Origin: Flavobacterium araucananum
GTDB taxonomy: Bacteria > Bacteroidota > Bacteroidia > Flavobacteriales > Flavobacteriaceae
Reading direction: 5' to 3'
Length of the DNA stretch: 64,000 nucleotides
NCBI RefSeq assembly: GCF_002222055.1
Contig: NZ_MUGS01000011.1
Coordinates: forward strand, 1-64,000
Both the position numbers and the translations under genes were made by a program. The notes under the pieces are model-generated. The model saw nothing but the letters and a program-made list of their open reading frames with translations. It did no database searches and had not been told where the DNA came from. The first letter of the stretch is position 1; the number at the start of each line of letters is the position of its first letter. Positions 1 to 64,000 of the stretch are shown here, in pieces.

Positions 1-2358
1 GCAGCCAATACCAATGTAACACCAATAAAAACAGGACCACTGAGTATTGATGCCAATGGACAATTGACATTAGACGCTAATACACCATCGGGCACTTATA
101 CCATTACGTACCAAATTTGTGAAGAAGGCGCAAGCCCTGCCAATTGCGCCACAAATACCGCTACAGTTGTAGTAGGAAATACGCTTGTTGCCAATGTAGA
201 CAATACCTTTGCCAATCAAACCACATCAGGAACTACTACCGTTATTGGCGATGTTACAGCAAATGACACACTAAACGGACAACCTGTTACCGCAGCCAAT
301 ACCAATGTAACACCAATAAAAACAGGACCACTGAGTATTGATGCCAACGGTGAGTTGACATTAGATCCTAATACACCATCCGGCACTTATACCATTACGT
401 ACCAAATTTGTGAAGAAGGTGCAAACCCTGCCAATTGTGCCACAAACACCGCTACAGTTGTAGTAGGAAACACACTTGTTGCCAATACAGACAACACCTT
501 TGCCAATCAAACCACATCAGCGACTACTACCGTTATTGGCGATGTTACAGCAAACGATACCTTAAACGGACAACCTGTTACCGCAGCAAACACCAATGTA
601 ACGCCAATAAAAACAGGACCACTAAGTATTGATGCCAACGGACAATTGACATTAGACGCCAATACACCATCGGGCACTTATACCATTACGTACCAAATTT
701 GTGAAGAAGGCGCGAGCCCTGCCAATTGTGCCACAAATACCGCTACAGTTGTAGTTGCAAAAGGAACAATCATTGCCTTGACCGAGACTACACTTTCTAT
801 AAATGGTAGTATTGGAGGAACGACATTTTCATTAACAGATAATGATACCTTAAACGGAAATCCTGTTGTTATCAAAAATGATGCGGGAGGAGTAATCTTG
901 ACACCAGTAAGTGTACCTAAGGGATTAGTTTTAAATTTAGACGGAACAGTAAAAGTAGGTGCCGGAACTCCAATAGGTAATTATGAAATAATATACACAA
1001 TTTGCGAATATCTGGATCAAAATAATTGTTCAACCGTAAAAAGTTTTATCCCTGTTACAGCAGCTACTTTGCAGGCAAATAATGATAATGCAGGAACAGT
1101 AGATAGTAATAAAGGACAAACTTCGACAACGAGTGTATTTAATAATGATACATTAAACGGAGTATTGATTAATCCTTCGGATGTTATTTTAAGTACAGTT
1201 GTTTTTAATCCTAATTTAAATTTAAAATCAGACGGTACTATCGAAGTAAAGCCGGGAACACCTTCTGATGTTTATGAATTGACCTATCAAATTTGCGAAG
1301 TCTTAAATCCAACATTAAATTGTAGTCAGGCAGTTGTGAAGATTTCAGTAGTAAATTCTGTAGATCCTAACCCGCCAATAACACCATCGACACAAATTGT
1401 TCTAACCAATGATGGCTTAATAAACGTTGATGGAATAAATGGTTCGCTTGAGTTTATCAATGTTTTAGATAATGATTTACTAAAAGGGTCGCCAATTAAT
1501 GCCTTAGATATTGTGCTTTCAGACACACCAAAGAATCCTTATTTCGAATTTAATCCAGACGGAACTGTAAATGTAAAACCAAATACGCCAGGCGGAAATT
1601 ATAGCTTAACATATCAGGTTTGCGAGAAAGCAAATTTATCTAATTGTGCTACTGCAACGCTTGAAGTTTTTGTAGAAGTTCCTGCAATTGCAATCATAAA
1701 AACAGCAGTATTTAATGATGAAAACGCTAGTGGTTATGCAAATGCAGGCGAAACGATTACGTATAAATTTAAAGTAACCAATACAGGTAATGTTCCTTTA
1801 AGAGGTGTTACTGTTTTGGATCCTCTGCCGGGAGTTGTAGTTTCAGGACAACCAATAGATTTAGAAGTAAACGAATCTGACGAAAATAATTTTACAGCGA
1901 CTTATAAAATCACTCAAAACGATATCAATAAAGGTAGTGTAAGCAATCAGGCAACTGCAAAAGGAGCTAGTGACAAAGGAGTAGTTGTAGAAGATAAGTC
2001 AGATGATGAAAACAATGCAGGAGATAAACCTACAGTATTGCCTCTTAATGGTTGTATGATAAAAGTCTTTAATGCATTCTCGCCAAACGGAGATCAAAAA
2101 AACACCAGATTCTATATTCAGGGATTAGAATGTTATCCTGAAAATACAGTAGAAATTTATAACCGTTGGGGAGTTCTGGTTTACGATATTGACAATTATA
2201 ATAACGAAGACCGTGCTTTTAAAGGTTTCTCTGAAGGACGTACAACCGTAAAACAAGCTGATGGATTGCCTGTAGGAACCTATTTCTATATATTGAAATA
2301 CAAAGACAGTGCATCAATATCTCATGAACTTTCAGGTTATTTATATATTAACAAGTAA
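1..2358 (+). CDS. T9SS type B (gliding-associated CTD) repetitive surface adhesin, 5' end outside window
   Basis: The reading frame is open from base 1, so this is the C-terminal 785 residues of a larger protein. Residues 1-60 are the end of a repeat, followed by two complete 97-residue repeats (61-157 and 158-254), all nearly identical in DNA. Three diverged versions follow (about 255-560), each keeping the TYQICE...C cysteine pair and a NDTLNG-like motif. Next comes a DUF11-like segment (about 561-680; KVTNTGNVPL). The last ~100 residues (FSPNGDQKN, YNRWG, GTYFYILKY) match the gliding motility-associated C-terminal (type B T9SS sorting) domain. By family knowledge, such proteins are exported by T9SS and need a neighbouring SprF/PorP protein, which is the next gene. 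It is probably a SprB-like cell-surface adhesin; ligand unknown. Confident on class, not on role. Confidence 0.9.
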   Translation, partial: AANTNVTPIKTGPLSIDANGQLTLDANTPSGTYTITYQICEEGASPANCATNTATVVVGNTLVANVDNTFANQTTSGTTTVIGDVTANDTLNGQPVTAANTNVTPIKTGPLSIDANGELTLDPNTPSGTYTITYQICEEGANPANCATNTATVVVGNTLVANTDNTFANQTTSATTTVIGDVTANDTLNGQPVTAANTNVTPIKTGPLSIDANGQLTLDANTPSGTYTITYQICEEGASPANCATNTATVVVAKGTIIALTETTLSINGSIGGTTFSLTDNDTLNGNPVVIKNDAGGVILTPVSVPKGLVLNLDGTVKVGAGTPIGNYEIIYTICEYLDQNNCSTVKSFIPVTAATLQANNDNAGTVDSNKGQTSTTSVFNNDTLNGVLINPSDVILSTVVFNPNLNLKSDGTIEVKPGTPSDVYELTYQICEVLNPTLNCSQAVVKISVVNSVDPNPPITPSTQIVLTNDGLINVDGINGSLEFINVLDNDLLKGSPINALDIVLSDTPKNPYFEFNPDGTVNVKPNTPGGNYSLTYQVCEKANLSNCATATLEVFVEVPAIAIIKTAVFNDENASGYANAGETITYKFKVTNTGNVPLRGVTVLDPLPGVVVSGQPIDLEVNESDENNFTATYKITQNDINKGSVSNQATAKGASDKGVVVEDKSDDENNAGDKPTVLPLNGCMIKVFNAFSPNGDQKNTRFYIQGLECYPENTVEIYNRWGVLVYDIDNYNNEDRAFKGFSEGRTTVKQADGLPVGTYFYILKYKDSASISHELSGYLYINK
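181..762 (+). repeat. Two complete 291-bp tandem repeats inside the adhesin (a third partial copy at 1-180)
   Basis: The units start at 181 and 472 with a period of exactly 291 bp (97 codons) and differ by only scattered substitutions, many synonymous. The end of another unit occupies 1-180, so the array continues upstream. Such near-identity at DNA level implies recent duplication or ongoing gene conversion. The same region is prone to collapse in short-read assemblies. Confidence 0.95.
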
Positions 2359-2366
2359 AAAAATAT

Positions 2367-2399
2367 AAGCGGTTTCGTTAAACACAAAAACCGCTTTTT
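2367..2399 (+). terminator. Hairpin with T-run between adhesin and SprF-like gene
   Basis: AAGCGGTTT (2367-2375) pairs perfectly with AAACCGCTT (2388-2396) around a 12-nt loop, followed by Ts. It lies just after the adhesin stop and 15 bases before the next ATG. It could terminate most adhesin transcripts or attenuate read-through into the downstream partner genes. Confidence 0.7.
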
Positions 2400-2413
2400 A
2401 AAAGCCTTTTTAA

Positions 2414-3319
2414 ATGAAAAAGATAGTTTTAATTTTCATGTTTTTTACTGTTGTGTGTTCCGCACAGCAAGATTCTCAGTTTACGCAATACATGTATAAT
2501 ACCATTACTATAAATCCTGCTTATGCCGGTTCTCGCGGCGTATTGAGCGTTTTTGGATTATATCGTACACAATGGGTTGGACTTGACGGAGCACCGGAAA
2601 CAAGTACTTTTTCGGTAAACACACCATTGAGTAATACAAATCTGGGATTGGGAGTTTCTTTGGTAAATGATAAAATTGGACCAACCAATGAAAATACTTT
2701 ATCTGCGGATTTATCGTATAGTATTCCAACTTCTGAAACCTTCAAACTTTCTTTTGGAGTAAAAGCCACAGCGAATCTTTTTAATCTGGACGTTAATAAA
2801 TTAAGCTTTGAAAATCAGGATGATCCACAATTTCAAAATTTAAATAATAGAATTACGCCCAATGTTGGAGCCGGAGTATATTGGCATTCAGATAAAGCCT
2901 ATTTAGGATTATCAGTTCCTAATTTTATCGAGACAAACAGATACAACGATGATGATACTGCTATTTTTAAAGATAAAATAAATTACTATTTCATGGCAGG
3001 TTATGTTTTTGATGTTGATTACAATGTCAAATTCAAGCCGGCATTATTAACAAAAATGGTACAGGGAGCACCTTTGCAAGTTGATGTTTCCGGTAATTTT
3101 ATGTTCAATGACAAATTTGTAGTAGGGCTTGCCTACCGTTGGAGTGCCTCAGTAAGTGCGATGGCTGGTTTTCAGGTTACAGATGGTTTATATGTAGGAT
3201 ATGGTTATGATCATGAAACAACCAATCTAAGAAGGTACAATTCAGGATCGCATGAAATTTTCCTTCGTTTTGAGTTTTTTAATAACTATAGCAGAATTAC
3301 ATCACCAAGATTCTTTTAA
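2414..3319 (+). CDS. PorP/SprF family type IX secretion outer membrane protein
   Basis: 301 residues with a signal peptide (cleavage near CSAQ|QDSQ). The mature start has the family hallmark QFTQYMYN...INPAYAGSRG, followed by alternating beta-strand sequence typical of an outer membrane barrel ending in aromatic residues (RFEFFNNYSR). PorP/SprF proteins are known to be needed for secretion or surface attachment of type B CTD substrates encoded beside them. The position directly after a type B adhesin therefore makes this the likely dedicated partner. The downstream OmpA-type gene begins 15 bases later, so the two are probably co-transcribed. It is a paralogue, not necessarily the orthologue, of SprF, so no symbol is given. 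Confidence 0.92.
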   Translation: MKKIVLIFMFFTVVCSAQQDSQFTQYMYNTITINPAYAGSRGVLSVFGLYRTQWVGLDGAPETSTFSVNTPLSNTNLGLGVSLVNDKIGPTNENTLSADLSYSIPTSETFKLSFGVKATANLFNLDVNKLSFENQDDPQFQNLNNRITPNVGAGVYWHSDKAYLGLSVPNFIETNRYNDDDTAIFKDKINYYFMAGYVFDVDYNVKFKPALLTKMVQGAPLQVDVSGNFMFNDKFVVGLAYRWSASVSAMAGFQVTDGLYVGYGYDHETTNLRRYNSGSHEIFLRFEFFNNYSRITSPRFF

Positions 3320-3333
3320 AAAAAAAGTACTAC

Positions 3334-5334
3334 ATGAAAACCAAAAAATTAAACCTTACCATTTTGTTTTTACTGTTTTTTCTAAATGCAATTGCACAAA
3401 CTACAACTATAAAGGAGGCAAATGATAAATATGAAAAATACGCCTATGTCGATGCGATAAAGCTCTACGAAAGTGCCATAGAAAAAGGATTTAAAGACGA
3501 AAAAATACTTCAGCGCCTTGGTAATTCCTATTATTTTAATGGAGAATTGATACAGGCACTAAAATGGTATGAGGAATTGTTTGCGTTCAATGACCAACAA
3601 GAATCCGAATATTTGTACCGATATTCACAATGTTTAAAATCGAAAGGAGATTATGCAAAATCAGATGCAGTTTTAGATAAATTCAACCAAAAATTAACCA
3701 CAGATAAAAGAGGCGTTTTGTTTGAAGGCAACAAAAATTATTTAGAAGAAATAAAATATAACTCCGGACGATTTGAGATTGCCGATGCCGGAATTAATTC
3801 TAATTATTCAGATTACGGAAGTGCTATTTTAGGTAATAAATTAGTCTTTGCCTCTGCCAGAGATACCGGAACAGTGGTTAAGAAAAATTTTAAATGGACC
3901 AATAAATCCTTTACCAATTTATATACTGCCGAATTAATGTCTGATGGAAGCGTTGGGAATCCGCAGCGCTTTCAGAAAAAAGTAAATACAAAATTCAACG
4001 AATCAACTCCCGTTTTTACAAAAGATGGAAGAACAATGTATTTTACCCGAAACAATTTTTTGAACGGGAAACGAGGCAGAGACGAAAATAAGATTACACT
4101 ATTAAAACTCTATAAAGCCAATTTAATCGATGGCGAATGGAAAAACGTACAGGAACTTCCGTTCAATAGCGATCAATATAGTGTGGCACATCCTGCCTTA
4201 AGCACCGACGAGAAAACATTGTATTTTGCATCAGATATGCCTGGAACTTTAGGACAGTCTGATTTGTTTAAAGTAAAAATAAACAATGACGGAACCTTTG
4301 GCAAACCAGAAAATTTGGGCACTACGATTAATACCGAAGGAAGAGAAACTTTTCCTTTTATATCAGACGATAATGAACTTTATTTTGCCAGCGATGGTCG
4401 ACCGGGATTAGGCGGACTTGATGTTTTTGTGTCAAAAATAAATAAAGACGATTCTTATGATGAAATTCAAAACCTGGGGGAACCAATAAACAGCAAACAA
4501 GATGATTTTGCCTTTATAATAAATACCAAAAACAGAAACGGTTTCTTTTCTTCAAATAGAGAAAACGGACAAGGAGTTGATGATGTTTATCGATTTACAG
4601 AAACGCGCAGACTAATTTGCGAACAGGAATTAACAGGCAAAATTACAGATGTTGAAACAAATGAAATCCTTTCGAATGTAACCTTAATTTTGTTTGATGA
4701 AAACCGACAAAATGCCTTGCAGGTAGTATCGGATCAAAATGGTAATTATAGTTTTCCAAATGTAAGATGCGGTAAAAAATACACCATAAAGACCTCAAAA
4801 AACGATTATGAGATAAGAGAAATTTCGGTAGCCATAAAGCGAGGAACCGGAAAAACAATTTTACCTGTTTCTTTAGAAAAGAAAGCAATTCCGTTAGTCG
4901 CTAAAACGATAATGATAAAAACAGTATCCGTAAAATCAGTAATCATGAAACCTATTGCGGTAGGAACAGATTTGGCAAAAATACTGAATATTCCCATGAA
5001 CTTTTTTGACTTAGGCAAAGCAACAATCAGAAAAACCTCTGAGCCTCAATTGCAAAAAATCGTAGATATCTTAAAGCAATATCCAACATTAAAACTAGAT
5101 ATTCGCTCGCATACAGATAGCCGACAATCAGCCTCAAACAATATGATATTGTCAGAGAAACGAGCACAATCGACCAAAAACTGGCTTATTAGTAAAGGTG
5201 TCGATGGCAATCGCTTAACAGCAAAAGGATTTGGAGAAACACAATTGGTAAATAAATGTGCCGATGGTGTAAAATGTTCAGAAAAACAACATCAACAAAA
5301 CCGACGAAGCGAGTTTATTATTACCTATTTATAA
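3334..5334 (+). CDS. TPR / beta-propeller / carboxypeptidase-regulatory / OmpA peptidoglycan-binding protein (PorE-like)
   Basis: 666 residues with a signal peptide ending near NAIAQ|TTT. Domains in order: TPR-like helices (about 25-120, including YEKYAYVDAIKLYE and YYFNGELIQALKWYEE); WD40-like PD40 propeller repeats (about 150-430, for example PALSTDEKTLYFASD); a carboxypeptidase-regulatory-like beta-sandwich (about 435-515); and an OmpA-like domain (about 555-665) with IRSHTDSR and the C-terminal NRRSEF peptidoglycan-binding signature. This order matches PorE, the P. gingivalis T9SS protein that joins PorP to peptidoglycan. Unlike lipoprotein PorE, no lipobox Cys follows the signal peptide here. 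With the adjacent SprF-like gene it probably anchors the secretion partner to the wall. Confidence 0.88.
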   Translation: MKTKKLNLTILFLLFFLNAIAQTTTIKEANDKYEKYAYVDAIKLYESAIEKGFKDEKILQRLGNSYYFNGELIQALKWYEELFAFNDQQESEYLYRYSQCLKSKGDYAKSDAVLDKFNQKLTTDKRGVLFEGNKNYLEEIKYNSGRFEIADAGINSNYSDYGSAILGNKLVFASARDTGTVVKKNFKWTNKSFTNLYTAELMSDGSVGNPQRFQKKVNTKFNESTPVFTKDGRTMYFTRNNFLNGKRGRDENKITLLKLYKANLIDGEWKNVQELPFNSDQYSVAHPALSTDEKTLYFASDMPGTLGQSDLFKVKINNDGTFGKPENLGTTINTEGRETFPFISDDNELYFASDGRPGLGGLDVFVSKINKDDSYDEIQNLGEPINSKQDDFAFIINTKNRNGFFSSNRENGQGVDDVYRFTETRRLICEQELTGKITDVETNEILSNVTLILFDENRQNALQVVSDQNGNYSFPNVRCGKKYTIKTSKNDYEIREISVAIKRGTGKTILPVSLEKKAIPLVAKTIMIKTVSVKSVIMKPIAVGTDLAKILNIPMNFFDLGKATIRKTSEPQLQKIVDILKQYPTLKLDIRSHTDSRQSASNNMILSEKRAQSTKNWLISKGVDGNRLTAKGFGETQLVNKCADGVKCSEKQHQQNRRSEFIITYL

Positions 5335-5340
5335 AAAATA

Positions 5341-5374
5341 AAAACCCTTTTCTAAAGTTTAGAAAAGGGTTTTT
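5341..5374. terminator. Strong bidirectional terminator
   Basis: Bases 5341-5356 (AAAACCCTTTTCTAAA) are the exact reverse complement of 5358-5373, flanked by A and T runs on both sides. It sits between the OmpA-type gene (+) and the convergent small gene at 5413-5754 (-), and can serve both. Confidence 0.88.
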
Positions 5375-5412
5375 AGTTGAAAAAAAATGACACAATTGGT
5401 CTGTATCCTCAA

Positions 5413-5754
5413 TCATTTACTAATGTTTTGAGAATCGGTAACAAGTTTTTCAATAATATCACTTAAGAATTCAAATTGATCCATAGGAAACAACTGTAAT
5501 GCTTTTTCTAAAACAAGACTCACATTAATAGACGCATTATAATCGGTTTTTGAAATTTTATGAGCCTCGTGATCCAATGCCAAAATGCACAATTTTAGTA
5601 TGCTGGTAAAAGTACAGCCCAACTCATAATAATTTACAAACTTAATTTGAGCAATGTGATCTCCCGTATTATTATTCGTAGGACTTAAAGTATTGAAATA
5701 CTGAGCAGTCACTTTTCGAAGATTCTCTAATGTTTTAATTTCATTTGTTTCCAT
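5413..5754 (-). CDS. Conserved-looking hypothetical protein (113 aa)
   Basis: I do not recognise this family. The predicted protein is soluble, largely helical and acidic, with no signal peptide or membrane segment. A Bacteroidota -7 element (TACATTTG on the minus strand, 5779-5772) lies 17 bases upstream of the ATG, supporting a real gene. It is divergent from the XRE regulator at 5857, and a perfect palindrome overlaps the region where its -33 element would fall, so repression by that regulator is a reasonable inference. Function unknown. Confidence 0.7.
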   Translation of the reverse strand: METNEIKTLENLRKVTAQYFNTLSPTNNNTGDHIAQIKFVNYYELGCTFTSILKLCILALDHEAHKISKTDYNASINVSLVLEKALQLFPMDQFEFLSDIIEKLVTDSQNISK

Positions 5755-5771
5755 AATGGGATTTTTTTAAA

Positions 5772-5779
5772 CAAATGTA
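5772..5779 (-). promoter_or_regulatory. -7 promoter element of the small hypothetical gene
   Basis: The minus-strand reading is TACATTTG, an exact match to the Bacteroidota TAnnTTTG element, 17 bases upstream of the start codon at 5754. No clear TTG -33 box is present; that position falls inside the palindrome at 5795-5812. Confidence 0.65.
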
Positions 5780-5794
5780 CGAAAAACTTTAAAT

Positions 5795-5812
5795 AACATA
5801 CTATAGTATGTT
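5795..5812. promoter_or_regulatory. Perfect 18-bp palindrome, candidate operator for the XRE regulator
   Basis: AACATACTATAGTATGTT is identical to its own reverse complement. It lies between two divergent genes, one of which encodes a small helix-turn-helix protein, and covers the expected -33 region of the leftward promoter. XRE dimers commonly bind such sites, so autoregulation plus control of the leftward gene is inferred. Confidence 0.65.
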
Positions 5813-5856
5813 AAAAATGATAAATAGAAAACGCAAATTGTCTGAAATAAAATGAA

Positions 5857-6075
5857 GTGGATAAATCAGAAGAATTAAAGCGGTTAGGTGCTCGCATTAA
5901 AGAAGTTAGAAATTTAAAAGGACTATCACAAGCTAAATTGGGATTGTTGATTTTTAAAGATCAACAATCTATCCATAAAGTGGAAGCAGGTGAATTTAAT
6001 CCTACTTATCTTTATCTGCTAGCATTATGTAAAGGTTTAGATATGTCAATAAAAGAACTTCTTGATTTTGAGTAA
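5857..6075 (+). CDS. XRE-family helix-turn-helix transcriptional regulator (72 aa)
   Basis: This 72-residue protein is essentially a single HTH_3/Cro-C1 domain: LGARIKEVRNLKGLSQAKLG, then the recognition-helix region (QQSIHKVEAGEFNPT) and the final helix (LLALCKGLDMSIKELL). The start is GTG at 5857; the nearby ATG at 5852 is out of frame, and an in-frame stop at 5848 rules out an upstream start. Small single-domain XRE proteins are typical of controllers of restriction systems, toxin-antitoxin pairs or adjacent divergent genes. No obvious toxin or methylase is adjacent, only the unknown divergent gene. Confidence 0.85.
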   Translation: MDKSEELKRLGARIKEVRNLKGLSQAKLGLLIFKDQQSIHKVEAGEFNPTYLYLLALCKGLDMSIKELLDFE

Positions 6076-6127
6076 ATTCCAATTTTTTTAATTTTAAAGT
6101 AGCACATAACAAGATATGTTATTTGAG

Positions 6128-6275
6128 TTTTTTTCGTACGTAAATAATTGCCTGGATTTGGAATCATAATTCTTCCTAGATTTGAAAATGGGCTGAAAGC
6201 CCAAAATCAATAGCGTAGTGCATCGCACTACGAACTATATTAAACGTGGAAATCGCCCTGAAAGGGCAAAAGCAA
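6128..6275. repeat. REP-like repeat copy R1
   Basis: This block carries three perfect palindromes in a row: GGGCTGAAAGCCC (6190-6202), CGTAGTGCATCGCACTACG (6214-6232) and GCCCTGAAAGGGC (6255-6267). The whole block, starting at a T-run plus CGTAC, recurs with small changes at about 7015-7166 immediately before the transposase gene. It is probably a REP-like element mobilised by the neighbouring REP-associated transposase. Confidence 0.8.
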
Positions 6276-6352
6276 ATAAACATATTCAAAAAAATCTTTA
6301 GCTTTCTTAGAAACATAATATTTAAAATAGGACTAAGGTTTTCTTTGAGATT

Positions 6353-6935
6353 AGGCTTTTACCCTTTCAGGGTTAAAACTGCAATTGCCTTTTGATTCAT
6401 AGTGCTCCGCACTATACTTTTGCTAAGGCTCTTTCAGAGCAGGTTTTGCATGTTTATTGTTTTCATTTATAGCGCTCACCATGTTGCCATAGGCTTTTAC
6501 CCTTTCAGGGTTAAAACTGCAATTGTCTTTTGATTCATAGTGCTTCGCACCATGCTTTTGCTAGGGCTCTTTCAGAGCAGATTTTGAATGTTTATTATTT
6601 TCATTCGTAGTGCTCCGCACTATACTTTTGCTAAGGCTCTTTCAGAGTAGGTTTTGCATGTTTATTGTTTTCATTTATAGCGCTCACCATGTTGCCATAG
6701 GCTTTTACCCTTTCAGGGTTAAAACTGCAATTATATTTTGATTCGTAGTGCTCCGCACTATGCTTTTGCTAGGGCTCTTTCAGAGCAGATTTTGAATGTT
6801 TATTATTTTCATTCGTAGTGCTCCGCATTATGCTTTTGCTAAGGCTCTTTCAGAGCAGGTTTTGCATGTTTATTGTTTTCATTTGTAGTGCTCCGCACTA
6901 TGTTTTACTAAAGTTCTTTCAAAGTAGGGCTCTAA
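6353..6935. repeat. 70-bp modular REP-like array
   Basis: The motif AGTGCTCCGCACT or a close variant starts at 6401, 6539, 6609, 6747, 6817 and 6887, so spacings are 138, 70, 138, 70 and 70 bases. Two module types alternate: one with GCTCTTTCAGAGC (start sites above), and one starting AGCGCTCACCATG (6471 and 6679) that holds ACCCTTTCAGGGT. A partial second-type module opens the array at 6353. The modules resemble the reverse complement of the R1/R2 blocks. No ORF of note is present between 6076 and 7192; the space is filled by these repeats. Confidence 0.85.
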
Positions 6936-7014
6936 AATTCATGATTTAGAATCTGTTATCAAGGCAAAAAAGTTTTATAATCTCAAACAAGGACCTAATT
7001 AAGCATAATTATAG

Positions 7015-7166
7015 GTTTTTTCGTACTATATATTGTGTAGATTTGCATTCATAGTTCTTCTTATGTTTTGAAAATGGGCTGAAAGCCCAAAAATCAATAG
7101 CGTAGTGCATCGCACTACGAATCAAAATATTAAATGTGGAAATCGCCCTGAAAGGGCAAAAGCAAA
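7015..7166. repeat. REP-like repeat copy R2, directly upstream of the transposase
   Basis: This near copy of R1 has the same three palindromes at 7076-7088, 7101-7119 and 7145-7157. It ends about 27 bases before the transposase ATG at 7193, the usual position of REP elements relative to their REP-associated tyrosine transposase gene. Confidence 0.8.
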
Positions 7167-7192
7167 AAACAACAGTAATTAAAAATAATAAT

Positions 7193-7644
7193 ATGTCGCA
7201 ATCACTATCGAAAGTATATGTTCATTTGGTATTTAGTACCAAAGGGCGTTTCCCGTTTATTGACCATAATATACAGGAGAGTTATGGCAATACCTTGGCG
7301 GAATTTGTAAAGGATTGGAATGCAATCCAATTCAGATAGGAGGATATAAAGATCATGTCCATATACTATGTCTGTTATCTAAAAAGATTACTCAAATGAA
7401 ACTAGTAGAGGAAGTAAAAAAACATTCTTCAAAATGGATGAAAACAATAGACAATGATTATGCAAAATTTTATTGGCAAGATGGCTACGGTATATTTTCT
7501 GTCAATCCATCAGAAATAGAAAAAGTTGTACAATACATTAAAAACCAGGAAGAGCATCATAAAAAACGCGCATTCAAAGAAGAACTGGTTGTCTTTTTAA
7601 ATAAATACCAGGTAAAATATGATGAACGTTTCCTTTGGGATTAG
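7193..7644 (+). pseudogene. Frameshifted IS200-like REP-associated tyrosine transposase (Y1_Tnp/RAYT)
   Basis: The first segment (from ATG 7193) begins MSQSLSKVYVHLVFSTKGRF, typical of the Y1 transposase family. The other reading frame continues with GGYKDHVHILC, holding the HUH metal-binding motif, and later WQDGYGIFSVNPSEIEKV and YIKNQEEHH, where the catalytic Tyr of YIxxQ lies. The two parts join if one T is restored near 7282-7283, which changes ES|YGN into ESLWQYLGG, the expected family sequence. The repaired gene would encode 150 residues, the normal length. As read it cannot make a full transposase, so mobility is probably lost. It is embedded in REP-like repeats, as RAYT genes usually are. 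Confidence 0.85.
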
Positions 7645-7659
7645 GCTTTCATCCTTAAA

Positions 7660-7745
7660 GAGCTTTTACCAAAAAACATTTTTATTCATAGCTGCTCAAT
7701 ATGCTTTTTCTAAGGCTCTTTAAGAGCAGGTTTTGAATGTTTACG
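7660..7745. repeat. Decayed REP-like module after the transposase; rest of 7645-8040 holds nothing clear
   Basis: CTAAGGCTCTTTAAGAGCAG and following bases (about 7709-7742) match the first-type module of the 6353-6935 array with substitutions, so repeats flank the transposase on both sides. The remaining sequence to 8040 is AT-rich, shows no ORF, and contains only a weak TAACTTTA promoter-like stretch before the CBS gene. Confidence 0.6.
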
Positions 7746-8040
7746 ATTTGTAATTCGTTTCCAATACAAAAAAAGGTTTAATAATCTCAAATAAGCATCT
7801 GCTTAAGGAAAACAACCTTTCTAAACTTAGAAAATTTGTTTATTATTTGGAATAAATCTAAAACCATTAAAAAATGCTGCGATTTTCGTAAAAAAGTATT
7901 AAAATTCATTCATTTTTTTAAAGTAAAATTCCTTTATGGTAAAATTTAGATTATTATGTTTAAAATGAATGTGTTAAGTGTGGAAGTGTGTCGTTTATGT
8001 TCATTTTTTTTTAACTTTATAGATCTAAAATTTTTCAGAT

Positions 8041-8466
8041 ATGACTGTAGATCAAATACTAAACGCAAAAGGAAAAAATGTTTATTCGGTTCTTTCGACA
8101 ACAACGGTTTATGAAGCCTTAAAAGTTATGGGAGAGAAAAACATAGGTGCTATTCTTGTTATTGATGATACCAATTTAAAAGGAATATTGTCTGAAAGAG
8201 ATTATGCTCGAAAAATTGTTTTGAAAGACAAATCTTCAAAAGAAACTTTTGTACATGAAATTATGGAAAGTAACGTTTTCTCTGTAAAACTATCCAATAA
8301 TATCGAAGATTGTATGGAATTGATGAGTACAAAAAGAATCAGACATTTGCCCGTTTTAGAAGACGGAATTGTGGTAGGAATTATTTCGATAAGTGATGTC
8401 GTAAAGGCGATTATAGAAATTCAAAAAGATACCATAAACCACTTAAACTCTTATATTTCTCAGTAA
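8041..8466 (+). CDS. CBS-pair domain protein (141 aa)
   Basis: The protein consists almost entirely of two CBS motifs (about residues 8-60 and 73-130), with the characteristic G-AILVID and R-HLPVLEDG-VVGIISISDV segments. CBS pairs bind adenine nucleotides and report energy state; stand-alone proteins of this size occur widely, often in stress or metabolic regulation. No catalytic domain is attached. It is followed by its own terminator and precedes the malic enzyme gene, but the malic enzyme has a separate promoter, so shared regulation is not shown. Confidence 0.9.
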   Translation: MTVDQILNAKGKNVYSVLSTTTVYEALKVMGEKNIGAILVIDDTNLKGILSERDYARKIVLKDKSSKETFVHEIMESNVFSVKLSNNIEDCMELMSTKRIRHLPVLEDGIVVGIISISDVVKAIIEIQKDTINHLNSYISQ

Positions 8467-8492
8467 AAGAAATTCAAAAAATAAACATTATC

Positions 8493-8526
8493 AAATAGTC
8501 CAAAAGATATTGGACTATTTTTTTGG
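8493..8526 (+). terminator. Rho-independent terminator after the CBS gene
   Basis: An 11-bp perfect stem (8493-8503 with 8510-8520), a 6-nt loop and a run of Ts follow the CBS stop codon. Confidence 0.88.
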
Positions 8527-8591
8527 GTACCTATAACTGTTATTTTAAGAAAAGAAAACTATAAAAATACGCCATTTTAAACCAAGACTTA

Positions 8592-8599
8592 TATCTTTG
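8592..8599 (+). promoter_or_regulatory. -7 promoter element of malic enzyme
   Basis: TATCTTTG matches TAnnTTTG, 25 bases before the ATG at 8625. No convincing TTG box at -33. Confidence 0.6.
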
Positions 8600-8624
8600 T
8601 AAGCTAGAATAAAAGCTAAAAATA

Positions 8625-10916
8625 ATGAACAAAGAGAGTAAAAGAAGAGAAGCGTTACTGTACCATTCAGAACCAACTCCAGGAAAAATTCAGGTAGTTC
8701 CAACAAAAAAATACGCAACCCAAAGAGACTTGTCTTTGGCTTATTCGCCAGGAGTTGCAGAGCCATGTTTAGAGATCGCAGCAAACGTAGATGACGTTTA
8801 TAAATATACTGCAAAAGGAAATTTGGTTGCCGTTATATCAAACGGTACAGCAGTTTTAGGACTTGGAGACATAGGACCTGAGGCTTCGAAACCAGTAATG
8901 GAAGGAAAAGGATTATTGTTTAAAATATTCTCTGATATTGACGTTTTTGATATTGAAATCGGAACAAAAGATATTGAGGAATTTATTCAAACCGTAAAAA
9001 ATATAGCTCCAACTTTTGGAGGAATAAATCTGGAAGATATTAAAGCACCGGAATCTTTCGAAATAGAAAGAAGACTGGTAGAAGAATTGGATATTCCTGT
9101 CATGCACGATGATCAGCATGGAACAGCAATTATTTCTTCGGCAGCTTTAATAAATGCACTTGAATTAGCAGGAAAAAAAGCAGAAGATGTAAAAGTAGTA
9201 GTTTCCGGAGCAGGTTCGGCTGCGATAGCTTGTACTGATTTATATGTTTTATTAGGTGTTAAAGTCGAAAACATTTTAATGTTTAATAGTAAAGGACTTT
9301 TAACAAAAGACAATTCTTCGTTATCAGAGTTGCAATTGAAATATGCTGTTGATGGCGCTAAAATTGATTTGGCTGAAGCTGTAAATGGTGCAGATGTTTT
9401 TATCGGATTATCTTCAGGAGATATTTTGACGCCTGCAATGTTGTTGACGATGAAAGACAATCCAATTGTTTTTGCAATGGCAAATCCAAATCCGGAAATC
9501 GATTATAATTTAGCTACAGAGACTCGTAAAGACGTTATTATGGCTACAGGACGTTCAGATTTTCCTAATCAGGTAAACAATGTTCTTGGTTTTCCATATA
9601 TTTTTAGAGGAGCACTGGATGTTAGAGCTACAAAAATTAACGAAGCCATGAAAATGGCGGCTGTAAAAGCGTTAGCGATCTTGGCAAAAGAGCCAGTTCC
9701 TGAGCAGGTAAATGTAGCATACGGAGCAACAAAATTAGGTTTTGGTAGAGATTATATCATTCCTAAACCATTTGATCCAAGATTAATTACAATAGTAGCG
9801 CCGGCAGTTGCAAAAGCAGCAATGGAATCTGGAGTTGCAAAAAATCCTATTACAGACTGGGCAGCTTATGAAGATGTGCTTCGTGAACGTATGGGTAACG
9901 ATAATAAAATGGTGCGTTTGATGACGAATCGTGCTAAAATGGATCCAAAAAGAATCGTTTTTGCCGAAGCAGATCAATTGAATGTATTAAAAGCAGCTCA
10001 GATTGTTTATGAAGACGGTATTGGTTTCCCGATTTTATTAGGAAACAAAGAAGTTATCTTAGAACTTAAAGCTGAATTAGGGTTTGATGCTGAGTTAGAA
10101 ATCATTGATCCAAAAACAAACGAAGAAGAAGGAAGAAGAAACAGATTTGCTACTTCGTATTGGGAAACAAGAGAAAGAAGAGGAGTTTCGTTACTTGACT
10201 CACAAAAATTCATGCGCGAAAGAAACTATTTTGCTGCAATGATGGTCAATGAAGGAGAAGCAGATGCTTTGGTAACCGGTCATACAAGAAGCTATCCAAG
10301 TGTAGTAAAACCAATGTTACAATTGATCGACAAAGCTCCGGGAGCTTCGCTTGTTGCAACCGCAAATATGATGTTGACATCTCGTGGACCAATGTTTTTA
10401 TCAGATACTGCAATTAACATCAATCCATCAGCAGAAGATTTAGTTAATATTGCAATTATGACTGCAAAAACAGCCAAAATGTTTGGTGTTGAGCCAGTGA
10501 TTGCAATGGTTTCATTCTCGAACTTTGGGTCATCTACTAGTCCTGGAGCGTCAAAAGTTAGAGAAGCAGTAGCCTACTTGCATAAAAATCACCCGGAATT
10601 GATTGTTGATGGAGAAATTCAGGCAGATTTTGCTTTAAACCAGGAGATGCTTGCAGAAAAATTTCCTTTCTCTAAATTGGCAGGTAAAAAAGTAAATACA
10701 TTGATCTTCCCTAATTTAGAGTCGGCAAATATTACTTATAAATTGCTAAAAGAATTATATAAAGTAAATTCTATTGGTCCAATCATGATGGGAATGGGTA
10801 AACCGGTTCACATCTTTCAATTAGGAGCAAGTGTCGAAGAAATGGTTAATATGGCTGCGATTGCAGTTATTGACGCTCAGGAAAAAGAGAACAAAAAAAA
10901 TAAGTTAGCGAAATAG
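8625..10916 (+). CDS. maeB: NADP-dependent malic enzyme with C-terminal phosphotransacetylase-like domain
   Basis: 763 residues, the length of MaeB-type hybrid enzymes. The N-terminal malic domain (about 1-165) contains SPGVAEPC (41-48) and the DQHGTA metal/substrate motif. The NAD(P)-binding domain follows (about 165-420), with the GAGSAA dinucleotide loop near residue 195 and ANPNPE. From about 430 the protein is a phosphate acetyl/butyryl transferase-like domain ([36 protein letters not shown]) thought to be regulatory (acetyl-CoA sensing) in this family. The reaction is oxidative decarboxylation of malate to pyruvate with NADP reduction, in the cytoplasm, feeding anaplerosis and NADPH. 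It has its own promoter. Confidence 0.95.
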
Positions 10917-10967
10917 TACAAATAGTAAGGATCGAATAATATTGTCGTATTTTTATTGCATTTTTAT

Positions 10968-10975
10968 TATATTTG
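10968..10975 (+). promoter_or_regulatory. -7 promoter element for ruvA-sprA
   Basis: TATATTTG is an exact TAnnTTTG match, with a possible TTG box at 10942-10944. It lies 19 bases before the ATG at 10994 and overlaps the upstream TTG codon at 10973, supporting the downstream ATG as the ruvA start. Confidence 0.7.
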
Positions 10976-10993
10976 ACCCTAATAAATTATACT

Positions 10994-11575
10994 ATGATAG
11001 CACATTTGCAAGGGAAGTTGGTTGAGAAAAATCCTACAGAAGTCGTAATAGACTGTGGAGGAGTTGGTTATCAGGTAAATATATCTTTACATACCTACTC
11101 CTTAATTCCCAATGCTGAACATATAAAACTGTATACGCATCTTCAAATCAAAGAAGATGCGCATACTTTATTTGGTTTTGTCGAAAAATCAGAGCGAGAA
11201 ATTTTCAGAATGTTATTGTCTGTTTCGGGAATCGGGGCAAATATTGCCAGAACAATGTTGTCCTCAATCGAACCAAGACAAATTATTAATGCAATCGCCT
11301 CTGGAGATGTTGGTGTTATACAGTCGATTAAAGGCATTGGAAACAAAACAGCACAAAGAGTAATCCTTGATTTAAAGGAAAAAGTGTTAAAGTTGTACGA
11401 TTTGGATGAAGTTTCGGTAGTACAAAACAATACAAATCGAGATGAAGCGTTATCTGCTTTGGAAGTTCTGGGTTTTATTCGAAAAACTTCAGAAAAAGTA
11501 GTAGAGAAAATCGTAAAAGAAGATCCGGAAGCTACAGTAGAAACGATTATCAAGAAAGCCCTAAAAAGCTTATAA
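10994..11575 (+). CDS. ruvA: Holliday junction branch migration protein RuvA
   Basis: From ATG 10994 the protein is 193 residues and starts MIAHLQGKLVEKNPTEVVID, the standard RuvA N-terminal OB-fold start; a TTG seven codons earlier lies in the -7 promoter box and is rejected. Two helix-hairpin-helix DNA-binding motifs are visible (LSVSGIGANIA and IKGIGNKTAQRVILDLK). The C-terminal domain (EALSALEVLGF...) contacts RuvB. RuvA tetramers bind four-way junctions and load the RuvB motor during recombination repair. sprA begins only 24 bases later, so the secretion translocon gene is probably transcribed with it. Confidence 0.95.
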   Translation: MIAHLQGKLVEKNPTEVVIDCGGVGYQVNISLHTYSLIPNAEHIKLYTHLQIKEDAHTLFGFVEKSEREIFRMLLSVSGIGANIARTMLSSIEPRQIINAIASGDVGVIQSIKGIGNKTAQRVILDLKEKVLKLYDLDEVSVVQNNTNRDEALSALEVLGFIRKTSEKVVEKIVKEDPEATVETIIKKALKSL

Positions 11576-11599
11576 ATTCAATTTTATATAACCAATTGT

Positions 11600-14500
11600 A
11601 TGCGTAAAATTTGTATATTTTTACTGTTATTGTTTTGCGGTAATGTTTTGCGTGCGCAAGTAAATCCAGCAGTTAAAGATACAACGAAAACACAATTCTC
11701 AGTAGGAAAGGTTGAGCTTGAAAATCCACCAAGCATACTTTCGGCGTATAGATACGATCCTATTACAGACCGTTATATTTATACCAGTTCTGTTGATGGT
11801 TTCTCGATCAATTACCCAATTGTTTTAACGCCTAAAGAATACGAAGATTTAGTTTTGAAAGAATCCAGAAGAGATTATTTCAAAAAGAAATCAGATGCCA
11901 TCGATGGTAAAAAAGCGGGTAGCGAAGCTGCCAAAAAGAATTTATTACCACGCTATTATATTAACTCAAGTCTTTTTGAAAGTATATTTGGTAGTAATAC
12001 AATCGATGTAAAACCCACAGGATCAGTAGAGATGGATTTGGGTGTTCGATATACCAAACAAGATAATCCCTCTTTTTCTCCCAGAAACAGATCCAGCCTT
12101 ACTTTTGATTTTGATCAGCGAATCAGCATGAGTTTGATGGGGAAAGTAGGAACCAGATTAGAGGTAAATGCGAATTATGATACCCAATCTACATTTGCAT
12201 TCCAGAATTTATTTAAACTTGCCTATACACCATCAGAAGATGATATCGTTCAAAAAGTAGAAGTTGGTAACGTTAGTATGCCCTTAAACAGTACCCTTAT
12301 TCGCGGTGCTCAAAGTTTGTTTGGGGTCAAGACTCAGCTACAATTTGGTAAGACAACAGTAACAGGAGTTTTCTCAGAACAAAAGTCACAAACAAAGAGT
12401 ATAGTTGCAGAAGGTGGCGGAACAGTTCAGAACTTTGATCTGTATGCTTTGGACTATGATAATGACAGACACTTTTTCTTATCTCAATATTTTAGAAATA
12501 AATACGATGCTTCGTTAAAAAATTATCCTTTTATTGATAGCCGTGTTCAGGTTACCAGAATAGAAGTCTGGATAACCAATAAACAAAATCGAGTAAGCAC
12601 AAACAATAATAACCTTAGAAACATTATTGCACTTCAGGATTTAGGTGAGGGGCAGATTACCGGAATTCCGGATAATCAGGTAGTGGTTATAAGTTCTACA
12701 GCAGGATTTTTTAATGGTGGTATTGATGCACCAACAGATAATGAGAATAATAAATATGATCCGGCGACTATTGGTCAGGCAGGAGCATTCTTAAATTCAA
12801 ATATTAGAGAAATAGTTACAGCAAAGAGCGGATTCAATAACCCAAACACTAGTGAGGGAACAGATTTTTCTGTACTGGAAAATGCCAGAAAATTAACAGC
12901 AAACGAATTTACTTTTAATGCACAATTAGGATACATCTCTTTGCAACAACGTTTGGCAAATGATGAGATTTTGGCAGTAGCATTTGAATATACTGTAGGA
13001 GGAAAAGTTTATCAGGTAGGAGAATTTGGTAGTGATGGAGTTGATGCAACCGTAGTAACCGGAAACAACAATACAAATCAGGCAATTATTACACAAAGTT
13101 TAGTGTTAAAAATGCTGAAAAGCAATTTGACAAATGTTCAAAATCCGGTTTGGAATTTGATGATGAAAAACGTGTATCAAATCCCTCAGGCCTATCAAAT
13201 CAAGCAAGACGATTTTAGGTTAAACATACTTTATACAGATCCTTCGCCAATAAATTATATCTCGCCGGTTCAGGGAGCGCCATTTCCTGCAAACCCAACA
13301 GCAGATAATAAAGTCGAGCAAACGCCTTTATTGAATGTCTTTAATCTCGATCGATTAAACTATAACAATGATCCGCAAACAGGCGGAGACGGTTTCTTTG
13401 ACTATATTCCGGGAGTAACAGTAGACGTTCAGAACGGACGAATTATTTTTACGACAAAAGAACCATTTGGAGAACTTTTGTTTAAAAAATTACAAAATAC
13501 AGGTTCTGGAGAAAACTACAATGATCCAAACACCTACAATGCCAATCAACAAAAATATGTGTTTAGAAACATGTATCGAAACACACAATCCGGAGCTTTG
13601 CAGGATAGTGATAAAAATAAATTTTTGTTACGGGGTAAATACAAATCTTCAGGAAGTAACGGTATCCCTATTGGGGCATTCAACGTACCGCAAGGGTCAG
13701 TTGTTGTTATGGCAGCCGGAAGACGATTAGTAGAGGGTATCGATTATAGTGTCGATTATCAATTAGGCCGAGTTCAGATTTTAGATCCGTCACTTCAGGC
13801 TTCGAATACCCCAATTGAAGTTTCGTTAGAAAACAATTCAATTTTTGGGCAACAAACCAGAAGATTTATGGGGTTCAATATTGAACACAAAATCTCAGAC
13901 AATTTTGTTATTGGAGGTACTTATTTAAAAATGACAGAAAAACCATTTACTCAAAAATCGAGTTATGGGCAGGAATCTGTAAACAATACCATTTTTGGAT
14001 TCAACGGAAACTATTCTACAGAAGTTCCTTTCTTTACCAGATTAGTAAACAAGTTACCCAACATAGATACAGATGTCCCTTCGAATCTTTCGATACGAGG
14101 AGAAGTTGCCTTTTTAAGACCGGATGCACCAAAAGCTAGTGATTTTGAAGGCGAAGCAACCATATATGTAGATGATTTTGAAGGCTCGCAATCTACAATC
14201 GATATGCGTTCAGCTTATGCGTGGAGTTTGGCCTCAACGCCATTTGTAAATTCTGTTAATGACAATACATTCAATGCCAATTCAAACACATTAGAATATG
14301 GTTATAAACGAGCAAAATTAGCCTGGTACACCATTGATCCTATATTTTATTCCTCAAAACCCTCTGGTATTTCAAACGATGATTTGTCATTGAATACTAC
14401 AAGACGTGTTTATAGTAAAGAATTATATCCAAATACAGATATTGCTCAAGGGCAAATCCAGGTAATTAATACACTTGATTTAAGTTATTATCCTTCGGAT

Positions 14501-17500
14501 AGAGGACCATACAATAACAATCCAAATTTTGGAACAAATCCTGCGACTTCTAATTTTGGAGGTATCATGCGTGCTTTGACATCAACCAATTTTGAGCAGG
14601 GAAATGTCGAGTATATTCAGTTTTGGGTTCTTGATCCTTACGTAGGAAATGCACAAGCACCCACTAATAATACCGGAAAAATATATTTTAACTTAGGTGA
14701 AATTTCTGAGGATGTCTTAAAAGACGGAAGAAAGCAATACGAAAACGGACTAGGACCAGGGCAGATAATGGTAAACCCCCAACCGCTTTGGGGAGATGTT
14801 CCTGCATCGCAATCCTTGATCTATGCATTTGATACCAATGCTGATAATCGTAAAAATCAAGACGTTGGTTTAGATGGTTTGCCAAGTTCAAGAGAAGGTT
14901 CCGTTTATACAAATTATGCAGGAGAAGCAGATCCGGCGGCTGATGATTATAAGTATTATTTAAATACAGACGGAGGAGTTCTGGAGCGTTATAAAAATTA
15001 TAATGGTACAGAAGGGAACTCTGCAGTAAGTGTAGATGATCCCAATCGTGGGTCTACAACTTTGCCGGATGTTGAGGATATTAACCGAGATAATACAATG
15101 AGTACCATTAATGCTTATTATGAATATAGTATTGATGTGAAGCCGGGAATGCAAGTAGGGCAAAACTTTATTACAGATATACGTGAGGTAAGTAATGTCG
15201 AACTGCCAAACGGATCAACAACAACTGCAAGATGGATTCAGTTTAAAATACCGGTTTCTCAGCCTCAGAACACAATTGGTAATATTACAGATTTTAGATC
15301 TATTAGATTCATGCGTATGTTTATGACTGGTTTTAGCAACCAGATGACCGTTCGTTTTGGAGCGTTAGATTTAGTAAGAGGGGAGTGGAGAAGATATACA
15401 GGTACACTAGATGCCAATGATACCAATCCGGATGATGATGGAACTGAGTTTGATGTATCGGCAGTTAATATTCAGGAAAACGGTACAAAATGTCCGGTAA
15501 ATTATGTAGTTCCGCCAGGAGTACAAAGAGAGCAATTGTACAATAACAATACAATTATCAATCAAAATGAGCAGGCGTTAGCGTTACGTGTTGGAGGAGC
15601 AGGTTTGCAATATCAGGATTCAAGGGCAGTTTTTAAAAGTGTAAGCGTTGACATGCGCCAATACAAAAAATTAAAAATGTTTTTGCATGCTGAATCTTTA
15701 CCTAGCGAAACCACTTTGCAAGACGATGAACTGATTGGTTTTATTCGTTTTGGAAATGACTACACACAAAACTTTTACCAAGTCGAAGTTCCGTTAAAAG
15801 TAACCAGAACCGGTGGGTCTTGTACTATAAGTGCAGATCAGGTTTGGATGGAAGACAATAATATTGATTTAGCACTTGAATTCCTGACCAAAATGAAGAT
15901 TAAGGCGATGAGTATCGACATTAACTCTAATAAGCGAGACATTAACGGAATTTATTATCCTGATGATGATTTAAGTGTAAGTGGTGGTGATGGAGATGGT
16001 AAGCTAAGATTAGGGATAAAAGGAAATCCTAACTTTGGTTTGGTTCGAAACTTAATGGTAGGGGTAAAAAGTAGAGCAGATCACAAAAATTTAAAAGGAG
16101 AAGTTTGGTTTAACGAACTTCGTCTGGCTGATTTGGAGAACAAAGGTGGTATGGCAGCAATATTAAATGTTGATACCAATATGGCTGATTTTGCTACAGT
16201 TTCGGCTACAGGTAAAAAAAGTACAATAGGTTTTGGATCATTGGAGCAAGGAGCGAACGAAAGAGATCGTGAAGATCTGCAACAATACAACATTGTTACC
16301 AATCTTAATTTAGGTAAATTGTTACCACACAAATGGGGCATCAATCTTCCGTTTAATTACGCTATTGGAGAAGAGGTAATTACCCCGGAATACGATCCGT
16401 TTAATCAGGATATTAAGTTAAATCAGTTAATAAGAGAAACTACAGATCCTGCAGAAAAAGACAATATCAGAACACGTGCTGTTGATTATACAAAAAGAAG
16501 AAGTATCAATTTTATTGGAGTAAGAAAAGACAGAGCACCGGAACAGAAACCACATGTTTATGATGTAGAAAACTTTACATTCTCGCAATCGTACAATGAG
16601 GTAGAACGTCACGATTATGAGGTAGAAAGTTATCTGGACGAACAATCGAATACAGCCGTAAACTATGCATACACTTTTCAGCCAAAAGAAGTAGTGCCAT
16701 TCAAGAAAACTAAATTCATGAAAAAAAGTGAATATTGGAAAATGCTAAGTGATTTTAATTTTAATTACCTGCCTTCTAATGTTACTTTTAATACCAATAT
16801 TTTAAGACAAAGCAACCGTCAGCAATACAGAGAAGTTGAGGTACAGGGAATTGGACTTGATCCTTTATACAGAAGAAATTTTGCCTTTAATTATCAGTAT
16901 GGTTTTGGTTATAATCTAACAAAATCATTAAAAATAAATTATACAGCAGCGTCTAATAATATTGTGCGAAACTTTTTAAATGATGATAATTCGCCAAAAC
17001 AAGATTTCAATATCTGGGATGATTATCTGGATATTGGTACGCCAAATCAACACTTACAGCAATTAGTATTGAATTATGATATTCCAATTTATAAAATTCC
17101 TGTTTTAGCGTTTGTAAAAGCCGCCTATTCTTATACGGCAGATTATAGCTGGCAACGTTCTTCGACGGCATTCTCTGAATATGTTGATCCAAACGGGAAC
17201 CAATTTGATTTAGGAAATACGATTCAAAATGCAAATTCGAATACGCTTACGACGACTCTGACAATGAATACGTTGTATAAATATTTAGGGCTGACACCTG
17301 GTTCAAAATCAGCTGCGAAACCTAAACCAACAGGACCGCCAAAACCGGGGGAGAAAATCGTAAATACGGCAAAAGCAGCGACAAGCAGCAGCCCATTTTA
17401 CGACAGCATGATTGGTATTTTGACAAGTGTAAAAAACATTCAGGTTAATTATACCAAAAATAGCGGAACCGTATTACCGGGATATACACCAAGTGTTGGT

Positions 17501-18802
17501 TTCTTTGGGACATCAAGACCAACTCTGGGATTCATTTTTGGTAGTCAGGACGATGTGCGTTACGAAGCAGCCAAAAGAGGATGGTTGACAGATTATCAGG
17601 ATTTTAACCAAAGTTTTACTCAGGTTACCAATAAACTTTTAAAAGTTACCGCCAATATTGATTTATTGCCTGATTTAAAAGTCGATTTGGCTATGGATCG
17701 TTCGTATTCTCAAAATTCATCAGAGCAATATAGCGTTGTAGATGGAAACTATACAGCATTATCACCATACACTTATGGGATGTTCTCGATTTCGACGGTA
17801 TTGATAAAAACAGCATTTTCGGCAAGTAGCGAAACAGAGTCGGCTGCATTTGATGATTTTAGAAGTAATCGTTTGGTTATTGCCAATCGTTTGGCCGAGG
17901 AGCGCTATGGAGCAGGAGCTGTAATCCCAAGATATGGAGATGCAAACAATCCGATTCCTGCAGAGACAGATGCAAATTACAAAGTATACGTTGCGAATCA
18001 GGGATATCCAATTGGGTTTACAAAAAGTAATCAGGCCGTTTTATTGCCTGCCTTCTTAGCAGCCTATTCCGGAGGAAACGCTTCAAGTAGTTCAACAGAT
18101 ATTTTTAGAAGTTTTCCAATTCCAAACTGGAGTGTAAAATATAATGGTTTGATGCGTTACAAATACTTTAAGGATAAATTTAAGCGTTTCTCTTTGCAAC
18201 ACAATTATAGAGCATCGTATACAATAAACCAGTTTAGGTCGAATTTTGATTACACCGAAAAGCCGGACGGGCAAGATGTTAATACCAACTTCTTTAACAA
18301 AACGATCATGTCAAATGTCAATTTGGTAGAACAGTTTAGTCCGCTTATCCGAGTAGATTTTGAGTTGAAAAGCTCTTTGAGAGTCCTTACCGAAATTAAA
18401 AAAGACAGAGCTTTATCAATGAGTTTTGATAATAACTTATTGACCGAGGTAAAAGGAATGGAGTATATAGTAGGTTTAGGATATCGTTTTAAAGATGTAA
18501 TATTCTCCTCAAGACTCGCAGATAGTCCAACCGGAATTATCAAAAGTGATATTAATATAAAAGCAGATTTCTCACTTAGAAACAACGAAACGTTAGTGCG
18601 TTACTTGGATTATGATAACAACCAGTTAGCCGCAGGACAAAATATATGGTCACTAAAACTTACGGCAGATTATTCGTTTAGTAAAAACCTGACCGCTATA
18701 TTCTATTATGATCATTCGTTCTCGAAAGCGGTAATTTCGACATCGTTTCCTTTAACGAATATCCGATCAGGGTTCACACTTCGATATAATTTCGGAAATT
18801 AA
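11600..18802 (+). CDS. sprA: SprA/Sov, giant T9SS outer membrane translocon and gliding protein
   Basis: 2400 residues, essentially the length of F. johnsoniae SprA, with a signal peptide (KICIFLLLLFCGNVLRAQ). The whole length is rich in alternating beta-strand segments and aromatic turns, ending in RSGFTLRYNFGN with a barrel-like terminus. SprA is known to form the exceptionally large (36-strand) barrel through which T9SS substrates cross the outer membrane, and it is required for gliding. An Ala/Pro/Lys-rich linker (KSAAKPKPTGPPKPGEK, around 1910) is the only low-complexity part. It follows ruvA by 24 bases, and the same order from malic enzyme onward is, from memory, that of F. johnsoniae. 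It would export substrates such as the adhesin at the window start. Confidence 0.96.
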   Translation: MRKICIFLLLLFCGNVLRAQVNPAVKDTTKTQFSVGKVELENPPSILSAYRYDPITDRYIYTSSVDGFSINYPIVLTPKEYEDLVLKESRRDYFKKKSDAIDGKKAGSEAAKKNLLPRYYINSSLFESIFGSNTIDVKPTGSVEMDLGVRYTKQDNPSFSPRNRSSLTFDFDQRISMSLMGKVGTRLEVNANYDTQSTFAFQNLFKLAYTPSEDDIVQKVEVGNVSMPLNSTLIRGAQSLFGVKTQLQFGKTTVTGVFSEQKSQTKSIVAEGGGTVQNFDLYALDYDNDRHFFLSQYFRNKYDASLKNYPFIDSRVQVTRIEVWITNKQNRVSTNNNNLRNIIALQDLGEGQITGIPDNQVVVISSTAGFFNGGIDAPTDNENNKYDPATIGQAGAFLNSNIREIVTAKSGFNNPNTSEGTDFSVLENARKLTANEFTFNAQLGYISLQQRLANDEILAVAFEYTVGGKVYQVGEFGSDGVDATVVTGNNNTNQAIITQSLVLKMLKSNLTNVQNPVWNLMMKNVYQIPQAYQIKQDDFRLNILYTDPSPINYISPVQGAPFPANPTADNKVEQTPLLNVFNLDRLNYNNDPQTGGDGFFDYIPGVTVDVQNGRIIFTTKEPFGELLFKKLQNTGSGENYNDPNTYNANQQKYVFRNMYRNTQSGALQDSDKNKFLLRGKYKSSGSNGIPIGAFNVPQGSVVVMAAGRRLVEGIDYSVDYQLGRVQILDPSLQASNTPIEVSLENNSIFGQQTRRFMGFNIEHKISDNFVIGGTYLKMTEKPFTQKSSYGQESVNNTIFGFNGNYSTEVPFFTRLVNKLPNIDTDVPSNLSIRGEVAFLRPDAPKASDFEGEATIYVDDFEGSQSTIDMRSAYAWSLASTPFVNSVNDNTFNANSNTLEYGYKRAKLAWYTIDPIFYSSKPSGISNDDLSLNTTRRVYSKELYPNTDIAQGQIQVINTLDLSYYPSDRGPYNNNPNFGTNPATSNFGGIMRALTSTNFEQGNVEYIQFWVLDPYVGNAQAPTNNTGKIYFNLGEISEDVLKDGRKQYENGLGPGQIMVNPQPLWGDVPASQSLIYAFDTNADNRKNQDVGLDGLPSSREGSVYTNYAGEADPAADDYKYYLNTDGGVLERYKNYNGTEGNSAVSVDDPNRGSTTLPDVEDINRDNTMSTINAYYEYSIDVKPGMQVGQNFITDIREVSNVELPNGSTTTARWIQFKIPVSQPQNTIGNITDFRSIRFMRMFMTGFSNQMTVRFGALDLVRGEWRRYTGTLDANDTNPDDDGTEFDVSAVNIQENGTKCPVNYVVPPGVQREQLYNNNTIINQNEQALALRVGGAGLQYQDSRAVFKSVSVDMRQYKKLKMFLHAESLPSETTLQDDELIGFIRFGNDYTQNFYQVEVPLKVTRTGGSCTISADQVWMEDNNIDLALEFLTKMKIKAMSIDINSNKRDINGIYYPDDDLSVSGGDGDGKLRLGIKGNPNFGLVRNLMVGVKSRADHKNLKGEVWFNELRLADLENKGGMAAILNVDTNMADFATVSATGKKSTIGFGSLEQGANERDREDLQQYNIVTNLNLGKLLPHKWGINLPFNYAIGEEVITPEYDPFNQDIKLNQLIRETTDPAEKDNIRTRAVDYTKRRSINFIGVRKDRAPEQKPHVYDVENFTFSQSYNEVERHDYEVESYLDEQSNTAVNYAYTFQPKEVVPFKKTKFMKKSEYWKMLSDFNFNYLPSNVTFNTNILRQSNRQQYREVEVQGIGLDPLYRRNFAFNYQYGFGYNLTKSLKINYTAASNNIVRNFLNDDNSPKQDFNIWDDYLDIGTPNQHLQQLVLNYDIPIYKIPVLAFVKAAYSYTADYSWQRSSTAFSEYVDPNGNQFDLGNTIQNANSNTLTTTLTMNTLYKYLGLTPGSKSAAKPKPTGPPKPGEKIVNTAKAATSSSPFYDSMIGILTSVKNIQVNYTKNSGTVLPGYTPSVGFFGTSRPTLGFIFGSQDDVRYEAAKRGWLTDYQDFNQSFTQVTNKLLKVTANIDLLPDLKVDLAMDRSYSQNSSEQYSVVDGNYTALSPYTYGMFSISTVLIKTAFSASSETESAAFDDFRSNRLVIANRLAEERYGAGAVIPRYGDANNPIPAETDANYKVYVANQGYPIGFTKSNQAVLLPAFLAAYSGGNASSSSTDIFRSFPIPNWSVKYNGLMRYKYFKDKFKRFSLQHNYRASYTINQFRSNFDYTEKPDGQDVNTNFFNKTIMSNVNLVEQFSPLIRVDFELKSSLRVLTEIKKDRALSMSFDNNLLTEVKGMEYIVGLGYRFKDVIFSSRLADSPTGIIKSDINIKADFSLRNNETLVRYLDYDNNQLAAGQNIWSLKLTADYSFSKNLTAIFYYDHSFSKAVISTSFPLTNIRSGFTLRYNFGN

Positions 18803-18841
18803 TTTTTTTAGTTTCTAAACCAGATTTCATTAGAAGATTAT

Positions 18842-18849
18842 TACATTTG
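18842..18849 (+). promoter_or_regulatory. -7 promoter element of gcvH
   Basis: TACATTTG matches TAnnTTTG exactly, 40 bases before the gcvH ATG, so gcvH-vanZ is transcribed separately from sprA. Confidence 0.65.
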
Positions 18850-18889
18850 TGACTTAATTATTAAAATATCAATTTTCAAACATAGTATT

Positions 18890-19270
18890 ATGAGCATACC
18901 AGCAAATTTAAAGTACACAAAAGATCACGAATGGGTTAGCATCGAAGGAGATGTTGCAACTGTAGGAATTACTCATTTTGCACAAAAAGAGTTAGGGGAT
19001 ATTGTGTATGTTGAAGTAGAAACTTTAGATCAGACACTTGATAAAGACGAAGTTTTTGGAACAGTTGAAGCTGTAAAAACAGTATCTGATTTGTTTTTGC
19101 CTTTAACAGGAGAAATTATTGCTTTTAATGATAGTTTGGAAAGTGCTCCGGAAACTGTAAACTCTGATCCTTACGGAGCAGGATGGATGATTAAAATTAA
19201 AATTGCTAATGCTTCAGAAATAGATGAGTTATTGTCTGACGAAGCTTATAAACAACTTATCGGTGCCTAA
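18890..19270 (+). CDS. gcvH: Glycine cleavage system H protein
   Basis: 126 residues, normal for GcvH. The opening ([10 protein letters not shown]) and [18 protein letters not shown] are diagnostic. The lipoylated lysine is K63 in [11 protein letters not shown]. The H protein shuttles the aminomethyl group between the P, T and L proteins through lipoyl-lysine in the cytoplasm. The P/T/L genes are not in this window. Its last codons overlap the start of the VanZ-like gene by 8 bases, so the two are translationally coupled. Confidence 0.96.
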
Positions 19271-19646
19271 GCAATTATTACTACTCTGGGCTCTTATTTG
19301 CTCAGGGGTTATTACTTACTTTTGTTTAACGGATTCAAGCAATATTCCTGCTGTAAATTTTCCGAGCATAGATAAAATTGTACATTTTTGTTTTCATTTT
19401 GGATTTACAATTTCATGGATATTGTTCTTCAAAAAAGAACTTAAAGGAAAAGCGCCTGATGATTACAAAGCATACCTGATTTCGTTTATATTTTCTGTTT
19501 TTTTTGGAATTACAATCGAGATTTTACAAAGTGTTTTTACAACCACAAGAACGGCAGACGTTAGTGATGTATTAGCAAATGCACTTGGAGCTTTAGCGGG
19601 TGTTTTTACAGCAATAGCTTTAAAAAAGCAAATCGACAGATTATAA
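19263..19646 (+). CDS. VanZ-like family membrane protein (127 aa)
   Basis: The likely start is GTG at 19263, overlapping the gcvH stop by 8 bases, giving [20 protein letters not shown]; a TTG further inside gcvH is unnecessary. Four hydrophobic segments and the motifs [11 protein letters not shown] and EILQSVF...[14 protein letters not shown] match the VanZ-like family. VanZ contributes to low-level teicoplanin resistance, but the family's biochemical role is unsettled, and the chromosomal copies beside gcvH in Flavobacteriia have no shown link to antibiotics. Confidence 0.85.
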
Positions 19647-19656
19647 AAATAGAATG

Positions 19657-19678
19657 ACCCACTTCGGTGGGTTTTTTA
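19657..19678 (+). terminator. Rho-independent terminator (UUCG tetraloop) after vanZ-like gene
   Basis: ACCCAC (19657-19662), TTCG loop, GTGGGT (19667-19672), then a run of Ts. Confidence 0.9.
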
Positions 19679-19729
19679 TTGCCAAAAAATCAAGCTTTAA
19701 AAAGTGTGTTTTTTTCTGAATATAAAATG

Positions 19730-19737
19730 TATTTTTG
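19730..19737 (+). promoter_or_regulatory. -7 promoter element of deoC-remB
   Basis: TATTTTTG matches TAnnTTTG; it overlaps the alternative TTG start at 19735 and precedes the ATG at 19756, supporting the latter as start. Confidence 0.7.
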
Positions 19738-19755
19738 TCGCAATTCTATACAGTT

Positions 19756-20499
19756 ATGAACGTTAAGCAATATTTAGACTCGACCTACTTAAAAACTGCC
19801 TCGCAAGCCGGACTTTCGGAAGCAGAAAATAATATCGTGGTCAAAAATGCCATTAACGAAGCGGTTCATGAAGGATTTAAACTAATTATGATCCGTCCGG
19901 AACATGTGGTTTTAGCAAAAGAGATTATCTCAAAATCTCACTCGGCTTTACTGATCGGTACTGTAATCGATTTTCCGGAAGGTAAATCAAGTTTAGAAAC
20001 AAAAATTAAAGAAGCCAATAAAGCCATTGAAGACGGAGCAGACGATTTGGATTTTGTCTGTAATTATGAAGCTTTTAAAAATGGAGATACTGCTTTAGTA
20101 AAACAAGAAATTTTTATAGGGACCCAAATTGGTCTGGCAAATAATAAAACAGTAAAATGGATTATCGAAGTTGCCGCTTTAAATGATAAAGAGATTATTC
20201 AGCTTTCGGCGTTGATTAAGAATGTAGTCATTTCAAATTTTAAAGAAGAAGATTATACTTCTGTTTTTGTAAAATCATCAACCGGTTTTTATAAAACTCA
20301 AAATGATTTGCCAAACGGAGCAACGATTCCAACCATAATAATGATGCTTGAAAATGCATCGCCCTTGCCGGTAAAAGCAGCCGGTGGAGTGCGGTCTTAT
20401 CAAGATGCAACAGAAATGATTCGTTTAGGCGTTAAACGCATCGGAACTTCGGCTGCAAAAGAAATTGCAAATGGAGAAAATACCACAAATCAATATTAA
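19756..20499 (+). CDS. deoC: Deoxyribose-phosphate aldolase
   Basis: 247 residues from ATG 19756; an earlier in-frame TTG lies within the promoter. Class I aldolase features: the LDSTYLK start, DDLDFVCN (D99), the Schiff-base lysine K173 in VFVKSSTGF, and the second active-site lysine K207 in VKAAGGVRS. It cleaves 2-deoxyribose-5-phosphate to glyceraldehyde-3-phosphate and acetaldehyde in deoxynucleoside catabolism. The stop codon is immediately followed by the remB ATG with no gap, so the two are co-transcribed although functionally unrelated. Confidence 0.95.
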   Translation: MNVKQYLDSTYLKTASQAGLSEAENNIVVKNAINEAVHEGFKLIMIRPEHVVLAKEIISKSHSALLIGTVIDFPEGKSSLETKIKEANKAIEDGADDLDFVCNYEAFKNGDTALVKQEIFIGTQIGLANNKTVKWIIEVAALNDKEIIQLSALIKNVVISNFKEEDYTSVFVKSSTGFYKTQNDLPNGATIPTIIMMLENASPLPVKAAGGVRSYQDATEMIRLGVKRIGTSAAKEIANGENTTNQY

Positions 20500-22641
20500 A
20501 TGAAAACCAAAAATTACGTAAATAAGATTTTTCTATCTTTTATTTTGACATTGTCATCCTTATTTGCTTTTTCACAAGAAAACAATAATTCTTCGATCAG
20601 ACCCGGTTTTGTATCAGAACAATTTCCGGTTTTTTCTAATTGCGAAAATTTGCAATCAAAAAAACTGGAGAATTGCTTTTATAAAGAAGTTCAGGATTTT
20701 GTATTTAATAATTTTCAGGTTCCTGAAAATTTAAAACAATCCAATTATAAAGGCGAAGTAAGAGTGCTTTTTGAAGTAGATGCAAACGGAGCCTTCAAAG
20801 TGCTTTATGTAAATGCTGTAAGCGATGAACTATCAGAAGAAGCAAAACGTGTTTTTGGAAAATTTCCTAAAGTAAAACCATCTACTTATAATGGGAAACC
20901 AACCTATTCAAAATATACGATTTCGATAGATATCCCATTAAAAAGTGCTGATCAGATTGCAGCAGAAGCTTTGGCAGCAGCCGAAATTTTGAAACCTGCC
21001 GAAAAACCTATGACAGAGCTGGATAGTATTATTTATAAAAAGTACAACAATCCGGAATTTGAGAGTCATTTAAATATTCCTTTTTCTCATAGTTATTATG
21101 CGCAATTTGATGGCGCTATGAATCAGGTAGGGAGCAATAACCATACGGCTTCAAAACCTTATACTTATGCCGAGGTTTCTAAATATTATAATCTAAAAGC
21201 AGTAAACGAATCACTTCATAAAAATGTTTCGACCTGGTTAGGAAGAAAATTCTGGAACGAAAATTTGGTTCAGATTCAGGGAGAAGATTATTGGCTGTCA
21301 TTAAACCCAATTCTTGATTTGCAAATGGGTAAAGCGTCAGATCTTAATGCTTCATACACTTATGTAAATACACGTGCCTTAAATTTTAGAGGAGGTTTAG
21401 GCAAGCAAATTAATTTTACCACAACAGTTTTTGAAAGTCAGGGACGATTTGCGGGTTATTTTAATGATTATGCCGAAACATTAAAACCTTCAGGAGGAAA
21501 TCCGGCGATAATTCCGGGAATGGGAATTGCAAAACGATTTAAAACAGATGCCTACGATTTTCCTTTGGCAGAAGCAAATATTACCTATGCGCCAAGTAAG
21601 TTTTTTGATTTGCAATTAGGGTATGGCCGAAATTTTATTGGAGACGGATATCGTTCATTGCTGGAAAGTGATGGGGCAAGCCCTTATCCATATTTTAAAA
21701 TTAATACCACTTTCTGGAAAATAAAATATACCAATACCTATATGTGGCTTAAGGATGTGCGTCCGGATGTTACTTTAGACAAAACGTATGCAACAAAATT
21801 CATGGCGAATCATTACTTAAGCTGGAATGTTTCGAACAAGTTGAATTTAGGTTTTTTTGAATCAGTAGTCTGGACAGATACCAATAACAGAGGGTTTGAT
21901 GTTAATTTTGTAAACCCGATCATTTTTTATCGTTCTGTAGAGTTTTCGTCATCATCGAGAAGTGGTAATGCCCTTTTAGGAATGTCAGGAAAATACAAAT
22001 GGAACAACAATGTTAATTTGTATGCTCAGTTTTTGCTTGACGAATTTTCAGTAAGTGATATGGCAGCCGGAGAAAACAGCTGGAAAAATAAATTTGGATA
22101 TCAATTAGGGGCAAAATATTACAATGCATTCAAAGTAAAAGATTTATTACTACAATTAGAGTACAACCATGTGCGCCCTTATGTGTATTCGCACAGTGCT
22201 ATTATTACAAACTATGGTCATAATAATCAAAGTATGGGGCATCAATGGGGTGGTAATTTTGAAGAATTTGTTGCAATTGGCCGTTATCACAAAGGACGTT
22301 TTTATACCGATGCAAAATTTACAATTGGTAAACGCGGTTTAGATTTTGATACTCCGGAAGACAGCTACAATTATGGTGGAAATATCTATAAAAGTTACAA
22401 CGAAAACCGTCCGTATGATACGGGTGTAAAAGTAGGGCAGGGAAACAAAACCAATATTTTTATTGCAGATATTCAGGCAGGTTATTTGATAAACCCAATG
22501 AGCAATTTGAAATTTTTTGGAAGCTTCTTGTATCGAAATTTTGATCCAACACAAGAAACAGCGACAACTTTTAAGCAAAGTACAACTTGGTTTAGTGTAG
22601 GCTTGCGTTCAGATATCTTTAATTGGTATTTTGATTACTAG
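20500..22641 (+). CDS. remB: RemB-like gliding motility outer membrane protein
   Basis: 713 residues with a signal peptide ending near FAFSQ|ENN. Residues about 60-145 resemble a TonB C-terminal-like domain (KGEVRVLFEVDANGAFKVLY), followed by a helical linker (ADQIAAEALAAAEILKPAEK). A long beta-strand-rich region (about 200-713) resembles capsule-assembly Wzi-like barrels and ends in WFSVGLRSDIFNWYFDY. The length, domain order and position four genes after sprA match RemB of F. johnsoniae, a mobile cell-surface protein involved in gliding. The symbol rests on this resemblance and on remembered synteny. It is co-transcribed with deoC. Confidence 0.82.
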   Translation: MKTKNYVNKIFLSFILTLSSLFAFSQENNNSSIRPGFVSEQFPVFSNCENLQSKKLENCFYKEVQDFVFNNFQVPENLKQSNYKGEVRVLFEVDANGAFKVLYVNAVSDELSEEAKRVFGKFPKVKPSTYNGKPTYSKYTISIDIPLKSADQIAAEALAAAEILKPAEKPMTELDSIIYKKYNNPEFESHLNIPFSHSYYAQFDGAMNQVGSNNHTASKPYTYAEVSKYYNLKAVNESLHKNVSTWLGRKFWNENLVQIQGEDYWLSLNPILDLQMGKASDLNASYTYVNTRALNFRGGLGKQINFTTTVFESQGRFAGYFNDYAETLKPSGGNPAIIPGMGIAKRFKTDAYDFPLAEANITYAPSKFFDLQLGYGRNFIGDGYRSLLESDGASPYPYFKINTTFWKIKYTNTYMWLKDVRPDVTLDKTYATKFMANHYLSWNVSNKLNLGFFESVVWTDTNNRGFDVNFVNPIIFYRSVEFSSSSRSGNALLGMSGKYKWNNNVNLYAQFLLDEFSVSDMAAGENSWKNKFGYQLGAKYYNAFKVKDLLLQLEYNHVRPYVYSHSAIITNYGHNNQSMGHQWGGNFEEFVAIGRYHKGRFYTDAKFTIGKRGLDFDTPEDSYNYGGNIYKSYNENRPYDTGVKVGQGNKTNIFIADIQAGYLINPMSNLKFFGSFLYRNFDPTQETATTFKQSTTWFSVGLRSDIFNWYFDY

Positions 22642-22757
22642 TCAATTTAATAAGATTTTTCGAAATAATTGTGTTAAAGATTTGCAAGTCCTTATTTTGT
22701 AAAGGTTTTATTGAAAAAAATCTAATTTTATAGGTCCATATTCTACAATCTAATTTG

Positions 22758-22765
22758 TACATTTG
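22758..22765 (+). promoter_or_regulatory. -7 promoter element of the cytochrome oxidase block
   Basis: TACATTTG matches TAnnTTTG. Transcription would start near 22770, which excludes any start codon upstream of 22800 for the heme O synthase gene. Confidence 0.72.
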
Positions 22766-22799
22766 CACCACTCAAAAAAACATACAAATAATTACCGTA

Positions 22800-23702
22800 T
22801 TGAACGCTACTAAAAATACATTTTCAATAAAATCAATATTTAACGATTTCAAAGAGATTACAAAGGCTGGTTTAGCGATCAGTGTATTGTTTTCTTCGAT
22901 TGCTGGATATTTATTAGGGGTAAATGAAGCACATCCTTTTAAATGGAGTGTTTTGGTCGTTTTAATGATAGGCGGATATTGTATGGTTGGAGCTTCTAAT
23001 GCTTTTAATCAGGTAATAGAAAAAGATATCGATTCGTTAATGGATCGTACAAAAAATCGTCCCGTACCTTCAGGACGTATGTCGCCAACAACAGCTTTGA
23101 TTGTTGCCAGTTTGCTTACCGTTATTGGTATTGCACTGCTGTATACGATCAATGCAAAATCAGCCATGTTTGCTGCGATTTCAATATTTTTATATACAAG
23201 CGTTTATACACCTTTAAAAACAGTAACTTCGTTATCAGTTTTTGTGGGTGCTTTTCCCGGAGCGATTCCTTTTATGTTGGGCTGGGTAGCAGCAACAGGA
23301 GAATTTGGTATCGAAGCCGGAACCCTTTTTCTAATTCAGTTTTTCTGGCAGTTCCCTCATTTTTGGGCAATTGGCTGGTTTTTATACGAAGATTATGAAA
23401 AAGCAGGTATCTTTATGCTTCCTACAGGAAAAAAAGACAGAAAGACTGCATTGCAGATTATTTTATATACGGTTTGGCTTATTATAGCGTCATTATTACC
23501 AGCTTTGGGTTTTACGGGGCAATTGTTTATTACGCCAATTGCAGCGATACTAGTGTTTTTATTAGGATTATGGATGTTGTTTTATGCCGTACGTTTGTAT
23601 CAGTTACGAACAGCAAAATCAGCAAGAACATTAATGTTAGTAAGCGTTTCGTATATCTCCCTACTGCAAATCGTATTTATAATAGATAAATTTTTAAGAT
23701 AG
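22800..23702 (+). CDS. cyoE: Protoheme IX farnesyltransferase (heme O synthase)
   Basis: The start is taken as TTG 22800 (LNATKNTFSIKS), because the only earlier start codon, at 22755, overlaps the -7 box; this gives 300 residues. It is a UbiA-superfamily prenyltransferase with about eight membrane helices. The prenyl-binding motif is NQVIEKDIDSLMDRTKNRP, and the second conserved region is YTPLKT...GAFPGAIPFMLGW. QFPHFWAIGWFLYEDY is typical of CyoE/CtaB. It adds a farnesyl group to heme B for heme-copper oxidases, and oxidase subunit genes follow at once (2 bases to the next gene), consistent with a dedicated operon. Confidence 0.94.
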   Translation: MNATKNTFSIKSIFNDFKEITKAGLAISVLFSSIAGYLLGVNEAHPFKWSVLVVLMIGGYCMVGASNAFNQVIEKDIDSLMDRTKNRPVPSGRMSPTTALIVASLLTVIGIALLYTINAKSAMFAAISIFLYTSVYTPLKTVTSLSVFVGAFPGAIPFMLGWVAATGEFGIEAGTLFLIQFFWQFPHFWAIGWFLYEDYEKAGIFMLPTGKKDRKTALQIILYTVWLIIASLLPALGFTGQLFITPIAAILVFLLGLWMLFYAVRLYQLRTAKSARTLMLVSVSYISLLQIVFIIDKFLR

Positions 23703-23704
23703 TT

Positions 23705-24304
23705 ATGGAAATGACAATGACAACAGCAGAAATAGCAAGTGAAGAAAAAGTAAGGAAATCAAAATCGGCAAAACTGATTTTGTTATTCGCAATGGTTAGT
23801 ATGACCATGATGTTTGCCGGACTTACCAGTGCATTTGTGGTGAGTAAATCAAGAGCAGACTGGTTGAAAAATTTCGAATTGCCTACTGCATTTTATTACA
23901 GTACAATAGTTATTATTGGTTGCAGTGTGACTTTTTATCTTGCTAAAAAAGCAATTCAAAAAGACAATAGAAGCGCAACTACAGCGTTACTTTTAGGTAC
24001 ATTAGCGTTAGGCGTTTTATTTGTGGTTTTACAATTTGTAGGTTTTGGACAAATCGTAAAAAGTGGTTATTATTTTACGGGAGAAGGTAGTTCGATTACT
24101 ACAACTTTTCTTTACGTAGTAACCGTTACCCACTTATTACACTTGGCTGGAGGTTTGATTTCACTTTTAATTATAATTTATAATCATTTTAAACAAAAAT
24201 ACAATTCGACTCAAACTCTTGGTATAGAACTAGGTGCGATGTATTGGCACTTTTTGGATTTATTATGGGTATATTTATTTTTATTTTTATATTTCTTTAA
24301 ATAA
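23705..24304 (+). CDS. Cytochrome c oxidase subunit III family protein (first copy)
   Basis: 199 residues with five predicted membrane helices and the subunit III features VTVTHLLHLAGGL and MYWHFLDLLWVYLFLFLYF at the C-terminus. Subunit III stabilises the proton-uptake side of heme-copper oxidases. It is 2 bases after cyoE and 42 bases before a second, larger subunit III gene, the usual Bacteroidota pairing. Catalytic subunits I and II are not in this window and must be encoded elsewhere. Confidence 0.92.
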   Translation: MEMTMTTAEIASEEKVRKSKSAKLILLFAMVSMTMMFAGLTSAFVVSKSRADWLKNFELPTAFYYSTIVIIGCSVTFYLAKKAIQKDNRSATTALLLGTLALGVLFVVLQFVGFGQIVKSGYYFTGEGSSITTTFLYVVTVTHLLHLAGGLISLLIIIYNHFKQKYNSTQTLGIELGAMYWHFLDLLWVYLFLFLYFFK

Positions 24305-24346
24305 GAAAAAAACGTAAATTTGGGAACTTTTTAACGAATATCTTTT

Positions 24347-25327
24347 ATGGAAGCGACAGTTACTACTGCAAATAACAACGAAAAAACTTGGGGAGGCGGC
24401 AATGAGCCATTAGGAGCAAGTTATGGTAAAATGATGATGTGGTTTTTTATCGTATCAGATGCCTTAACATTCTCTGGATTTCTGGCAGCTTATGGTTTTT
24501 CTAGATTTAAATTTATCGAAACCTGGCCATTGGCTGATGAAGTGTTTACTCACTTCCCATTTATGCATGGTGTTTCGGCTCCAATGTATTATGTAGCCTT
24601 AATGACTTTTATTTTAATTTTCTCCTCTGTAACAATGGTTTTAGCTGTTGATGCAGGTCATCAATTGAAAAAAACAAAAGTTGCAATCTACATGTTTTTA
24701 ACTATTATTGGAGGTTTAATATTCGTTGGTTCTCAAGCCTGGGAATGGAAAAACTTTATTAAAGGTGAATATGGAGCGGTTGAAACAGTAGGTGGAAGCT
24801 TATTGCAGTTTGTTGATAAAGATGGTAAAAGAGTAGCTCTTGAAGAGTTTGCTGTAAAATTACCAAATCAACCGGAAGAACTTACCAGAGCAAAAGCAAA
24901 ATGGTTTATGGAAAGTGCTGAAACAGTACCAACATATTCAGTTGCTGAAATTCAGGCTGGTTTTAAAGCGCATCCTGACTTATTGATTAGAACTGAGCAT
25001 TTGACTGCTGAAAAGAAAAAAACAGTTTTAAGCAGAGCCGAATCTGAAGCTCGTTTAAGTACAGCAAAATATGTTGTAGAAGGTGCTAACTTAACAAGAA
25101 ACGAATACGGAAGTAAATTATTTGCTGATTTCTTCTTCTTCATTACAGGATTCCACGGTTTTCACGTATTTTCTGGAGTTATCATTAATATCATTATTTT
25201 CTTTAATGTATTAGTAGGTACTTACGAAAAAAGAAGAAGCTACGAGATGGTAGAGAAAGTTGGTTTATACTGGCACTTTGTCGATCTTGTTTGGGTATTT
25301 GTATTTACAGTTTTCTACTTAGTTTAA
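24347..25327 (+). CDS. Cytochrome c oxidase subunit III with large hydrophilic insertion (second copy)
   Basis: 326 residues. Subunit III helices flank a charged, largely helical insert at about residues 140-260 (including KAKWFMESAE and EKKKTVLSRAESEA). The C-terminal part has ADFFFFITGFHGFHVFSG and GLYWHFVDLVWVFVFTVFYL, classical subunit III motifs. The insert roughly accounts for the extra length compared with the 199-residue neighbour; its function is unknown to me. It lies in an operon with cyoE, subunit III-1 and subunit IV. Confidence 0.93.
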   Translation: MEATVTTANNNEKTWGGGNEPLGASYGKMMMWFFIVSDALTFSGFLAAYGFSRFKFIETWPLADEVFTHFPFMHGVSAPMYYVALMTFILIFSSVTMVLAVDAGHQLKKTKVAIYMFLTIIGGLIFVGSQAWEWKNFIKGEYGAVETVGGSLLQFVDKDGKRVALEEFAVKLPNQPEELTRAKAKWFMESAETVPTYSVAEIQAGFKAHPDLLIRTEHLTAEKKKTVLSRAESEARLSTAKYVVEGANLTRNEYGSKLFADFFFFITGFHGFHVFSGVIINIIIFFNVLVGTYEKRRSYEMVEKVGLYWHFVDLVWVFVFTVFYLV

Positions 25328-25345
25328 TTTTTAAGATTTATCATT

Positions 25346-25702
25346 ATGTCACACGATCACGAATACGTATCAAATACAAAAAGAATCTGGTTTGTTTTTG
25401 GATTACTGTCAGTTGTAACAACATTTGAAGTTTTCCTTGGTATTGTTAAACCAGGATTCCTAGAATTTAATCATTTTGTAGGTTTGAATTTGTTGAATTG
25501 GATATTTTATATCTTAACAATATTCAAAGCATATTATATAGTATGGGCATTTATGCACATGGAAGGTGAAAAAAGCAGCCTTAGATGGTCTGTTGTTTCA
25601 CCAGTTATTTTCCTAGTTTTATATTTATTGTTTATTCTGTTGACAGAAGGACATTATATTTATGGGGTTTTTAAAGATTCTACTATTAAATGGAATTTTT
25701 AA
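25346..25702 (+). CDS. Cytochrome c oxidase subunit IV family protein
   Basis: 118 residues, three hydrophobic helices, with a His-rich N-terminus (MSHDHEY) and AYYIVWAFMHMEGEKSSLRW, which resembles bacterial COX IV (CtaF/CyoD-like) small subunits. It is 18 bases after the large subunit III gene and followed by a strong terminator, so it ends the oxidase operon. Such subunits assist assembly and stability rather than catalysis. Confidence 0.9.
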   Translation: MSHDHEYVSNTKRIWFVFGLLSVVTTFEVFLGIVKPGFLEFNHFVGLNLLNWIFYILTIFKAYYIVWAFMHMEGEKSSLRWSVVSPVIFLVLYLLFILLTEGHYIYGVFKDSTIKWNF

Positions 25703-25724
25703 CATGATATTAATTCAAAAAGAG

Positions 25725-25748
25725 TCCCGATAACATCGGGATTTTTTT
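25725..25748 (+). terminator. Rho-independent terminator ending the oxidase operon
   Basis: TCCCGAT (25725-25731), AAC loop, ATCGGGA (25735-25741) and seven Ts. The T-run leads directly into the -7 box of the next transcription unit. Confidence 0.9.
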
Positions 25749-25755
25749 ATTTTTG
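25748..25755 (+). promoter_or_regulatory. -7 promoter element of the SCO assembly operon
   Basis: TATTTTTG matches TAnnTTTG, 26 bases before the ATG at 25781; its first T is the last base of the preceding terminator's T-run. Confidence 0.68.
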
Positions 25756-25780
25756 TACCTCAATAACTTCCGGTAATAAA

Positions 25781-26422
25781 ATGAAAAAAAATATAGTTCT
25801 TTTTGTCCTTTTTGTTTTGCCAATTGTAGCCTATTTGTTTTTTGCTTCAGGTGTAAACAGCTTTACTAAACTTCCCACAATAACTCCTAAAATTGCCGAT
25901 TTTGGTAATTGGAAATCCCTTAAAGGAGAAAAAGTATCCCTTAATAATAAAATTACAATCCTTGGTTTCTCCGGAACTGATATTCTAAAAAACAGAGGGA
26001 ATTTTTTTAACCTGAACGAAAAAATTTATCAGCGTTACAATGGTTTCAAAGATTTGCAATTTGTAGTGATCTGTCCTTTAGGAACCGAAAAAGATGCAGA
26101 GAAAATTGTTGAATCATTAGGAGCATTTACAGATGTTTCAGGATGGCATTTTATTTTTGCAGCTCCAGAACAAATTAAAGTGTTTTATGATCAGTTGCAC
26201 CTAAAAGGAAAACTGGATCAGAACATGGGGACTGCTAATGTTTATATCGTCGATAAAGAACGAAATCTAAGAGGACGAAAAGATAAAGGAGAATACAAAG
26301 AAGGATACGATACCTTTCATCCTTCTGAGTTAAGCAACGAAATGCTGGATGATTTCAAAATTATCTTATACGAATATCGTGCAGCGCTAAAAAAGAACCA
26401 CAACGCAACAAAAGAACTTTAA
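25781..26422 (+). CDS. Membrane-anchored thioredoxin-fold/SCO-like protein lacking the CxxxC site
   Basis: 213 residues with an N-terminal membrane anchor (IVLFVLFVLPIVAYLFFASG). The layout resembles SCO proteins: KITILGFSG where SCO has its first strand, LQFVVICPLG, then a late NVYIVDKERNLRGR strand matching the SCO segment ALIDKDGNIRCRKD. The two copper-binding cysteines are absent, leaving one unrelated Cys in VVICP. The next gene is a genuine SCO. It may be a non-metal-binding partner or scaffold in oxidase copper insertion; that role is inference from fold resemblance and context only. Confidence 0.75.
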   Translation: MKKNIVLFVLFVLPIVAYLFFASGVNSFTKLPTITPKIADFGNWKSLKGEKVSLNNKITILGFSGTDILKNRGNFFNLNEKIYQRYNGFKDLQFVVICPLGTEKDAEKIVESLGAFTDVSGWHFIFAAPEQIKVFYDQLHLKGKLDQNMGTANVYIVDKERNLRGRKDKGEYKEGYDTFHPSELSNEMLDDFKIILYEYRAALKKNHNATKEL

Positions 26423-26432
26423 TCTATATAGT

Positions 26433-27122
26433 ATGTTTAAAAATAAATCATATATCGGAATTTCGTTTATTATTTTAATCTTCGGTATTTATGCCGTGCC
26501 TAAAATAATAGACAGAATAACAAATGGTGAAGTTGTAAAAGGGAACCGTTTGGATAATGTGGGATTGAAAACTTCAAAATCTGATGCCAAATTAATGACA
26601 ATTGGACCAGCTCCTAAATTTGAATTAACCAATCAGGATAATAAAAAAGTTTCAAATCAAACCTATAAAGGTAAAGTGTATGTTTTAGAGTTTTTCTTTA
26701 CAACCTGTCCTTCAATTTGTCCAAAAATGAATTTGAGTATGTTAGAGATTGAGAAAACATTTTTTGGGAATCCTAATTTCGGGATTGTTTCGATTACCAT
26801 CGATCCTAAACACGATACACCACAAGTATTAAAAGATCATGCCAAATTATTGGGTGTAAAATCTTCTAACTGGAATTTTTTAACGGGTGATAAAGCTACT
26901 ATCATGGATTTATCAAACAAAGGGTTCAATTTATACGCCGGAGAAAATGACAAAGTAAGCGGTGGTTTTGAACATTCTGGTTTGTTTGCCTTAATTGATA
27001 AAGATGGTAATATTCGTTGCAGAAAAGATGAATTTGGTAACCCAAACATCTATTATGACGGACTGGATAAAAAAGGAGTTAGAGATATTCAAGAAGATAT
27101 TAAAATATTATTAGCCGAATAA
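26433..27122 (+). CDS. SCO1/SenC family copper chaperone for cytochrome oxidase
   Basis: 229 residues, an N-terminal membrane anchor and a thioredoxin fold. The copper site is complete: C92 and C96 in FTTCPSICPKMN, and H181 in GFEHSGLF. KYGIVSITIDPKHDTP-type sequence (GIVSITIDPKHDTP) is diagnostic. SCO proteins deliver copper, or reduce the cysteines, of the CuA centre of subunit II. Eleven bases after the Cys-less paralogue and 2 bases before DUF420, in one operon. Confidence 0.94.
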   Translation: MFKNKSYIGISFIILIFGIYAVPKIIDRITNGEVVKGNRLDNVGLKTSKSDAKLMTIGPAPKFELTNQDNKKVSNQTYKGKVYVLEFFFTTCPSICPKMNLSMLEIEKTFFGNPNFGIVSITIDPKHDTPQVLKDHAKLLGVKSSNWNFLTGDKATIMDLSNKGFNLYAGENDKVSGGFEHSGLFALIDKDGNIRCRKDEFGNPNIYYDGLDKKGVRDIQEDIKILLAE

Positions 27123-27124
27123 AA

Positions 27125-27706
27125 ATGGAAGATCATTCATTAGAAAAAAAATACAATAAGTACATTATTGCCGTTTCAATTTTAATACCGGTTGCAGTAG
27201 GTATTTTATTTGTTATTAAGTTAAAAGATTTTGGGATCAATGTTGAGCCTCTTTCATTTTTGCCGCCAATATATGCTACAACAAATGGGTTGACAGCAAT
27301 TGCTTTGGTTTTGGGTGTTATTGCTATTAAAAACGGAAAACAGAAGCTTCATGAACGATTAATGACTTCGGCTATTGCTTTGTCTTTAGCTTTTTTGGTG
27401 ATGTATGTTGCCTATCACATGACAGCTGATTCGACTAAATTAGGAGACTTAAATCATGACGGAATTGTCGATGCTGTCGAAAAAGCAAAAGTAGGAGCTG
27501 TTCGATATTTGTATGTCTTTATTTTACTGACCCATATTGTTTTATCAGTTGTAATTATTCCATTTGTACTTGTTACGTATGTTAGAGCTCTTTCTAAGCG
27601 TTTTGACAGACACAGAAAAATAGCCAGAATAACTTTCCCGCTTTGGCTTTATGTTGCTGTTACAGGCGTAATAGTTTATTTAATGATATCTCCTTATTAT
27701 GCTTAA
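27125..27706 (+). CDS. DUF420 membrane protein with an EF-hand-like loop
   Basis: 193 residues with about five membrane helices, including HERLMTSAIALSLAFLVMY and LLTHIVLSVVIIPFVL, whose conserved histidines are typical of DUF420 (CtaM-like) proteins linked to heme-copper oxidase assembly. Between two helices lies DLNHDGIVDAVE (residues 108-119), a complete EF-hand calcium-loop pattern (acidic at 1, 3, 5, 9 and 12, Gly at 6). It sits downstream of SCO, consistent with an oxidase assembly role; the calcium-binding idea is inference. Confidence 0.9.
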   Translation: MEDHSLEKKYNKYIIAVSILIPVAVGILFVIKLKDFGINVEPLSFLPPIYATTNGLTAIALVLGVIAIKNGKQKLHERLMTSAIALSLAFLVMYVAYHMTADSTKLGDLNHDGIVDAVEKAKVGAVRYLYVFILLTHIVLSVVIIPFVLVTYVRALSKRFDRHRKIARITFPLWLYVAVTGVIVYLMISPYYA

Positions 27707-28007
27707 AATAGAAAATAAAATAAAGAATATAGAATATAGAACACAGAATAAAGAAAATAAAAGTAGCGTCAATAGATCTTCGTCAGTAAGATTGATCTAT
27801 ATTCTTTTCTCTGTTTTCTTTTCTCTTGCAGCTAATGCTCAATGCGCTATGTGTCGTGCGGCACTTGCGGGAGATTCGAATGTAAAAAAAGCTGAAGCTG
27901 TAAATAACGGAATCGTTTACCTAATGGTTGTTCCGTATTTACTGGTTGCTATAATTGGGGTTCTGATTTATAGAATGTACCAATCAAAAAAGAAAAAAGC
28001 AGAATAG
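27699..28007 (+). CDS. Small CxxC membrane protein (102 aa)
   Basis: Overlaps the DUF420 stop by 8 bases. A hydrophobic segment ending SLAANAQCAMCRAAL gives a signal-peptide-like region followed by a CxxC pair, then one helix (NGIVYLMVVPYLLVAIIGVL) and a Lys-rich tail. I recall similar short proteins beside DUF420 in other Flavobacteriia, but know no function; a thiol or metal role in oxidase assembly is possible. The first ~28 residues (Lys/Asn/Glu-rich) are odd before a signal sequence and come from an A-rich repeat-like tract, so the true N-terminus is uncertain. Confidence 0.75.
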   Translation: MLKIENKIKNIEYRTQNKENKSSVNRSSSVRLIYILFSVFFSLAANAQCAMCRAALAGDSNVKKAEAVNNGIVYLMVVPYLLVAIIGVLIYRMYQSKKKKAE

Positions 28008-28027
28008 TAATATTCTGCTTTTTTTTT
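27999..28027 (+). terminator. Terminator overlapping the stop of the small CxxC gene
   Basis: GCAGAATA (27999-28006), GTAA loop, TATTCTGC (28011-28018), then nine Ts. The left arm contains the last sense codon and the stop. Confidence 0.88.
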
Positions 28028-28030
28028 GTC

Positions 28031-29437
28031 TTATTTCAATCCGTCGACCGATACATTTACCGTTCCGTTGATCTTTATAAAAGCGATAATTGCCTGATTG
28101 GTTAATTGTATTTTATCAAACTGAATGTCCTCCATTTTTCCGTTTACAAAAACACCCGGCATTGGCGAATAGTTTTTAAGGTAAGTCGCCATGCTTTTTT
28201 TGCCTTCTTCTAAGTTGGGTTGTATCGAATAACGGCAGCTTTCTTCCATTTTTCTTAAAATATAACCCTGACCCAGCCAGCTTGCTGTTCGCATTAATTT
28301 GCTTTTGGTATCTAAAACATAATCCAGCTTTTCAAAATAAATTTCTTTCGTCTGCGGATTATACTGCGGAAATCCGTTTAAGTAAAGCGTTCCGTTTATA
28401 GATCCCAAAACATCAAGAGCAATTACCATTTTGCCATTTTTGTGCCAGATAGAAACGTTTTTTACCGTTATTTTCTTGCTTCCCGAACCAAATTCCTGTC
28501 CTGCAAAATTTTTAGTCATGATTTTCGACGCATCAATATAAGTTGAAATTGCAGCGATATTTGCCTGAATCTGGTTTGGAATTTTTGCCACAGGTTTCAA
28601 TACAATTTTACTCGCATTGAATCTTGATTCCGGCTGCTTGCCCACAATGGTTTCCATGTTGCATTTCATGCCCATATCCAGTAAAAACAAATCATTCTTG
28701 AGCTTTGCATTGGTAGAGTAAACTTCGACAGGAACAATTCGCAGCCAGCTTTCATAAGTATCACTCATTTGAAATGGAGTGCAGATTTTTTCTAAAGCCG
28801 ACAAAACATTCGGTTTAAAATCCATTGATTTTTCGATAGCCTCGTCTATTTTCTTTTCGATTTTCGATTTAAAAATAGAAATAGCCGGATTTACCAGATA
28901 GGTTATCGGCATGCTTTTCCCAAATACCAGCATTGTTGGGCTTTCGCTCCAGTCTAATGATTTGAACTCTGTTTTAGTATTTAATTTCCAATTGGTCAAA
29001 GCGACTTCGCTCGATAAAGTAATTATCCCGTTTAGGTTAAATTCTCTGGTGTCGTAAAGAGCAACGCCTAGTTTTTTGGTGCCAATTCTATATTTGATTG
29101 TCGCTTTTAGAGGGAGAATTGTTTTGATCTTTTTGTCCGGATTTGCAGGATCGTTTTGAATTTTTATAGGAGCCTGTTTCCAGATTTTCATTTCGATATC
29201 ATCATCTTCAATATTGTTGTCTTCATAAATTAAACCATTCAATAAAGTGTTGGTTTGATTTTCGATATCCGTCAGTTTTACCGTAATGGGTAAGTTAATA
29301 AACGAGGGATTTGCCTCATAAACTAACGGACTTGCATCATCTGGTTCCGGTTTTAAGGTTTCTAATTTTTGAGTTGTAGAACAGCTGGTAAGAACCGTAA
29401 GTGCCGTAAATAAAGAGATAAGTGAAAAAAACTTCAT
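28031..29437 (-). CDS. DUF4403 family lipoprotein
   Basis: 468 residues with a lipoprotein signal (TALTVLTSCSTTQK; lipid Cys at 19). The body matches the DUF4403 family: SFINLPITVKL near the start, then a long alternating strand/helix region with FGKSMPITYLVNPA, YLNGFPQYNPQTKEIYFEKLDY, and a C-terminal repeat of similar lipid-binding-like modules. The family's function is unknown; the architecture recalls tubular lipid-binding or BPI-type proteins. It is transcribed alone, convergent to the oxidase assembly operon. Confidence 0.85.
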   Translation of the reverse strand: MKFFSLISLFTALTVLTSCSTTQKLETLKPEPDDASPLVYEANPSFINLPITVKLTDIENQTNTLLNGLIYEDNNIEDDDIEMKIWKQAPIKIQNDPANPDKKIKTILPLKATIKYRIGTKKLGVALYDTREFNLNGIITLSSEVALTNWKLNTKTEFKSLDWSESPTMLVFGKSMPITYLVNPAISIFKSKIEKKIDEAIEKSMDFKPNVLSALEKICTPFQMSDTYESWLRIVPVEVYSTNAKLKNDLFLLDMGMKCNMETIVGKQPESRFNASKIVLKPVAKIPNQIQANIAAISTYIDASKIMTKNFAGQEFGSGSKKITVKNVSIWHKNGKMVIALDVLGSINGTLYLNGFPQYNPQTKEIYFEKLDYVLDTKSKLMRTASWLGQGYILRKMEESCRYSIQPNLEEGKKSMATYLKNYSPMPGVFVNGKMEDIQFDKIQLTNQAIIAFIKINGTVNVSVDGLK

Positions 29438-29460
29438 CGTTAAGATTTTTTAAAGTCATG

Positions 29461-29468
29461 CAAAATTA
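29461..29468 (-). promoter_or_regulatory. -7 promoter element of the DUF4403 gene
   Basis: The minus-strand reading is TAATTTTG, matching TAnnTTTG, 23 bases upstream of the ATG at 29437. Confidence 0.62.
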
Positions 29469-29613
29469 AGAAAACAATTATATTATCTTAAAAAAGTGTA
29501 ACAATTGGTAAGCAATTGAGTCTTATTGTAATAACTAAACGGAATTATTAACGTTTTCTTATCATAATTTACTTAATAAAAATGTTATTATTGTTTTAAA
29601 ATTTAACAATATC

Positions 29614-30315
29614 ATGATCGAAATCAAAGATTTACACAAATCCTATAAAATGGGAAATTCAGCATTGCATGTGTTAAAAGGGATTAATTTTAATATCGAA
29701 GAAGGTGAATTGGTTGCTATTATGGGATCATCCGGATCGGGAAAATCAACTCTTTTGAATATTTTGGGAATTCTTGATGAAGCAGATTCTGGTAGTTATA
29801 TTTTGGATAAAACACCCATAAAAAATCTTAACGAAACGATAGCTTCACGGTATCGAAATAAATTTTTGGGATTTGTATTTCAGTCTTTCAATTTAATCAA
29901 CTATAAATCGGCACTTGATAACGTTGCTATGCCGTTGTATTACCAGGGTATAAAACGAAAAGAACGTTATGAGATTGCACTTAAATATTTAGAAAAAGTA
30001 GGTCTGGCTTCGCATTCACATCACTTACCCAACGAACTTTCAGGAGGTCAGAAACAACGTGTTGCAATCGCAAGAGCTTTGGCATCAAATCCTAAGGTTT
30101 TATTGGCAGATGAGCCAACGGGAGCTTTGGATACTAAAACTTCGTATGAAGTTATGGAACTTATTCAGGGAATTAACGACGAAGGCAAAACGATTTTGAT
30201 TGTTACTCACGAACCTGATATTGCCGCAATGTGCAAAAGAAATGTAGTCCTGAAAGATGGATTAATCATCGATGATAAAATGGTAGAACAAGTTAGAGCT
30301 TCATCATATGTTTAA
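29614..30315 (+). CDS. MacB/LolD-type ABC transporter ATP-binding protein
   Basis: 233 residues, a single ABC domain: Walker A GSSGSGKST (38-46), Q-loop FVFQSFNLI, signature LSGGQ (142-146), Walker B VLLADEP and H-loop VTHEP. Sequence around the signature and the size place it in the MacB/LolD/FtsE group that works with FtsX-type permeases by mechanotransmission. It overlaps the first permease gene by 8 bases. With the following permeases, adaptors and TolC it forms a tripartite efflux or secretion system; the substrate is unknown. Confidence 0.93.
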   Translation: MIEIKDLHKSYKMGNSALHVLKGINFNIEEGELVAIMGSSGSGKSTLLNILGILDEADSGSYILDKTPIKNLNETIASRYRNKFLGFVFQSFNLINYKSALDNVAMPLYYQGIKRKERYEIALKYLEKVGLASHSHHLPNELSGGQKQRVAIARALASNPKVLLADEPTGALDTKTSYEVMELIQGINDEGKTILIVTHEPDIAAMCKRNVVLKDGLIIDDKMVEQVRASSYV

Positions 30316-31552
30316 TATTGAGCGTTGGCAGGAAATATTTGAGGCCATCTCGAAAAACCGGTTGAGAACATTTCTTACCGGAGTTTCTGTAGCTTCGGGT
30401 ATTTTTATTTTAGTGATTTTACTTGGTGCGGGTAAAGGACTACAAAATGGAATCGAAAAACAATTCGAGCGCGATGCTGCAGGGCTTATAGAAGTTTGGT
30501 CCGGTACAACAACCAAAGAATACAAAGGGTTAAATCCCGGAAGACAAATTCAGTTTAGAAATAGCGATTACTCACAATCAGTTCAAAAATTTCAGGATAA
30601 ATTAGACCTGAGAGCGGCGACATATAATTTTTGGGGAGGAGCTTTTTCATACGGAAAAGAGTCGGGAAGTTATCAATACAGAGGAGTAGATCCGGATTAT
30701 GGTGCCGTAGAAAATCTTGTTGTGGTTCAGGGGCGATTCATAAATAGTAGTGATTTGGCCAATAACGAGAAAGTAGCCTGTATTGGGATGAAAGTAAAAA
30801 CAGATTTGTTTAAAGATAAAGACCCTTTAGGTAAAGAAATCGCTATTAATAATATCAATTTCAAGGTAGTAGGCGTTTTTACAGATCCCGGAGGAGAAAG
30901 AGAAGAAGCAAGAGCCTATTTGCCTAAAACAACGGTACAAAGAGCTTATGGTGGCGGAGATAAAATAAGTAATTTGTTTTTTACTTTAAAAAAGACAAAT
31001 AATTATGACGAAGCATTAGCCCAATCCGAAAAATTTACACAAGATTTAAAAGATTTACTAAAAAGTAAAAATGTTGTCGCTCCTACAGATGATGGCGGAG
31101 TAGGTGTTCATAATTCTGTAGTAGAAGCTAAAAAGTTTTATGATTTGAACCTTTATATCAGATTGTTTTTCTGGTGGGTTGGTATTTGTACCATTATTGC
31201 AGGAGTTGTTGGGGTAAGTAACATCATGTTGATCATCGTAAAAGAAAGAACTAAAGAAATAGGGATTAGAAAAGCATTGGGCGCATCACCATTTTCTATT
31301 ATTTCGATGATACTTCATGAATCTATTTTTATTACTACTATAGCTGGTTTTGTGGGATTATTGGCAAGTTTATTATTATTGGAGTTTGTTGGACCGATGG
31401 TTCAGAGTGAGTATTTTCAAAATCCTGAAGTAGATTTTGGTGTCGCTTTGACCACACTTGCATTACTTGTATTTGCAGGAGCCATGGCTGGATTTTTTCC
31501 CGCATACAGAGCAGCCAAAATAAAACCTATTGTAGCACTTAGAGACGAATAA
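30308..31552 (+). CDS. MacB-like FtsX-domain ABC permease (first)
   Basis: 414 residues: one N-terminal helix (FLTGVSVASGIFILVILLGAG), a large periplasmic MacB_PCD domain (about 45-280) and three C-terminal helices with the FtsX motif VKERTKEIGIRKALGAS. It lacks an ATPase domain and pairs with the ATPase encoded just upstream (8-base overlap). Family knowledge: such permeases transmit ATP-driven movement to the periplasm to push substrate into the TolC duct. Probably heterodimerises with the next permease. Confidence 0.93.
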   Translation: MFNIERWQEIFEAISKNRLRTFLTGVSVASGIFILVILLGAGKGLQNGIEKQFERDAAGLIEVWSGTTTKEYKGLNPGRQIQFRNSDYSQSVQKFQDKLDLRAATYNFWGGAFSYGKESGSYQYRGVDPDYGAVENLVVVQGRFINSSDLANNEKVACIGMKVKTDLFKDKDPLGKEIAINNINFKVVGVFTDPGGEREEARAYLPKTTVQRAYGGGDKISNLFFTLKKTNNYDEALAQSEKFTQDLKDLLKSKNVVAPTDDGGVGVHNSVVEAKKFYDLNLYIRLFFWWVGICTIIAGVVGVSNIMLIIVKERTKEIGIRKALGASPFSIISMILHESIFITTIAGFVGLLASLLLLEFVGPMVQSEYFQNPEVDFGVALTTLALLVFAGAMAGFFPAYRAAKIKPIVALRDE

Positions 31553-31554
31553 TT

Positions 31555-32823
31555 ATGTTTAATAAAGATAATTGGGACGAGATTTTACAGGCCTTAACAG
31601 CCAATGTTTTCAGAACGGTTCTAACTGCATTTGGAGTATTTTGGGGAATATTTATTCTGGTAATATTACTTGCAGCCGGAAAAGGACTCGAAAATGGAGT
31701 AAAAAAGGATTTTGACGGAATCGCCACTAATACAATGTTTATGTGGAGCCAGACCACATCAAAAGCCTACAAAGGTTTGCCTAAAACACGCCGTTATGAG
31801 TTTAGAAATAGCGATGTTGCGGCATTAAGAGCAGCATTTCCTGATTTGTTGTATGTTTCGCCCAGAAATCAATTGGGAGATTCTAATAACGGAACAAATA
31901 ATGTGGTGCGTGGTACAAAAACAGCTGCTTTTTCTGTTTACGGAGATTATCCGGAATTGATCAAACAACAGCCAATGGATATCATAAAAGGACGTTTTGT
32001 AAATCAACAGGATATTTCGCAAAGAAGGAAAGTAGCCGTGATTGGAAAAGGGGTTATTAGTGAACTTTATGGAAAAGAAGAAGAAGCTGTTGGAACCTAT
32101 TTAAAAATTAACGGAATCAATTTTATGGTTGTTGGGGTTTATAAATCCAAACAAACCGGTGGAAATGCAGAACAGGAGCAAAAGAATGTATTTGTGCCTT
32201 TTACTACTTTTCAGCAGTCTTTTAATTATGGAGATAAAGTGGGATGGATGGCTCTTACTGCAATAGATGAAGTTTCTATTACAGATCTAAAACCAAAAAT
32301 TATAGACAAGATAAAAGAACTTCATTATATAAATCCAAAGGATGATCGGGCAGTAGGAAATTTTGATTTGTATGAACAATTTGGTAAAGTACAAAGTTTG
32401 TTTGATATCTTAAAAATCATTGCTTATTTTGTAGGATCTTTAGTGCTGATTTCCGGTGTAATCGGAATCTCCAATATTATGCTGATTGTAGTCAAAGAAC
32501 GTACTAAAGAAATTGGGATTCGCAGAGCTTTGGGAGCAACACCCGGGGCAATTCGAGGTCAGATTTTATCAGAATCTATATTTTTGACTATTATCTCAGG
32601 GATGTTTGGCGTTGCTGTAGCAACAGGAGTTATTGCAATCCTGAATATGTTCCTGGCTTCTATGCCGCCAGAAAGTAACATAATGTTTGTTAATCCAAGC
32701 GTAGATTTAAGAGTTGTATTTGTTGCATTATTAATATTAGTAGGATCTGGTTTGCTTGCAGGATTTATCCCTGCGCAGACTGCAATTAATGTAAAGCCTG
32801 TGGATGCTTTACGAACAGAATAA
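31555..32823 (+). CDS. MacB-like FtsX-domain ABC permease (second)
   Basis: 422 residues, same layout as the preceding gene: an N-terminal helix (VLTAFGVFWGIFILVILLAAG), a MacB periplasmic domain, and three C-terminal helices with VKERTKEIGIRRALGATPGA. Sequence similarity shows these are tandem paralogues. Two bases separate the genes. Likely the other half of a heterodimeric transporter. Confidence 0.93.
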   Translation: MFNKDNWDEILQALTANVFRTVLTAFGVFWGIFILVILLAAGKGLENGVKKDFDGIATNTMFMWSQTTSKAYKGLPKTRRYEFRNSDVAALRAAFPDLLYVSPRNQLGDSNNGTNNVVRGTKTAAFSVYGDYPELIKQQPMDIIKGRFVNQQDISQRRKVAVIGKGVISELYGKEEEAVGTYLKINGINFMVVGVYKSKQTGGNAEQEQKNVFVPFTTFQQSFNYGDKVGWMALTAIDEVSITDLKPKIIDKIKELHYINPKDDRAVGNFDLYEQFGKVQSLFDILKIIAYFVGSLVLISGVIGISNIMLIVVKERTKEIGIRRALGATPGAIRGQILSESIFLTIISGMFGVAVATGVIAILNMFLASMPPESNIMFVNPSVDLRVVFVALLILVGSGLLAGFIPAQTAINVKPVDALRTE

Positions 32824-32863
32824 ATTATCAATCAAAATATAATCGATTAAACCAAAAAACAAA

Positions 32864-33979
32864 ATGAAAAAAGGAATAACCGTAACCATTTTAATCTTTA
32901 TAGCTATAGTTTTCTTTGGCGCACTTTATTATCTGTATGCTAAAAATCAAGAATCTCCAATTGTTTTTAAAACGGAGAAAGCAGAGGTTAAAACAATCGT
33001 AAAAACTGCAATTGCAACCGGTAACATTCAGCCTAATGAAGAGGTTCTCATCAAACCAAACATTTCAGGTATTATCGAAGAAATTTATATCAAAGCAGGA
33101 GAGAAAATTAAAGCGGGAGATATGATTGCCAAAATTAGGGTTGTGGCAAATGTATCTAACGTTAGTAGTACCCAAAATCAGGTACAAACAGCTAAAATTG
33201 CTTTAGATAATCAGGAAAAAATTTATAAAAGGCAAAAAACATTATTTGACAAAGATGTTATTTCGGCCAATGATTTTGATGCAGCCCAATTAGCTTATAC
33301 ACAGGCAAAACAAAATTATCAGGCAGCAAAACAAAGTTTAGATATTGTAAAAACAGGAACAACAACATCATTAGGCAGTTATGCCAATACCTTAATTCGT
33401 TCAACAGTAACCGGAATGGTTTTAGCAGTTCCGGTAAAAGTAGGAAACCAGGTTATCGAAAGTAATAATTTTAACGAAGGAACAACAATTGCAAGTGTTG
33501 CAGATGTTGGAAGAATGATTTTTATTGGAAAAATTGATGAATCTGAAGTAGGTAAAATCAAAGAAAAAATGCCAATTGAGATTACCGTTGGTGCGATCGA
33601 AAATAAAAAATTCGATGCCGTTTTAACCGATATTGCGCCAAAAGGAGTTGTAGAAAATGGTGCTATTCAGTTTGAAATAAAAGCTTCTTTAGAAAATAGA
33701 GATGCTACTTTTATCAGAGCTGGTTTAAGCGCAAATGCTTCAATTATTTTAGAGAAAGCAGATAAAGTTTTGGCAATCAAAGAATCATTGGTTCAATTTG
33801 ATAAAAAAACACAAAAGCCCTATGTTGAAGTAGAAACTGCAGCGCAAAAATTTGAAAGAAGAGATTTAGTGTTGGGAGTTAGTGACGGAATCTATGTTCA
33901 GGTTAAAAGTGGAATTAAAGCTACGGATAAAATTAAAATCTGGAATCAGGGGTTGATAAATGAAGGAGAAAAAAAATAA
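32864..33979 (+). CDS. HlyD/MacA-type periplasmic adaptor (first)
   Basis: 371 residues anchored by an N-terminal helix (ITVTILIFIAIVFFGALYYLY). The biotinyl-lipoyl-like half motifs (EVLIKPNISGIIEEIYIKAG and STVTGMVLAVPVKVGNQV) flank a coiled-coil hairpin (about 95-155), followed by beta-barrel and membrane-proximal domains. The adaptor links the inner membrane transporter to TolC. It follows the second permease by 40 bases and precedes the TolC gene. Confidence 0.92.
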   Translation: MKKGITVTILIFIAIVFFGALYYLYAKNQESPIVFKTEKAEVKTIVKTAIATGNIQPNEEVLIKPNISGIIEEIYIKAGEKIKAGDMIAKIRVVANVSNVSSTQNQVQTAKIALDNQEKIYKRQKTLFDKDVISANDFDAAQLAYTQAKQNYQAAKQSLDIVKTGTTTSLGSYANTLIRSTVTGMVLAVPVKVGNQVIESNNFNEGTTIASVADVGRMIFIGKIDESEVGKIKEKMPIEITVGAIENKKFDAVLTDIAPKGVVENGAIQFEIKASLENRDATFIRAGLSANASIILEKADKVLAIKESLVQFDKKTQKPYVEVETAAQKFERRDLVLGVSDGIYVQVKSGIKATDKIKIWNQGLINEGEKK

Positions 33980-34017
33980 TTTGAAACTATAAAAGAGTTT
34001 TTGGTTTTAAAAAATGT

Positions 34018-34025
34018 TAAATTTG
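34018..34025 (+). promoter_or_regulatory. Possible internal promoter before the TolC gene
   Basis: TAAATTTG matches TAnnTTTG in the 80-base gap between the first adaptor and the TolC gene; a TTG at 34001-34003 is closer than the usual spacing. It would allow extra expression of tolC-adaptor 2. Confidence 0.45.
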
Positions 34026-34059
34026 CGTAGCATGTTTGCTGTGCTTTCATTCAAAATAT

Positions 34060-35445
34060 ATGAAAATAAATAAATATAATAGTTTTGCTTTTATCCTGTT
34101 ATTTGGGTTTGGTTTATCGACTCAGGCACAATCAAAACAATGGACATTAGAAGAATGTGTGCGTTATGCATTAGATAATAATATTAAAGTAAAACTATCT
34201 GAATTAGATATAAAAAGTGCCGATATTGACAAAAAAGGGGCATTGGGTAGTTATCTTCCATCAGTAAGCGGAAGCGCTTCACACTCCTGGAATATTGGTT
34301 TGAACGTTAACCCGGTTACAAATATTGCTACGACACAAACAACCCAATATTCATCTTTGGGAGTGAATGCAGGTGTCGATATTTATAAAGGTTTGCAAAA
34401 TCAAAATAATTATAGAAAAGCTAAACTTTCTATTATAGCATCGCAATATCAATTGTTAAAAATGCAGGAAGATATTTCTCTAAATGTAGCCAATGCATTT
34501 TTGGAGATTCTTTTTAACAAAGAAAATTTAAAAGTAAAAAAAGAACAATTGTCGATCGATCAAAAACGTTTGGCCCGTTCTGAAGAGATGGTAAATGCCG
34601 GAACAATTCCGCGTGGCGATTTGTACGATCTAAAAGCTACAGAAGCAACAGATCAACAAGCTATAATTGTTGCCGAAAATAGTTTGTTAATCTCAAAATT
34701 AAGTCTGGCGCAGCTTTTACAATTAAAAGAATTTACAGATTTTGATGTTGTAGACGATACAAATGCAAAAGATGAAAATAATATCATGGCACAAAATCCG
34801 GTTGATATTTATAATAAAGCCAAAGAAATAAGAACAGAATTAAAGCTGGCACAAACCAATCTTGAAATTGCAGAGAAAAGTGTTACTATTGCCAAAGGTG
34901 CTTATCAGCCAACACTTAGAGGTTTTTATGCCTTTAGTACAAGTGCAAGTTATAGTGACAGACTTATAGGGACAGACGTTAGCGGAAACCCGGTTTATGC
35001 AGGGCCACATTCAGTTTTAGACCAGTTTAGTGATAACAAAGGGCATAATTTTGGTTTTCAATTAAATGTGCCAATCTTTAACGGATTTTCAGTTAGAAAT
35101 AATGTAGAAAGAAGTAAAGTAAGTTTAGAGAAATCTAAAATAGATTTAGAGCAAAAAAGTTTAGATTTGCAACGTAACGTTTATACTGCTTTTACAGATG
35201 CAAAAGGAGCGTTGAATGCTTATCAGTCATCAACAGTAACTTTAGAAGCCAGACAACAAGCTTACAACTATGCAAAAGAAAAGTATGATGTAGGTTTGAT
35301 GAATTCATTCGATTTTACTCAGGCGCAGACATTGTTGACCAATGCACAGTCTGATGTAATAAGAACAAAATACGATTACATGTTTAAAATAAAAATACTT
35401 GAATTCTATTTTGGAATTCCAATAGTTCCAATTATCACAAAATAA
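34060..35445 (+). CDS. TolC-family outer membrane efflux protein
   Basis: 461 residues from ATG 34060, which gives a good signal peptide (SFAFILLFGFGLSTQAQ|SKQW); an upstream ATG would add eight residues before it. Typical OEP repeats: WTLEECVRYALDNNIKVK at the start, long coiled-coil helices, and VPIFNGFSVRNNVERSK before the second half. It forms the trimeric outer membrane channel and alpha-barrel for the MacAB-like complex. Seven bases ahead of the second adaptor gene. Confidence 0.94.
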   Translation: MKINKYNSFAFILLFGFGLSTQAQSKQWTLEECVRYALDNNIKVKLSELDIKSADIDKKGALGSYLPSVSGSASHSWNIGLNVNPVTNIATTQTTQYSSLGVNAGVDIYKGLQNQNNYRKAKLSIIASQYQLLKMQEDISLNVANAFLEILFNKENLKVKKEQLSIDQKRLARSEEMVNAGTIPRGDLYDLKATEATDQQAIIVAENSLLISKLSLAQLLQLKEFTDFDVVDDTNAKDENNIMAQNPVDIYNKAKEIRTELKLAQTNLEIAEKSVTIAKGAYQPTLRGFYAFSTSASYSDRLIGTDVSGNPVYAGPHSVLDQFSDNKGHNFGFQLNVPIFNGFSVRNNVERSKVSLEKSKIDLEQKSLDLQRNVYTAFTDAKGALNAYQSSTVTLEARQQAYNYAKEKYDVGLMNSFDFTQAQTLLTNAQSDVIRTKYDYMFKIKILEFYFGIPIVPIITK

Positions 35446-35451
35446 TTTATT

Positions 35452-36753
35452 ATGTCAAAAAAAACAATTTATTTCTTACTTGGCGGTGCATTAGTTCTTA
35501 TCGTAGGCTTAATTGGTCTTTCAAAAGCGGGAGTAATAGGGAATAAAGAGGAGGGAAAAGAAGTAGAAATTTCTAAAGTAGCAGCTTCAACGATTATAGA
35601 AACCGTTTCGGCAACAGGTAAAATTCAACCGGAAATTGAGGTGAAACTTTCATCAATGGTTTCGGGCGAAATTATAGCACTAAATGTCAAAGAAGGACAA
35701 GTAGTTAAAAAAGGCGATTTGCTGGTAAAAATCAATCCTGATTTATATACTTCAGGATTAGACAGATCCGTAGCAAATTTGTCCGGTACCAAAGCCGGTT
35801 TAACACAGTCTGAGGCAAGCTACAAAGAAGCAAAAGCAAGTTACGAGCGTAATAAAACACTATATGATAAAGGTGTAATATCAAAGTCTGATTGGGATAA
35901 AGCAATTTCTACTTATGAAGTAGCAAAAGCAACCAGACAAAATGCCTATTACAATGTTCAGAGTGCATCAGCATCTGTTACAGAAGCCAAAGATAATTTA
36001 GGGCGTACCCTAATTTATGCTCCGGCAGATGGGACAATTTCAGTACTAAATGTAGAATTAGGCGAGCGTGTTTTAGGAACCCAACAAATGGCGGGAACAG
36101 AACTCTTGCGAGTAGCGAACCTAAACAATATGGAAGTTGAAGTTGATGTAAACGAAAATGATATTGTAAAAGTAAAAATTGGCGATCAGGCAAATGTTGA
36201 AGTAGATGCTTATTTAAAAAAGAAATTTAAAGGTACTGTAACCAGTATCTCTAACTCTGCAAGTACCACACTAACATCAGATCAGGTAACTAATTTTAAA
36301 GTTAAAGTTCGTATTCTAAAAGAATCATACCAGGATTTATTAGAAGGTCAGCCAGGTACTTATTCGCCTTTTAGACCGGGAATGACAGCTACTGTTGATA
36401 TCATGACAAGAACAAAGAATAATGTTCTGGCAGTACCTATTAGTTCTGTTGTAGTAAAATCAGATACTACAGCCGTAAAAGATTTTAAAGTCGAAGATCC
36501 TAATGCTGATAAAGACGATAAAAAAGTAGCAATAAAAAGCGATAAAAAATTCGAATGTGTTTTTGTAAAAGTAGGTGATAAAGCTAAAATCAGAATCATT
36601 AAAACAGGCATTCAGGACGATACAAATATCGAAGTGATGTCAGGATTAAAACCAGGAGATGTTGTAATTACAGGACCTTATACAACGGTTTCTAAAGATC
36701 TGAATTCCGGAGATAAAGTAAAACTTAAAAAAGCAGATCTCCCTAAAAAATAA
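35452..36753 (+). CDS. MacA-type periplasmic adaptor (second)
   Basis: 433 residues with an N-terminal anchor (TIYFLLGGALVLIVGLIGLSK). It has the lipoyl-like motif MVSGEIIALNVKEGQVVKKG, a coiled-coil hairpin (about 100-170), the second half APADGTISVLNVELGERV, and a C-terminal membrane-proximal domain interrupted by a charged insert (DPNADKDDKKVAIKSDKK). It is distinct from the first adaptor in the same operon. Having two adaptors suggests a mixed hexamer or two alternative assemblies sharing one TolC. Confidence 0.93.
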   Translation: MSKKTIYFLLGGALVLIVGLIGLSKAGVIGNKEEGKEVEISKVAASTIIETVSATGKIQPEIEVKLSSMVSGEIIALNVKEGQVVKKGDLLVKINPDLYTSGLDRSVANLSGTKAGLTQSEASYKEAKASYERNKTLYDKGVISKSDWDKAISTYEVAKATRQNAYYNVQSASASVTEAKDNLGRTLIYAPADGTISVLNVELGERVLGTQQMAGTELLRVANLNNMEVEVDVNENDIVKVKIGDQANVEVDAYLKKKFKGTVTSISNSASTTLTSDQVTNFKVKVRILKESYQDLLEGQPGTYSPFRPGMTATVDIMTRTKNNVLAVPISSVVVKSDTTAVKDFKVEDPNADKDDKKVAIKSDKKFECVFVKVGDKAKIRIIKTGIQDDTNIEVMSGLKPGDVVITGPYTTVSKDLNSGDKVKLKKADLPKK

Positions 36754-36779
36754 TTTGAATCTTATTTTGAAAATATTGT

Positions 36780-36845
36780 TGTCACTCTGAGCGAAGCCGA
36801 AGGCTTATGATTTATAAAGTTTCGACTTCGCTCCGCCTGACATAA
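36780..36845. repeat. Intergenic inverted-repeat element (GTCA..CTGAGCG type)
   Basis: GTCACTCTGAGCGAAGCCGA opens the left arm and TTCGACTTCGCTCCGCCTGAC (ends 36841) forms the right arm, with AGGCTTATGATTTATAAAG between. I recall this sequence as a widely scattered intergenic repeat in Flavobacterium and relatives. It may act as a terminator for the efflux operon. Confidence 0.65.
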
Positions 36846-36869
36846 GTAATTAATTTAAATTTATACACA

Positions 36870-37544
36870 TTGCCTTTTATCCTAAATATAGAAACTGCAA
36901 CCAAAAATTGCTCCGTGTCCATTGCCAAAAATGGAGAAACAATTGTATGTAAAGAAATCGCAGAAGAAGGATATTCGCATGCAGAAAAACTACATGTTTT
37001 TATCGAAGAAGTAATTGCTGAGGCAGGTATTTCAGTTCAGGATTTAAATGCAATTGCGGTAAGTCAGGGTCCGGGTTCTTACACCGGTTTACGCATAGGC
37101 GTTTCGGCAGCAAAAGGATTGTGTTTTGCTCTAAACTTACCTCTGATAGCAGTAGATACGTTACAAACTTTAGCATCGCAGGCAAATGTTGCCACAGGAA
37201 AAATTATTCCCATGCTCGATGCCAGAAGAATGGAAGTTTACAGCGCCATTTTTAATGCTGGTTTAGAAATCGAAAGAGCAACTGAAGCAGAGGTTATTAC
37301 AGAGGATTCTTTTGCAGACTATACAGAAACCATTTATTTTGTTGGAGATTGTGCAGATAAATGCAAGGCAGTTTTAACCAAAGAAAACTTTGTGTTTTTA
37401 GAAAATGTCAAATACCCATCTGCAGCTGCAATGAGTAAAATAAGTTATGATAAATACCAAAAAAGCGACACCGTAGATGTCGCTTATTTTGAACCTTATT
37501 ATTTGAAAGATTTTATCATGGCACCGCCATCAAAAAAACAATAA
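36870..37544 (+). CDS. tsaB: tRNA threonylcarbamoyladenosine biosynthesis protein TsaB
   Basis: 224 residues with a TTG start (PFILNIETATKNCSVSI), the only start that keeps the ASKHA N-terminal strand. Diagnostic YeaZ/TsaB segments: SHAEKLHVFIEEV, AVSQGPGSYTGLRIG and MLDARRMEVYSAIF. TsaB is the inactive ASKHA partner of TsaD in the t6A modification of tRNAs reading ANN codons; tsaD is not in this window. Convergent with the MscS gene, 7 bases apart. Confidence 0.93.
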   Translation: MPFILNIETATKNCSVSIAKNGETIVCKEIAEEGYSHAEKLHVFIEEVIAEAGISVQDLNAIAVSQGPGSYTGLRIGVSAAKGLCFALNLPLIAVDTLQTLASQANVATGKIIPMLDARRMEVYSAIFNAGLEIERATEAEVITEDSFADYTETIYFVGDCADKCKAVLTKENFVFLENVKYPSAAAMSKISYDKYQKSDTVDVAYFEPYYLKDFIMAPPSKKQ

Positions 37545-37551
37545 AACGATT

Positions 37552-38364
37552 TTATTTTTGAAGTGTAAACGGCTGAACAGAAATTCCTGCTTCGTCCAGT
37601 GCTGTTTTGCAATTCTCTAAAGTATCTGAGAAAACAGATCCATAATTTGCATTCTTTGCCCACGGGCGTACCGCAAATTCTACAGAGCTTGCCGTTAAGT
37701 TTTTTACAAAAACTTCCGGTGCCGGTTTTTTAAGCACTTTAGGATTTTTTTCTAAAACATCGATAAGGACATCTTTTGCTTTTTTAATATCAGAGTCGTA
37801 TGAAATTGCAAAAGTCAAATCGGCCCTTCTTTCACCTTGCATTGAATAATTGATGATCGTTCCGTTAGACAAAGCGCCGTTTGGCACAAAAACCGTTTGA
37901 TTATTACCCGTAAGCATTTTGGTTACAAAAATCTGAATTTCTACCACAGTGGCAATCACACCTTGTGCCTCGATTGTATCACCCACTTTAAAAGGTTTAA
38001 AAACGATAATCAACATTCCTCCCGCAAAATTAGAAAGTGATCCCTGCAATGATAAACCTACTGCAAGTCCCATCGCACCTAAGATGGCAACAAATGATGA
38101 AGTCTCAATACCCAGTTTTGAGATAAAAGTAACAAACAATAAAATTCGCAATGCCCAGATTAAAATATCCGAGAGGAATTTTGTTAATGTGGGATCTAAA
38201 TTCCTTTGAACCATTACTTTTGTAATGACCCTGTTTATTAATCTGATGGCATAAATACCAACAAATAAAATAATAAATGCCGAGATTAATTTAGGAGCGT
38301 AATCAACTAGTACGTCAATAAATTTAGTGACATAATTACTCAGTTGCTCTGGATTGATGTTCAT
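37552..38364 (-). CDS. Small-conductance mechanosensitive channel (MscS family)
   Basis: 270 residues from ATG 38364. A start nine codons upstream would lie inside the preceding gene's terminator, so it is rejected. Three N-terminal helices, the pore helix rich in Gly/Ala (FVAILGAMGLAVGLSLQGSL), the beta domain (FKPFKVGDTIEAQGVIATVVEIQ) and the C-terminal alpha/beta vestibule are all present. It opens on membrane tension to release osmolytes during hypo-osmotic shock. Confidence 0.93.
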   Translation of the reverse strand: MNINPEQLSNYVTKFIDVLVDYAPKLISAFIILFVGIYAIRLINRVITKVMVQRNLDPTLTKFLSDILIWALRILLFVTFISKLGIETSSFVAILGAMGLAVGLSLQGSLSNFAGGMLIIVFKPFKVGDTIEAQGVIATVVEIQIFVTKMLTGNNQTVFVPNGALSNGTIINYSMQGERRADLTFAISYDSDIKKAKDVLIDVLEKNPKVLKKPAPEVFVKNLTASSVEFAVRPWAKNANYGSVFSDTLENCKTALDEAGISVQPFTLQK

Positions 38365-38374
38365 ATTTTTCGAA

Positions 38375-38400
38375 TAAAAAAACCTTCTCAAAGAGAAGGT
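38375..38400 (-). terminator. Terminator of the helical repeat protein gene (minus strand)
   Basis: ACCTTCTC (38382-38389), AAA loop, GAGAAGGT (38393-38400); reading leftward it is followed by a T-run (A-run at 38375-38381 on the plus strand). It separates the 38454-38861 gene from mscS. Confidence 0.8.
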
Positions 38401-38453
38401 GTATTAGCGCTGCAAATATAGAGATATTTATCGTTATAAGAAAAAAGGAGACT

Positions 38454-38861
38454 CTATTCCTTTTCAGGAATAACGTCAGTAGTTTTGTCTGCTATGTGGT
38501 CTGTTTTTTCAGTAACATCAGCGATATTTTCAGTTACAGTAGTTTTGGTGGCAGTAGTAGTATCGCTTGCTTTTTCTTTTACAGAATCGATTACATCACT
38601 TACAGAATCTGACGCTTTTTCGACATATTCGCTTACGATATCCTTTGCCTTATGGGCATATTCTACTGCGCTATCAAGTATGGGCTCTGAAGCTTCTTTT
38701 GCCTTTGCAAAAGTTTCCTCGGCAAAAGTTTCAACTTTATCGATATAAGGTTCAGCAGCCTCTTTTGCCTGTTCAAACTTAACCTCGGCCTGAGTCGCCA
38801 AATCTGACGTAGAATCTTTGGCTGTGCCAAATAAATTCTTAAAAAATGAAGATAATCCCAT
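38454..38861 (-). CDS. LEA/apolipoprotein-like amphipathic repeat protein (135 aa)
   Basis: The preferred start is ATG 38861 (MGLSSFFKNLFG); another in-frame ATG ten codons upstream (38891) is possible. The rest is a continuous amphipathic helix rich in Ala, Lys, Glu, Asp and Thr, with 11-residue-like repeats such as AKEAAEPYIDKVETFAEETF and SVSDVIDSVKEKASDTTTA. This composition resembles YtxH-, LEA- or apolipoprotein-type stress proteins. No catalytic motif, no signal peptide. A stress or membrane-associated role is plausible; there is no direct evidence for either. Confidence 0.75.
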   Translation of the reverse strand: MGLSSFFKNLFGTAKDSTSDLATQAEVKFEQAKEAAEPYIDKVETFAEETFAKAKEASEPILDSAVEYAHKAKDIVSEYVEKASDSVSDVIDSVKEKASDTTTATKTTVTENIADVTEKTDHIADKTTDVIPEKE

Positions 38862-38956
38862 AGTTATAGTATTGATTAGTTTAGAGTACAATATTAACTA
38901 TTTTATCTCATAATCGGGTAATAATTTACTGAAAATTAGATAGATATGGGTTTAAT

Positions 38957-38986
38957 AAAAAAGCGCCTGCCAATGGCAGACGCTTT
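38957..38986 (-). terminator. Terminator after the Nfu-type gene
   Basis: GCGCCTGCC (38963-38971) pairs with GGCAGACGC (38975-38983) with one mismatch around an AAT loop; on the minus strand a run of Ts follows. It lies 24 bases past the stop of the 39010-39909 gene. Confidence 0.8.
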
Positions 38987-39009
38987 CAGTATTTTTGATC
39001 ATAAATTAT

Positions 39010-39909
39010 TTATGCATTTATAGCCTCTACTTTAATTGCCTCATCGTTTAGCATGCTTTTTAGCATATTTTCGATTCCGCTTTTCAAAGTAAACGTAGAT
39101 GACGGACAACCGCTGCAAGCACCCTGCAAAATTACTTTTACCGTTTTGTCTTCCTCATTATAAGAGTCAAAAGCAATGTTTCCGCCATCAGCCGCAACCG
39201 CAGGTTTTACATATTCTTCTAAAATATTAATGATTTGTTGCGAAGTAACATCCAGTTTGTCAAATGCTTCGTCTTTTGTAATATCATTTTTTGTAGCAAC
39301 TTCAATTAGATTTTCATCTAAAACAGTTCCTCCATTTTCGATATATTGCTTGATAAACGTTCTTACTTCCAGCGTAATTTCATCCCAGTCATTAATATCA
39401 TATTTAGTTACCGAAATATAATTTTCGTCAATGAAAACCTCTTTTACGTAAGGAAATTTAAACAATTCTTTTGCCAGAGGAGATGAAGCAGTTTGGTCGA
39501 TATTTTTGTACTCAACAGCATTTTTGGTCAACATTCTGCTCACCACAAATTTTAAAGCCGAAGGATTTGGAGTTGTTTCTCCATAAACTGTGACAGGTTG
39601 TTTTTTAGGCTGATTTTCATCCACTTTTATAATAACACCGCCTTTGTCTACAAACGCCTGAATTTGCTCGGCAACAGCATCTTTTACATCATCCCATTCT
39701 ACAATGCTGTATCTTTCGATCGCGATAAAGTTTCCTGAAATATAAACCGTTTTTACAAACGGAAGATAAAATAATTGTTGTGCTAAAGGAGATGCTTGTG
39801 CTTCATCTATATTTTTAAATTCAAAATTTTGATTTTTTGTAATGAAATCTTCAAACTCGAACTTTAGGATCGTTGGATTTTGAGTTTCTTTTATAGTGAT
39901 TTTCGTCAT
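39010..39909 (-). CDS. Nfu/NifU-type iron-sulfur scaffold protein with duplicated N-terminal domain
   Basis: 299 residues. Two Nfu N-terminal-like domains are visible (about 1-95 and 105-195), each with the pattern TPN..LKF, SPLAQQLF.LPFVK and W-D--. The C-terminal NifU domain (about 215-295) carries the cluster-binding CxxC in GACSGCPSSTFTL. Nfu proteins receive Fe-S clusters and deliver them to target enzymes. The tandem N-terminal domain is a familiar Bacteroidota variant. A -7 box (TAAATTTG on the minus strand, 39933-39926) is 16 bases upstream, so the leader is short. Confidence 0.93.
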   Translation of the reverse strand: MTKITIKETQNPTILKFEFEDFITKNQNFEFKNIDEAQASPLAQQLFYLPFVKTVYISGNFIAIERYSIVEWDDVKDAVAEQIQAFVDKGGVIIKVDENQPKKQPVTVYGETTPNPSALKFVVSRMLTKNAVEYKNIDQTASSPLAKELFKFPYVKEVFIDENYISVTKYDINDWDEITLEVRTFIKQYIENGGTVLDENLIEVATKNDITKDEAFDKLDVTSQQIINILEEYVKPAVAADGGNIAFDSYNEEDKTVKVILQGACSGCPSSTFTLKSGIENMLKSMLNDEAIKVEAINA

Positions 39910-40052
39910 GATTTGTAATTTTCCACAAATTTACTAAAGTTATTTTCTACTAATACCTATATTTGATTTTTTAATAAAATAATTAAGACTCTTTTCAAAT
40001 TAATCGTATTAAATTGAATATGTCTAAAATTTATTTAAACAAAATTGCCTTT

Positions 40053-41042
40053 ATGGAATTTAGAATCAGGGTTTTATTTATTTTTTTCGTTACAACGTTT
40101 TACTCTTATTCGCAAGAAGGACTTCCAGTTTATTCAGATTATTTATCAGATAATTATTACTTAATACATCCCTCAATGGCCGGAGCTGCCAATTGTGCCA
40201 AAATAAGATTGACAGCCAGAAAGCAATGGTTTGGTCAGGAGGATGCACCAGCTCTTCAAACTTTGACTTTTAACGGAAGAATAGGGGAGCGATCCGGAGC
40301 CGGAATTATAATCTTTAATGATAAAAATGGCTACCATTCGCAAAAAGGAGTAAAACTTACGTATGCACATCATATCATGTTCTCCAGAGACGAAATCGAT
40401 CTCAATCAGCTTTCGTTTGGTATAAGCGGAGGAGTTATTCAGAGTCAGCTTGATGAAACCAAATTTGGCGGGAGTTTTGATCCCATCGTTTTTGGCTCCA
40501 TTCAAAAAGATTCTTATTTTAATCTCGATGTAGGAGCTTCTTATAACTATCTCGATTTTTATGCCCATGCCACTGTTCAGGGCGTACTTGAAACCCGAAG
40601 AGAATTGTATACAGAGTATGAAAGTGATAATTTAAGAAAGTTTCTTTTAAGTGCCGGATATGTTTTTGGTAAAAGAGAAAACATTACCTGGGAGCCATCA
40701 GTATTGTTTCAATTGTTTGATAAGACGAAACAAAAATCGATAGATTTAAACTTAAAAGCTTACAAAAGCATGGATTTTGGAAGTCTTTGGGCTGCACTGT
40801 CATACAGACGAAGTTTTGACGGAGCAGAATATGCTACATCAAGTGGAGTATCAGCTCAAAAACTGCAATATATTACCCCTATAATTGGACTTAATTACAA
40901 TAATTTTATGTTTGCTTATACGTATTCGCAAGTTACGGGCAACGTAAAATTTGATACCGGAGGTTACCACCAAATTACTTTAGGAATCAATTTATTTTGC
41001 AAAAGAGAACGTTACGATTGTAATTGTCCTGCTATTAATTAA
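40053..41042 (+). CDS. PorP/SprF family T9SS protein without an adjacent substrate
   Basis: 329 residues if started at ATG 40053 (MEFRIRVLFIFFVTTFYSYS, a good signal peptide); an in-frame ATG at 40020 and TTG at 40014 would add 11-13 residues ahead of it. The mature start LPVYSDYLSDNYYLIHPSMA and RLTARKQWFG are the family pattern (substrate-partner barrel). Unlike the copy at 2414, no type B CTD protein or OmpA partner lies next to it; a gamma carbonic anhydrase follows 10 bases later and may be co-transcribed. Its secretion partner must be elsewhere or it has another role. Confidence 0.88.
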   Translation: MEFRIRVLFIFFVTTFYSYSQEGLPVYSDYLSDNYYLIHPSMAGAANCAKIRLTARKQWFGQEDAPALQTLTFNGRIGERSGAGIIIFNDKNGYHSQKGVKLTYAHHIMFSRDEIDLNQLSFGISGGVIQSQLDETKFGGSFDPIVFGSIQKDSYFNLDVGASYNYLDFYAHATVQGVLETRRELYTEYESDNLRKFLLSAGYVFGKRENITWEPSVLFQLFDKTKQKSIDLNLKAYKSMDFGSLWAALSYRRSFDGAEYATSSGVSAQKLQYITPIIGLNYNNFMFAYTYSQVTGNVKFDTGGYHQITLGINLFCKRERYDCNCPAIN

Positions 41043-41052
41043 ATTTTTTATT

Positions 41053-41577
41053 ATGCTTATAAAATCTGTAAACGGAAAAACTCCGGCTATTCCGGAAGAT
41101 TGTTATGTTGCCGAAAACGCTACAATTGTGGGCGATGTTACTTTTGGCGATTCTTGCAGCGTTTGGTTTAATGCTGTAATTCGTGGCGATGTAAACTTTA
41201 TTAAAATAGGAAATAAAGTAAATATTCAGGACGGTGCCATAATTCATTGCACATATCAAAAGCACCCAACAATTATAGGTAACAATGTTTCTATCGGGCA
41301 TAATGCAATCGTGCACGGATGCACAATTCATGACAATGTTTTGATTGGGATGGGCGCTATCGTAATGGATAATTGTGTTGTAGAAAGTAATTCGATTATA
41401 GCAGCAGGAGCTGTTATCACACAAAATACAGTTGTAGCTTCCGGTACTATTTATGCAGGTGTTCCTGCAAAAAAAGTAAAAGACATCGATCAATCTGACT
41501 TTGCAGGAGAGATTGAGCGCATTTCCAACAATTATGTAATGTATTCAGGCTGGTTTAAAAACGAAGAAGAACTATAA
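41053..41577 (+). CDS. Gamma-class carbonic anhydrase-like hexapeptide protein
   Basis: 174 residues of left-handed beta-helix repeats (NATIVGDVTFGDSCSVWFNA). Metal-ligand histidines sit in IHCTYQ and IGHNAIVHGC, as in the YrdA/CaiE/gamma-CA family. RGDVNFIKIGNKVNIQDG is highly characteristic. Members bind zinc or iron and some hydrate CO2; activity for this branch is unproven. The 3' end overlaps the convergent LytTR gene by 6 bases. Confidence 0.92.
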   Translation: MLIKSVNGKTPAIPEDCYVAENATIVGDVTFGDSCSVWFNAVIRGDVNFIKIGNKVNIQDGAIIHCTYQKHPTIIGNNVSIGHNAIVHGCTIHDNVLIGMGAIVMDNCVVESNSIIAAGAVITQNTVVASGTIYAGVPAKKVKDIDQSDFAGEIERISNNYVMYSGWFKNEEEL

Positions 41578-42288
41578 ATTGATCCTTTCGAAAAACGAAT
41601 TTTTATAACTTTCGCTAATAGGAATTCGTTTATCACTAATCAAAACTTTGTTTTTCTGAATTGATTTTACATGTTTGATATTAATGATATAAGATCTGTG
41701 AATTCTGGAGAATCCTTTGCTCGAAAGTAAGTTTTCCAGTTTTATTAAACTAATTAAAGTCAGCGTAAATTTATTATCAGTAGTATAAATTTTGACGTAA
41801 TCTTTTAAGCCTTCGATAAATAAAATATCCGAAAAGTTCATTTTTACGTTTTCATATTCTGCCCTTACAAACATAAAATCCTGCTCTAATTCCGGAGCAG
41901 TTGTGTTCTCTGAAATGGCCTGAATGGCTGTTGCCGGATTTAAAACCTGTTGCGCACGCACTACCGATTTTAAAAAACGATGAAACGGGATTGGTTTTAC
42001 TAAATAATCTACAGCACCCAGATTAAAACCTTCAACAGCATAATCAGAAAAAGCAGTTGTAAAAATAACCAAAGGCTTTTTTTCGATCGTATTCAGGAAA
42101 TCAATTCCGGAAAAATGAGGCATCTGGATGTCCAGAAAAATTAAATCGACGTTGTTTTGATTGATAAACGAAACGGCATCAATGGCATTATTAAAGGTGC
42201 TGATCAATTCAAGTGAATCTACTTTTCGAACAAAATCTTCTAATAATTCAACCGCTAAAGGTTCATCGTCTATAATTACACATTTCAT
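41572..42288 (-). CDS. LytTR-family response regulator
   Basis: 238 residues. Receiver domain about 1-115 with acidic pocket IIDDEP, phospho-acceptor D53 in LIFLDIQMP, T78/T79 in FTTAF and K98 in YLVKPIP. LytTR DNA-binding domain about 135-238 (FVRAEYENVKMNFSDILFIE, FSRIHRSYIINIKHV). The cognate kinase is most likely the LytS-like protein at 43126-44226, separated from it only by the dioxygenase-like gene. It has its own -7 element at 42334-42327 and overlaps carA-type gene 41053-41577 tail to tail. Confidence 0.94.
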   Translation of the reverse strand: MKCVIIDDEPLAVELLEDFVRKVDSLELISTFNNAIDAVSFINQNNVDLIFLDIQMPHFSGIDFLNTIEKKPLVIFTTAFSDYAVEGFNLGAVDYLVKPIPFHRFLKSVVRAQQVLNPATAIQAISENTTAPELEQDFMFVRAEYENVKMNFSDILFIEGLKDYVKIYTTDNKFTLTLISLIKLENLLSSKGFSRIHRSYIINIKHVKSIQKNKVLISDKRIPISESYKNSFFERINL

Positions 42289-42326
42289 TTGTTGAAGTTT
42301 AAGATTTAAAGATTTGCTTTTGGGGT

Positions 42327-42334
42327 CAAAAGTA
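42327..42334 (-). promoter_or_regulatory. -7 promoter element of the LytTR regulator
   Basis: The minus-strand reading is TACTTTTG, matching TAnnTTTG, 38 bases before the ATG at 42288. The same octamer lies before the first gene of the cluster (46429-46436). Confidence 0.6.
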
Positions 42335-42391
42335 GTTTTAAACCAGTAAATTAAGTTTTAAAATTATCATAAAATACTGATTGATAAAAAA

Positions 42392-43102
42392 TTATCCGTT
42401 TACAGTAACGGTTTTGCTCAAAGTGTAACCATCTGTTAAGTTGCCAGTTAAAGTCGCTAATTCATCTGCTAAACTATCTGAGAAAACATTGTCTTTTGTG
42501 TTCGAAGTGTCTGCCTGGCCATGAGCAACATAATTGGTGCTCGAATATACCGTACTCGTAACATTTTCAGGAAAAGCAATTTGTGTTACTAACAAGGATG
42601 AACCTGTACTACTCAAAACTTCGACATGAACGTGTGGCGCCCTGCCCTGGTACCAACCCGGAAAAATCGACAGAAACGAAACAGCACCTTTTGAATCGGT
42701 GGTTTGCCTGCCTCGTAAAAAGTGAACCGAAGTATAATCTGTTTGCTGCATCGAAGTCCCGCCATATTCAGAATAATTTCCGTCTTTATCACAATGCCAT
42801 ACATCTACCAAAACACCCGCCAGAGGCGAACAGTTGTTGTTTTTATTTTCGATAACTAAATTGATAAGCAAAGCAACGCCAACGCGGTCAGATTTTATGT
42901 TTTCTAAAACCAGCTGACTTGGTGTTTTGATAGGGAAGGGGCCTTTTGTTTCTGATGGAGAAACAGTGCAACTTGCGTCGTCTGTAGCAGTTGTGCCGGA
43001 GTCATCATTGTCATTTTTAGAACATGATTCTAAAACCTTAGCGGCAGTTGCCAGCGAAGCAATGCCTAAAATACTGTTTCGAATGAATTTTTTTCTGTCC
43101 AT
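42392..43102 (-). CDS. Intradiol ring-cleavage dioxygenase-like lipoprotein
   Basis: 236 residues. The N-terminus reads DRKKFIRNSILGIASLATAA...LESCSKNDNDD: a twin-arginine-like signal (R-K variant) ending in a lipobox with Cys 27, followed by an acidic stretch of the kind that directs lipoproteins to the cell surface in Bacteroidota. The catalytic domain keeps ETKGPFP, Y110 (GNYSEYGG), Y151, H157 and H159 (GWYQGRAPHVHVEV), the two Tyr and two His ligands of non-heme Fe(III) in protocatechuate/catechol dioxygenases. It would cleave catechol-type rings or a related substrate outside the cytoplasm. It is 23 bases after a histidine kinase gene, an unusual partner. Confidence 0.87.
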   Translation of the reverse strand: MDRKKFIRNSILGIASLATAAKVLESCSKNDNDDSGTTATDDASCTVSPSETKGPFPIKTPSQLVLENIKSDRVGVALLINLVIENKNNNCSPLAGVLVDVWHCDKDGNYSEYGGTSMQQTDYTSVHFLRGRQTTDSKGAVSFLSIFPGWYQGRAPHVHVEVLSSTGSSLLVTQIAFPENVTSTVYSSTNYVAHGQADTSNTKDNVFSDSLADELATLTGNLTDGYTLSKTVTVNG

Positions 43103-43125
43103 AATAAGTGCGTTAAATCCGTTAA

Positions 43126-44226
43126 TTAATCTATTGCAGTCTGAATTTTATCTAATTTTAAATTCAGGTGTACACGGTAATATTGATTGTCCTGTGTTAT
43201 AGTAAGTTCATGCGCGTTTGGATATAGTAAATCCAGTCGGTTTTGAATGTTTACCAATCCTATTCCTGAATTTTCAGGATCTTTGACATAGTTTTCAATC
43301 GTGTTTTCGATCCAGAAATCGAGATTATTTTCAAGAATAAAAATCTTGATCTTGACATGCGCGGCACCTTTGTAATCAGTTCCGTACTTAAATGCATTTT
43401 CTACAAACGAAATAAGCAATAAAGGTTCAATAAACTGATTTCTGGTATCGCCATGAACGTTGATAACGATGTCTTCGATATTGTTGAGCCTGAGTTTTTG
43501 CAACTCAATATAATTCTGGATATAATTGACTTCTTTTTCTAAAGCCACCGTTTTGTTATCCGTTTCATACAGCATATACCGCATTAATTCTGATAATGTG
43601 ACGATGGCATCAGGGACCAAATCAGATTTTTTGTGTGCCAATGAATAAATACTGTTCAATGAATTGAATAAAAAATGCGGGTTTGTTTGTTTGCGCAAGT
43701 AAATCAACTCAGTATTTGTTCGGTGTGTCTCGGCAATTAATTTATTTTGTTGATTGTTATAAAATTCTGTAAGCGTTCTTATAATGGCACTTATGGTAAT
43801 AATTAAAATATAGAAAAAAGAAGGTCCAATTTTAAAAAACAAAGGCTGTCTGGTTGCCATCATCATTCTGGGTCTTGTCTCTTTAAATATTAGTTTAAGC
43901 TCTTCAGGCGGTATCATTCGCGTTCGTGCGTGCCTAAATTCAGGAATGAAATAATTGATCCTGATGATCATAAACAGTAAAATAAGAGCAAATGCAAAGA
44001 CAAAATAAAGCCAGTATTTTTTTTCTAAAAGTAAGACCGGAACCAAGTAGAAATAGTTCAGATAAAACAAAATAATTCCTGTGGTCCATTGTACATAAAA
44101 GTCATTATTGATCTTAAACGGACTTTCGTAAAACTGAATTAATGAAGTCAGGATAAAGAAAACCCAAATGATGCAATGGAATAAAATTTTATTTGAACTC
44201 GTATTTCTGATGGTATCTATTTTCAT
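43126..44226 (-). CDS. LytS/YehU-type sensor histidine kinase
   Basis: 366 residues. About four N-terminal membrane helices (for example ILFHCIIWVFFILTSLIQFY and FYILIITISAIIRTL) without a large extracellular domain. The His_kinase domain has the phosphorylatable H184 in QTNPHFLFNSLNSIYSLA, and the ATPase part shows PLLLISFVENAFKYG (N box) and NSGIGLVNIQNRLDLLYP (G box). Kinases of this family pair with LytTR regulators, here at 41572-42288. The start directly abuts the DUF4907 stop with no gap, so translation is probably coupled. With almost no sensory domain of its own it may rely on neighbouring envelope proteins for input. Confidence 0.94.
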   Translation of the reverse strand: MKIDTIRNTSSNKILFHCIIWVFFILTSLIQFYESPFKINNDFYVQWTTGIILFYLNYFYLVPVLLLEKKYWLYFVFAFALILLFMIIRINYFIPEFRHARTRMIPPEELKLIFKETRPRMMMATRQPLFFKIGPSFFYILIITISAIIRTLTEFYNNQQNKLIAETHRTNTELIYLRKQTNPHFLFNSLNSIYSLAHKKSDLVPDAIVTLSELMRYMLYETDNKTVALEKEVNYIQNYIELQKLRLNNIEDIVINVHGDTRNQFIEPLLLISFVENAFKYGTDYKGAAHVKIKIFILENNLDFWIENTIENYVKDPENSGIGLVNIQNRLDLLYPNAHELTITQDNQYYRVHLNLKLDKIQTAID

Positions 44227-44541
44227 TTATAATTTTATTTTTAATAAAATTAAATCATTTTTGGTTACCGTTGGCGATATGTTTTGTTTGAGTTTCGTTA
44301 CAACCAGATTGCCTACTTTAAGAGCATCTTTTTCTGATGTAAAACTTTTAGTGTCGCTTATTGCCGGAATAATCGATTGTTTGATTATAACCTTCTCTTT
44401 GTAAGCAACAGTATATCCCCAGCCAAAAGCCGTTTTAAAAGATCCTGTTTTTAAAACTTCCTGTTTTGAACAAGCTGCAAATTGCAAAACCAGTACTATA
44501 AACAGTAAATTCTTCTGGATTTTACTCCAGAAGAATTGCAT
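44227..44541 (-). CDS. DUF4907 family small lipoprotein (104 aa)
   Basis: From ATG 44541: a signal segment ending FAACSKQ with a lipobox Cys (C24); an in-frame ATG at 44562 would overlap the kelch gene by 14 bases and is the alternative. The mature part (GWGYTVAYKEKVIIKQSIIP, FTSEKDALKVGNLVVTKL, ISPTVTKNDLILL) fits the DUF4907 pattern. Function unknown. It lies between a surface-type kelch lipoprotein and a histidine kinase in a tight operon, suggesting it works in sensing or in the same envelope complex. Confidence 0.82.
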   Translation of the reverse strand: MQFFWSKIQKNLLFIVLVLQFAACSKQEVLKTGSFKTAFGWGYTVAYKEKVIIKQSIIPAISDTKSFTSEKDALKVGNLVVTKLKQNISPTVTKNDLILLKIKL

Positions 44542-44548
44542 TTTTGTT

Positions 44549-45553
44549 TTAGTTATCATCACTGTTTTGTTCTTCTAATGGTTTAAATTCCCAAGCATCG
44601 TCAAAGTAAGTAGAACCTACTCTGCCTAACATATAAAAACCACGATTATTGATTGCAAACCCAACAGCATCTGTTCTGCTTGCTCCTTCCATTGGAGTTC
44701 TTTCTACCCATAAATCAGTCGATGGAGTGTATTCCCAGATTGTTTTTATGCTTTCTCCGCCTACAACATATCCTAAACCATTCATAGAAAAACTAGAGGC
44801 ATTCGAACGAACAATTGCATAGTCATCATTATAACTGTAATCATCGTCAGTATCTTTGTCAATATCACGTTTTCTGGTCCATACATCTGTAGCAGGATCA
44901 AATTCCCAGAAGTCTTCCTGATAGACCCCGTTGTTAATTCCGGTTCCAAAATAGGCTTTATCAGCAATTATAAAAACGGTAGCATTACGTCTTTTGTTTC
45001 CGCTAAATCCGTTTACAAGCGTCCAGGCATTTGTCTGATCGTTGTATTGGTAGAAATCTTTAAGATAATTTCCGTCATAACCAGTTCCAAAAAAAGCTTT
45101 CCCGCCCACCTGAAAACCTACCGCAGCATAACGACCTGTTCCGGCAAAATCTGCTTTTTGAGTCCAGCTATTACTAGTAGGATCGTATTGGTAGAAATCC
45201 TTTAATTTGTTTGTCCCATCATAACCAAGACCTACATAACCTTTATCGTTAAGGGTAAAACTAGAAGCAGAACTTCTGCCAATTCCTGTAAAATCTGCTT
45301 TTTGTTCCCAGTAATCACCAGTAGAATTATAAGCCCATAAATCTTTTAAATAAACATCACCCGTATAACCAGTTGCTACATAAGCATAAGTTCCAATAAC
45401 AAAACTAGTTGCGCTAGATCGCGCAGGTCCGTCAAATGCTGATTTTTTGACCCAGTTTCCCATTAAATCATCATCGTCGTCGTTACTACAGCCTACAAAA
45501 AAGAGACTCGATAACAATGCCCCGAATAATATTCCTTTTTTTAAATTATTCAT
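44549..45553 (-). CDS. Kelch-repeat surface lipoprotein
   Basis: 334 residues. Lipoprotein signal with Cys 22 in FFVGCSNDDDDD; the acidic run right after the lipidated Cys is the Bacteroidota lipoprotein export signal type, so surface exposure is likely. The rest is six or so kelch blades with repeating G-AYVATGYTG, DLWAYNSTGDYWEQKADF and R-SASSF-- segments, forming a beta-propeller. Such propellers commonly bind proteins or glycans. It is followed by DUF4907 and preceded, 16 bases away, by a DUF6268-like barrel gene. Ligand unknown. Confidence 0.9.
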   Translation of the reverse strand: MNNLKKGILFGALLSSLFFVGCSNDDDDDLMGNWVKKSAFDGPARSSATSFVIGTYAYVATGYTGDVYLKDLWAYNSTGDYWEQKADFTGIGRSSASSFTLNDKGYVGLGYDGTNKLKDFYQYDPTSNSWTQKADFAGTGRYAAVGFQVGGKAFFGTGYDGNYLKDFYQYNDQTNAWTLVNGFSGNKRRNATVFIIADKAYFGTGINNGVYQEDFWEFDPATDVWTRKRDIDKDTDDDYSYNDDYAIVRSNASSFSMNGLGYVVGGESIKTIWEYTPSTDLWVERTPMEGASRTDAVGFAINNRGFYMLGRVGSTYFDDAWEFKPLEEQNSDDN

Positions 45554-45569
45554 AGTGTATTAAATTTAT

Positions 45570-46412
45570 TTATTGTTTGTATTTGATCCCAATTCCTAAA
45601 ACATAACCGTTGCCCGTATTAAAATCATATACCTTATGATTATCAGTATCGATTAAGTTGTATTTTTTGTCAAAATCATATCCGGCTTTAAAATTCAGAA
45701 ACCAGTTTTTGTCTACATTTCTTTCATATTCAAGTGCGGTAGTCATTTGCGATAAACTAACTTTTGTGGCATTATTATTTAAATTGTTTTGTGAATCTAA
45801 ATGATAAAAATTACCATTAAAGCTATTGCTCAGACTGAACTTATTACGGATATTATTAGCGTATGAAATTCTGGAATCAGGAAACCCAATTGACAAAGAA
45901 CCTGCATTGTTTATAATATAGTTCAGAGATAAAAGAGGCATGAATTTAGGAGCACCAAAAACGGTTGTTCTGGCAACACCTATGTTAATACTCGTATTGG
46001 TATTTAATTGCTGTTTAATTTCAAAACTTCCAAGAACTGTAAAAGCAGCAGCATCTATATTACTTTGAAAATTTACTGTTGGAGTAATCGAAAGATTTAG
46101 ATTTGTTGCAGTCGAAATTTCATGTGTAATTTCAAATCTGTTCTTAATCTGATTAAACCGATCTAAATTCTCATACGTATTGTAACTCCCTAGTTCATAA
46201 TTCACTTTCAAATTCGAATACTCTAATGTGTTTGTTATTTTGTTTTTGGTATCTATTTTTTTGTTAAACAATACACCAAGACTCGTTTCATTAAAATCAA
46301 TCTTATCAGTTGGTTCTGTTTTGATGTTCATACGAACCGAAAAGTTCTCCTGAGCTTTCATATTAAAAATTGAAATCAAAAAAACGGACCAAATTAAAAA
46401 CCTTGTTTTCAT
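45570..46412 (-). CDS. Outer membrane beta-barrel protein, DUF6268-like
   Basis: 280 residues with a signal peptide (IWSVFLISIFNMKAQ|ENFS). The body alternates polar and hydrophobic residues as in barrel strands (LEYSNLKVNYELGSY, RFEITHEISTATNLNLSI) and ends YVLGIGIKYKQ. It resembles proteins annotated as DUF6268 in Bacteroidota, though I cannot verify the family. It is the first gene of the cluster running to the kelch, DUF4907, kinase and dioxygenase genes, with a -7 element upstream, and may be the outer membrane component. Confidence 0.75.
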   Translation of the reverse strand: MKTRFLIWSVFLISIFNMKAQENFSVRMNIKTEPTDKIDFNETSLGVLFNKKIDTKNKITNTLEYSNLKVNYELGSYNTYENLDRFNQIKNRFEITHEISTATNLNLSITPTVNFQSNIDAAAFTVLGSFEIKQQLNTNTSINIGVARTTVFGAPKFMPLLSLNYIINNAGSLSIGFPDSRISYANNIRNKFSLSNSFNGNFYHLDSQNNLNNNATKVSLSQMTTALEYERNVDKNWFLNFKAGYDFDKKYNLIDTDNHKVYDFNTGNGYVLGIGIKYKQ

Positions 46413-46428
46413 TACTTATTTATTGGTT

Positions 46429-46436
46429 CAAAAGTA
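46429..46436 (-). promoter_or_regulatory. -7 promoter element of the barrel-kelch-kinase operon
   Basis: The minus-strand reading is TACTTTTG, matching TAnnTTTG, 16 bases before the ATG at 46412. Confidence 0.6.
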
Positions 46437-46619
46437 GGAGGCTAATGGTTTTAAAAAAAAGAAGATATATGTATGACACTTTTTGATAGACTAAACAGCC
46501 TTTTTTAAGGTTGAATGATCTATTTGAGCGTAATTATATATTGTAGATGTTTTTTTGGTGTTTATAGTAGAAAAACGCACGACTGTATATGTTATAGTGC
46601 GGTGCAGGAGAGTGCATTT

Positions 46620-46627
46620 TATATTTG
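46620..46627 (+). promoter_or_regulatory. -7 promoter element of the DUF4270 gene
   Basis: TATATTTG matches TAnnTTTG; it overlaps a TTG at 46625, ruling it out as start codon and supporting ATG 46643. This implies a very short leader of about 10 bases. Confidence 0.68.
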
Positions 46628-46642
46628 TTCAAAAAATTGATT

Positions 46643-47971
46643 ATGCACAAGTTTATATTGATGTTGTTTTGCGCAGTGACGATGATTTCATGCGGAACTG
46701 ATTCTGATGCCGGCGAATTTGTTGTTGGATCTGATTATTTGGCTTTAGGCAATAAAGTTATTTTAATTGATACCGTAACAGTCGATATGTCTACGATCAA
46801 TTTTGATTCGCTTGTGACCTCCAATCAAAGCCGAATTTTAATCGGGAATTACGAAGATCCACTTTATGGGAAGGTAAAATCAAATAGTTACTTTCAGCTA
46901 GCTTCAAGTTCATACGCCTTAAATAATAGCGGATCTGATACAGAAACGGCTAATTATGTTTTTGATTCTATTTCTATGATTCTTAAATATGACAACTATT
47001 ATTATGGTGATACGACCAAGGTGCAAACGTTCGATATTCATCGACTTACCCAAAAAGTAAAACCAAATACAGATGATAATAGTTTCTACAATAACTCGGC
47101 ATTAAGTTACAGCGACGAAAGTTTGGGAACAATCTCTTATAAACCACGCCCTAAAGAAAAAGACTCTATCAATATTAAAATGAGTACCGTGTTTGGAGCG
47201 GCTCTTTTTCAGAAATTAAAGAAAAGAGAGATTACAGATTTTGATAGTTTTAATGAATATTTAAAGGGGCTTGTTCTGGTACCCTCAACCGGAAATTCTG
47301 CCAGTATGATTGGTTTTCATGTCACGACCAGCAAGGTGCGGCTTTACTACTCAAAATACCAGGCAGAGACAGAAGAAACACCTTATATCATAGATTTTAC
47401 TATTGCAGATGCTACAAAACAATTCAACGCCATTTCATCAGATAAAACAGGAACTTTAATCGAAAATCTGCCCATCTCGACCAGTAGACTGTCGAGTTTG
47501 TCAACAAATCATCAGGGCTTTATTCAGTCCGGTACAGGAGTTGCCTGTAGGATTGATTTCCCGAATATAAAGCAGCTCAAATACATTTCGGCAAACGGAG
47601 CCATAGTCGACGCGCAGTTGCTTTTGAAACCGGTTAATAATACCTATTCTGAAAAATATCCCCTGGCAGATTCCTTAAAGGTTTATGTAGGCGATAATCT
47701 AAACAGAATAAGTGGCTCATTAGTGAATTCTGCCAATACAGCGGTTTTTGGTACACTGAATAAAAAAACGGATGAATTTAACGAAAACATAGGGTACACA
47801 ATTCCTATAGGTGCTTTTTTGCAGAAAGAAATGCTCAAACAATCCGATTCCAAATCGGCTCTTATCCTAACATTGCCGGGAATTTCTAAAGCAGTAAACC
47901 GGGTTGTTTTAGGAGATCAAAAACATCCGAACAATAAAATCCAGCTTAAAATTTATTACATCTCTTATTAA
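46643..47971 (+). CDS. DUF4270 family lipoprotein
   Basis: 442 residues from ATG 46643 (MHKFILMLFCAVTMISCGTDS, lipobox Cys 17). The first residues after the signal (SDAGEFVVGSDYL) and LIGNYEDPLYGKVKSNSYFQL are characteristic of DUF4270, a Bacteroidota-restricted family of unknown function with repeated beta-sandwich-like segments. The acidic stretch is a few residues from the Cys, so surface display is possible but weaker than in the kelch protein. The next gene starts immediately after its stop, making a two-gene operon with an outer membrane barrel. Confidence 0.86.
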   Translation: MHKFILMLFCAVTMISCGTDSDAGEFVVGSDYLALGNKVILIDTVTVDMSTINFDSLVTSNQSRILIGNYEDPLYGKVKSNSYFQLASSSYALNNSGSDTETANYVFDSISMILKYDNYYYGDTTKVQTFDIHRLTQKVKPNTDDNSFYNNSALSYSDESLGTISYKPRPKEKDSINIKMSTVFGAALFQKLKKREITDFDSFNEYLKGLVLVPSTGNSASMIGFHVTTSKVRLYYSKYQAETEETPYIIDFTIADATKQFNAISSDKTGTLIENLPISTSRLSSLSTNHQGFIQSGTGVACRIDFPNIKQLKYISANGAIVDAQLLLKPVNNTYSEKYPLADSLKVYVGDNLNRISGSLVNSANTAVFGTLNKKTDEFNENIGYTIPIGAFLQKEMLKQSDSKSALILTLPGISKAVNRVVLGDQKHPNNKIQLKIYYISY

Positions 47972-49207
47972 ATGAAAAGTAAAATAGTATATTTAAGTGG
48001 CGTCATTTTGATCTCGCTAACTTCATTTTCTCAAAGTATTTCAAGTTCTCCATATTCGTTATATGGAGTAGGTAGTCTGTACGATGCTGATTTTGGCGTA
48101 CTTCCGTCAATTGGTTCTTCAGGAATGGCTTTACCATCAGATACTTTTATAAATAATCTAAATCCGGCATCATTAGGGTCTTTACCTCAAAATCATTTTA
48201 TGTTTGATGTAGGAGGAAAAGCTATTTCGACCACTTACCAAGGTGGTTCAAGAAGCGAAAGCCGTAATAATTTTCAATTTTCTCATATTGCTTTTGCTTT
48301 TCCGGTTACCAAAAATTCCGGATTTAGTGTAGCTTTACGACCTTATTCCAGTGCGGCTTTTAAGATCTCTAATTTAAAATTACCCATAGACAATAGTCAG
48401 GATTCTTATTATTTGACCGCAGCAGGTTCCGGGGGATTAAATAATTTCGATTTTTCGTATGGATATCGATTTGGGAAAAAATTATCGATAGGAGCATCAG
48501 CATCTGTATTGTTTGGAAGCACAAGTGATGATAGAAGTTTTCTGATTATGAATTCGATTACGAGCATTCAGAAAAAAACAAATTACAGCGGTGTCCGTGC
48601 TACATTAGGGGCGCAATACAAAATAGATTCTACTCTTACCGTAGCCACAACATTTAAAGTGCCAACGAGAATTAAAGCCTCTAAAGTTCAAACGGTTCAA
48701 ACTGTTGCTGATAATGTTGTTACTACTGTAGAGTCTAATGTAGCATCAGATACAGATGATTATTATATGCCTCTGGAAATGGGTATAGGAATTAGCAAGC
48801 GTTTTAAGAACAATTTGAATATGACGCTGGATTATGAGAAGAGTTTGTGGGATGATACAAAGCAATCTGAATTGTACGGTAATTTTGTAAATCAGGATCG
48901 ATTTGCACTTGGATTTACGTTTAGCCCTAAAAAGAATATCCGTAAATATTGGGACAGGGTTCAATATGCAGCGGGTGCAAATTTTGATACCGGTTATCTT
49001 GAAGTCGACGGGAAAAGAGTAAATAATGCGGCAATTTCGGTTGGACTTACTTTACCAATAGAAAACACCTATTCGGCTTTGCATATTTCGTATTCCTACG
49101 GACAAAAGGGGAGTGTCTCTGATAATTTAATTAAAGAAAACTACCATAAGATATCTCTTAATTTATCTCTGGACGGAATTTGGTTTATCAAACGAAAAAT
49201 AGACTAG
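47972..49207 (+). CDS. FadL-like outer membrane beta-barrel protein
   Basis: 411 residues with a signal peptide (GVILISLTSFSQ|SISS). The N-terminal part YSLYGVGSLYDADFG...NPASLGSLPQNHFMFDVGGK resembles the hatch and first strands of FadL/TodX or UPF0164-like transporters (NPA motif), and the rest alternates like a barrel (NFDFSYGYRFGKKLSIGASASV, AALHISYSYGQK-type strands). No gap separates it from the DUF4270 stop. It may act with that lipoprotein in uptake or envelope assembly; the substrate is unknown. Confidence 0.8.
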   Translation: MKSKIVYLSGVILISLTSFSQSISSSPYSLYGVGSLYDADFGVLPSIGSSGMALPSDTFINNLNPASLGSLPQNHFMFDVGGKAISTTYQGGSRSESRNNFQFSHIAFAFPVTKNSGFSVALRPYSSAAFKISNLKLPIDNSQDSYYLTAAGSGGLNNFDFSYGYRFGKKLSIGASASVLFGSTSDDRSFLIMNSITSIQKKTNYSGVRATLGAQYKIDSTLTVATTFKVPTRIKASKVQTVQTVADNVVTTVESNVASDTDDYYMPLEMGIGISKRFKNNLNMTLDYEKSLWDDTKQSELYGNFVNQDRFALGFTFSPKKNIRKYWDRVQYAAGANFDTGYLEVDGKRVNNAAISVGLTLPIENTYSALHISYSYGQKGSVSDNLIKENYHKISLNLSLDGIWFIKRKID

Positions 49208-49211
49208 TGGT

Positions 49212-49988
49212 CTAGAAGTCTTTTTCGATTACAGGAAATTTATAGTCTAAAATTGATTTTAAAACCTCAGGATTTGAATTGACATAAAAAACAGGATCAC
49301 TATTTTGCTCGTCTGTAAAACCTACTTTCTCGCGCAATACATTTTGAGTTTGTCGTGCAACGGCTTCTCCGGAATCGATAATTCGGATGTGCTCCGGCAG
49401 TATTTTTTTAATCTGAGGAATTAGATAAGGATAATGGCTGCAACCTAAAACCAGATAATCAATATTGGCATCAATCATAGGTTGCAGGTATGAATCAAGT
49501 AATTGAGTCATCTCCGGCGAATACAAATTTCCATCTTCGATTAGCTGAACAAGTCCATGACCTACTTGTTCAATAATAGTAGTATGCTGAAACATTTCTG
49601 CAGTTTTATTAAACAACTCACTGTTTAGGGTTCCTTGTGTAGCAAGAATTCCAATTACCTGGGTTTTAGAATTGTTTGCAGCAGGTTTTATGGCAGGTTC
49701 GATTCCTATAAACGGAATATCATAAGAGGCACGAAGTTCTACAATAGCATTGGTTGTGGCAGTATTGCAGGCAACAACAATAAGTTTGCAATTCAGGTCT
49801 AATAATAAATCAACATTTTTTTTGCTTAAAGCAACAATCTCTTCTTTGGTTCTTTGACCGTAAGGAGCATTTTTGCTATCTGCCAGATAAATAGTTTTCT
49901 CGTTTGGAAGTAAGTCATGAATGGCGCTCCAGATGGAAGTTCCTCCAATACCAGAATCAAAAACGCCTATAGGATTGTTGTTCGTCAT
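49212..49988 (-). CDS. murI: Glutamate racemase
   Basis: 258 residues. Both catalytic cysteines are present: C74 in VVACNTATTN and C183 in LGCSHYPY, plus D11 in FDSGIGG. It converts L- to D-glutamate for peptidoglycan. A -7 element TAAATTTG (50000-49993, minus strand) ends only 4 bases before the ATG, implying a leaderless or nearly leaderless mRNA. It is separated from the ompH genes by a strong terminator at 50083-50122, so it is an independent unit. Confidence 0.95.
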   Translation of the reverse strand: MTNNNPIGVFDSGIGGTSIWSAIHDLLPNEKTIYLADSKNAPYGQRTKEEIVALSKKNVDLLLDLNCKLIVVACNTATTNAIVELRASYDIPFIGIEPAIKPAANNSKTQVIGILATQGTLNSELFNKTAEMFQHTTIIEQVGHGLVQLIEDGNLYSPEMTQLLDSYLQPMIDANIDYLVLGCSHYPYLIPQIKKILPEHIRIIDSGEAVARQTQNVLREKVGFTDEQNSDPVFYVNSNPEVLKSILDYKFPVIEKDF

Positions 49989-49992
49989 GATA

Positions 49993-50000
49993 CAAATTTA
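49993..50000 (-). promoter_or_regulatory. -7 element almost touching the murI start codon
   Basis: The minus-strand reading is TAAATTTG, then four bases, then ATG. If functional, the transcript begins at or within a base or two of the start codon. Confidence 0.55.
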
Positions 50001-50082
50001 GTGTTTTTTGAAATCAATTGATATTTCAATTGATATGAAATATGCTAATATTTTGATTTATTACTTTTAATTGGATGCAATA

Positions 50083-50122
50083 AAAAAACTGCTTAAACTT
50101 TTGAAGGTTTAAGCAGTTTTTT
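50083..50122 (-). terminator. Strong terminator after the ompH genes
   Basis: A 16-bp perfect stem (50083-50098 with 50107-50122), 8-nt loop, A and T runs at both ends. It lies 22 bases past the 50144 stop on the minus strand and separates the operon from murI. Confidence 0.9.
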
Positions 50123-50143
50123 ATTTTTTAAGGAATTCGTTTT

Positions 50144-50647
50144 TTAGAATCCTAAGTCTTTTTTAACGTCAGCAGTAATGTTTGGACCATCAGCTAATAA
50201 AAGAGTAGAACCATCTAATACATATTGGAAACCTTTCGCTTTTCCAACTTTTTGGATAGAAGCTCTCACTTTTTCCATTAATGGTTTTACGATGTCAGTT
50301 TCTTTTTGTTGTAATTCTTTTTGAGCATTGTCTCTGTAGTCAACAATTCTTTTTTGCATGTCCTGAACTTCTTTAGAACGTTCTCCGTTTACAGCATCAG
50401 TTACAGTTGCAGCTTCACCTTCGTATTTTTTTATTTTTACTTGGTATTCGTCAACCATTTTTTTGTATTCTGCATCGTATGTCCCACTTAATTTTTGTAA
50501 TTGGTTTTGTGCATCCAGCATTGCAGGCATTTTCGACATAATCTCGCTAACATCAACATGAGCTACCTTAGCTTGTGCGTTCATTGTGTTACTTGCTCCT
50601 AAAATTAGTATTGCAGCAATTAGTAAAGTTTTGATTTGTTTCATCAT
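50144..50647 (-). CDS. OmpH/Skp-family periplasmic chaperone (short)
   Basis: 167 residues, signal peptide (LLIAAILILGASNTMNAQ|AKVA). VAHVDVSEIMSKMPAML, coiled-coil middle (KKMVDEYQVKIKKYEGEAA) and C-terminal KGFQYVLDGSTLLLADG are the Skp fold. Skp trimers hold unfolded outer membrane proteins in their tentacles until BamA inserts them; bamA is two genes upstream in the same direction. Separated from the longer OmpH gene by 15 bases, so co-transcribed. Confidence 0.93.
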   Translation of the reverse strand: MMKQIKTLLIAAILILGASNTMNAQAKVAHVDVSEIMSKMPAMLDAQNQLQKLSGTYDAEYKKMVDEYQVKIKKYEGEAATVTDAVNGERSKEVQDMQKRIVDYRDNAQKELQQKETDIVKPLMEKVRASIQKVGKAKGFQYVLDGSTLLLADGPNITADVKKDLGF

Positions 50648-50662
50648 TTTTAAAAATATTAA

Positions 50663-51703
50663 TTAATTATTGGTCGTATTTGATTTTTGTGTTTCGGCTT
50701 CTTTTGCTTTTTTAGCCGCTTCTCTTTCTTCTATAATTTTCTTTCTTCTTTCTTCTAATTCTTTCTTGCGCTGTTCGTAAAGCTTTTGTCTTTCTTCTGC
50801 TTTATTTACTGCAGGATCCGTTGTTGTTTCGGTTGTCGTAGCAGCAGGTTTTGCTGTTGCGTCAGTTTTTGTTGCATCTGTCTTAACAGCATCAGTTTTG
50901 GCTGTTTCAGAAGTTGTTGTTGTTTTAGCTGGTTCAGAAACCGTGCCATTTTTTTTAGCTTCTCTTTCTGCAGCAATCGCTTTTCTTCTGTCGTCGTATT
51001 CTTTTTTCTTAGCTTCCTGCTCTAAACGTCTGTCTTCAATTAGTTTTTCTCTGGCTGTTCGTTTATCATCCAACGCTTTTTGACGATCTGCCATTGCTGG
51101 ATTTTCATCTATAGCGTTTTCAACTTTTTCTTTAGCTTCCTGATCTTTTAATTGTTTTTTAGTCAGTTGTTCTCTTTTATCAGTTCGGTTTAAAACCCGT
51201 ATAACCTGATCGCTTATGTCAAATCTTTTGTTGCTAAAAAGCATGGTTAAATCGGATGATTTATCAAAAACAAAATCATAGTTTTTAGCTTCTGCAATAT
51301 CCTGAACAGCAGTAAACACCTGATCCTGAATTGGCTTTACCAATGCTGCTTTTTGATGCATTAAATTTCCGTCAGACCCAAATTGTTTTTGCTGATAATC
51401 CAGCATTTCAGTCTCCAGAAATTTAATTTCAGTTTCTCTTTCGTCAATAAGTTCTTTAGTAAGCAAAGCTCTTTCGGCTTTAAGACCTTCTTTAATAGTA
51501 CTGATTGCGAGTTTTTTTGCCTCTATTTCCTGTTTCCACTTTTGAGCTTTCAGCTCTAATTGTGCTTTTGCTTCTTTGTAATCTGAGACATTTTCTAAAA
51601 TATATTCCATGTCGATATACCCAATCCTTGTTGTTCTAGTCTGAGCCTGACTTGTATTTGCAACAATCAGGGCTAAAAAGATAAATAAAAATTGTTTTCT
51701 CAT
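50663..51703 (-). CDS. OmpH/Skp-family protein with long charged C-terminal extension
   Basis: 346 residues, roughly twice the usual Skp length. The signal peptide ends VANTSQAQ|TRTT. The first ~175 residues are Skp-like (RIGYIDMEYILENVSDY, AEAKNYDFVFDKSSDL). The remainder is Lys/Glu/Arg-rich coiled coil interrupted by a Thr/Ala/Lys linker with repeated KTDA units (about 250-290). The extension is of a kind I do not know from proteobacterial Skp; it could reach further across the periplasm. A -7 element (TACATTTG, 51739-51732) gives this pair its own promoter downstream of bamA. Confidence 0.9.
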   Translation of the reverse strand: MRKQFLFIFLALIVANTSQAQTRTTRIGYIDMEYILENVSDYKEAKAQLELKAQKWKQEIEAKKLAISTIKEGLKAERALLTKELIDERETEIKFLETEMLDYQQKQFGSDGNLMHQKAALVKPIQDQVFTAVQDIAEAKNYDFVFDKSSDLTMLFSNKRFDISDQVIRVLNRTDKREQLTKKQLKDQEAKEKVENAIDENPAMADRQKALDDKRTAREKLIEDRRLEQEAKKKEYDDRRKAIAAEREAKKNGTVSEPAKTTTTSETAKTDAVKTDATKTDATAKPAATTTETTTDPAVNKAEERQKLYEQRKKELEERRKKIIEEREAAKKAKEAETQKSNTTNN

Positions 51704-51731
51704 AACATTAGTCTATTTTAAAAATTTCAAA

Positions 51732-51739
51732 CAAATGTA
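51732..51739 (-). promoter_or_regulatory. -7 promoter element of the ompH pair
   Basis: The minus-strand reading is TACATTTG, matching TAnnTTTG, 28 bases before the ATG at 51703 and just after the bamA stop. Confidence 0.65.
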
Positions 51740-51751
51740 CTAAAAATTCTA

Positions 51752-54424
51752 CTAAAATTGTTGTCCAATAATAAAGTGAATTTCTTTACCGTGTGCTTTA
51801 GTTTCTCCCGGCTGAGGATCGAATCCGTAACCCCAGTCAATACCTAATAATCCAAATGCTGGCATGAATACACGTAAACCAACACCGGCAGAACGATTTA
51901 GATCAAATGGGTTGTATTCTTTAAAAGTTGGGTATGATGATCCAGCCTCTAAGAAAGCCAACGCATAGATGGACGCAGATGATTTTAATGTAATTGGATA
52001 ACGTAACTCCATAGAGAACTTATTATAAATAGTTGCTCCAATTTGCTCTCCTTTTGCATTTACAGGAGTCAATGAGTTATTTTCATAACCTCTTAACTGT
52101 ATTGTTTCTCTACCATCCATAGAGTAATTCGCCATTCCGTCTCCTCCTAAGTAAAAACGCTCAAATGGTACAACACCTCTTGATTGATCATAAGCACCTA
52201 AGAAACCAAACTCTGTCAAAGTTCTTAAAACTAATTTACCATAGATTTTAGTATACCAGTCTGCTTTAAATTTAATTTTATAGTATTCTAACCAGTTATA
52301 TTTCTTTTGATCGACTTTTCCCTGATCCGTATCAGCATTTGCATAATCAGATCCTACACTTGCATAACCTGATTGTCCATTTACAGTTTCAGTTTTTACA
52401 TAATCACCAGGATTAAGTGGCTGACCATCTATACCAGAAGTTGCTGTTCCTGTATATTGTGTTTTGTATTCTTTTTGATTTTGCAAATCTCCGTAATTAA
52501 CCCCGTTGAATAGCGAGTATGGAGGCGTAATTTTTGCCGAAATACTAAAGTCTGAACCGTAAGTTGGGAAAATCGGGTTAACCCCTTTATTACTTCTTGA
52601 AAGTCCAATTGTATACGCTAAGTTTCTTGATGCTCCGTTACCAAAAGTAAATAATCCTGTATTATAATTATTCAAATCATAATGTTGGTAACTTACAGAT
52701 TGTGACAATACAAAATAATCATCCGGCACAGTAAGACGTTTTGCTAAACCAACTTGTAAAGTCAGGATGTTAAAACTTTTACTTTTATCGACTGTTCTTG
52801 TCGCATAATTGTTTAAGAATTGTTTACTGTAAGAGATAGAAGAACTAAATTGTACAGGCTTTTTACCACCAAACCATGGTTCTGAGAATGATAAACTATA
52901 CGTTTGAAAATAGGTACTTCCTTGTAAACGAAGTGCTACTTTTTGACCATCTCCCATAGGCAATGGCTTATAAGATTCTTTGTTGAATAAGTTTCTTGCA
53001 GAGAAGTTGTTGAACGATAATCCTAATGTTCCAATGAAACCTCCGCCACCGTAACCTCCTTGAAGCTCGACCTGGCTGGATCCTTTTTCTACAACGTGGT
53101 ATTCGATATCTACAGTTCCTGCTCCGGCATCAACATTTTTGAATTTTGGATCAATAGCTTCAGGATCAAAGAATCCTAATTGTCCAATTTCACGAATAGT
53201 TCTTACCAATTGTTCTTTACTGTATTTTTCTCCTGGCTTAGTTCTAAGCTCACGGTAAATTACGTGGTCATTGGTTTTATCATTTCCTACAACAGATATT
53301 TTATTAAAATAGGCAATAGGACCTTCTGTAACTCTAATTTCAAAATCGATAGTATCGTTTACCGTTTTTACCTCTACAGCATTGATGTTAGAAAACAAAT
53401 AACCATTGTTTTGGTATAAGTTTGTAATATCTTCTGCATCAGGTTTTGTTTTGTCTGCAATACGTTTTTCAAGTAAAACACCATTATAGGTTTCTCCTTT
53501 TTTGATTCCTAAATAACGGTTTAATAATTGATCAGAATAAACGGTGTTTCCTAAGAATTTAATATTACCAAAGTAATATTTGTTTCCTTCTTCCATTTTA
53601 ATTTTGATAGCAAGCATATTTTTGTTCTTGTTATAAGTAACAGAATCATAAATAATACGAGCATCACGATATCCTTTTTCTTTGTAGGCAGCGACAACTT
53701 TTTCTAAGTCGGTTTTGTATTTTTCAGGAATAAATTTTGAAGATTTTAAAACACGAAAAATATTTTTTTGCTTGGTATCTTTCATGGCAGATCTCAATTG
53801 GTTTCCGCTAAGTTTTGTGTTACCAATAAAATCGATACTGCTAATCTTTACTTTATCACCTTTGTCTACCCGAACAAGCATGTTTACCTGATGTCCGTTT
53901 ATGGTATCAGGAGTATTTGTAATGGTAACTTTGGTGTTATAGTATCCTTCTTTTTTGTATTTGTTTTCGATGTAGTTTTTGGTCGTCGTGATTAAGTTTT
54001 CGTTGACAATTTTGTTTTTGGTCAAATTGTTGTCCTTGATTAATCCTTCGACTTTACTTTTCTTGATACCAACAAATTTTACTTCATTAAGTTTAGGAAG
54101 TTCAACAATATTTAAGTCAAGATAGATACTGTCATTTTCTACTTTATTTACATAAAAAGCAATTTCATCAAAAAGACCAAGTTTGCCCAGTTTTTTAATA
54201 GCACCACTAATTTCTTCACCTGGTACAGCTATTTCCTGTCCTTTTTGAAGACCTGAAAAGGTAACAACAGTTTGCTCATTGAAGCTTATTTTACCAACAA
54301 CAGAAACTTTAGCAAGAATGTATTTTTTTCCCTGATCAAAAGGAACTCTTTCTTGTGCTTTTATTTGAGAAAAACTACCCAAAAGAATTAGGGTAAAGAC
54401 TATTTGTATTCTTTTTTGTAACAC
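51752..54424 (-). CDS. bamA: BamA outer membrane protein assembly factor
   Basis: 890 residues from GTG 54424, 7 bases after the uppS stop; this start puts the signal peptide (RIQIVFTLILLGSFSQIKAQ) at the N-terminus, whereas an upstream in-frame start would place ~37 extra residues encoded within uppS before it. Five POTRA domains (about 30-440, for example VDKGDKVKISSIDFIGNTKL) precede a 16-strand barrel with the loop-6 motif LRGYENNSL and a terminal FIIGQQF. BamA inserts beta-barrel proteins, including the SprA and PorG type encoded here, into the outer membrane. Confidence 0.95.
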   Translation of the reverse strand: MLQKRIQIVFTLILLGSFSQIKAQERVPFDQGKKYILAKVSVVGKISFNEQTVVTFSGLQKGQEIAVPGEEISGAIKKLGKLGLFDEIAFYVNKVENDSIYLDLNIVELPKLNEVKFVGIKKSKVEGLIKDNNLTKNKIVNENLITTTKNYIENKYKKEGYYNTKVTITNTPDTINGHQVNMLVRVDKGDKVKISSIDFIGNTKLSGNQLRSAMKDTKQKNIFRVLKSSKFIPEKYKTDLEKVVAAYKEKGYRDARIIYDSVTYNKNKNMLAIKIKMEEGNKYYFGNIKFLGNTVYSDQLLNRYLGIKKGETYNGVLLEKRIADKTKPDAEDITNLYQNNGYLFSNINAVEVKTVNDTIDFEIRVTEGPIAYFNKISVVGNDKTNDHVIYRELRTKPGEKYSKEQLVRTIREIGQLGFFDPEAIDPKFKNVDAGAGTVDIEYHVVEKGSSQVELQGGYGGGGFIGTLGLSFNNFSARNLFNKESYKPLPMGDGQKVALRLQGSTYFQTYSLSFSEPWFGGKKPVQFSSSISYSKQFLNNYATRTVDKSKSFNILTLQVGLAKRLTVPDDYFVLSQSVSYQHYDLNNYNTGLFTFGNGASRNLAYTIGLSRSNKGVNPIFPTYGSDFSISAKITPPYSLFNGVNYGDLQNQKEYKTQYTGTATSGIDGQPLNPGDYVKTETVNGQSGYASVGSDYANADTDQGKVDQKKYNWLEYYKIKFKADWYTKIYGKLVLRTLTEFGFLGAYDQSRGVVPFERFYLGGDGMANYSMDGRETIQLRGYENNSLTPVNAKGEQIGATIYNKFSMELRYPITLKSSASIYALAFLEAGSSYPTFKEYNPFDLNRSAGVGLRVFMPAFGLLGIDWGYGFDPQPGETKAHGKEIHFIIGQQF

Positions 54425-54431
54425 TAAAATA

Positions 54432-55172
54432 TTATTTAATTTGTTCACTGGTTTTTCCAAATCTACGTTCTCTTTTTTGATAACTAATAATAGCCTCATA
54501 TAAATCTTGATCTTTAAAGTCTGGCCACAAGACATTAGTAAAATATAGTTCTGCGTAGGCTATCTGCCACAGCAAAAAATTACTTATTCTATGTTCTCCA
54601 CTTGTTCGTATTAATAAATCTACGTCAGGTAAATTTTGCGTGTAAAGATGCTCATTTATAATTGAATCGTCAATAGCGTCTATTGAAATTATATTATTTT
54701 TAACTTTATCACTGATGATTCTCACAGCATTTACCAATTCTTCTCGTGATCCGTAACTTAAAGCAAGGGTTAAGGTAAGTCGGGTATTATTTTTTGTTTT
54801 GTCGATTACATCCAAAAGCTCTTTTTGAGCTGATTTTGGTAATTTATCAATATTTCCAATTGCGTTAAGCTTGATATTGTTTTCTTCTAATGTAATAAGT
54901 TCTTTTTTTAATGAATTGATTAGTATTTTCATTAAAGTATCAACTTCTAATTTAGGACGATTCCAGTTTTCTGTCGAAAAAGCGTACAAAGTCAAATACT
55001 CGATGCCAAGTTTAGCACAAGTCTTAATTGTTTTTTTTACAGATTTTGTTCCGTTTTCGTGACCAAATGCCCTTAAAAAACCTTGTTGTTTTGCCCAACG
55101 ACCATTTCCGTCCATAATAATGGCCAAATGTTTGGGTAAGTTTGTTTGATCTATAGAGTCTAGTAAATTCAT
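54432..55172 (-). CDS. uppS: Isoprenyl (undecaprenyl) diphosphate synthase
   Basis: 246 residues from ATG 55172, four bases past the porG stop; an upstream TTG would put twelve residues inside porG. cis-Prenyltransferase motifs: HLAIIMDGNGRWAKQQG (catalytic D21), TLYAFSTENWNRP, and near the C-terminus DLLIRTSGEHRISNFLLWQ and YTE-type region (ELYFTNVLWPDF). It makes the C55 lipid carrier for peptidoglycan, O-antigen and other envelope polymers. Part of the porG-uppS-bamA operon. Confidence 0.95.
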   Translation of the reverse strand: MNLLDSIDQTNLPKHLAIIMDGNGRWAKQQGFLRAFGHENGTKSVKKTIKTCAKLGIEYLTLYAFSTENWNRPKLEVDTLMKILINSLKKELITLEENNIKLNAIGNIDKLPKSAQKELLDVIDKTKNNTRLTLTLALSYGSREELVNAVRIISDKVKNNIISIDAIDDSIINEHLYTQNLPDVDLLIRTSGEHRISNFLLWQIAYAELYFTNVLWPDFKDQDLYEAIISYQKRERRFGKTSEQIK

Positions 55173-55176
55173 TTTA

Positions 55177-55860
55177 TTATTCTGCGCAATAGCAAGGTTT
55201 TTGTCCAAAGGTATACGTTAAAGTGATACCTGAAAAGACATACCAGTCATTATTATTTAAATTTCCAAAATGCAATGGTTTATAATTAGCATTGCTTGGG
55301 TTACTTCCGTCGATATTGTCTGTAAAGGTGTAGCGGGCTCCAACTTCGGCACCCAAAACCCAATGAGGTGCTATATTCGATTTGATTCCTAATGTTATAG
55401 GTATGGCAACAGAACCTGAACTTTTGTCTTTTTTGGTTTGTCCTCCTAATATGTATAACTCATCGTACATGAAGTAACTTAATCCGGAGTATATATAAGG
55501 AGTAATTTTTGGATGATAATCATGAAGATTAAAGTCGAAAAAATTAAACTCTAAACCGGCAGAAAGCTCTTTTACAGTGTTTTCAAAACTATAGCCTCTT
55601 CTGTTTCTTCCTGTTTCTTTCGAATCGAAGTCATTTCCTGCAATAGTAGATTGTGTGTAGGAGAAGCGATACGAATGACGCGGGCTTTTATTCCATTTGT
55701 ACAAGATACCAAAAGCCAGTTTTTCAGGAGCAATATAAGTTGTACTTCCTACGTCGCCTACATAGTTACTTCCGCCAAGAAAAACACCAATCTCATTGAT
55801 TTGAGCGTTTAGTGTAATAAAGGGGATAAAACATAACAATAAATTAAAAATTTTCTTCAT
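55177..55860 (-). CDS. porG: PorG-like T9SS outer membrane protein (DUF6089)
   Basis: 227 residues, signal peptide ending TLNAQ|INEI. An eight-strand barrel is suggested by INEIGVFLGGSNYVGDVG, PRHSYRFSYTQSTIAGND, GLEFNFFDFNLHDY and the C-terminal ITLTYTFGQKPCYCAE. These match PorG/DUF6089, the outer membrane barrel that docks the PorK/PorN ring of type IX secretion. The order porG-uppS-bamA with a good promoter upstream is common in Flavobacteriia as I recall. The CxC near the end may interact with PorK. Confidence 0.88.
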   Translation of the reverse strand: MKKIFNLLLCFIPFITLNAQINEIGVFLGGSNYVGDVGSTTYIAPEKLAFGILYKWNKSPRHSYRFSYTQSTIAGNDFDSKETGRNRRGYSFENTVKELSAGLEFNFFDFNLHDYHPKITPYIYSGLSYFMYDELYILGGQTKKDKSSGSVAIPITLGIKSNIAPHWVLGAEVGARYTFTDNIDGSNPSNANYKPLHFGNLNNNDWYVFSGITLTYTFGQKPCYCAE

Positions 55861-55878
55861 TTAATTCAAAATTGCGTG

Positions 55879-55907
55879 CAAATATAATAATTATCAATAC
55901 GAATCAA
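55879..55907 (-). promoter_or_regulatory. Promoter of the porG-uppS-bamA operon
   Basis: The minus strand shows TTG (55907-55905), an 18-base spacer, then TATATTTG (55886-55879), the best complete Bacteroidota promoter in the window, 18 bases before the porG ATG. Confidence 0.78.
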
Positions 55908-56033
55908 CGTTCCTTTAGTTAAATGTGCTTTTTTTTCAATTTACAATATGATTTTGAGACATTTAATGATGATTCAATACATGCAGAACGGCAAAAAGTG
56001 CTATTATCGTATAGTGGTGAATCAGAAAAAGAC

Positions 56034-56921
56034 TTAATTTCTTTTATCTTCTCCCCAAAGCAATTTATTTCTTAAGGTTTTCAGGAAAGTTTCGCCAGGA
56101 ATTTCGATCATCTTTATTTTAAAGTCAGTTTTGCTAATCGTTAAAACAGACTCGTTTCGTACAGAAGCAATTCTGGAATCTAACGAAATTAAATATTGGT
56201 CTTCTCGTCCTGAAACACGAAGTTTTATCTCTGTGTTATCCGGAATAACTAGTGGTCTGGCGTTTAGATTATGAGGAGCTATTGGTGTAATTACTAAACT
56301 TTCGACATTTGGGGTTAATATAGGACCTCCGCAACTCAACGAATATCCTGTAGAGCCTGTTGGGGTAGAAATAATCAAACCATCTGCCCAATACGAATTC
56401 AAATATTCATTGTTTAAATACGTATCAACTGTAATCATCGATGTCGTATCTTTTCGGCTTACCGTAACTTCGTTCATTGCAAAATTCAGGTCATTCTCTA
56501 TAGCGTCATTCTTGGGGGCGCAAGTTATACTTAGCAATGTTCTCTCAGAAATCGTGTAATTTTTGTCAATAACAAACTGCAAAAAGTTGTCAATACTTTC
56601 TTTTGGCACAGTAGCCAGAAAGCCCAATCTTCCTGCATTGATTCCTAATATAGGTATTCCGGAATTGCGAACTAAAGTTGCCGCTCTCAAAATTGTCCCG
56701 TCACCACCAATACTAATTAGCATTTCGTAGCTATTATCCAAAGAGGTACTTACTGAAAAAGTTTCGTATTCTTTTTTTACGAGTTGCTTTTCGTGTAGCA
56801 TTTCCAGAAAATTCTCTTCAATTACCATTTCGACATTATTGGTTTTGAAAAAGGAAAAAATGTCTTTTATGATAGGCTCGGTACTGTTTTGATAATATTG
56901 TCCGTAAATAGCTATTTTCAT
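56034..56921 (-). CDS. nadK: NAD kinase
   Basis: 295 residues, N-terminal KIAIYGQYYQ strand and the NAD kinase signature ISIGGDGTILRAATLVRNSG (catalytic D74), INAGRLGFLA, then the conserved TPTGSTGYSLSCGGPIL and TPIAPHNLNARPLVIPD segments. It phosphorylates NAD to NADP, the sole source of NADP. It is about 170 bases ahead of porG in the same direction, with a separate porG promoter between. Confidence 0.95.
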   Translation of the reverse strand: MKIAIYGQYYQNSTEPIIKDIFSFFKTNNVEMVIEENFLEMLHEKQLVKKEYETFSVSTSLDNSYEMLISIGGDGTILRAATLVRNSGIPILGINAGRLGFLATVPKESIDNFLQFVIDKNYTISERTLLSITCAPKNDAIENDLNFAMNEVTVSRKDTTSMITVDTYLNNEYLNSYWADGLIISTPTGSTGYSLSCGGPILTPNVESLVITPIAPHNLNARPLVIPDNTEIKLRVSGREDQYLISLDSRIASVRNESVLTISKTDFKIKMIEIPGETFLKTLRNKLLWGEDKRN

Positions 56922-56929
56922 TTTTTAAA

Positions 56930-57036
56930 ATTAGATAATGAGGCAATTAGATAATGTGGCAATTCGAAAATTCGACACTGTTTAAATTAGAGGAACCAAT
57001 AAATTATCTGATCTTCTAATTGGCACATTTTCTAAT
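56930..57036. repeat. Inverted-repeat element with tandem 16-mers (ATTAGATAATG type)
   Basis: Two tandem near-identical 16-mers (ATTAGATAATGAGGCA at 56930-56945, ATTAGATAATGTGGCA at 56946-56961) form the left arm; the reverse complement of the right arm (57002-57036) begins ATTAGAAAATGTGCCAATTA. It occupies the whole gap between nadK and the CBS gene. It looks like a dispersed Flavobacterium intergenic repeat. Confidence 0.7.
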
Positions 57037-57040
57037 CGTA

Positions 57041-57700
57041 CTATATATTAAGGTATTTGTCTAAGTAATCTGAGCGCTCTTTCAAGCTGTTGATGTAAGC
57101 ATCTTCCTGATGTTCAGAAATGATTTCATAGCCATATCTTCTATAGGTCTGAATAATTTCATTCATGGGGCCAACACCAATCTTTACGGTAATCTGAACA
57201 TTTTCTAAATCAGCTTCGGATACAAAACAGCCCAGAATTTTGCCATTATTGCTTTCTACAATCTGAGTTACCTGACCCATAGAATAATCTAAAAGGCCTT
57301 TTTGAACAATAATAATCCCGCCCTGTTCCTTTAAAAATGGAGTTTCCTGAAAAAATTTCATGATATCTTCCATTTCATAATATCCCGTGTAGGTATTATT
57401 CTCGTCAAGAACCGGAATTATATTGGTATGGTTTTTAGCAAAAACTTCTAAAACGTCAAGCCAAATCATTGATTTTCGGGCAAAAAAACGTTCTAATGTG
57501 TATTTGTAATCAATGACCTTTTTGTCCGTATCAAAAGTTTCAACATCATCAGAGGCGATACTTCCAATGAAAATTCCGTTTTCCAGAACCGGAAAATGCG
57601 AAAAATTCAAATCAGCAAAGAAGTCCTGAACCGATGCTATCGTTTCCTGACTGTCTATCGCTCTGAAATCATTGGTGATATAGTTTATAATTTCTGTCAT
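57041..57700 (-). CDS. CBS-pair domain protein (219 aa)
   Basis: Two CBS motifs (about 1-60 and 75-130; FSHFPVLENGIFIGSIASDDV and NIIPVLDENNTYTGYYEMEDIM), followed by an ACT-like segment (about 140-210; GGIIIVQKGLLDYSMGQVTQIV, VQITVKIG). CBS pairs bind adenosyl ligands; the C-terminal domain may sense a small molecule as well. It lies next to nadK and faces away from pdxJ, a gene order I recall in many Flavobacteriia, but its partner is unknown. Confidence 0.88.
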   Translation of the reverse strand: MTEIINYITNDFRAIDSQETIASVQDFFADLNFSHFPVLENGIFIGSIASDDVETFDTDKKVIDYKYTLERFFARKSMIWLDVLEVFAKNHTNIIPVLDENNTYTGYYEMEDIMKFFQETPFLKEQGGIIIVQKGLLDYSMGQVTQIVESNNGKILGCFVSEADLENVQITVKIGVGPMNEIIQTYRRYGYEIISEHQEDAYINSLKERSDYLDKYLNI

Positions 57701-57766
57701 AAATCTCTAAAGGATATTTCATGCAAAATAATCAAAAAATAGCAAAAACTGCTACGTTTTACTTTG

Positions 57767-57774
57767 TATTTTTG
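57767..57774 (+). promoter_or_regulatory. -7 promoter element of pdxJ
   Basis: TATTTTTG matches TAnnTTTG, 42 bases before the ATG at 57817. Confidence 0.62.
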
Positions 57775-57816
57775 TCGTAACAAATATAGTGTTACTAGAA
57801 TTAATTATCTATTTAT

Positions 57817-58530
57817 ATGACAAAGTTAAGTGTAAATATCAATAAAATTGCAACCCTTCGAAATGCACGTGGAGGAAATGTTCCGGATTTATTAAAAGTG
57901 GCGACCGATATTCAGAAATTCGGCGGACAAGGAATCACCATTCACCCACGTCCGGACGAACGCCATATTCGTTATCAGGATGCCCGTGATCTCAAAGAAA
58001 TCGTTTATACCGAATATAATATTGAAGGAAATCCTCAGCATAATTTTATCGATCTGGTTTTAGAATGTAAGCCAACACAAGTAACATTGGTTCCGGATGC
58101 CATTGGTGCTATTACCTCTTCGGCAGGTTGGGATACTCTAAAAAATCAAGATTATCTTACAGAAGTAATTCAGGAGTTTCAGCGAAACGGAATCAGAACG
58201 TCGATTTTTGTAGATCCTGTTCTGGAAATTATCGAAGGAGCCAAAAAAACAGGCACAGATCGAATCGAATTGTATACCGAAGCTTTTGCACATCAATATG
58301 ATTTAGGAAATAAAAACGGAATCGATCCTTATATTAAAGCGGCAGAATTGGCAAACGAATTAGGATTGGGCATAAATGCAGGTCACGACTTAAGTTTAGA
58401 CAACATTCAGTTTTTTAAACAAAATATTCCCGGTTTATTAGAGGTTTCTATTGGGCACGCTTTGATTTCAGAAGCACTTTATCTTGGTTTGGATAATGTA
58501 GTCAATATGTATTTGAATAAATTGAAGTAA
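57817..58530 (+). CDS. pdxJ: Pyridoxine 5'-phosphate synthase
   Basis: 237 residues, full length for PdxJ. LSVNINKIATLRNARGG at the start, GITIHPRPDERHIRYQDARD in the active site, GNPQHNFIDLVLECKP, and the C-terminal LEVSIGHALISEALYLGL are diagnostic. It condenses 1-deoxyxylulose-5-phosphate with 3-amino-2-oxopropyl phosphate, the last ring-forming step of the DXP-dependent vitamin B6 pathway. Confidence 0.96.
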   Translation: MTKLSVNINKIATLRNARGGNVPDLLKVATDIQKFGGQGITIHPRPDERHIRYQDARDLKEIVYTEYNIEGNPQHNFIDLVLECKPTQVTLVPDAIGAITSSAGWDTLKNQDYLTEVIQEFQRNGIRTSIFVDPVLEIIEGAKKTGTDRIELYTEAFAHQYDLGNKNGIDPYIKAAELANELGLGINAGHDLSLDNIQFFKQNIPGLLEVSIGHALISEALYLGLDNVVNMYLNKLK

Positions 58531-58564
58531 GATGTCGTAATTTCCATAATCTAAATACTTGATA

Positions 58565-59545
58565 ATGCTTATAGATCAGTCTTCTTTGTTTTCTGAGGTT
58601 AAGGAAATCATTCTTCAATCTCGGCAGCGCGTTTTCAGAATCGCAAATTCTACATTATTAGAAACCTACTGGCAAATAGGGAAATTAATAATCGAAAATG
58701 AGCAACAGGGTAAGGAACGTGCTGATTATGGAAAAGCTGTATTGAAGAATCTTGCAAAAGAACTCACGCTTGAATTTGGAAAAGGATTTGATGATAGTAA
58801 TCTCAGGAATATGCGTTCTTTTTATAAAACATTTCCAATTCGTGACGCATTGCGTCACGAATTGAGTTGGACACATTATAGATTATTATCCCGATTAGAT
58901 TCTAAAGCGAAAAGTCTATATTATTTACAAGAAAGCATTCATAATAACTGGAATAGCAGAACGTTACAGAGACAAATAAATTCATTGGCATTTGAACGTG
59001 TATTGGAGCATAAAGCTGTTGAATCAAATCCTGAAACTATTGAGAATTTAATAAAAGATCCTTATATTTTTGAATTTTTAGGATTAACAGCTGATGTAAA
59101 AAATTCTGAACGGAAGATAGAAACAGCTATAATAAATCATTTACAGCAATTTTTATTAGAATTTGGTAAGGGTTTCGCTTTTGTGGCAAGACAGCAACAT
59201 ATTGTAACTGATACCTCAGATTTTTATATTGATTTAGTGTTTTACAATTATATATTAAAATGTTTTGTAATTATTGATCTTAAAACAGGGTCTTTGTCGC
59301 ATCAGGATATTGGTCAAATTGATATGTATGTTCGTATGTATGATGATTTGAAGAAAAGTGAATCAGATCAACCAACTATTGGGATATTACTTTGTTCTGA
59401 AAAAGATGAGACAATTGTAAAATATTCTGTTTTGGCAGATAAAAAAAGTATTTTTGCAAGTCAGTATTTGTTGTATATGCCTAAAGAAGAAGATTTAAAG
59501 GCTTTAATTGAAGCGGATATTCAAAGATTCGAACTTGATAATTAG
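58565..59545 (+). CDS. YhcG/DUF1016-type PD-(D/E)XK nuclease-domain protein
   Basis: 326 residues from ATG 58565 (a TTG two codons earlier is possible). The N-terminal DUF1016 helical region (about 1-165; LETYWQIGKLIIENEQQGKE, WTHYRLLSRL) is followed by the C-terminal PD-(D/E)XK domain (about 175-320). This keeps LLEFGKGFAFVARQQHI, the acidic D in DTSDFYIDLVFYN, and VIIDLKTG (D-x-K catalytic pair). The family often sits near type I restriction or Rhs loci and is variably present among strains, but no restriction genes are here. Whether it cleaves DNA or binds it is unknown. Confidence 0.9.
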   Translation: MLIDQSSLFSEVKEIILQSRQRVFRIANSTLLETYWQIGKLIIENEQQGKERADYGKAVLKNLAKELTLEFGKGFDDSNLRNMRSFYKTFPIRDALRHELSWTHYRLLSRLDSKAKSLYYLQESIHNNWNSRTLQRQINSLAFERVLEHKAVESNPETIENLIKDPYIFEFLGLTADVKNSERKIETAIINHLQQFLLEFGKGFAFVARQQHIVTDTSDFYIDLVFYNYILKCFVIIDLKTGSLSHQDIGQIDMYVRMYDDLKKSESDQPTIGILLCSEKDETIVKYSVLADKKSIFASQYLLYMPKEEDLKALIEADIQRFELDN

Positions 59546-59635
59546 AAAAGAGAGGCAATTATAAAATAAAGCAAAATAACCTTTAGAAAATTGATTTATA
59601 ATTGTTTACTTTCGCACTTTTCTTATTAAAATAAA

Positions 59636-61915
59636 GTGCCAAAAACAATACTCCTCTTTTTTTTATGCTGTTTTTCAAATGTATTTGCGCAAAGTAAAGC
59701 AACTATAACAGGAAACATAAAATCGTCTGAAAACGAAAACCTCGTTGGCGCAAGTATTTCTATAGATACAAATAATCAATATTACTATACCATATCAGAT
59801 ACTCTGGGTAATTTTCGGGAAAACATTCCGTTAGGGCAAGTCAAAATAACGGTTAACCAATTGGGATATTTAAAGAAATCTATCCCTTTTAATTTCTTGA
59901 AAGATACGGTACTTACAATCGAATTAGAAAAAGATATTTCGCTTTTAAAAGAAGTCATAATATCCAATGATAAAAAAAACGGCATTACCACTTTGTCAGG
60001 AGGCAAGTTATCTTTTAATCTAAAAGAATTGTCTGCTGTACCAACAGTATTAGGAACCACAGATATTATAAAGCTTTTGCAACTAACGCCGGGAGTGCAA
60101 AACTCCGGAGATGCAAACGGATATTTATACGTTAGAGGTGGAGATCCCGGACATAATGCAATTTTATACGACGGAACTCCTATATATGGTATGTCGCATT
60201 TATTAGGTGTTTTTCCTTTCTACAACACAGATCATATTAAAGAAGTAGAGTTTGATAAATCAAGTTCGAATGCAAAATATGGCGGACGTTTGAGCTCAAC
60301 AACACTTTTAATTCCTAATAAAAAAATACCTGCAGAGTTTGGCATTCAGGGAAACGTTGGACTACTGGCATCACAACTTACTTTGGCTGTGCCTCTGGCT
60401 GGAAAATCAGGATTTTATATCTCCGGAAGAAGAACTTATATCGACGAAATTGTTGCGCCATTACTCTCTTCCGATTCAGAAAGTAGCGATGTTCAGGACA
60501 TGAAATATGGTTTTGCAGATGGGAATATGACTTTTATTTCTCAAATTTCTAAAAATAATTTACTATCAGTCGATGCCTTTATTAGTGGCGATAAACTAAA
60601 CATAAAAGATGATAATCTTGCTTTGAAAACCAGTTTAAAGTGGAGTAATTTTACCGTTTCTCCTACGCTCATAACTACATTTTCGCCTAAAACGACAATG
60701 TCAAATGCCGTTTATTTTAGTACGTACAAAAATGAATTGAATATGGAGCAAGCGACAATTGAGTTTGGAGTTTCGTCGTATGTAAAAGATTTTGGGTTTA
60801 ATAACGCGTTTCGATATTGGCTAAAAAATATTCCGGTTGAATCCGGTTTACAATATGTTCACCATAATTTGCAACCTCAAAAAGTAAATGTCGAAAATCT
60901 GACAGATCTTAATAATACCGCACAAAACAATATCATAAATGCAGATGAAGCCGCTGTTTTTACTACAATCAGACCTAAAATAACAGAGCGTTTAAATGCC
61001 GAATTAGGGCTTCGAATTAATTATTATACCTCAGGAGCTAATACCTCTTATTTGCATTTTCAGCCAAGGATTTTAATAAATTATAGCGCAAGCGAAAAAT
61101 ATTCTTTTTACGGATCATACAACAGACAATATCAGTACTTGAGTTTAATAACAACTTCGAGCGTAGGAATCCCAACCGATTTCTGGATCGCAAGTTCAGA
61201 TGGAATAAAACCACAATCATCAGATGAGTTTTCGATTGGTTCAAATCAGACTATTTCAAAAAACTTTTCATCTTCTTTAGGCGGATTTTATCGCTCGATG
61301 AAGGATTTACTTGAATATCCATACGGAATAACACAGTTTAATGAGGTTACAACCCTAAAAAATGATTTGCTTGTTGGAAAAGGAAAAGCATACGGGTTTG
61401 AAATGATGCTGCGCAAAAACAACGGAAAATTTACAGGCTGGTTGAGTTATACGTTAAGTTGGTCTGATCGAAATTTTGATGAACTTAATAGCGGTAATAC
61501 TTATTTTGCAAAATACGACAGACGACATAATCTTTCGGTAGTCGGGATGTATGATCTTAATCAAAAATGGAACTTGGGAGTCACGCAGATATTTAGTTCC
61601 GGAAATCGTTTTACAATGCCTACTTCCTGGTATTTTATTAATAACAATCCTGTCAAAGAATATTCAGAATATAATAATGCGCAAATGCCCAATTATATCC
61701 GAACAGATCTTTCTGTGAATTACTTTTTCCTGAAAACAAATAAAAAAGAAAGCGCCTTAAACTTTTCGATTTACAATACCTTCAATATCGATAATCCAAT
61801 TTATGTTATCTTGGATGTTAAAGTCAATAAGGATAAAAACAGTGTAGTTGTAAGACAGGAAAAAAAGACTTTGTACCGCATATTGCCTTCTATAAGCTGG
61901 AGGTTTAAATTTTAA
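59636..61915 (+). CDS. TonB-dependent receptor with N-terminal carboxypeptidase-regulatory-like domain
   Basis: 759 residues, GTG start with a signal peptide (TILLFFLCCFSNVFAQ|SKAT). CarboxypepD_reg-like domain (about 20-105), plug domain (about 120-215, with LQLTPGVQNSGDANGYLYVRG), then a barrel ending SISWRFKF. Such outer membrane receptors take up large or scarce ligands powered by TonB. A variant -7 box (TACTTTCG, about 59606-59613) lies upstream. It is followed 4 bases later by a DUF4249 lipoprotein, its usual partner. Confidence 0.93.
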   Translation: MPKTILLFFLCCFSNVFAQSKATITGNIKSSENENLVGASISIDTNNQYYYTISDTLGNFRENIPLGQVKITVNQLGYLKKSIPFNFLKDTVLTIELEKDISLLKEVIISNDKKNGITTLSGGKLSFNLKELSAVPTVLGTTDIIKLLQLTPGVQNSGDANGYLYVRGGDPGHNAILYDGTPIYGMSHLLGVFPFYNTDHIKEVEFDKSSSNAKYGGRLSSTTLLIPNKKIPAEFGIQGNVGLLASQLTLAVPLAGKSGFYISGRRTYIDEIVAPLLSSDSESSDVQDMKYGFADGNMTFISQISKNNLLSVDAFISGDKLNIKDDNLALKTSLKWSNFTVSPTLITTFSPKTTMSNAVYFSTYKNELNMEQATIEFGVSSYVKDFGFNNAFRYWLKNIPVESGLQYVHHNLQPQKVNVENLTDLNNTAQNNIINADEAAVFTTIRPKITERLNAELGLRINYYTSGANTSYLHFQPRILINYSASEKYSFYGSYNRQYQYLSLITTSSVGIPTDFWIASSDGIKPQSSDEFSIGSNQTISKNFSSSLGGFYRSMKDLLEYPYGITQFNEVTTLKNDLLVGKGKAYGFEMMLRKNNGKFTGWLSYTLSWSDRNFDELNSGNTYFAKYDRRHNLSVVGMYDLNQKWNLGVTQIFSSGNRFTMPTSWYFINNNPVKEYSEYNNAQMPNYIRTDLSVNYFFLKTNKKESALNFSIYNTFNIDNPIYVILDVKVNKDKNSVVVRQEKKTLYRILPSISWRFKF

Positions 61916-61919
61916 AAAG

Positions 61920-62771
61920 ATGAAAAAATACATACTGTTTCTCTTTGTTCTAATAATAATAAGTTGTTCCAAAGACGATTTTAAAGAGCAAAGTCTCGAA
62001 TCTAAAATTGTAGTCGAAGGCTGGATCGAAGAGGGCGATTATGCTCAGGTTCTATTGTCAAGCAGTATTCCGGTTACAGATGCTATTGATTCTACCAATG
62101 TGTTAAATCACGTGATACGATCTGCAAAAATCACAGTCTCTGATGGTCAGACATCGGAGGTCCTGAGGGTAAAAAATGATAAAAACAGAGTGCCGCCATT
62201 TGTTTATTTTGGATCAACTTTGATGGGAGAATCAGGAAAAGAATATTCTTTAAAAATCGAATATTTAGATCGTGTTGTCCGGGCGGTAACAACAATCCCT
62301 AAAGCTGTAAAACTAAATAGTGCTCAATATATAAAAAAGGTTCCTACAGATACAACTGGTTATGTTTTTGTAAATTTTGATGATCCCGTAAACGAAAAAA
62401 ACTATTATCAGATCGCTACCAAAATCGATACCAAAGAACCTGTTTTTGTTCCTGCATTTTATGGTAATCTGGATGATAAAAACTTTAGTACAGCATCAAT
62501 TTCAGTGCAAGTAAACAGAGGTATTCTACTTTTTCCAAAAACTAAATTCACCCCTTATTTTGCCGATGGAGATTTGATCTATGTCAAACTAAGAACTCAG
62601 AACAAAGATGCTCTGGATTTCTGGAACAGCTGGCAAAACGAAATTGTAAACAGTAAAAATCCTATTTATCCATCAAATACAAGTTTAAAATCGAATATAA
62701 ACGGCGGAATTGGTATTTGGGCAGGATATGGGCAAAGTACGTTGATTGTTAAAACTCCACCTAAAAAATAA
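61920..62771 (+). CDS. DUF4249 surface lipoprotein, partner of the TonB-dependent receptor
   Basis: 283 residues, lipoprotein signal (LFLFVLIIISCSKDDF; Cys 16) with acidic residues soon after the Cys, the surface-export type. Beta-sandwich segments (KIVVEGWIEEGDYAQVLLSS, KITVSDGQTSEVLRV, GKEYSLKIEYLDR) match DUF4249, a family almost always encoded after a TonB-dependent receptor. It probably caps the receptor like SusD-type proteins; ligand unknown. Confidence 0.9.
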   Translation: MKKYILFLFVLIIISCSKDDFKEQSLESKIVVEGWIEEGDYAQVLLSSSIPVTDAIDSTNVLNHVIRSAKITVSDGQTSEVLRVKNDKNRVPPFVYFGSTLMGESGKEYSLKIEYLDRVVRAVTTIPKAVKLNSAQYIKKVPTDTTGYVFVNFDDPVNEKNYYQIATKIDTKEPVFVPAFYGNLDDKNFSTASISVQVNRGILLFPKTKFTPYFADGDLIYVKLRTQNKDALDFWNSWQNEIVNSKNPIYPSNTSLKSNINGGIGIWAGYGQSTLIVKTPPKK

Positions 62772-62802
62772 AGCCGATTTGAAATCATTCAAATCGGCTT
62801 TA
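62772..62802. terminator. Terminator between DUF4249 and the convergent unknown gene
   Basis: AGCCGATTTGAA (62772-62783), ATCA loop, and TTCAAATCGGCT (62788-62799), a 12-bp perfect stem overlapping the stop codon region; only a short T-run follows. Confidence 0.8.
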
Positions 62803-62822
62803 AGTAAAACTTCAATTGCTTT

Positions 62823-64000
62823 TTATTTGTTAAAAGCTTTTGCGAATTCTTTGAATTTAGCTTGGAAATCAGTAAATCCAGTCGAGAAATAAGCACTAAC
62901 GGCTACTTCTGTATTATCATTGAATCTTAAGTAGTCTACTTCATCATAATTTTGTAGAAGTACTATTTGACTGTTGCTTGTTACATCCCAATAACCAGGG
63001 TCAGATTTAGGAGTTATCCATACAGGCAGGTACCATTCAGAAGTATAGCTTTTTTCTGAGTGCTGAACAACATCGGCAATTTTGGTTCCGTCTTTTTTCG
63101 AAACTAAAATCAATTTTATGTTCTTGTTAAAATTAGTTACAGTTGCTTGAGAATTTTGTTGGTAGTATTTATTTCTTGCTGCAAAATAGGCAGGATAGTC
63201 AGAATTAGCCTTGTAGCGATCCGGGTATGTAGGATAGATTAGTGCTTTTTCTGTAGCAATTTCTTCACTTGCAGCAGTAGCTAAATCCATATCGGCAACA
63301 ATAACAAAATTGTCCATTAATTTAAACAATCCATTACCTTTTCCTCTATATTGTTTAAGCTCATCGCTGCTATCGATTAAACCATCGATATTTGCAGTAC
63401 TTGCCGAAGTAAAGTCAAGTAAAACTTTTCCGTTGTAAGTAAGAGCAGCTTTTGCAGTGTTTTCAGCACCTTTTTTACCACTCATTTCCCAGGTATAACC
63501 TTCGCTCAAAGTCATTTTGTAAGCAAATGCATCCGGAGCTTGTTTTCCGGCAGTATAACTCGCTGTTTGAGTAAAAGTAGCAGCTTGATTACCATTAATC
63601 GTTAAAACTGCATCTGCAGATGAAGGCAAAAAGATTTGATCGTATTTTGTAGCTGTTTCAATGTAATTTTTAGTTTCAGGATCATAAGTATAACTTCCGT
63701 AAGTATCTGTAAATTTTACTTTTACAGTAGATGCTACACTTTTAGAAGAAAGTGTTGCAGTGTTTGAAGTTTCTGATGCTTTAGCAGGGAAAACAAATTT
63801 CAATTCAGTCGTCGAAGCTGTTTTAACCCAGATTTTTTCAGATTTATTCCAGGTATAAATACCATAAACATCCGATACATTTATTAATTCTTCTATTTCG
63901 TTACCATTTTTCCCGCCAAAAATATCAACTGGACTAACGGTTAATAAATTTCCTAAGTTTATAATGGCTTCAATAGCACCAGAACTTTTAGTTTTGTCTA
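62823..64000 (-). CDS. Unknown extracellular-type protein, N-terminus outside the window
   Basis: The minus-strand frame stays open from the stop at 62823 to base 64000, so at least 391 residues are encoded and the 5' end is missing; a TTG at 63803 is an internal Leu. I do not recognise the family. The visible part is rich in Ser, Thr, Ala and Tyr, of beta-strand character (VKVKFTDTYGSYTYDPETKN, AVLTINGNQAATFTQTASYT), and ends with a helix (FQAKFKEFAKAFNK). It has a single Cys-free sequence and few charged clusters, as in secreted or surface proteins. Similar in style to Flavobacterium lipoproteins, but no signal is visible here. Confidence 0.75.
   Translation of the reverse strand, partial: DKTKSSGAIEAIINLGNLLTVSPVDIFGGKNGNEIEELINVSDVYGIYTWNKSEKIWVKTASTTELKFVFPAKASETSNTATLSSKSVASTVKVKFTDTYGSYTYDPETKNYIETATKYDQIFLPSSADAVLTINGNQAATFTQTASYTAGKQAPDAFAYKMTLSEGYTWEMSGKKGAENTAKAALTYNGKVLLDFTSASTANIDGLIDSSDELKQYRGKGNGLFKLMDNFVIVADMDLATAASEEIATEKALIYPTYPDRYKANSDYPAYFAARNKYYQQNSQATVTNFNKNIKLILVSKKDGTKIADVVQHSEKSYTSEWYLPVWITPKSDPGYWDVTSNSQIVLLQNYDEVDYLRFNDNTEVAVSAYFSTGFTDFQAKFKEFAKAFNK

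Follow-up and report, generated by a model that had tools for sequence, protein, structure and literature searches.

The window analysed here is a 64,000-nt stretch of Flavobacterium araucananum DNA (contig NZ_MUGS01000011.1, positions 1 to 64,000). Six genes on its minus strand encode, in order, a DUF6268 barrel, a kelch lipoprotein, a DUF4907 protein, a LytS-type kinase, an intradiol dioxygenase and a LytTR regulator (Table 1). The DUF6268 and kelch genes are separated by 16 bp, the kelch and DUF4907 genes overlap by 14 bp, the DUF4907 and kinase genes abut (0 bp), and the dioxygenase gene lies 23 bp beyond the kinase gene and 103 bp before the regulator gene. An earlier note on this DNA had placed six genes at these coordinates with this spacing, and each of its family names is backed by a Pfam match. 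The note ended the cluster at 46412, however, and so overlooked a divergently transcribed pair of BAM paralogues; the conserved unit reaches beyond that point to take in both genes (46643-49207). The start of BamH2 is an ATG chosen by reading, with the longest ORF beginning at 46625.

Table 1. Features of the bamG2-bamH2 locus and its surroundings in the window.
Feature	Position	Strand	Basis
LytTR response regulator	41572..42288	-	PF00072 E 8.9e-21, PF04397 E 1.3e-18
Candidate -7 element TACTTTTG of the regulator's own promoter	42327..42334	-	
Intradiol-dioxygenase-like surface lipoprotein, dispensable passenger	42392..43102	-	PF00775 E 1.3e-11
LytS-type membrane histidine kinase	43126..44226	-	PF06580 E 5.1e-24
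DUF4907 protein, probably periplasmic	44227..44562	-	PF16250 E 8.1e-24
Kelch-propeller surface lipoprotein	44549..45553	-	Kelch_1 E 6.6e-19
DUF6268 outer-membrane barrel, first gene of the operon	45570..46412	-	PF19783 E 7.9e-14
Divergent regulatory region, DUF6268 to bamH2	46413..46642	.	alignment of 57 Flavobacterium loci
DUF6268 -7 element TACTTTTG	46429..46436	-	
Second, less regular repeat pair C(CTTAAA)..21..CTATnAAA, nearer the DUF6268 promoter	46481..46510	-	44/57 loci
LytTR-box-like direct repeat CTAYnA..(21 bp)..CTAYnA	46540..46567	-	54/57 loci
bamH2 -7 element TATATTTG	46620..46627	+	sequence reading; within conserved block
BamH2, DUF4270 surface lipoprotein, BamH paralogue	46643..47971	+	PF14092 E 1.2e-30
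BamG2, FadL-type outer-membrane barrel, BamG paralogue	47972..49207	+	PDB BamG matches, N-tail motif
Omp85/POTRA protein, BamA by reading	51752-54535		near locus, same window

The BamG2 protein is a FadL-type barrel homologous to the solved BamG chains (phmmer against 9hjm_F, E 4e-35; 9hiv_F, 2e-33; and 9n2d_B of F. johnsoniae, 2.5e-32), and is 28% identical to the main BamG of the same genome, encoded at C52:294761. Its sequence carries a motif of the extended N-terminal tail, SSPYSLYGVGSL compared to ASPYSFFGIGDV in its own BamG, and similar motifs occur in the distant BamG2 rows. The C-tail, which we take to be the part of BamG that reaches BamD, reads WFIKRKID in the window BamG2, much like WFVKSKFN in its own BamG; it differs in loci L032, L034, L040, L053 and L078, and most distant BamG2 proteins do not keep the motif. 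BamG is reported to touch BamA through its N-tail region (PMC12611786, in the part considered here). BamH2 belongs to the DUF4270 family, as does the main BamH of the same genome, which is encoded on contig C12 (PDB 9n2d_C, E 7e-177) and is the other PF14092 copy beside BamH2. Single-sequence and profile searches of the PDB with BamH2 found no solved BamH chain, and its profile aligned collinearly with its own main BamH at E 0.0015 and probability 17. A low-confidence model of BamH2 (pLDDT 51) nevertheless has a predicted BamH fold: its sole Foldseek match at E <=0.001 was BamH chain 9his_G, from the B. thetaiotaomicron BamHIJK entry (E 2.3e-9), and F. johnsoniae BamH, 9n2d_C, ranked first by Z score (13.1 over 337 aligned residues, with an rmsd of 15.2), level with the carbohydrate-binding module 8wab_B (Z 12.8). 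Two acidic residues follow the BamH2 Cys, and at least two are present in 79/79 named loci by the lipobox rule (71/79 by a cruder first-Cys rule).

We infer that the divergent pair corresponds to the BamG2 and BamH2 that were named in 2025 as paralogues, with no role assigned in the sections considered here (PMC12611786, PMC12578637). The pair is homologous to BamG and BamH of the Bacteroidota BAM (PDB 9n2d, F. johnsoniae; 9hjm, P. gingivalis; 9hj3, B. thetaiotaomicron), but differs from them in being second copies, reported to be deletable, and in its linkage to kelch and DUF4907 genes and, in Flavobacterium, also to DUF6268 and a two-component system. According to the same portions of these papers, F. 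johnsoniae BamG2 and BamH2 show no appreciable expression on rich medium and are deletable; no kelch protein is among the listed subunits of its purified BAM (PMC12611786). In B. thetaiotaomicron, neither BamG2 nor BamH2 was detected; a mutant lacking both bamH and bamH2 resembled the bamH mutant in its stress phenotype, which the authors took as evidence against an alternative complex able to rescue a bamH mutant (PMC12578637). Essentiality is reported not to hold for BamG2 and BamH2 of F. johnsoniae (PMC12611786) or BamG2 of B. thetaiotaomicron (PMC12578637), and the B. thetaiotaomicron results, as far as these excerpts go, argue against a general role for BamG2/H2. The word kelch is absent from the main text of both papers (figures and supplements being outside this scope), and a search of titles and the beginnings of abstracts found no link between kelch proteins and BamG2/H2, the F. 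johnsoniae bam gene-organisation figure likewise lying outside the scope. Among 20 listed of the 34 papers that use the name BamG2 or BamH2, two deal with these proteins. BT1785-86 and BT1794-95 are listed in a study of iron, but a link to iron was set aside because the BT1785-86 row, as read in the part consulted, has P 0.437 (PMC10434189).

These observations bear on the possibility that BamG2, BamH2 and the kelch protein make up a surface complex of their own, serving uptake or the binding of glycans or polymers, which would share the BamGH architecture without sitting on BamA and be regulated by the two-component system in the manner of a nutrient or adhesion locus. Such a complex would account for the failure to find BamG2 and BamH2 in published studies of BAM under standard growth (PMC12578637, PMC12611786, as excerpted) and for a BamH2 model that resembles a carbohydrate-binding module as closely as it does BamH, although one BamH domain is itself reported, in the section seen, to have a carbohydrate-binding-module fold (PMC12611786). 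The locus also accompanies larger genomes in the genus sample, sizes being compared by eye. On the other hand, BamG2 keeps the BamG-like N-tail, described in the portion considered as a feature that separates BamG from FadL transporters (PMC12578637), and Pfam scans of 18 window proteins gave no match to a SusC or SusD family. We regard a stand-alone complex as fairly unlikely.

Within the genus, the order kelch-DUF4907-kinase-regulator is kept in 58 of 61 sampled loci (an exception, L108, stops at the contig end), and all 79 complete named loci have the arrangement BamG2-BamH2 // (DUF6268)-kelch-DUF4907-kinase-(dioxygenase)-regulator, which bears out the compact cluster of envelope proteins and a two-component system proposed in the earlier note. 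The kelch gene is present in 61/61 sampled loci, and DUF6268 in 57/61 of these and in 74/79 of the complete named loci. Three loci (L042, L119 and L139) were excluded from the 61-locus counts as the script did not find the DUF4907 gene as centre. The complete kelch-kinase-regulator-BamG2H2 set is nevertheless present in L119 and L139, and L042 contains kelch, kinase, regulator and BamG2H2. Locus L225 is partial and was excluded from the 79 complete named loci and from the locus tree, and 7/67 further genus loci are outside the neighbourhood counts. At least two DUF4270 matches were found in 68/70 DUF4907-positive genomes of the genus sample versus 4/179 negative genomes; copies with no listed place were counted from the genome table, and G504 was scored there with one copy although an HMM search detects a linked copy at its locus, L135. 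Scattering of the families in related genomes, named in the note as a sign against the cluster, does not tell against it within the genus; outside it, DUF6268 and the dioxygenase were found in 0/57 other loci examined. A kelch-DUF4907-BamH2 set also turns up in four other families, where the flanks and the gene arrangements differ; some of these arrangements are co-directional. Outside Flavobacterium as a whole, a DUF4270 gene and a kelch gene lie beside DUF4907 in only 10/79 DUF4907-positive genomes, neighbourhoods having been taken from all but 21 of the 79, and BamG2 was not detected in two of the ten loci. The 21 DUF4270 proteins linked to kelch genes come from five families and group in a single starred clade, separate from the main BamH.

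The linkage of BamG2-BamH2 with the kelch/two-component operon is well supported. It could be positional only, the operon having been inherited with the bamA-murI region without any shared function: the flanks are fixed in Flavobacterium, with MurI in 55/61 loci and a hexapeptide gene in 55/61, and the putative BamA gene is close by. A purely positional linkage to bamA is nonetheless improbable, since the set is found again in other families next to different genes. The distinct clade of linked DUF4270 proteins also counts against it, as does the joint presence of the locus parts across the genus, even though they were inherited there as a single block.

The dioxygenase has the Cys context CSKNDNDD, an acidic surface-export signature, and two acidic residues follow the Cys in 37/37 copies. 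Its closest solved match is 6bdj (E 1.5e-21), and Y110, Y151, H157 and H159, which we take to be the iron-ligand positions, align with the two-Tyr/two-His iron site of solved intradiol dioxygenases, as judged by sequence. The closest solved relatives by sequence are of the extracytoplasmic type (6bdj/5vg2 Tetur07g02040; 4ilt/4ilv), presumably secreted proteins, whereas the enzyme here is a lipoprotein of the cell surface, encoded by a passenger gene that the operon can do without. Wherever present in the cluster, its gene lies between those for the kinase and regulator. An operon-type dioxygenase was found in 21/249 genus genomes and in 16/61 sampled loci (missing from 45/61); the gene is intact in 35/79 complete named loci and absent or truncated in 44/79. 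On the locus tree its state changes 15 times, and eight named loci retain remnants of a lost copy. The dioxygenase is a dispensable accessory that is often lost, not the defining member the earlier note had made of it: kelch and DUF4907 persist without it and, within the genus, so do the kinase and regulator. An envelope-sensing operon that detects or processes extracellular phenolics or catechols through this enzyme, as the note suggested with siderophores as an example, would fit its export signature, aligned Tyr/His residues and constant position, but is very improbable, and catechol or siderophore sensing is rejected as the core function because the dioxygenase is dispensable and decaying.

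The other proteins were also considered by their likely location. The kelch protein has the Cys context CSNDDDDD, again an acidic surface-export signature, with at least two acidic residues after the lipobox Cys in 79/79 named loci. Of the co-encoded lipoproteins of the earlier note, the kelch protein and dioxygenase carry this signature but DUF4907, a lipoprotein in this locus with the Cys context CSKQEV, lacks it; at most one of the six residues after the Cys is acidic in 77/80 named loci, and several distant loci encode an N-terminal helix with the Cys missing. DUF4907 is probably periplasmic and not exposed at the surface. Its model (pLDDT 80) has a helix, three strands and two helices; sequence searches found no solved relative, the fold searches gave no convincing match (best Foldseek E 0.48; best Z 5.3, 52 residues aligned), and no mention was found in the literature searched, in which one paper mentions DUF6268.

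Hydrophobic stretches of the kinase are interpreted as four membrane helices, the loops on the outside being ~16 and ~36 residues long, so its description as having almost no extracellular domain is fair. Its catalytic motifs are present (H-box at 183, N-box ENAFKYG at 276 and G-box GIGLVN at 321), and together with a regulator composed of a receiver (PF00072) and a LytTR domain (PF04397) it shows the hallmarks of LytS/LytTR systems. Like other such systems (PF06580 with PF04397), this one has a membrane-helix kinase with short loops, a LytTR regulator and direct repeats spaced by roughly two helical turns at a candidate target promoter; it differs in that an optional enzyme gene can split kinase from regulator, that the regulator apparently has a separate promoter, and that the operon includes surface proteins and lies beside BAM paralogues. 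Kelch-DUF4907 genes with a LytS/LytTR pair are also found outside the genus: such pairs adjoin 6/10 kelch-DUF4907-BamH2 loci there (4/10 have no adjacent pair) versus 0/48 other DUF4907 loci. They occur in two of the four families, in three different positions relative to the set, and are not of one descent. In the kinase tree, which has several long branches, twelve Flavobacteriaceae kinases form a starred group, but the kinases adjoining these loci are not one clade; a single ancient dedicated kinase was rejected because forcing all adjacent kinases into one clade gave p-AU 3e-49.

The divergent region can be aligned in 57 Flavobacterium loci (57 of 59 regions, two having been dropped for length; L091 and L137 have no adjacent DUF4270), and contains blocks more conserved than the adjoining coding ends. 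The pattern CTAY-17-CTAY occurs in 54/57 regions and in 0/57 on the opposite strand; C-20-CTATnAA, describing the second pair, occurs in 44/57 and in 0/57 on the opposite strand, its first half-site being weak. LytTR regulators typically recognize direct repeats spaced ~21 bp apart, and by sequence these Flavobacterium regions have candidate paired repeats of that type. The repeat was not found in L031, where the kinase is orthologous, or in L139. The octamer TACTTTTG common to the regulator and the first gene is real, both copies being on the minus strand, but it says little about co-regulation because it occurs 10 times in the window versus 5.15 expected (10 being reached in 3/100 shuffles) and fits the Bacteroidota -7 element. 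An TACTTTTG-bearing stretch upstream of the regulator recurs in most loci without the dioxygenase.

The best explanation, in our judgement, is that the locus encodes an alternative or auxiliary BAM surface module under two-component control, a reading on which our confidence is evenly balanced. The cluster would be the regulated half of a bamG2-bamH2 locus, in which the LytS-type kinase senses the state of the envelope, directly or via the periplasmic DUF4907 protein, and the LytTR regulator acts at the conserved divergent promoter region by binding the repeats. Once activated, it would drive transcription of bamH2-bamG2 to one side and of DUF6268-kelch-DUF4907-kinase to the other; BamG2 and BamH2 would then make up a second BamGH unit at the cell surface, which the kelch lipoprotein would join as an additional surface component and putative partner. 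Most likely, this unit would serve as an alternative or auxiliary BAM canopy that handles a subset of outer-membrane clients in certain conditions. The more specific proposal, that a LytS/LytTR-triggered BamG2-BamH2 unit would assemble on BamA to replace or join BamG-BamH, with the kelch protein as a new surface subunit, is put forward only tentatively.

The locus offers a handle on BamG2/H2 in the form of a regulator, a promoter region and the candidate partners kelch, DUF4907 and DUF6268. If this reading holds, a signal can change the composition of the BAM in Bacteroidota, which to our knowledge would be new for BAM and is testable in F. johnsoniae; the outer-membrane assembly machine would then alter its own composition in response to the environment. 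The conserved Flavobacterium cluster suggests that these bacteria can switch part of their outer-membrane-building machine on demand.

The positions and family names of the six genes that the earlier note had grouped as an envelope-sensing cluster were confirmed; the grouping is genuine and is conserved. Contig C13 of a 5.9 Mb genome carries the window, and the loci nearest to it in the locus tree come from Flavobacterium records. Of 395 genomes sampled across the class, 82 have DUF4907, as do 70 of the 249 sampled within the genus. Neighbourhoods were taken in from the window, two compared genomes (G065 and G101) and 60 of 67 further genus loci, and from 58 loci out of the 79 other DUF4907-positive genomes. 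Among the 61 genus loci labelled with HMMs built in this analysis, kelch is present in all 61, the kinase and regulator in 59, the DUF4270 protein and FadL-type barrel in 59, DUF6268 in 57 and the dioxygenase in 16; in 58 of them kelch, DUF4907, kinase and regulator occur in order with a divergent DUF4270 gene. A set of named Flavobacterium loci, including F. johnsoniae CI04, represents the best 80 of 336 relatives, and its members are therefore closely related. Of these, 79 are complete and share one gene order, with DUF6268 in 74 and a dioxygenase label in 36 (one truncated to 68 residues). Judged by eye from rounded sizes, genomes of 5.0 Mb or more in the genus sample carry DUF4907, and no DUF4907-negative genome is that large; the locus is thus associated with large genomes, perhaps through descent alone.

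While the proposed cluster stood, its extent did not: a divergent DUF4270 protein (BamH2) and a BamG-like barrel (BamG2) had been missed, and these BAM paralogues next door are the cluster's most informative partners. BamH2 matches PF14092 (E 1.2e-30), and for BamG2 the matches are BamG chains solved from three Bacteroidota, at E 4e-35 to 2.5e-32. Because the same genome encodes, at other places, a main BamH (E 7e-177 against F. johnsoniae BamH) as well as a main BamG that shares 28% identity with BamG2, the window pair are second copies. BamG2 keeps a BamG-like N-terminal tail; its C-terminal tail is like that of the genome's main BamG and differs in most of the distant BamG2 proteins. Direct sequence searches linked BamH2 to no solved BamH chain, and the BamH2 profile is collinear with the genome's main BamH over 405 columns, weakly (E 0.0015, probability 17). 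Confidence in the structure predicted for BamH2 is low (pLDDT 51). Foldseek gave it a single match at or below 0.001, to a chain from the B. thetaiotaomicron BamHIJK entry; VIA placed F. johnsoniae BamH first (Z 13.1, 337 aligned, rmsd 15.2), in a tie with a carbohydrate-binding module (Z 12.8). Directly beside bamG2 lies a bamA-like region (Omp85 with POTRA), which also holds two OmpH/Skp-like genes and genes for an undecaprenyl diphosphate synthase, a murI-like racemase and a DUF6089 protein that we take to be PorG-like.

Coordinates of the cluster, the shared promoter region and the adjoining BAM-related genes
Feature	Position	Strand	Description	Conservation
Six-gene cluster	41572-46412	-	DUF6268, kelch, DUF4907, LytS-type kinase, dioxygenase, LytTR regulator	
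Divergent intergenic region	46413-46642		common to two divergent promoters (DUF6268, bamH2)	conserved
bamH2	46643-47971	+	DUF4270 protein	
bamG2	47972-49207	+	FadL-type barrel	
bamA-like region	49212-55860			

The dioxygenase belongs to PF00775, and its closest solved proteins are the intradiol dioxygenases 6bdj and 5vg2. The operon type (the window's own or 80-92% identical to it) is carried by 21 of the 249 genus genomes, each of which also has DUF4907; relatives sharing 34-61% identity with it occupy other genomic places. In a FastTree phylogeny built from a concatenation of five locus proteins, the presence of the gene changed at least 15 times, a count that cannot separate gain from loss. 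Direction is given by decay remnants, which show that the gene was lost repeatedly: at one locus (L250) it is truncated to 68 residues, and in seven loci lacking the gene, pieces of its DNA were detected in the kinase-regulator gap (E below 0.01). L226 retains the longest piece (71 bp, E 6e-16), followed by L210 (34 bp, 1e-7), and the shortest, in L204, L216, L259, L263 and L264, are weak matches of 24-29 bp. A protein-level look for such remnants gave E-values at chance level only. Most loci without the dioxygenase have a TACTTTTG-like element within a similar stretch before the regulator. The dioxygenase is a repeatedly lost, dispensable passenger, and the suggestion that the whole system acts on phenolic or catechol compounds through ring cleavage is therefore unsupported.

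The DUF6268-bamH2 intergenic region was aligned in 57 loci, and some of its blocks, two repeat pairs among them, show higher conservation than the ends of the genes on either side. A direct repeat of CTAYnA with 21-bp spacing occurs in 54 of the 57 regions, and a second, less regular repeat pair in 44, both in 0/57 on the other strand; these loci are related, and the counts are not independent. By chance the CTAYnA repeat is expected in ~3% of 330-bp strands of random sequence. Repeats two DNA turns apart are the typical pattern of LytTR sites. The CTAYnA repeat was found in loci L138, L136 and L131; it was not found in L031, where the kinase is orthologous, or in L139, which counts against reading it as a LytTR site. 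L139, a Flavobacterium locus, carries, at one kelch-DUF4907-BamG2H2 site, two oppositely oriented LytS/LytTR pairs. An additional conserved block of the intergenic region reads CATATATMTTCTTTTTTT in the DUF6268 direction.

At least two acidic residues follow the lipobox cysteine of kelch and BamH2 in 79/79 named loci and of the dioxygenase in 37/37. For DUF4907 the number is one or none in 77 of 80 named loci, and several distant loci encode a version with an N-terminal helix and no cysteine; for these reasons DUF4907 is probably periplasmic. Its model (pLDDT 80) had no convincing counterpart among solved structures. The LytS-type kinase retains its H-, N- and G-boxes, and its hydrophobic stretches are read as four putative membrane helices with short outside loops. 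A periplasmic DUF4907 could link the surface parts to this kinase.

At least two DUF4270 hits were found in 68 of 70 DUF4907-positive versus 4 of 179 negative genus genomes (Fisher p 2e-53, although block inheritance of the locus makes the genomes non-independent), and from the first of these counts the window pair is likely orthologous to F. johnsoniae BamG2/BamH2. Outside Flavobacterium, DUF4270 lies within 3 kb of DUF4907 in 11 of 79 DUF4907-positive genomes and was not found within that distance in the other 68; kelch also adjoins DUF4907 in 10 of the 11, and BamG2 was detected in 8 of these 10 loci. In a quick tree, the DUF4270 proteins linked to kelch (21, drawn from the window's family and four others) fall into a single starred clade separate from main BamH, and the DUF4270 protein of L087, which does not adjoin kelch, groups with the main copies on a long branch. 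Kelch-DUF4907 is a wider unit than the BamG2/BamH2-linked locus, and we know of no function assigned to it. Outside the genus, several Bacteroidia loci, for example L038, L041, L067 and L074, have two to four consecutive kelch genes beside DUF4907 and no BamG2/BamH2 nearby.

LytS/LytTR pairs adjoin 6 of the 10 non-genus kelch-DUF4907-BamH2 loci versus 0 of 48 other DUF4907 loci, some of which are short (Fisher p 5e-6). Outside the genus they occupy three different positions and are seen in two families besides the window's own and, within that family, in one further genus; the pairs at kelch-DUF4907-BamH2 loci are not one clade. That one kind of regulator has been attached from more than one source is, in our view, the strongest sign that cells want to switch the module. 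A regulated BAM-related surface module is the role we favour, at roughly even odds; its main rival, a stand-alone BamGH-like surface complex, is rather unlikely. Published work describes a BamG2-BamH2 pair in B. thetaiotaomicron (PMC12578637) and reports that F. johnsoniae BamG2 and BamH2 are deletable, with no appreciable expression on rich medium (PMC12611786). The published B. thetaiotaomicron negatives, together with this lack of expression on rich medium, speak against a general BAM role; both agree with a locus that stays off until activation of its regulator.
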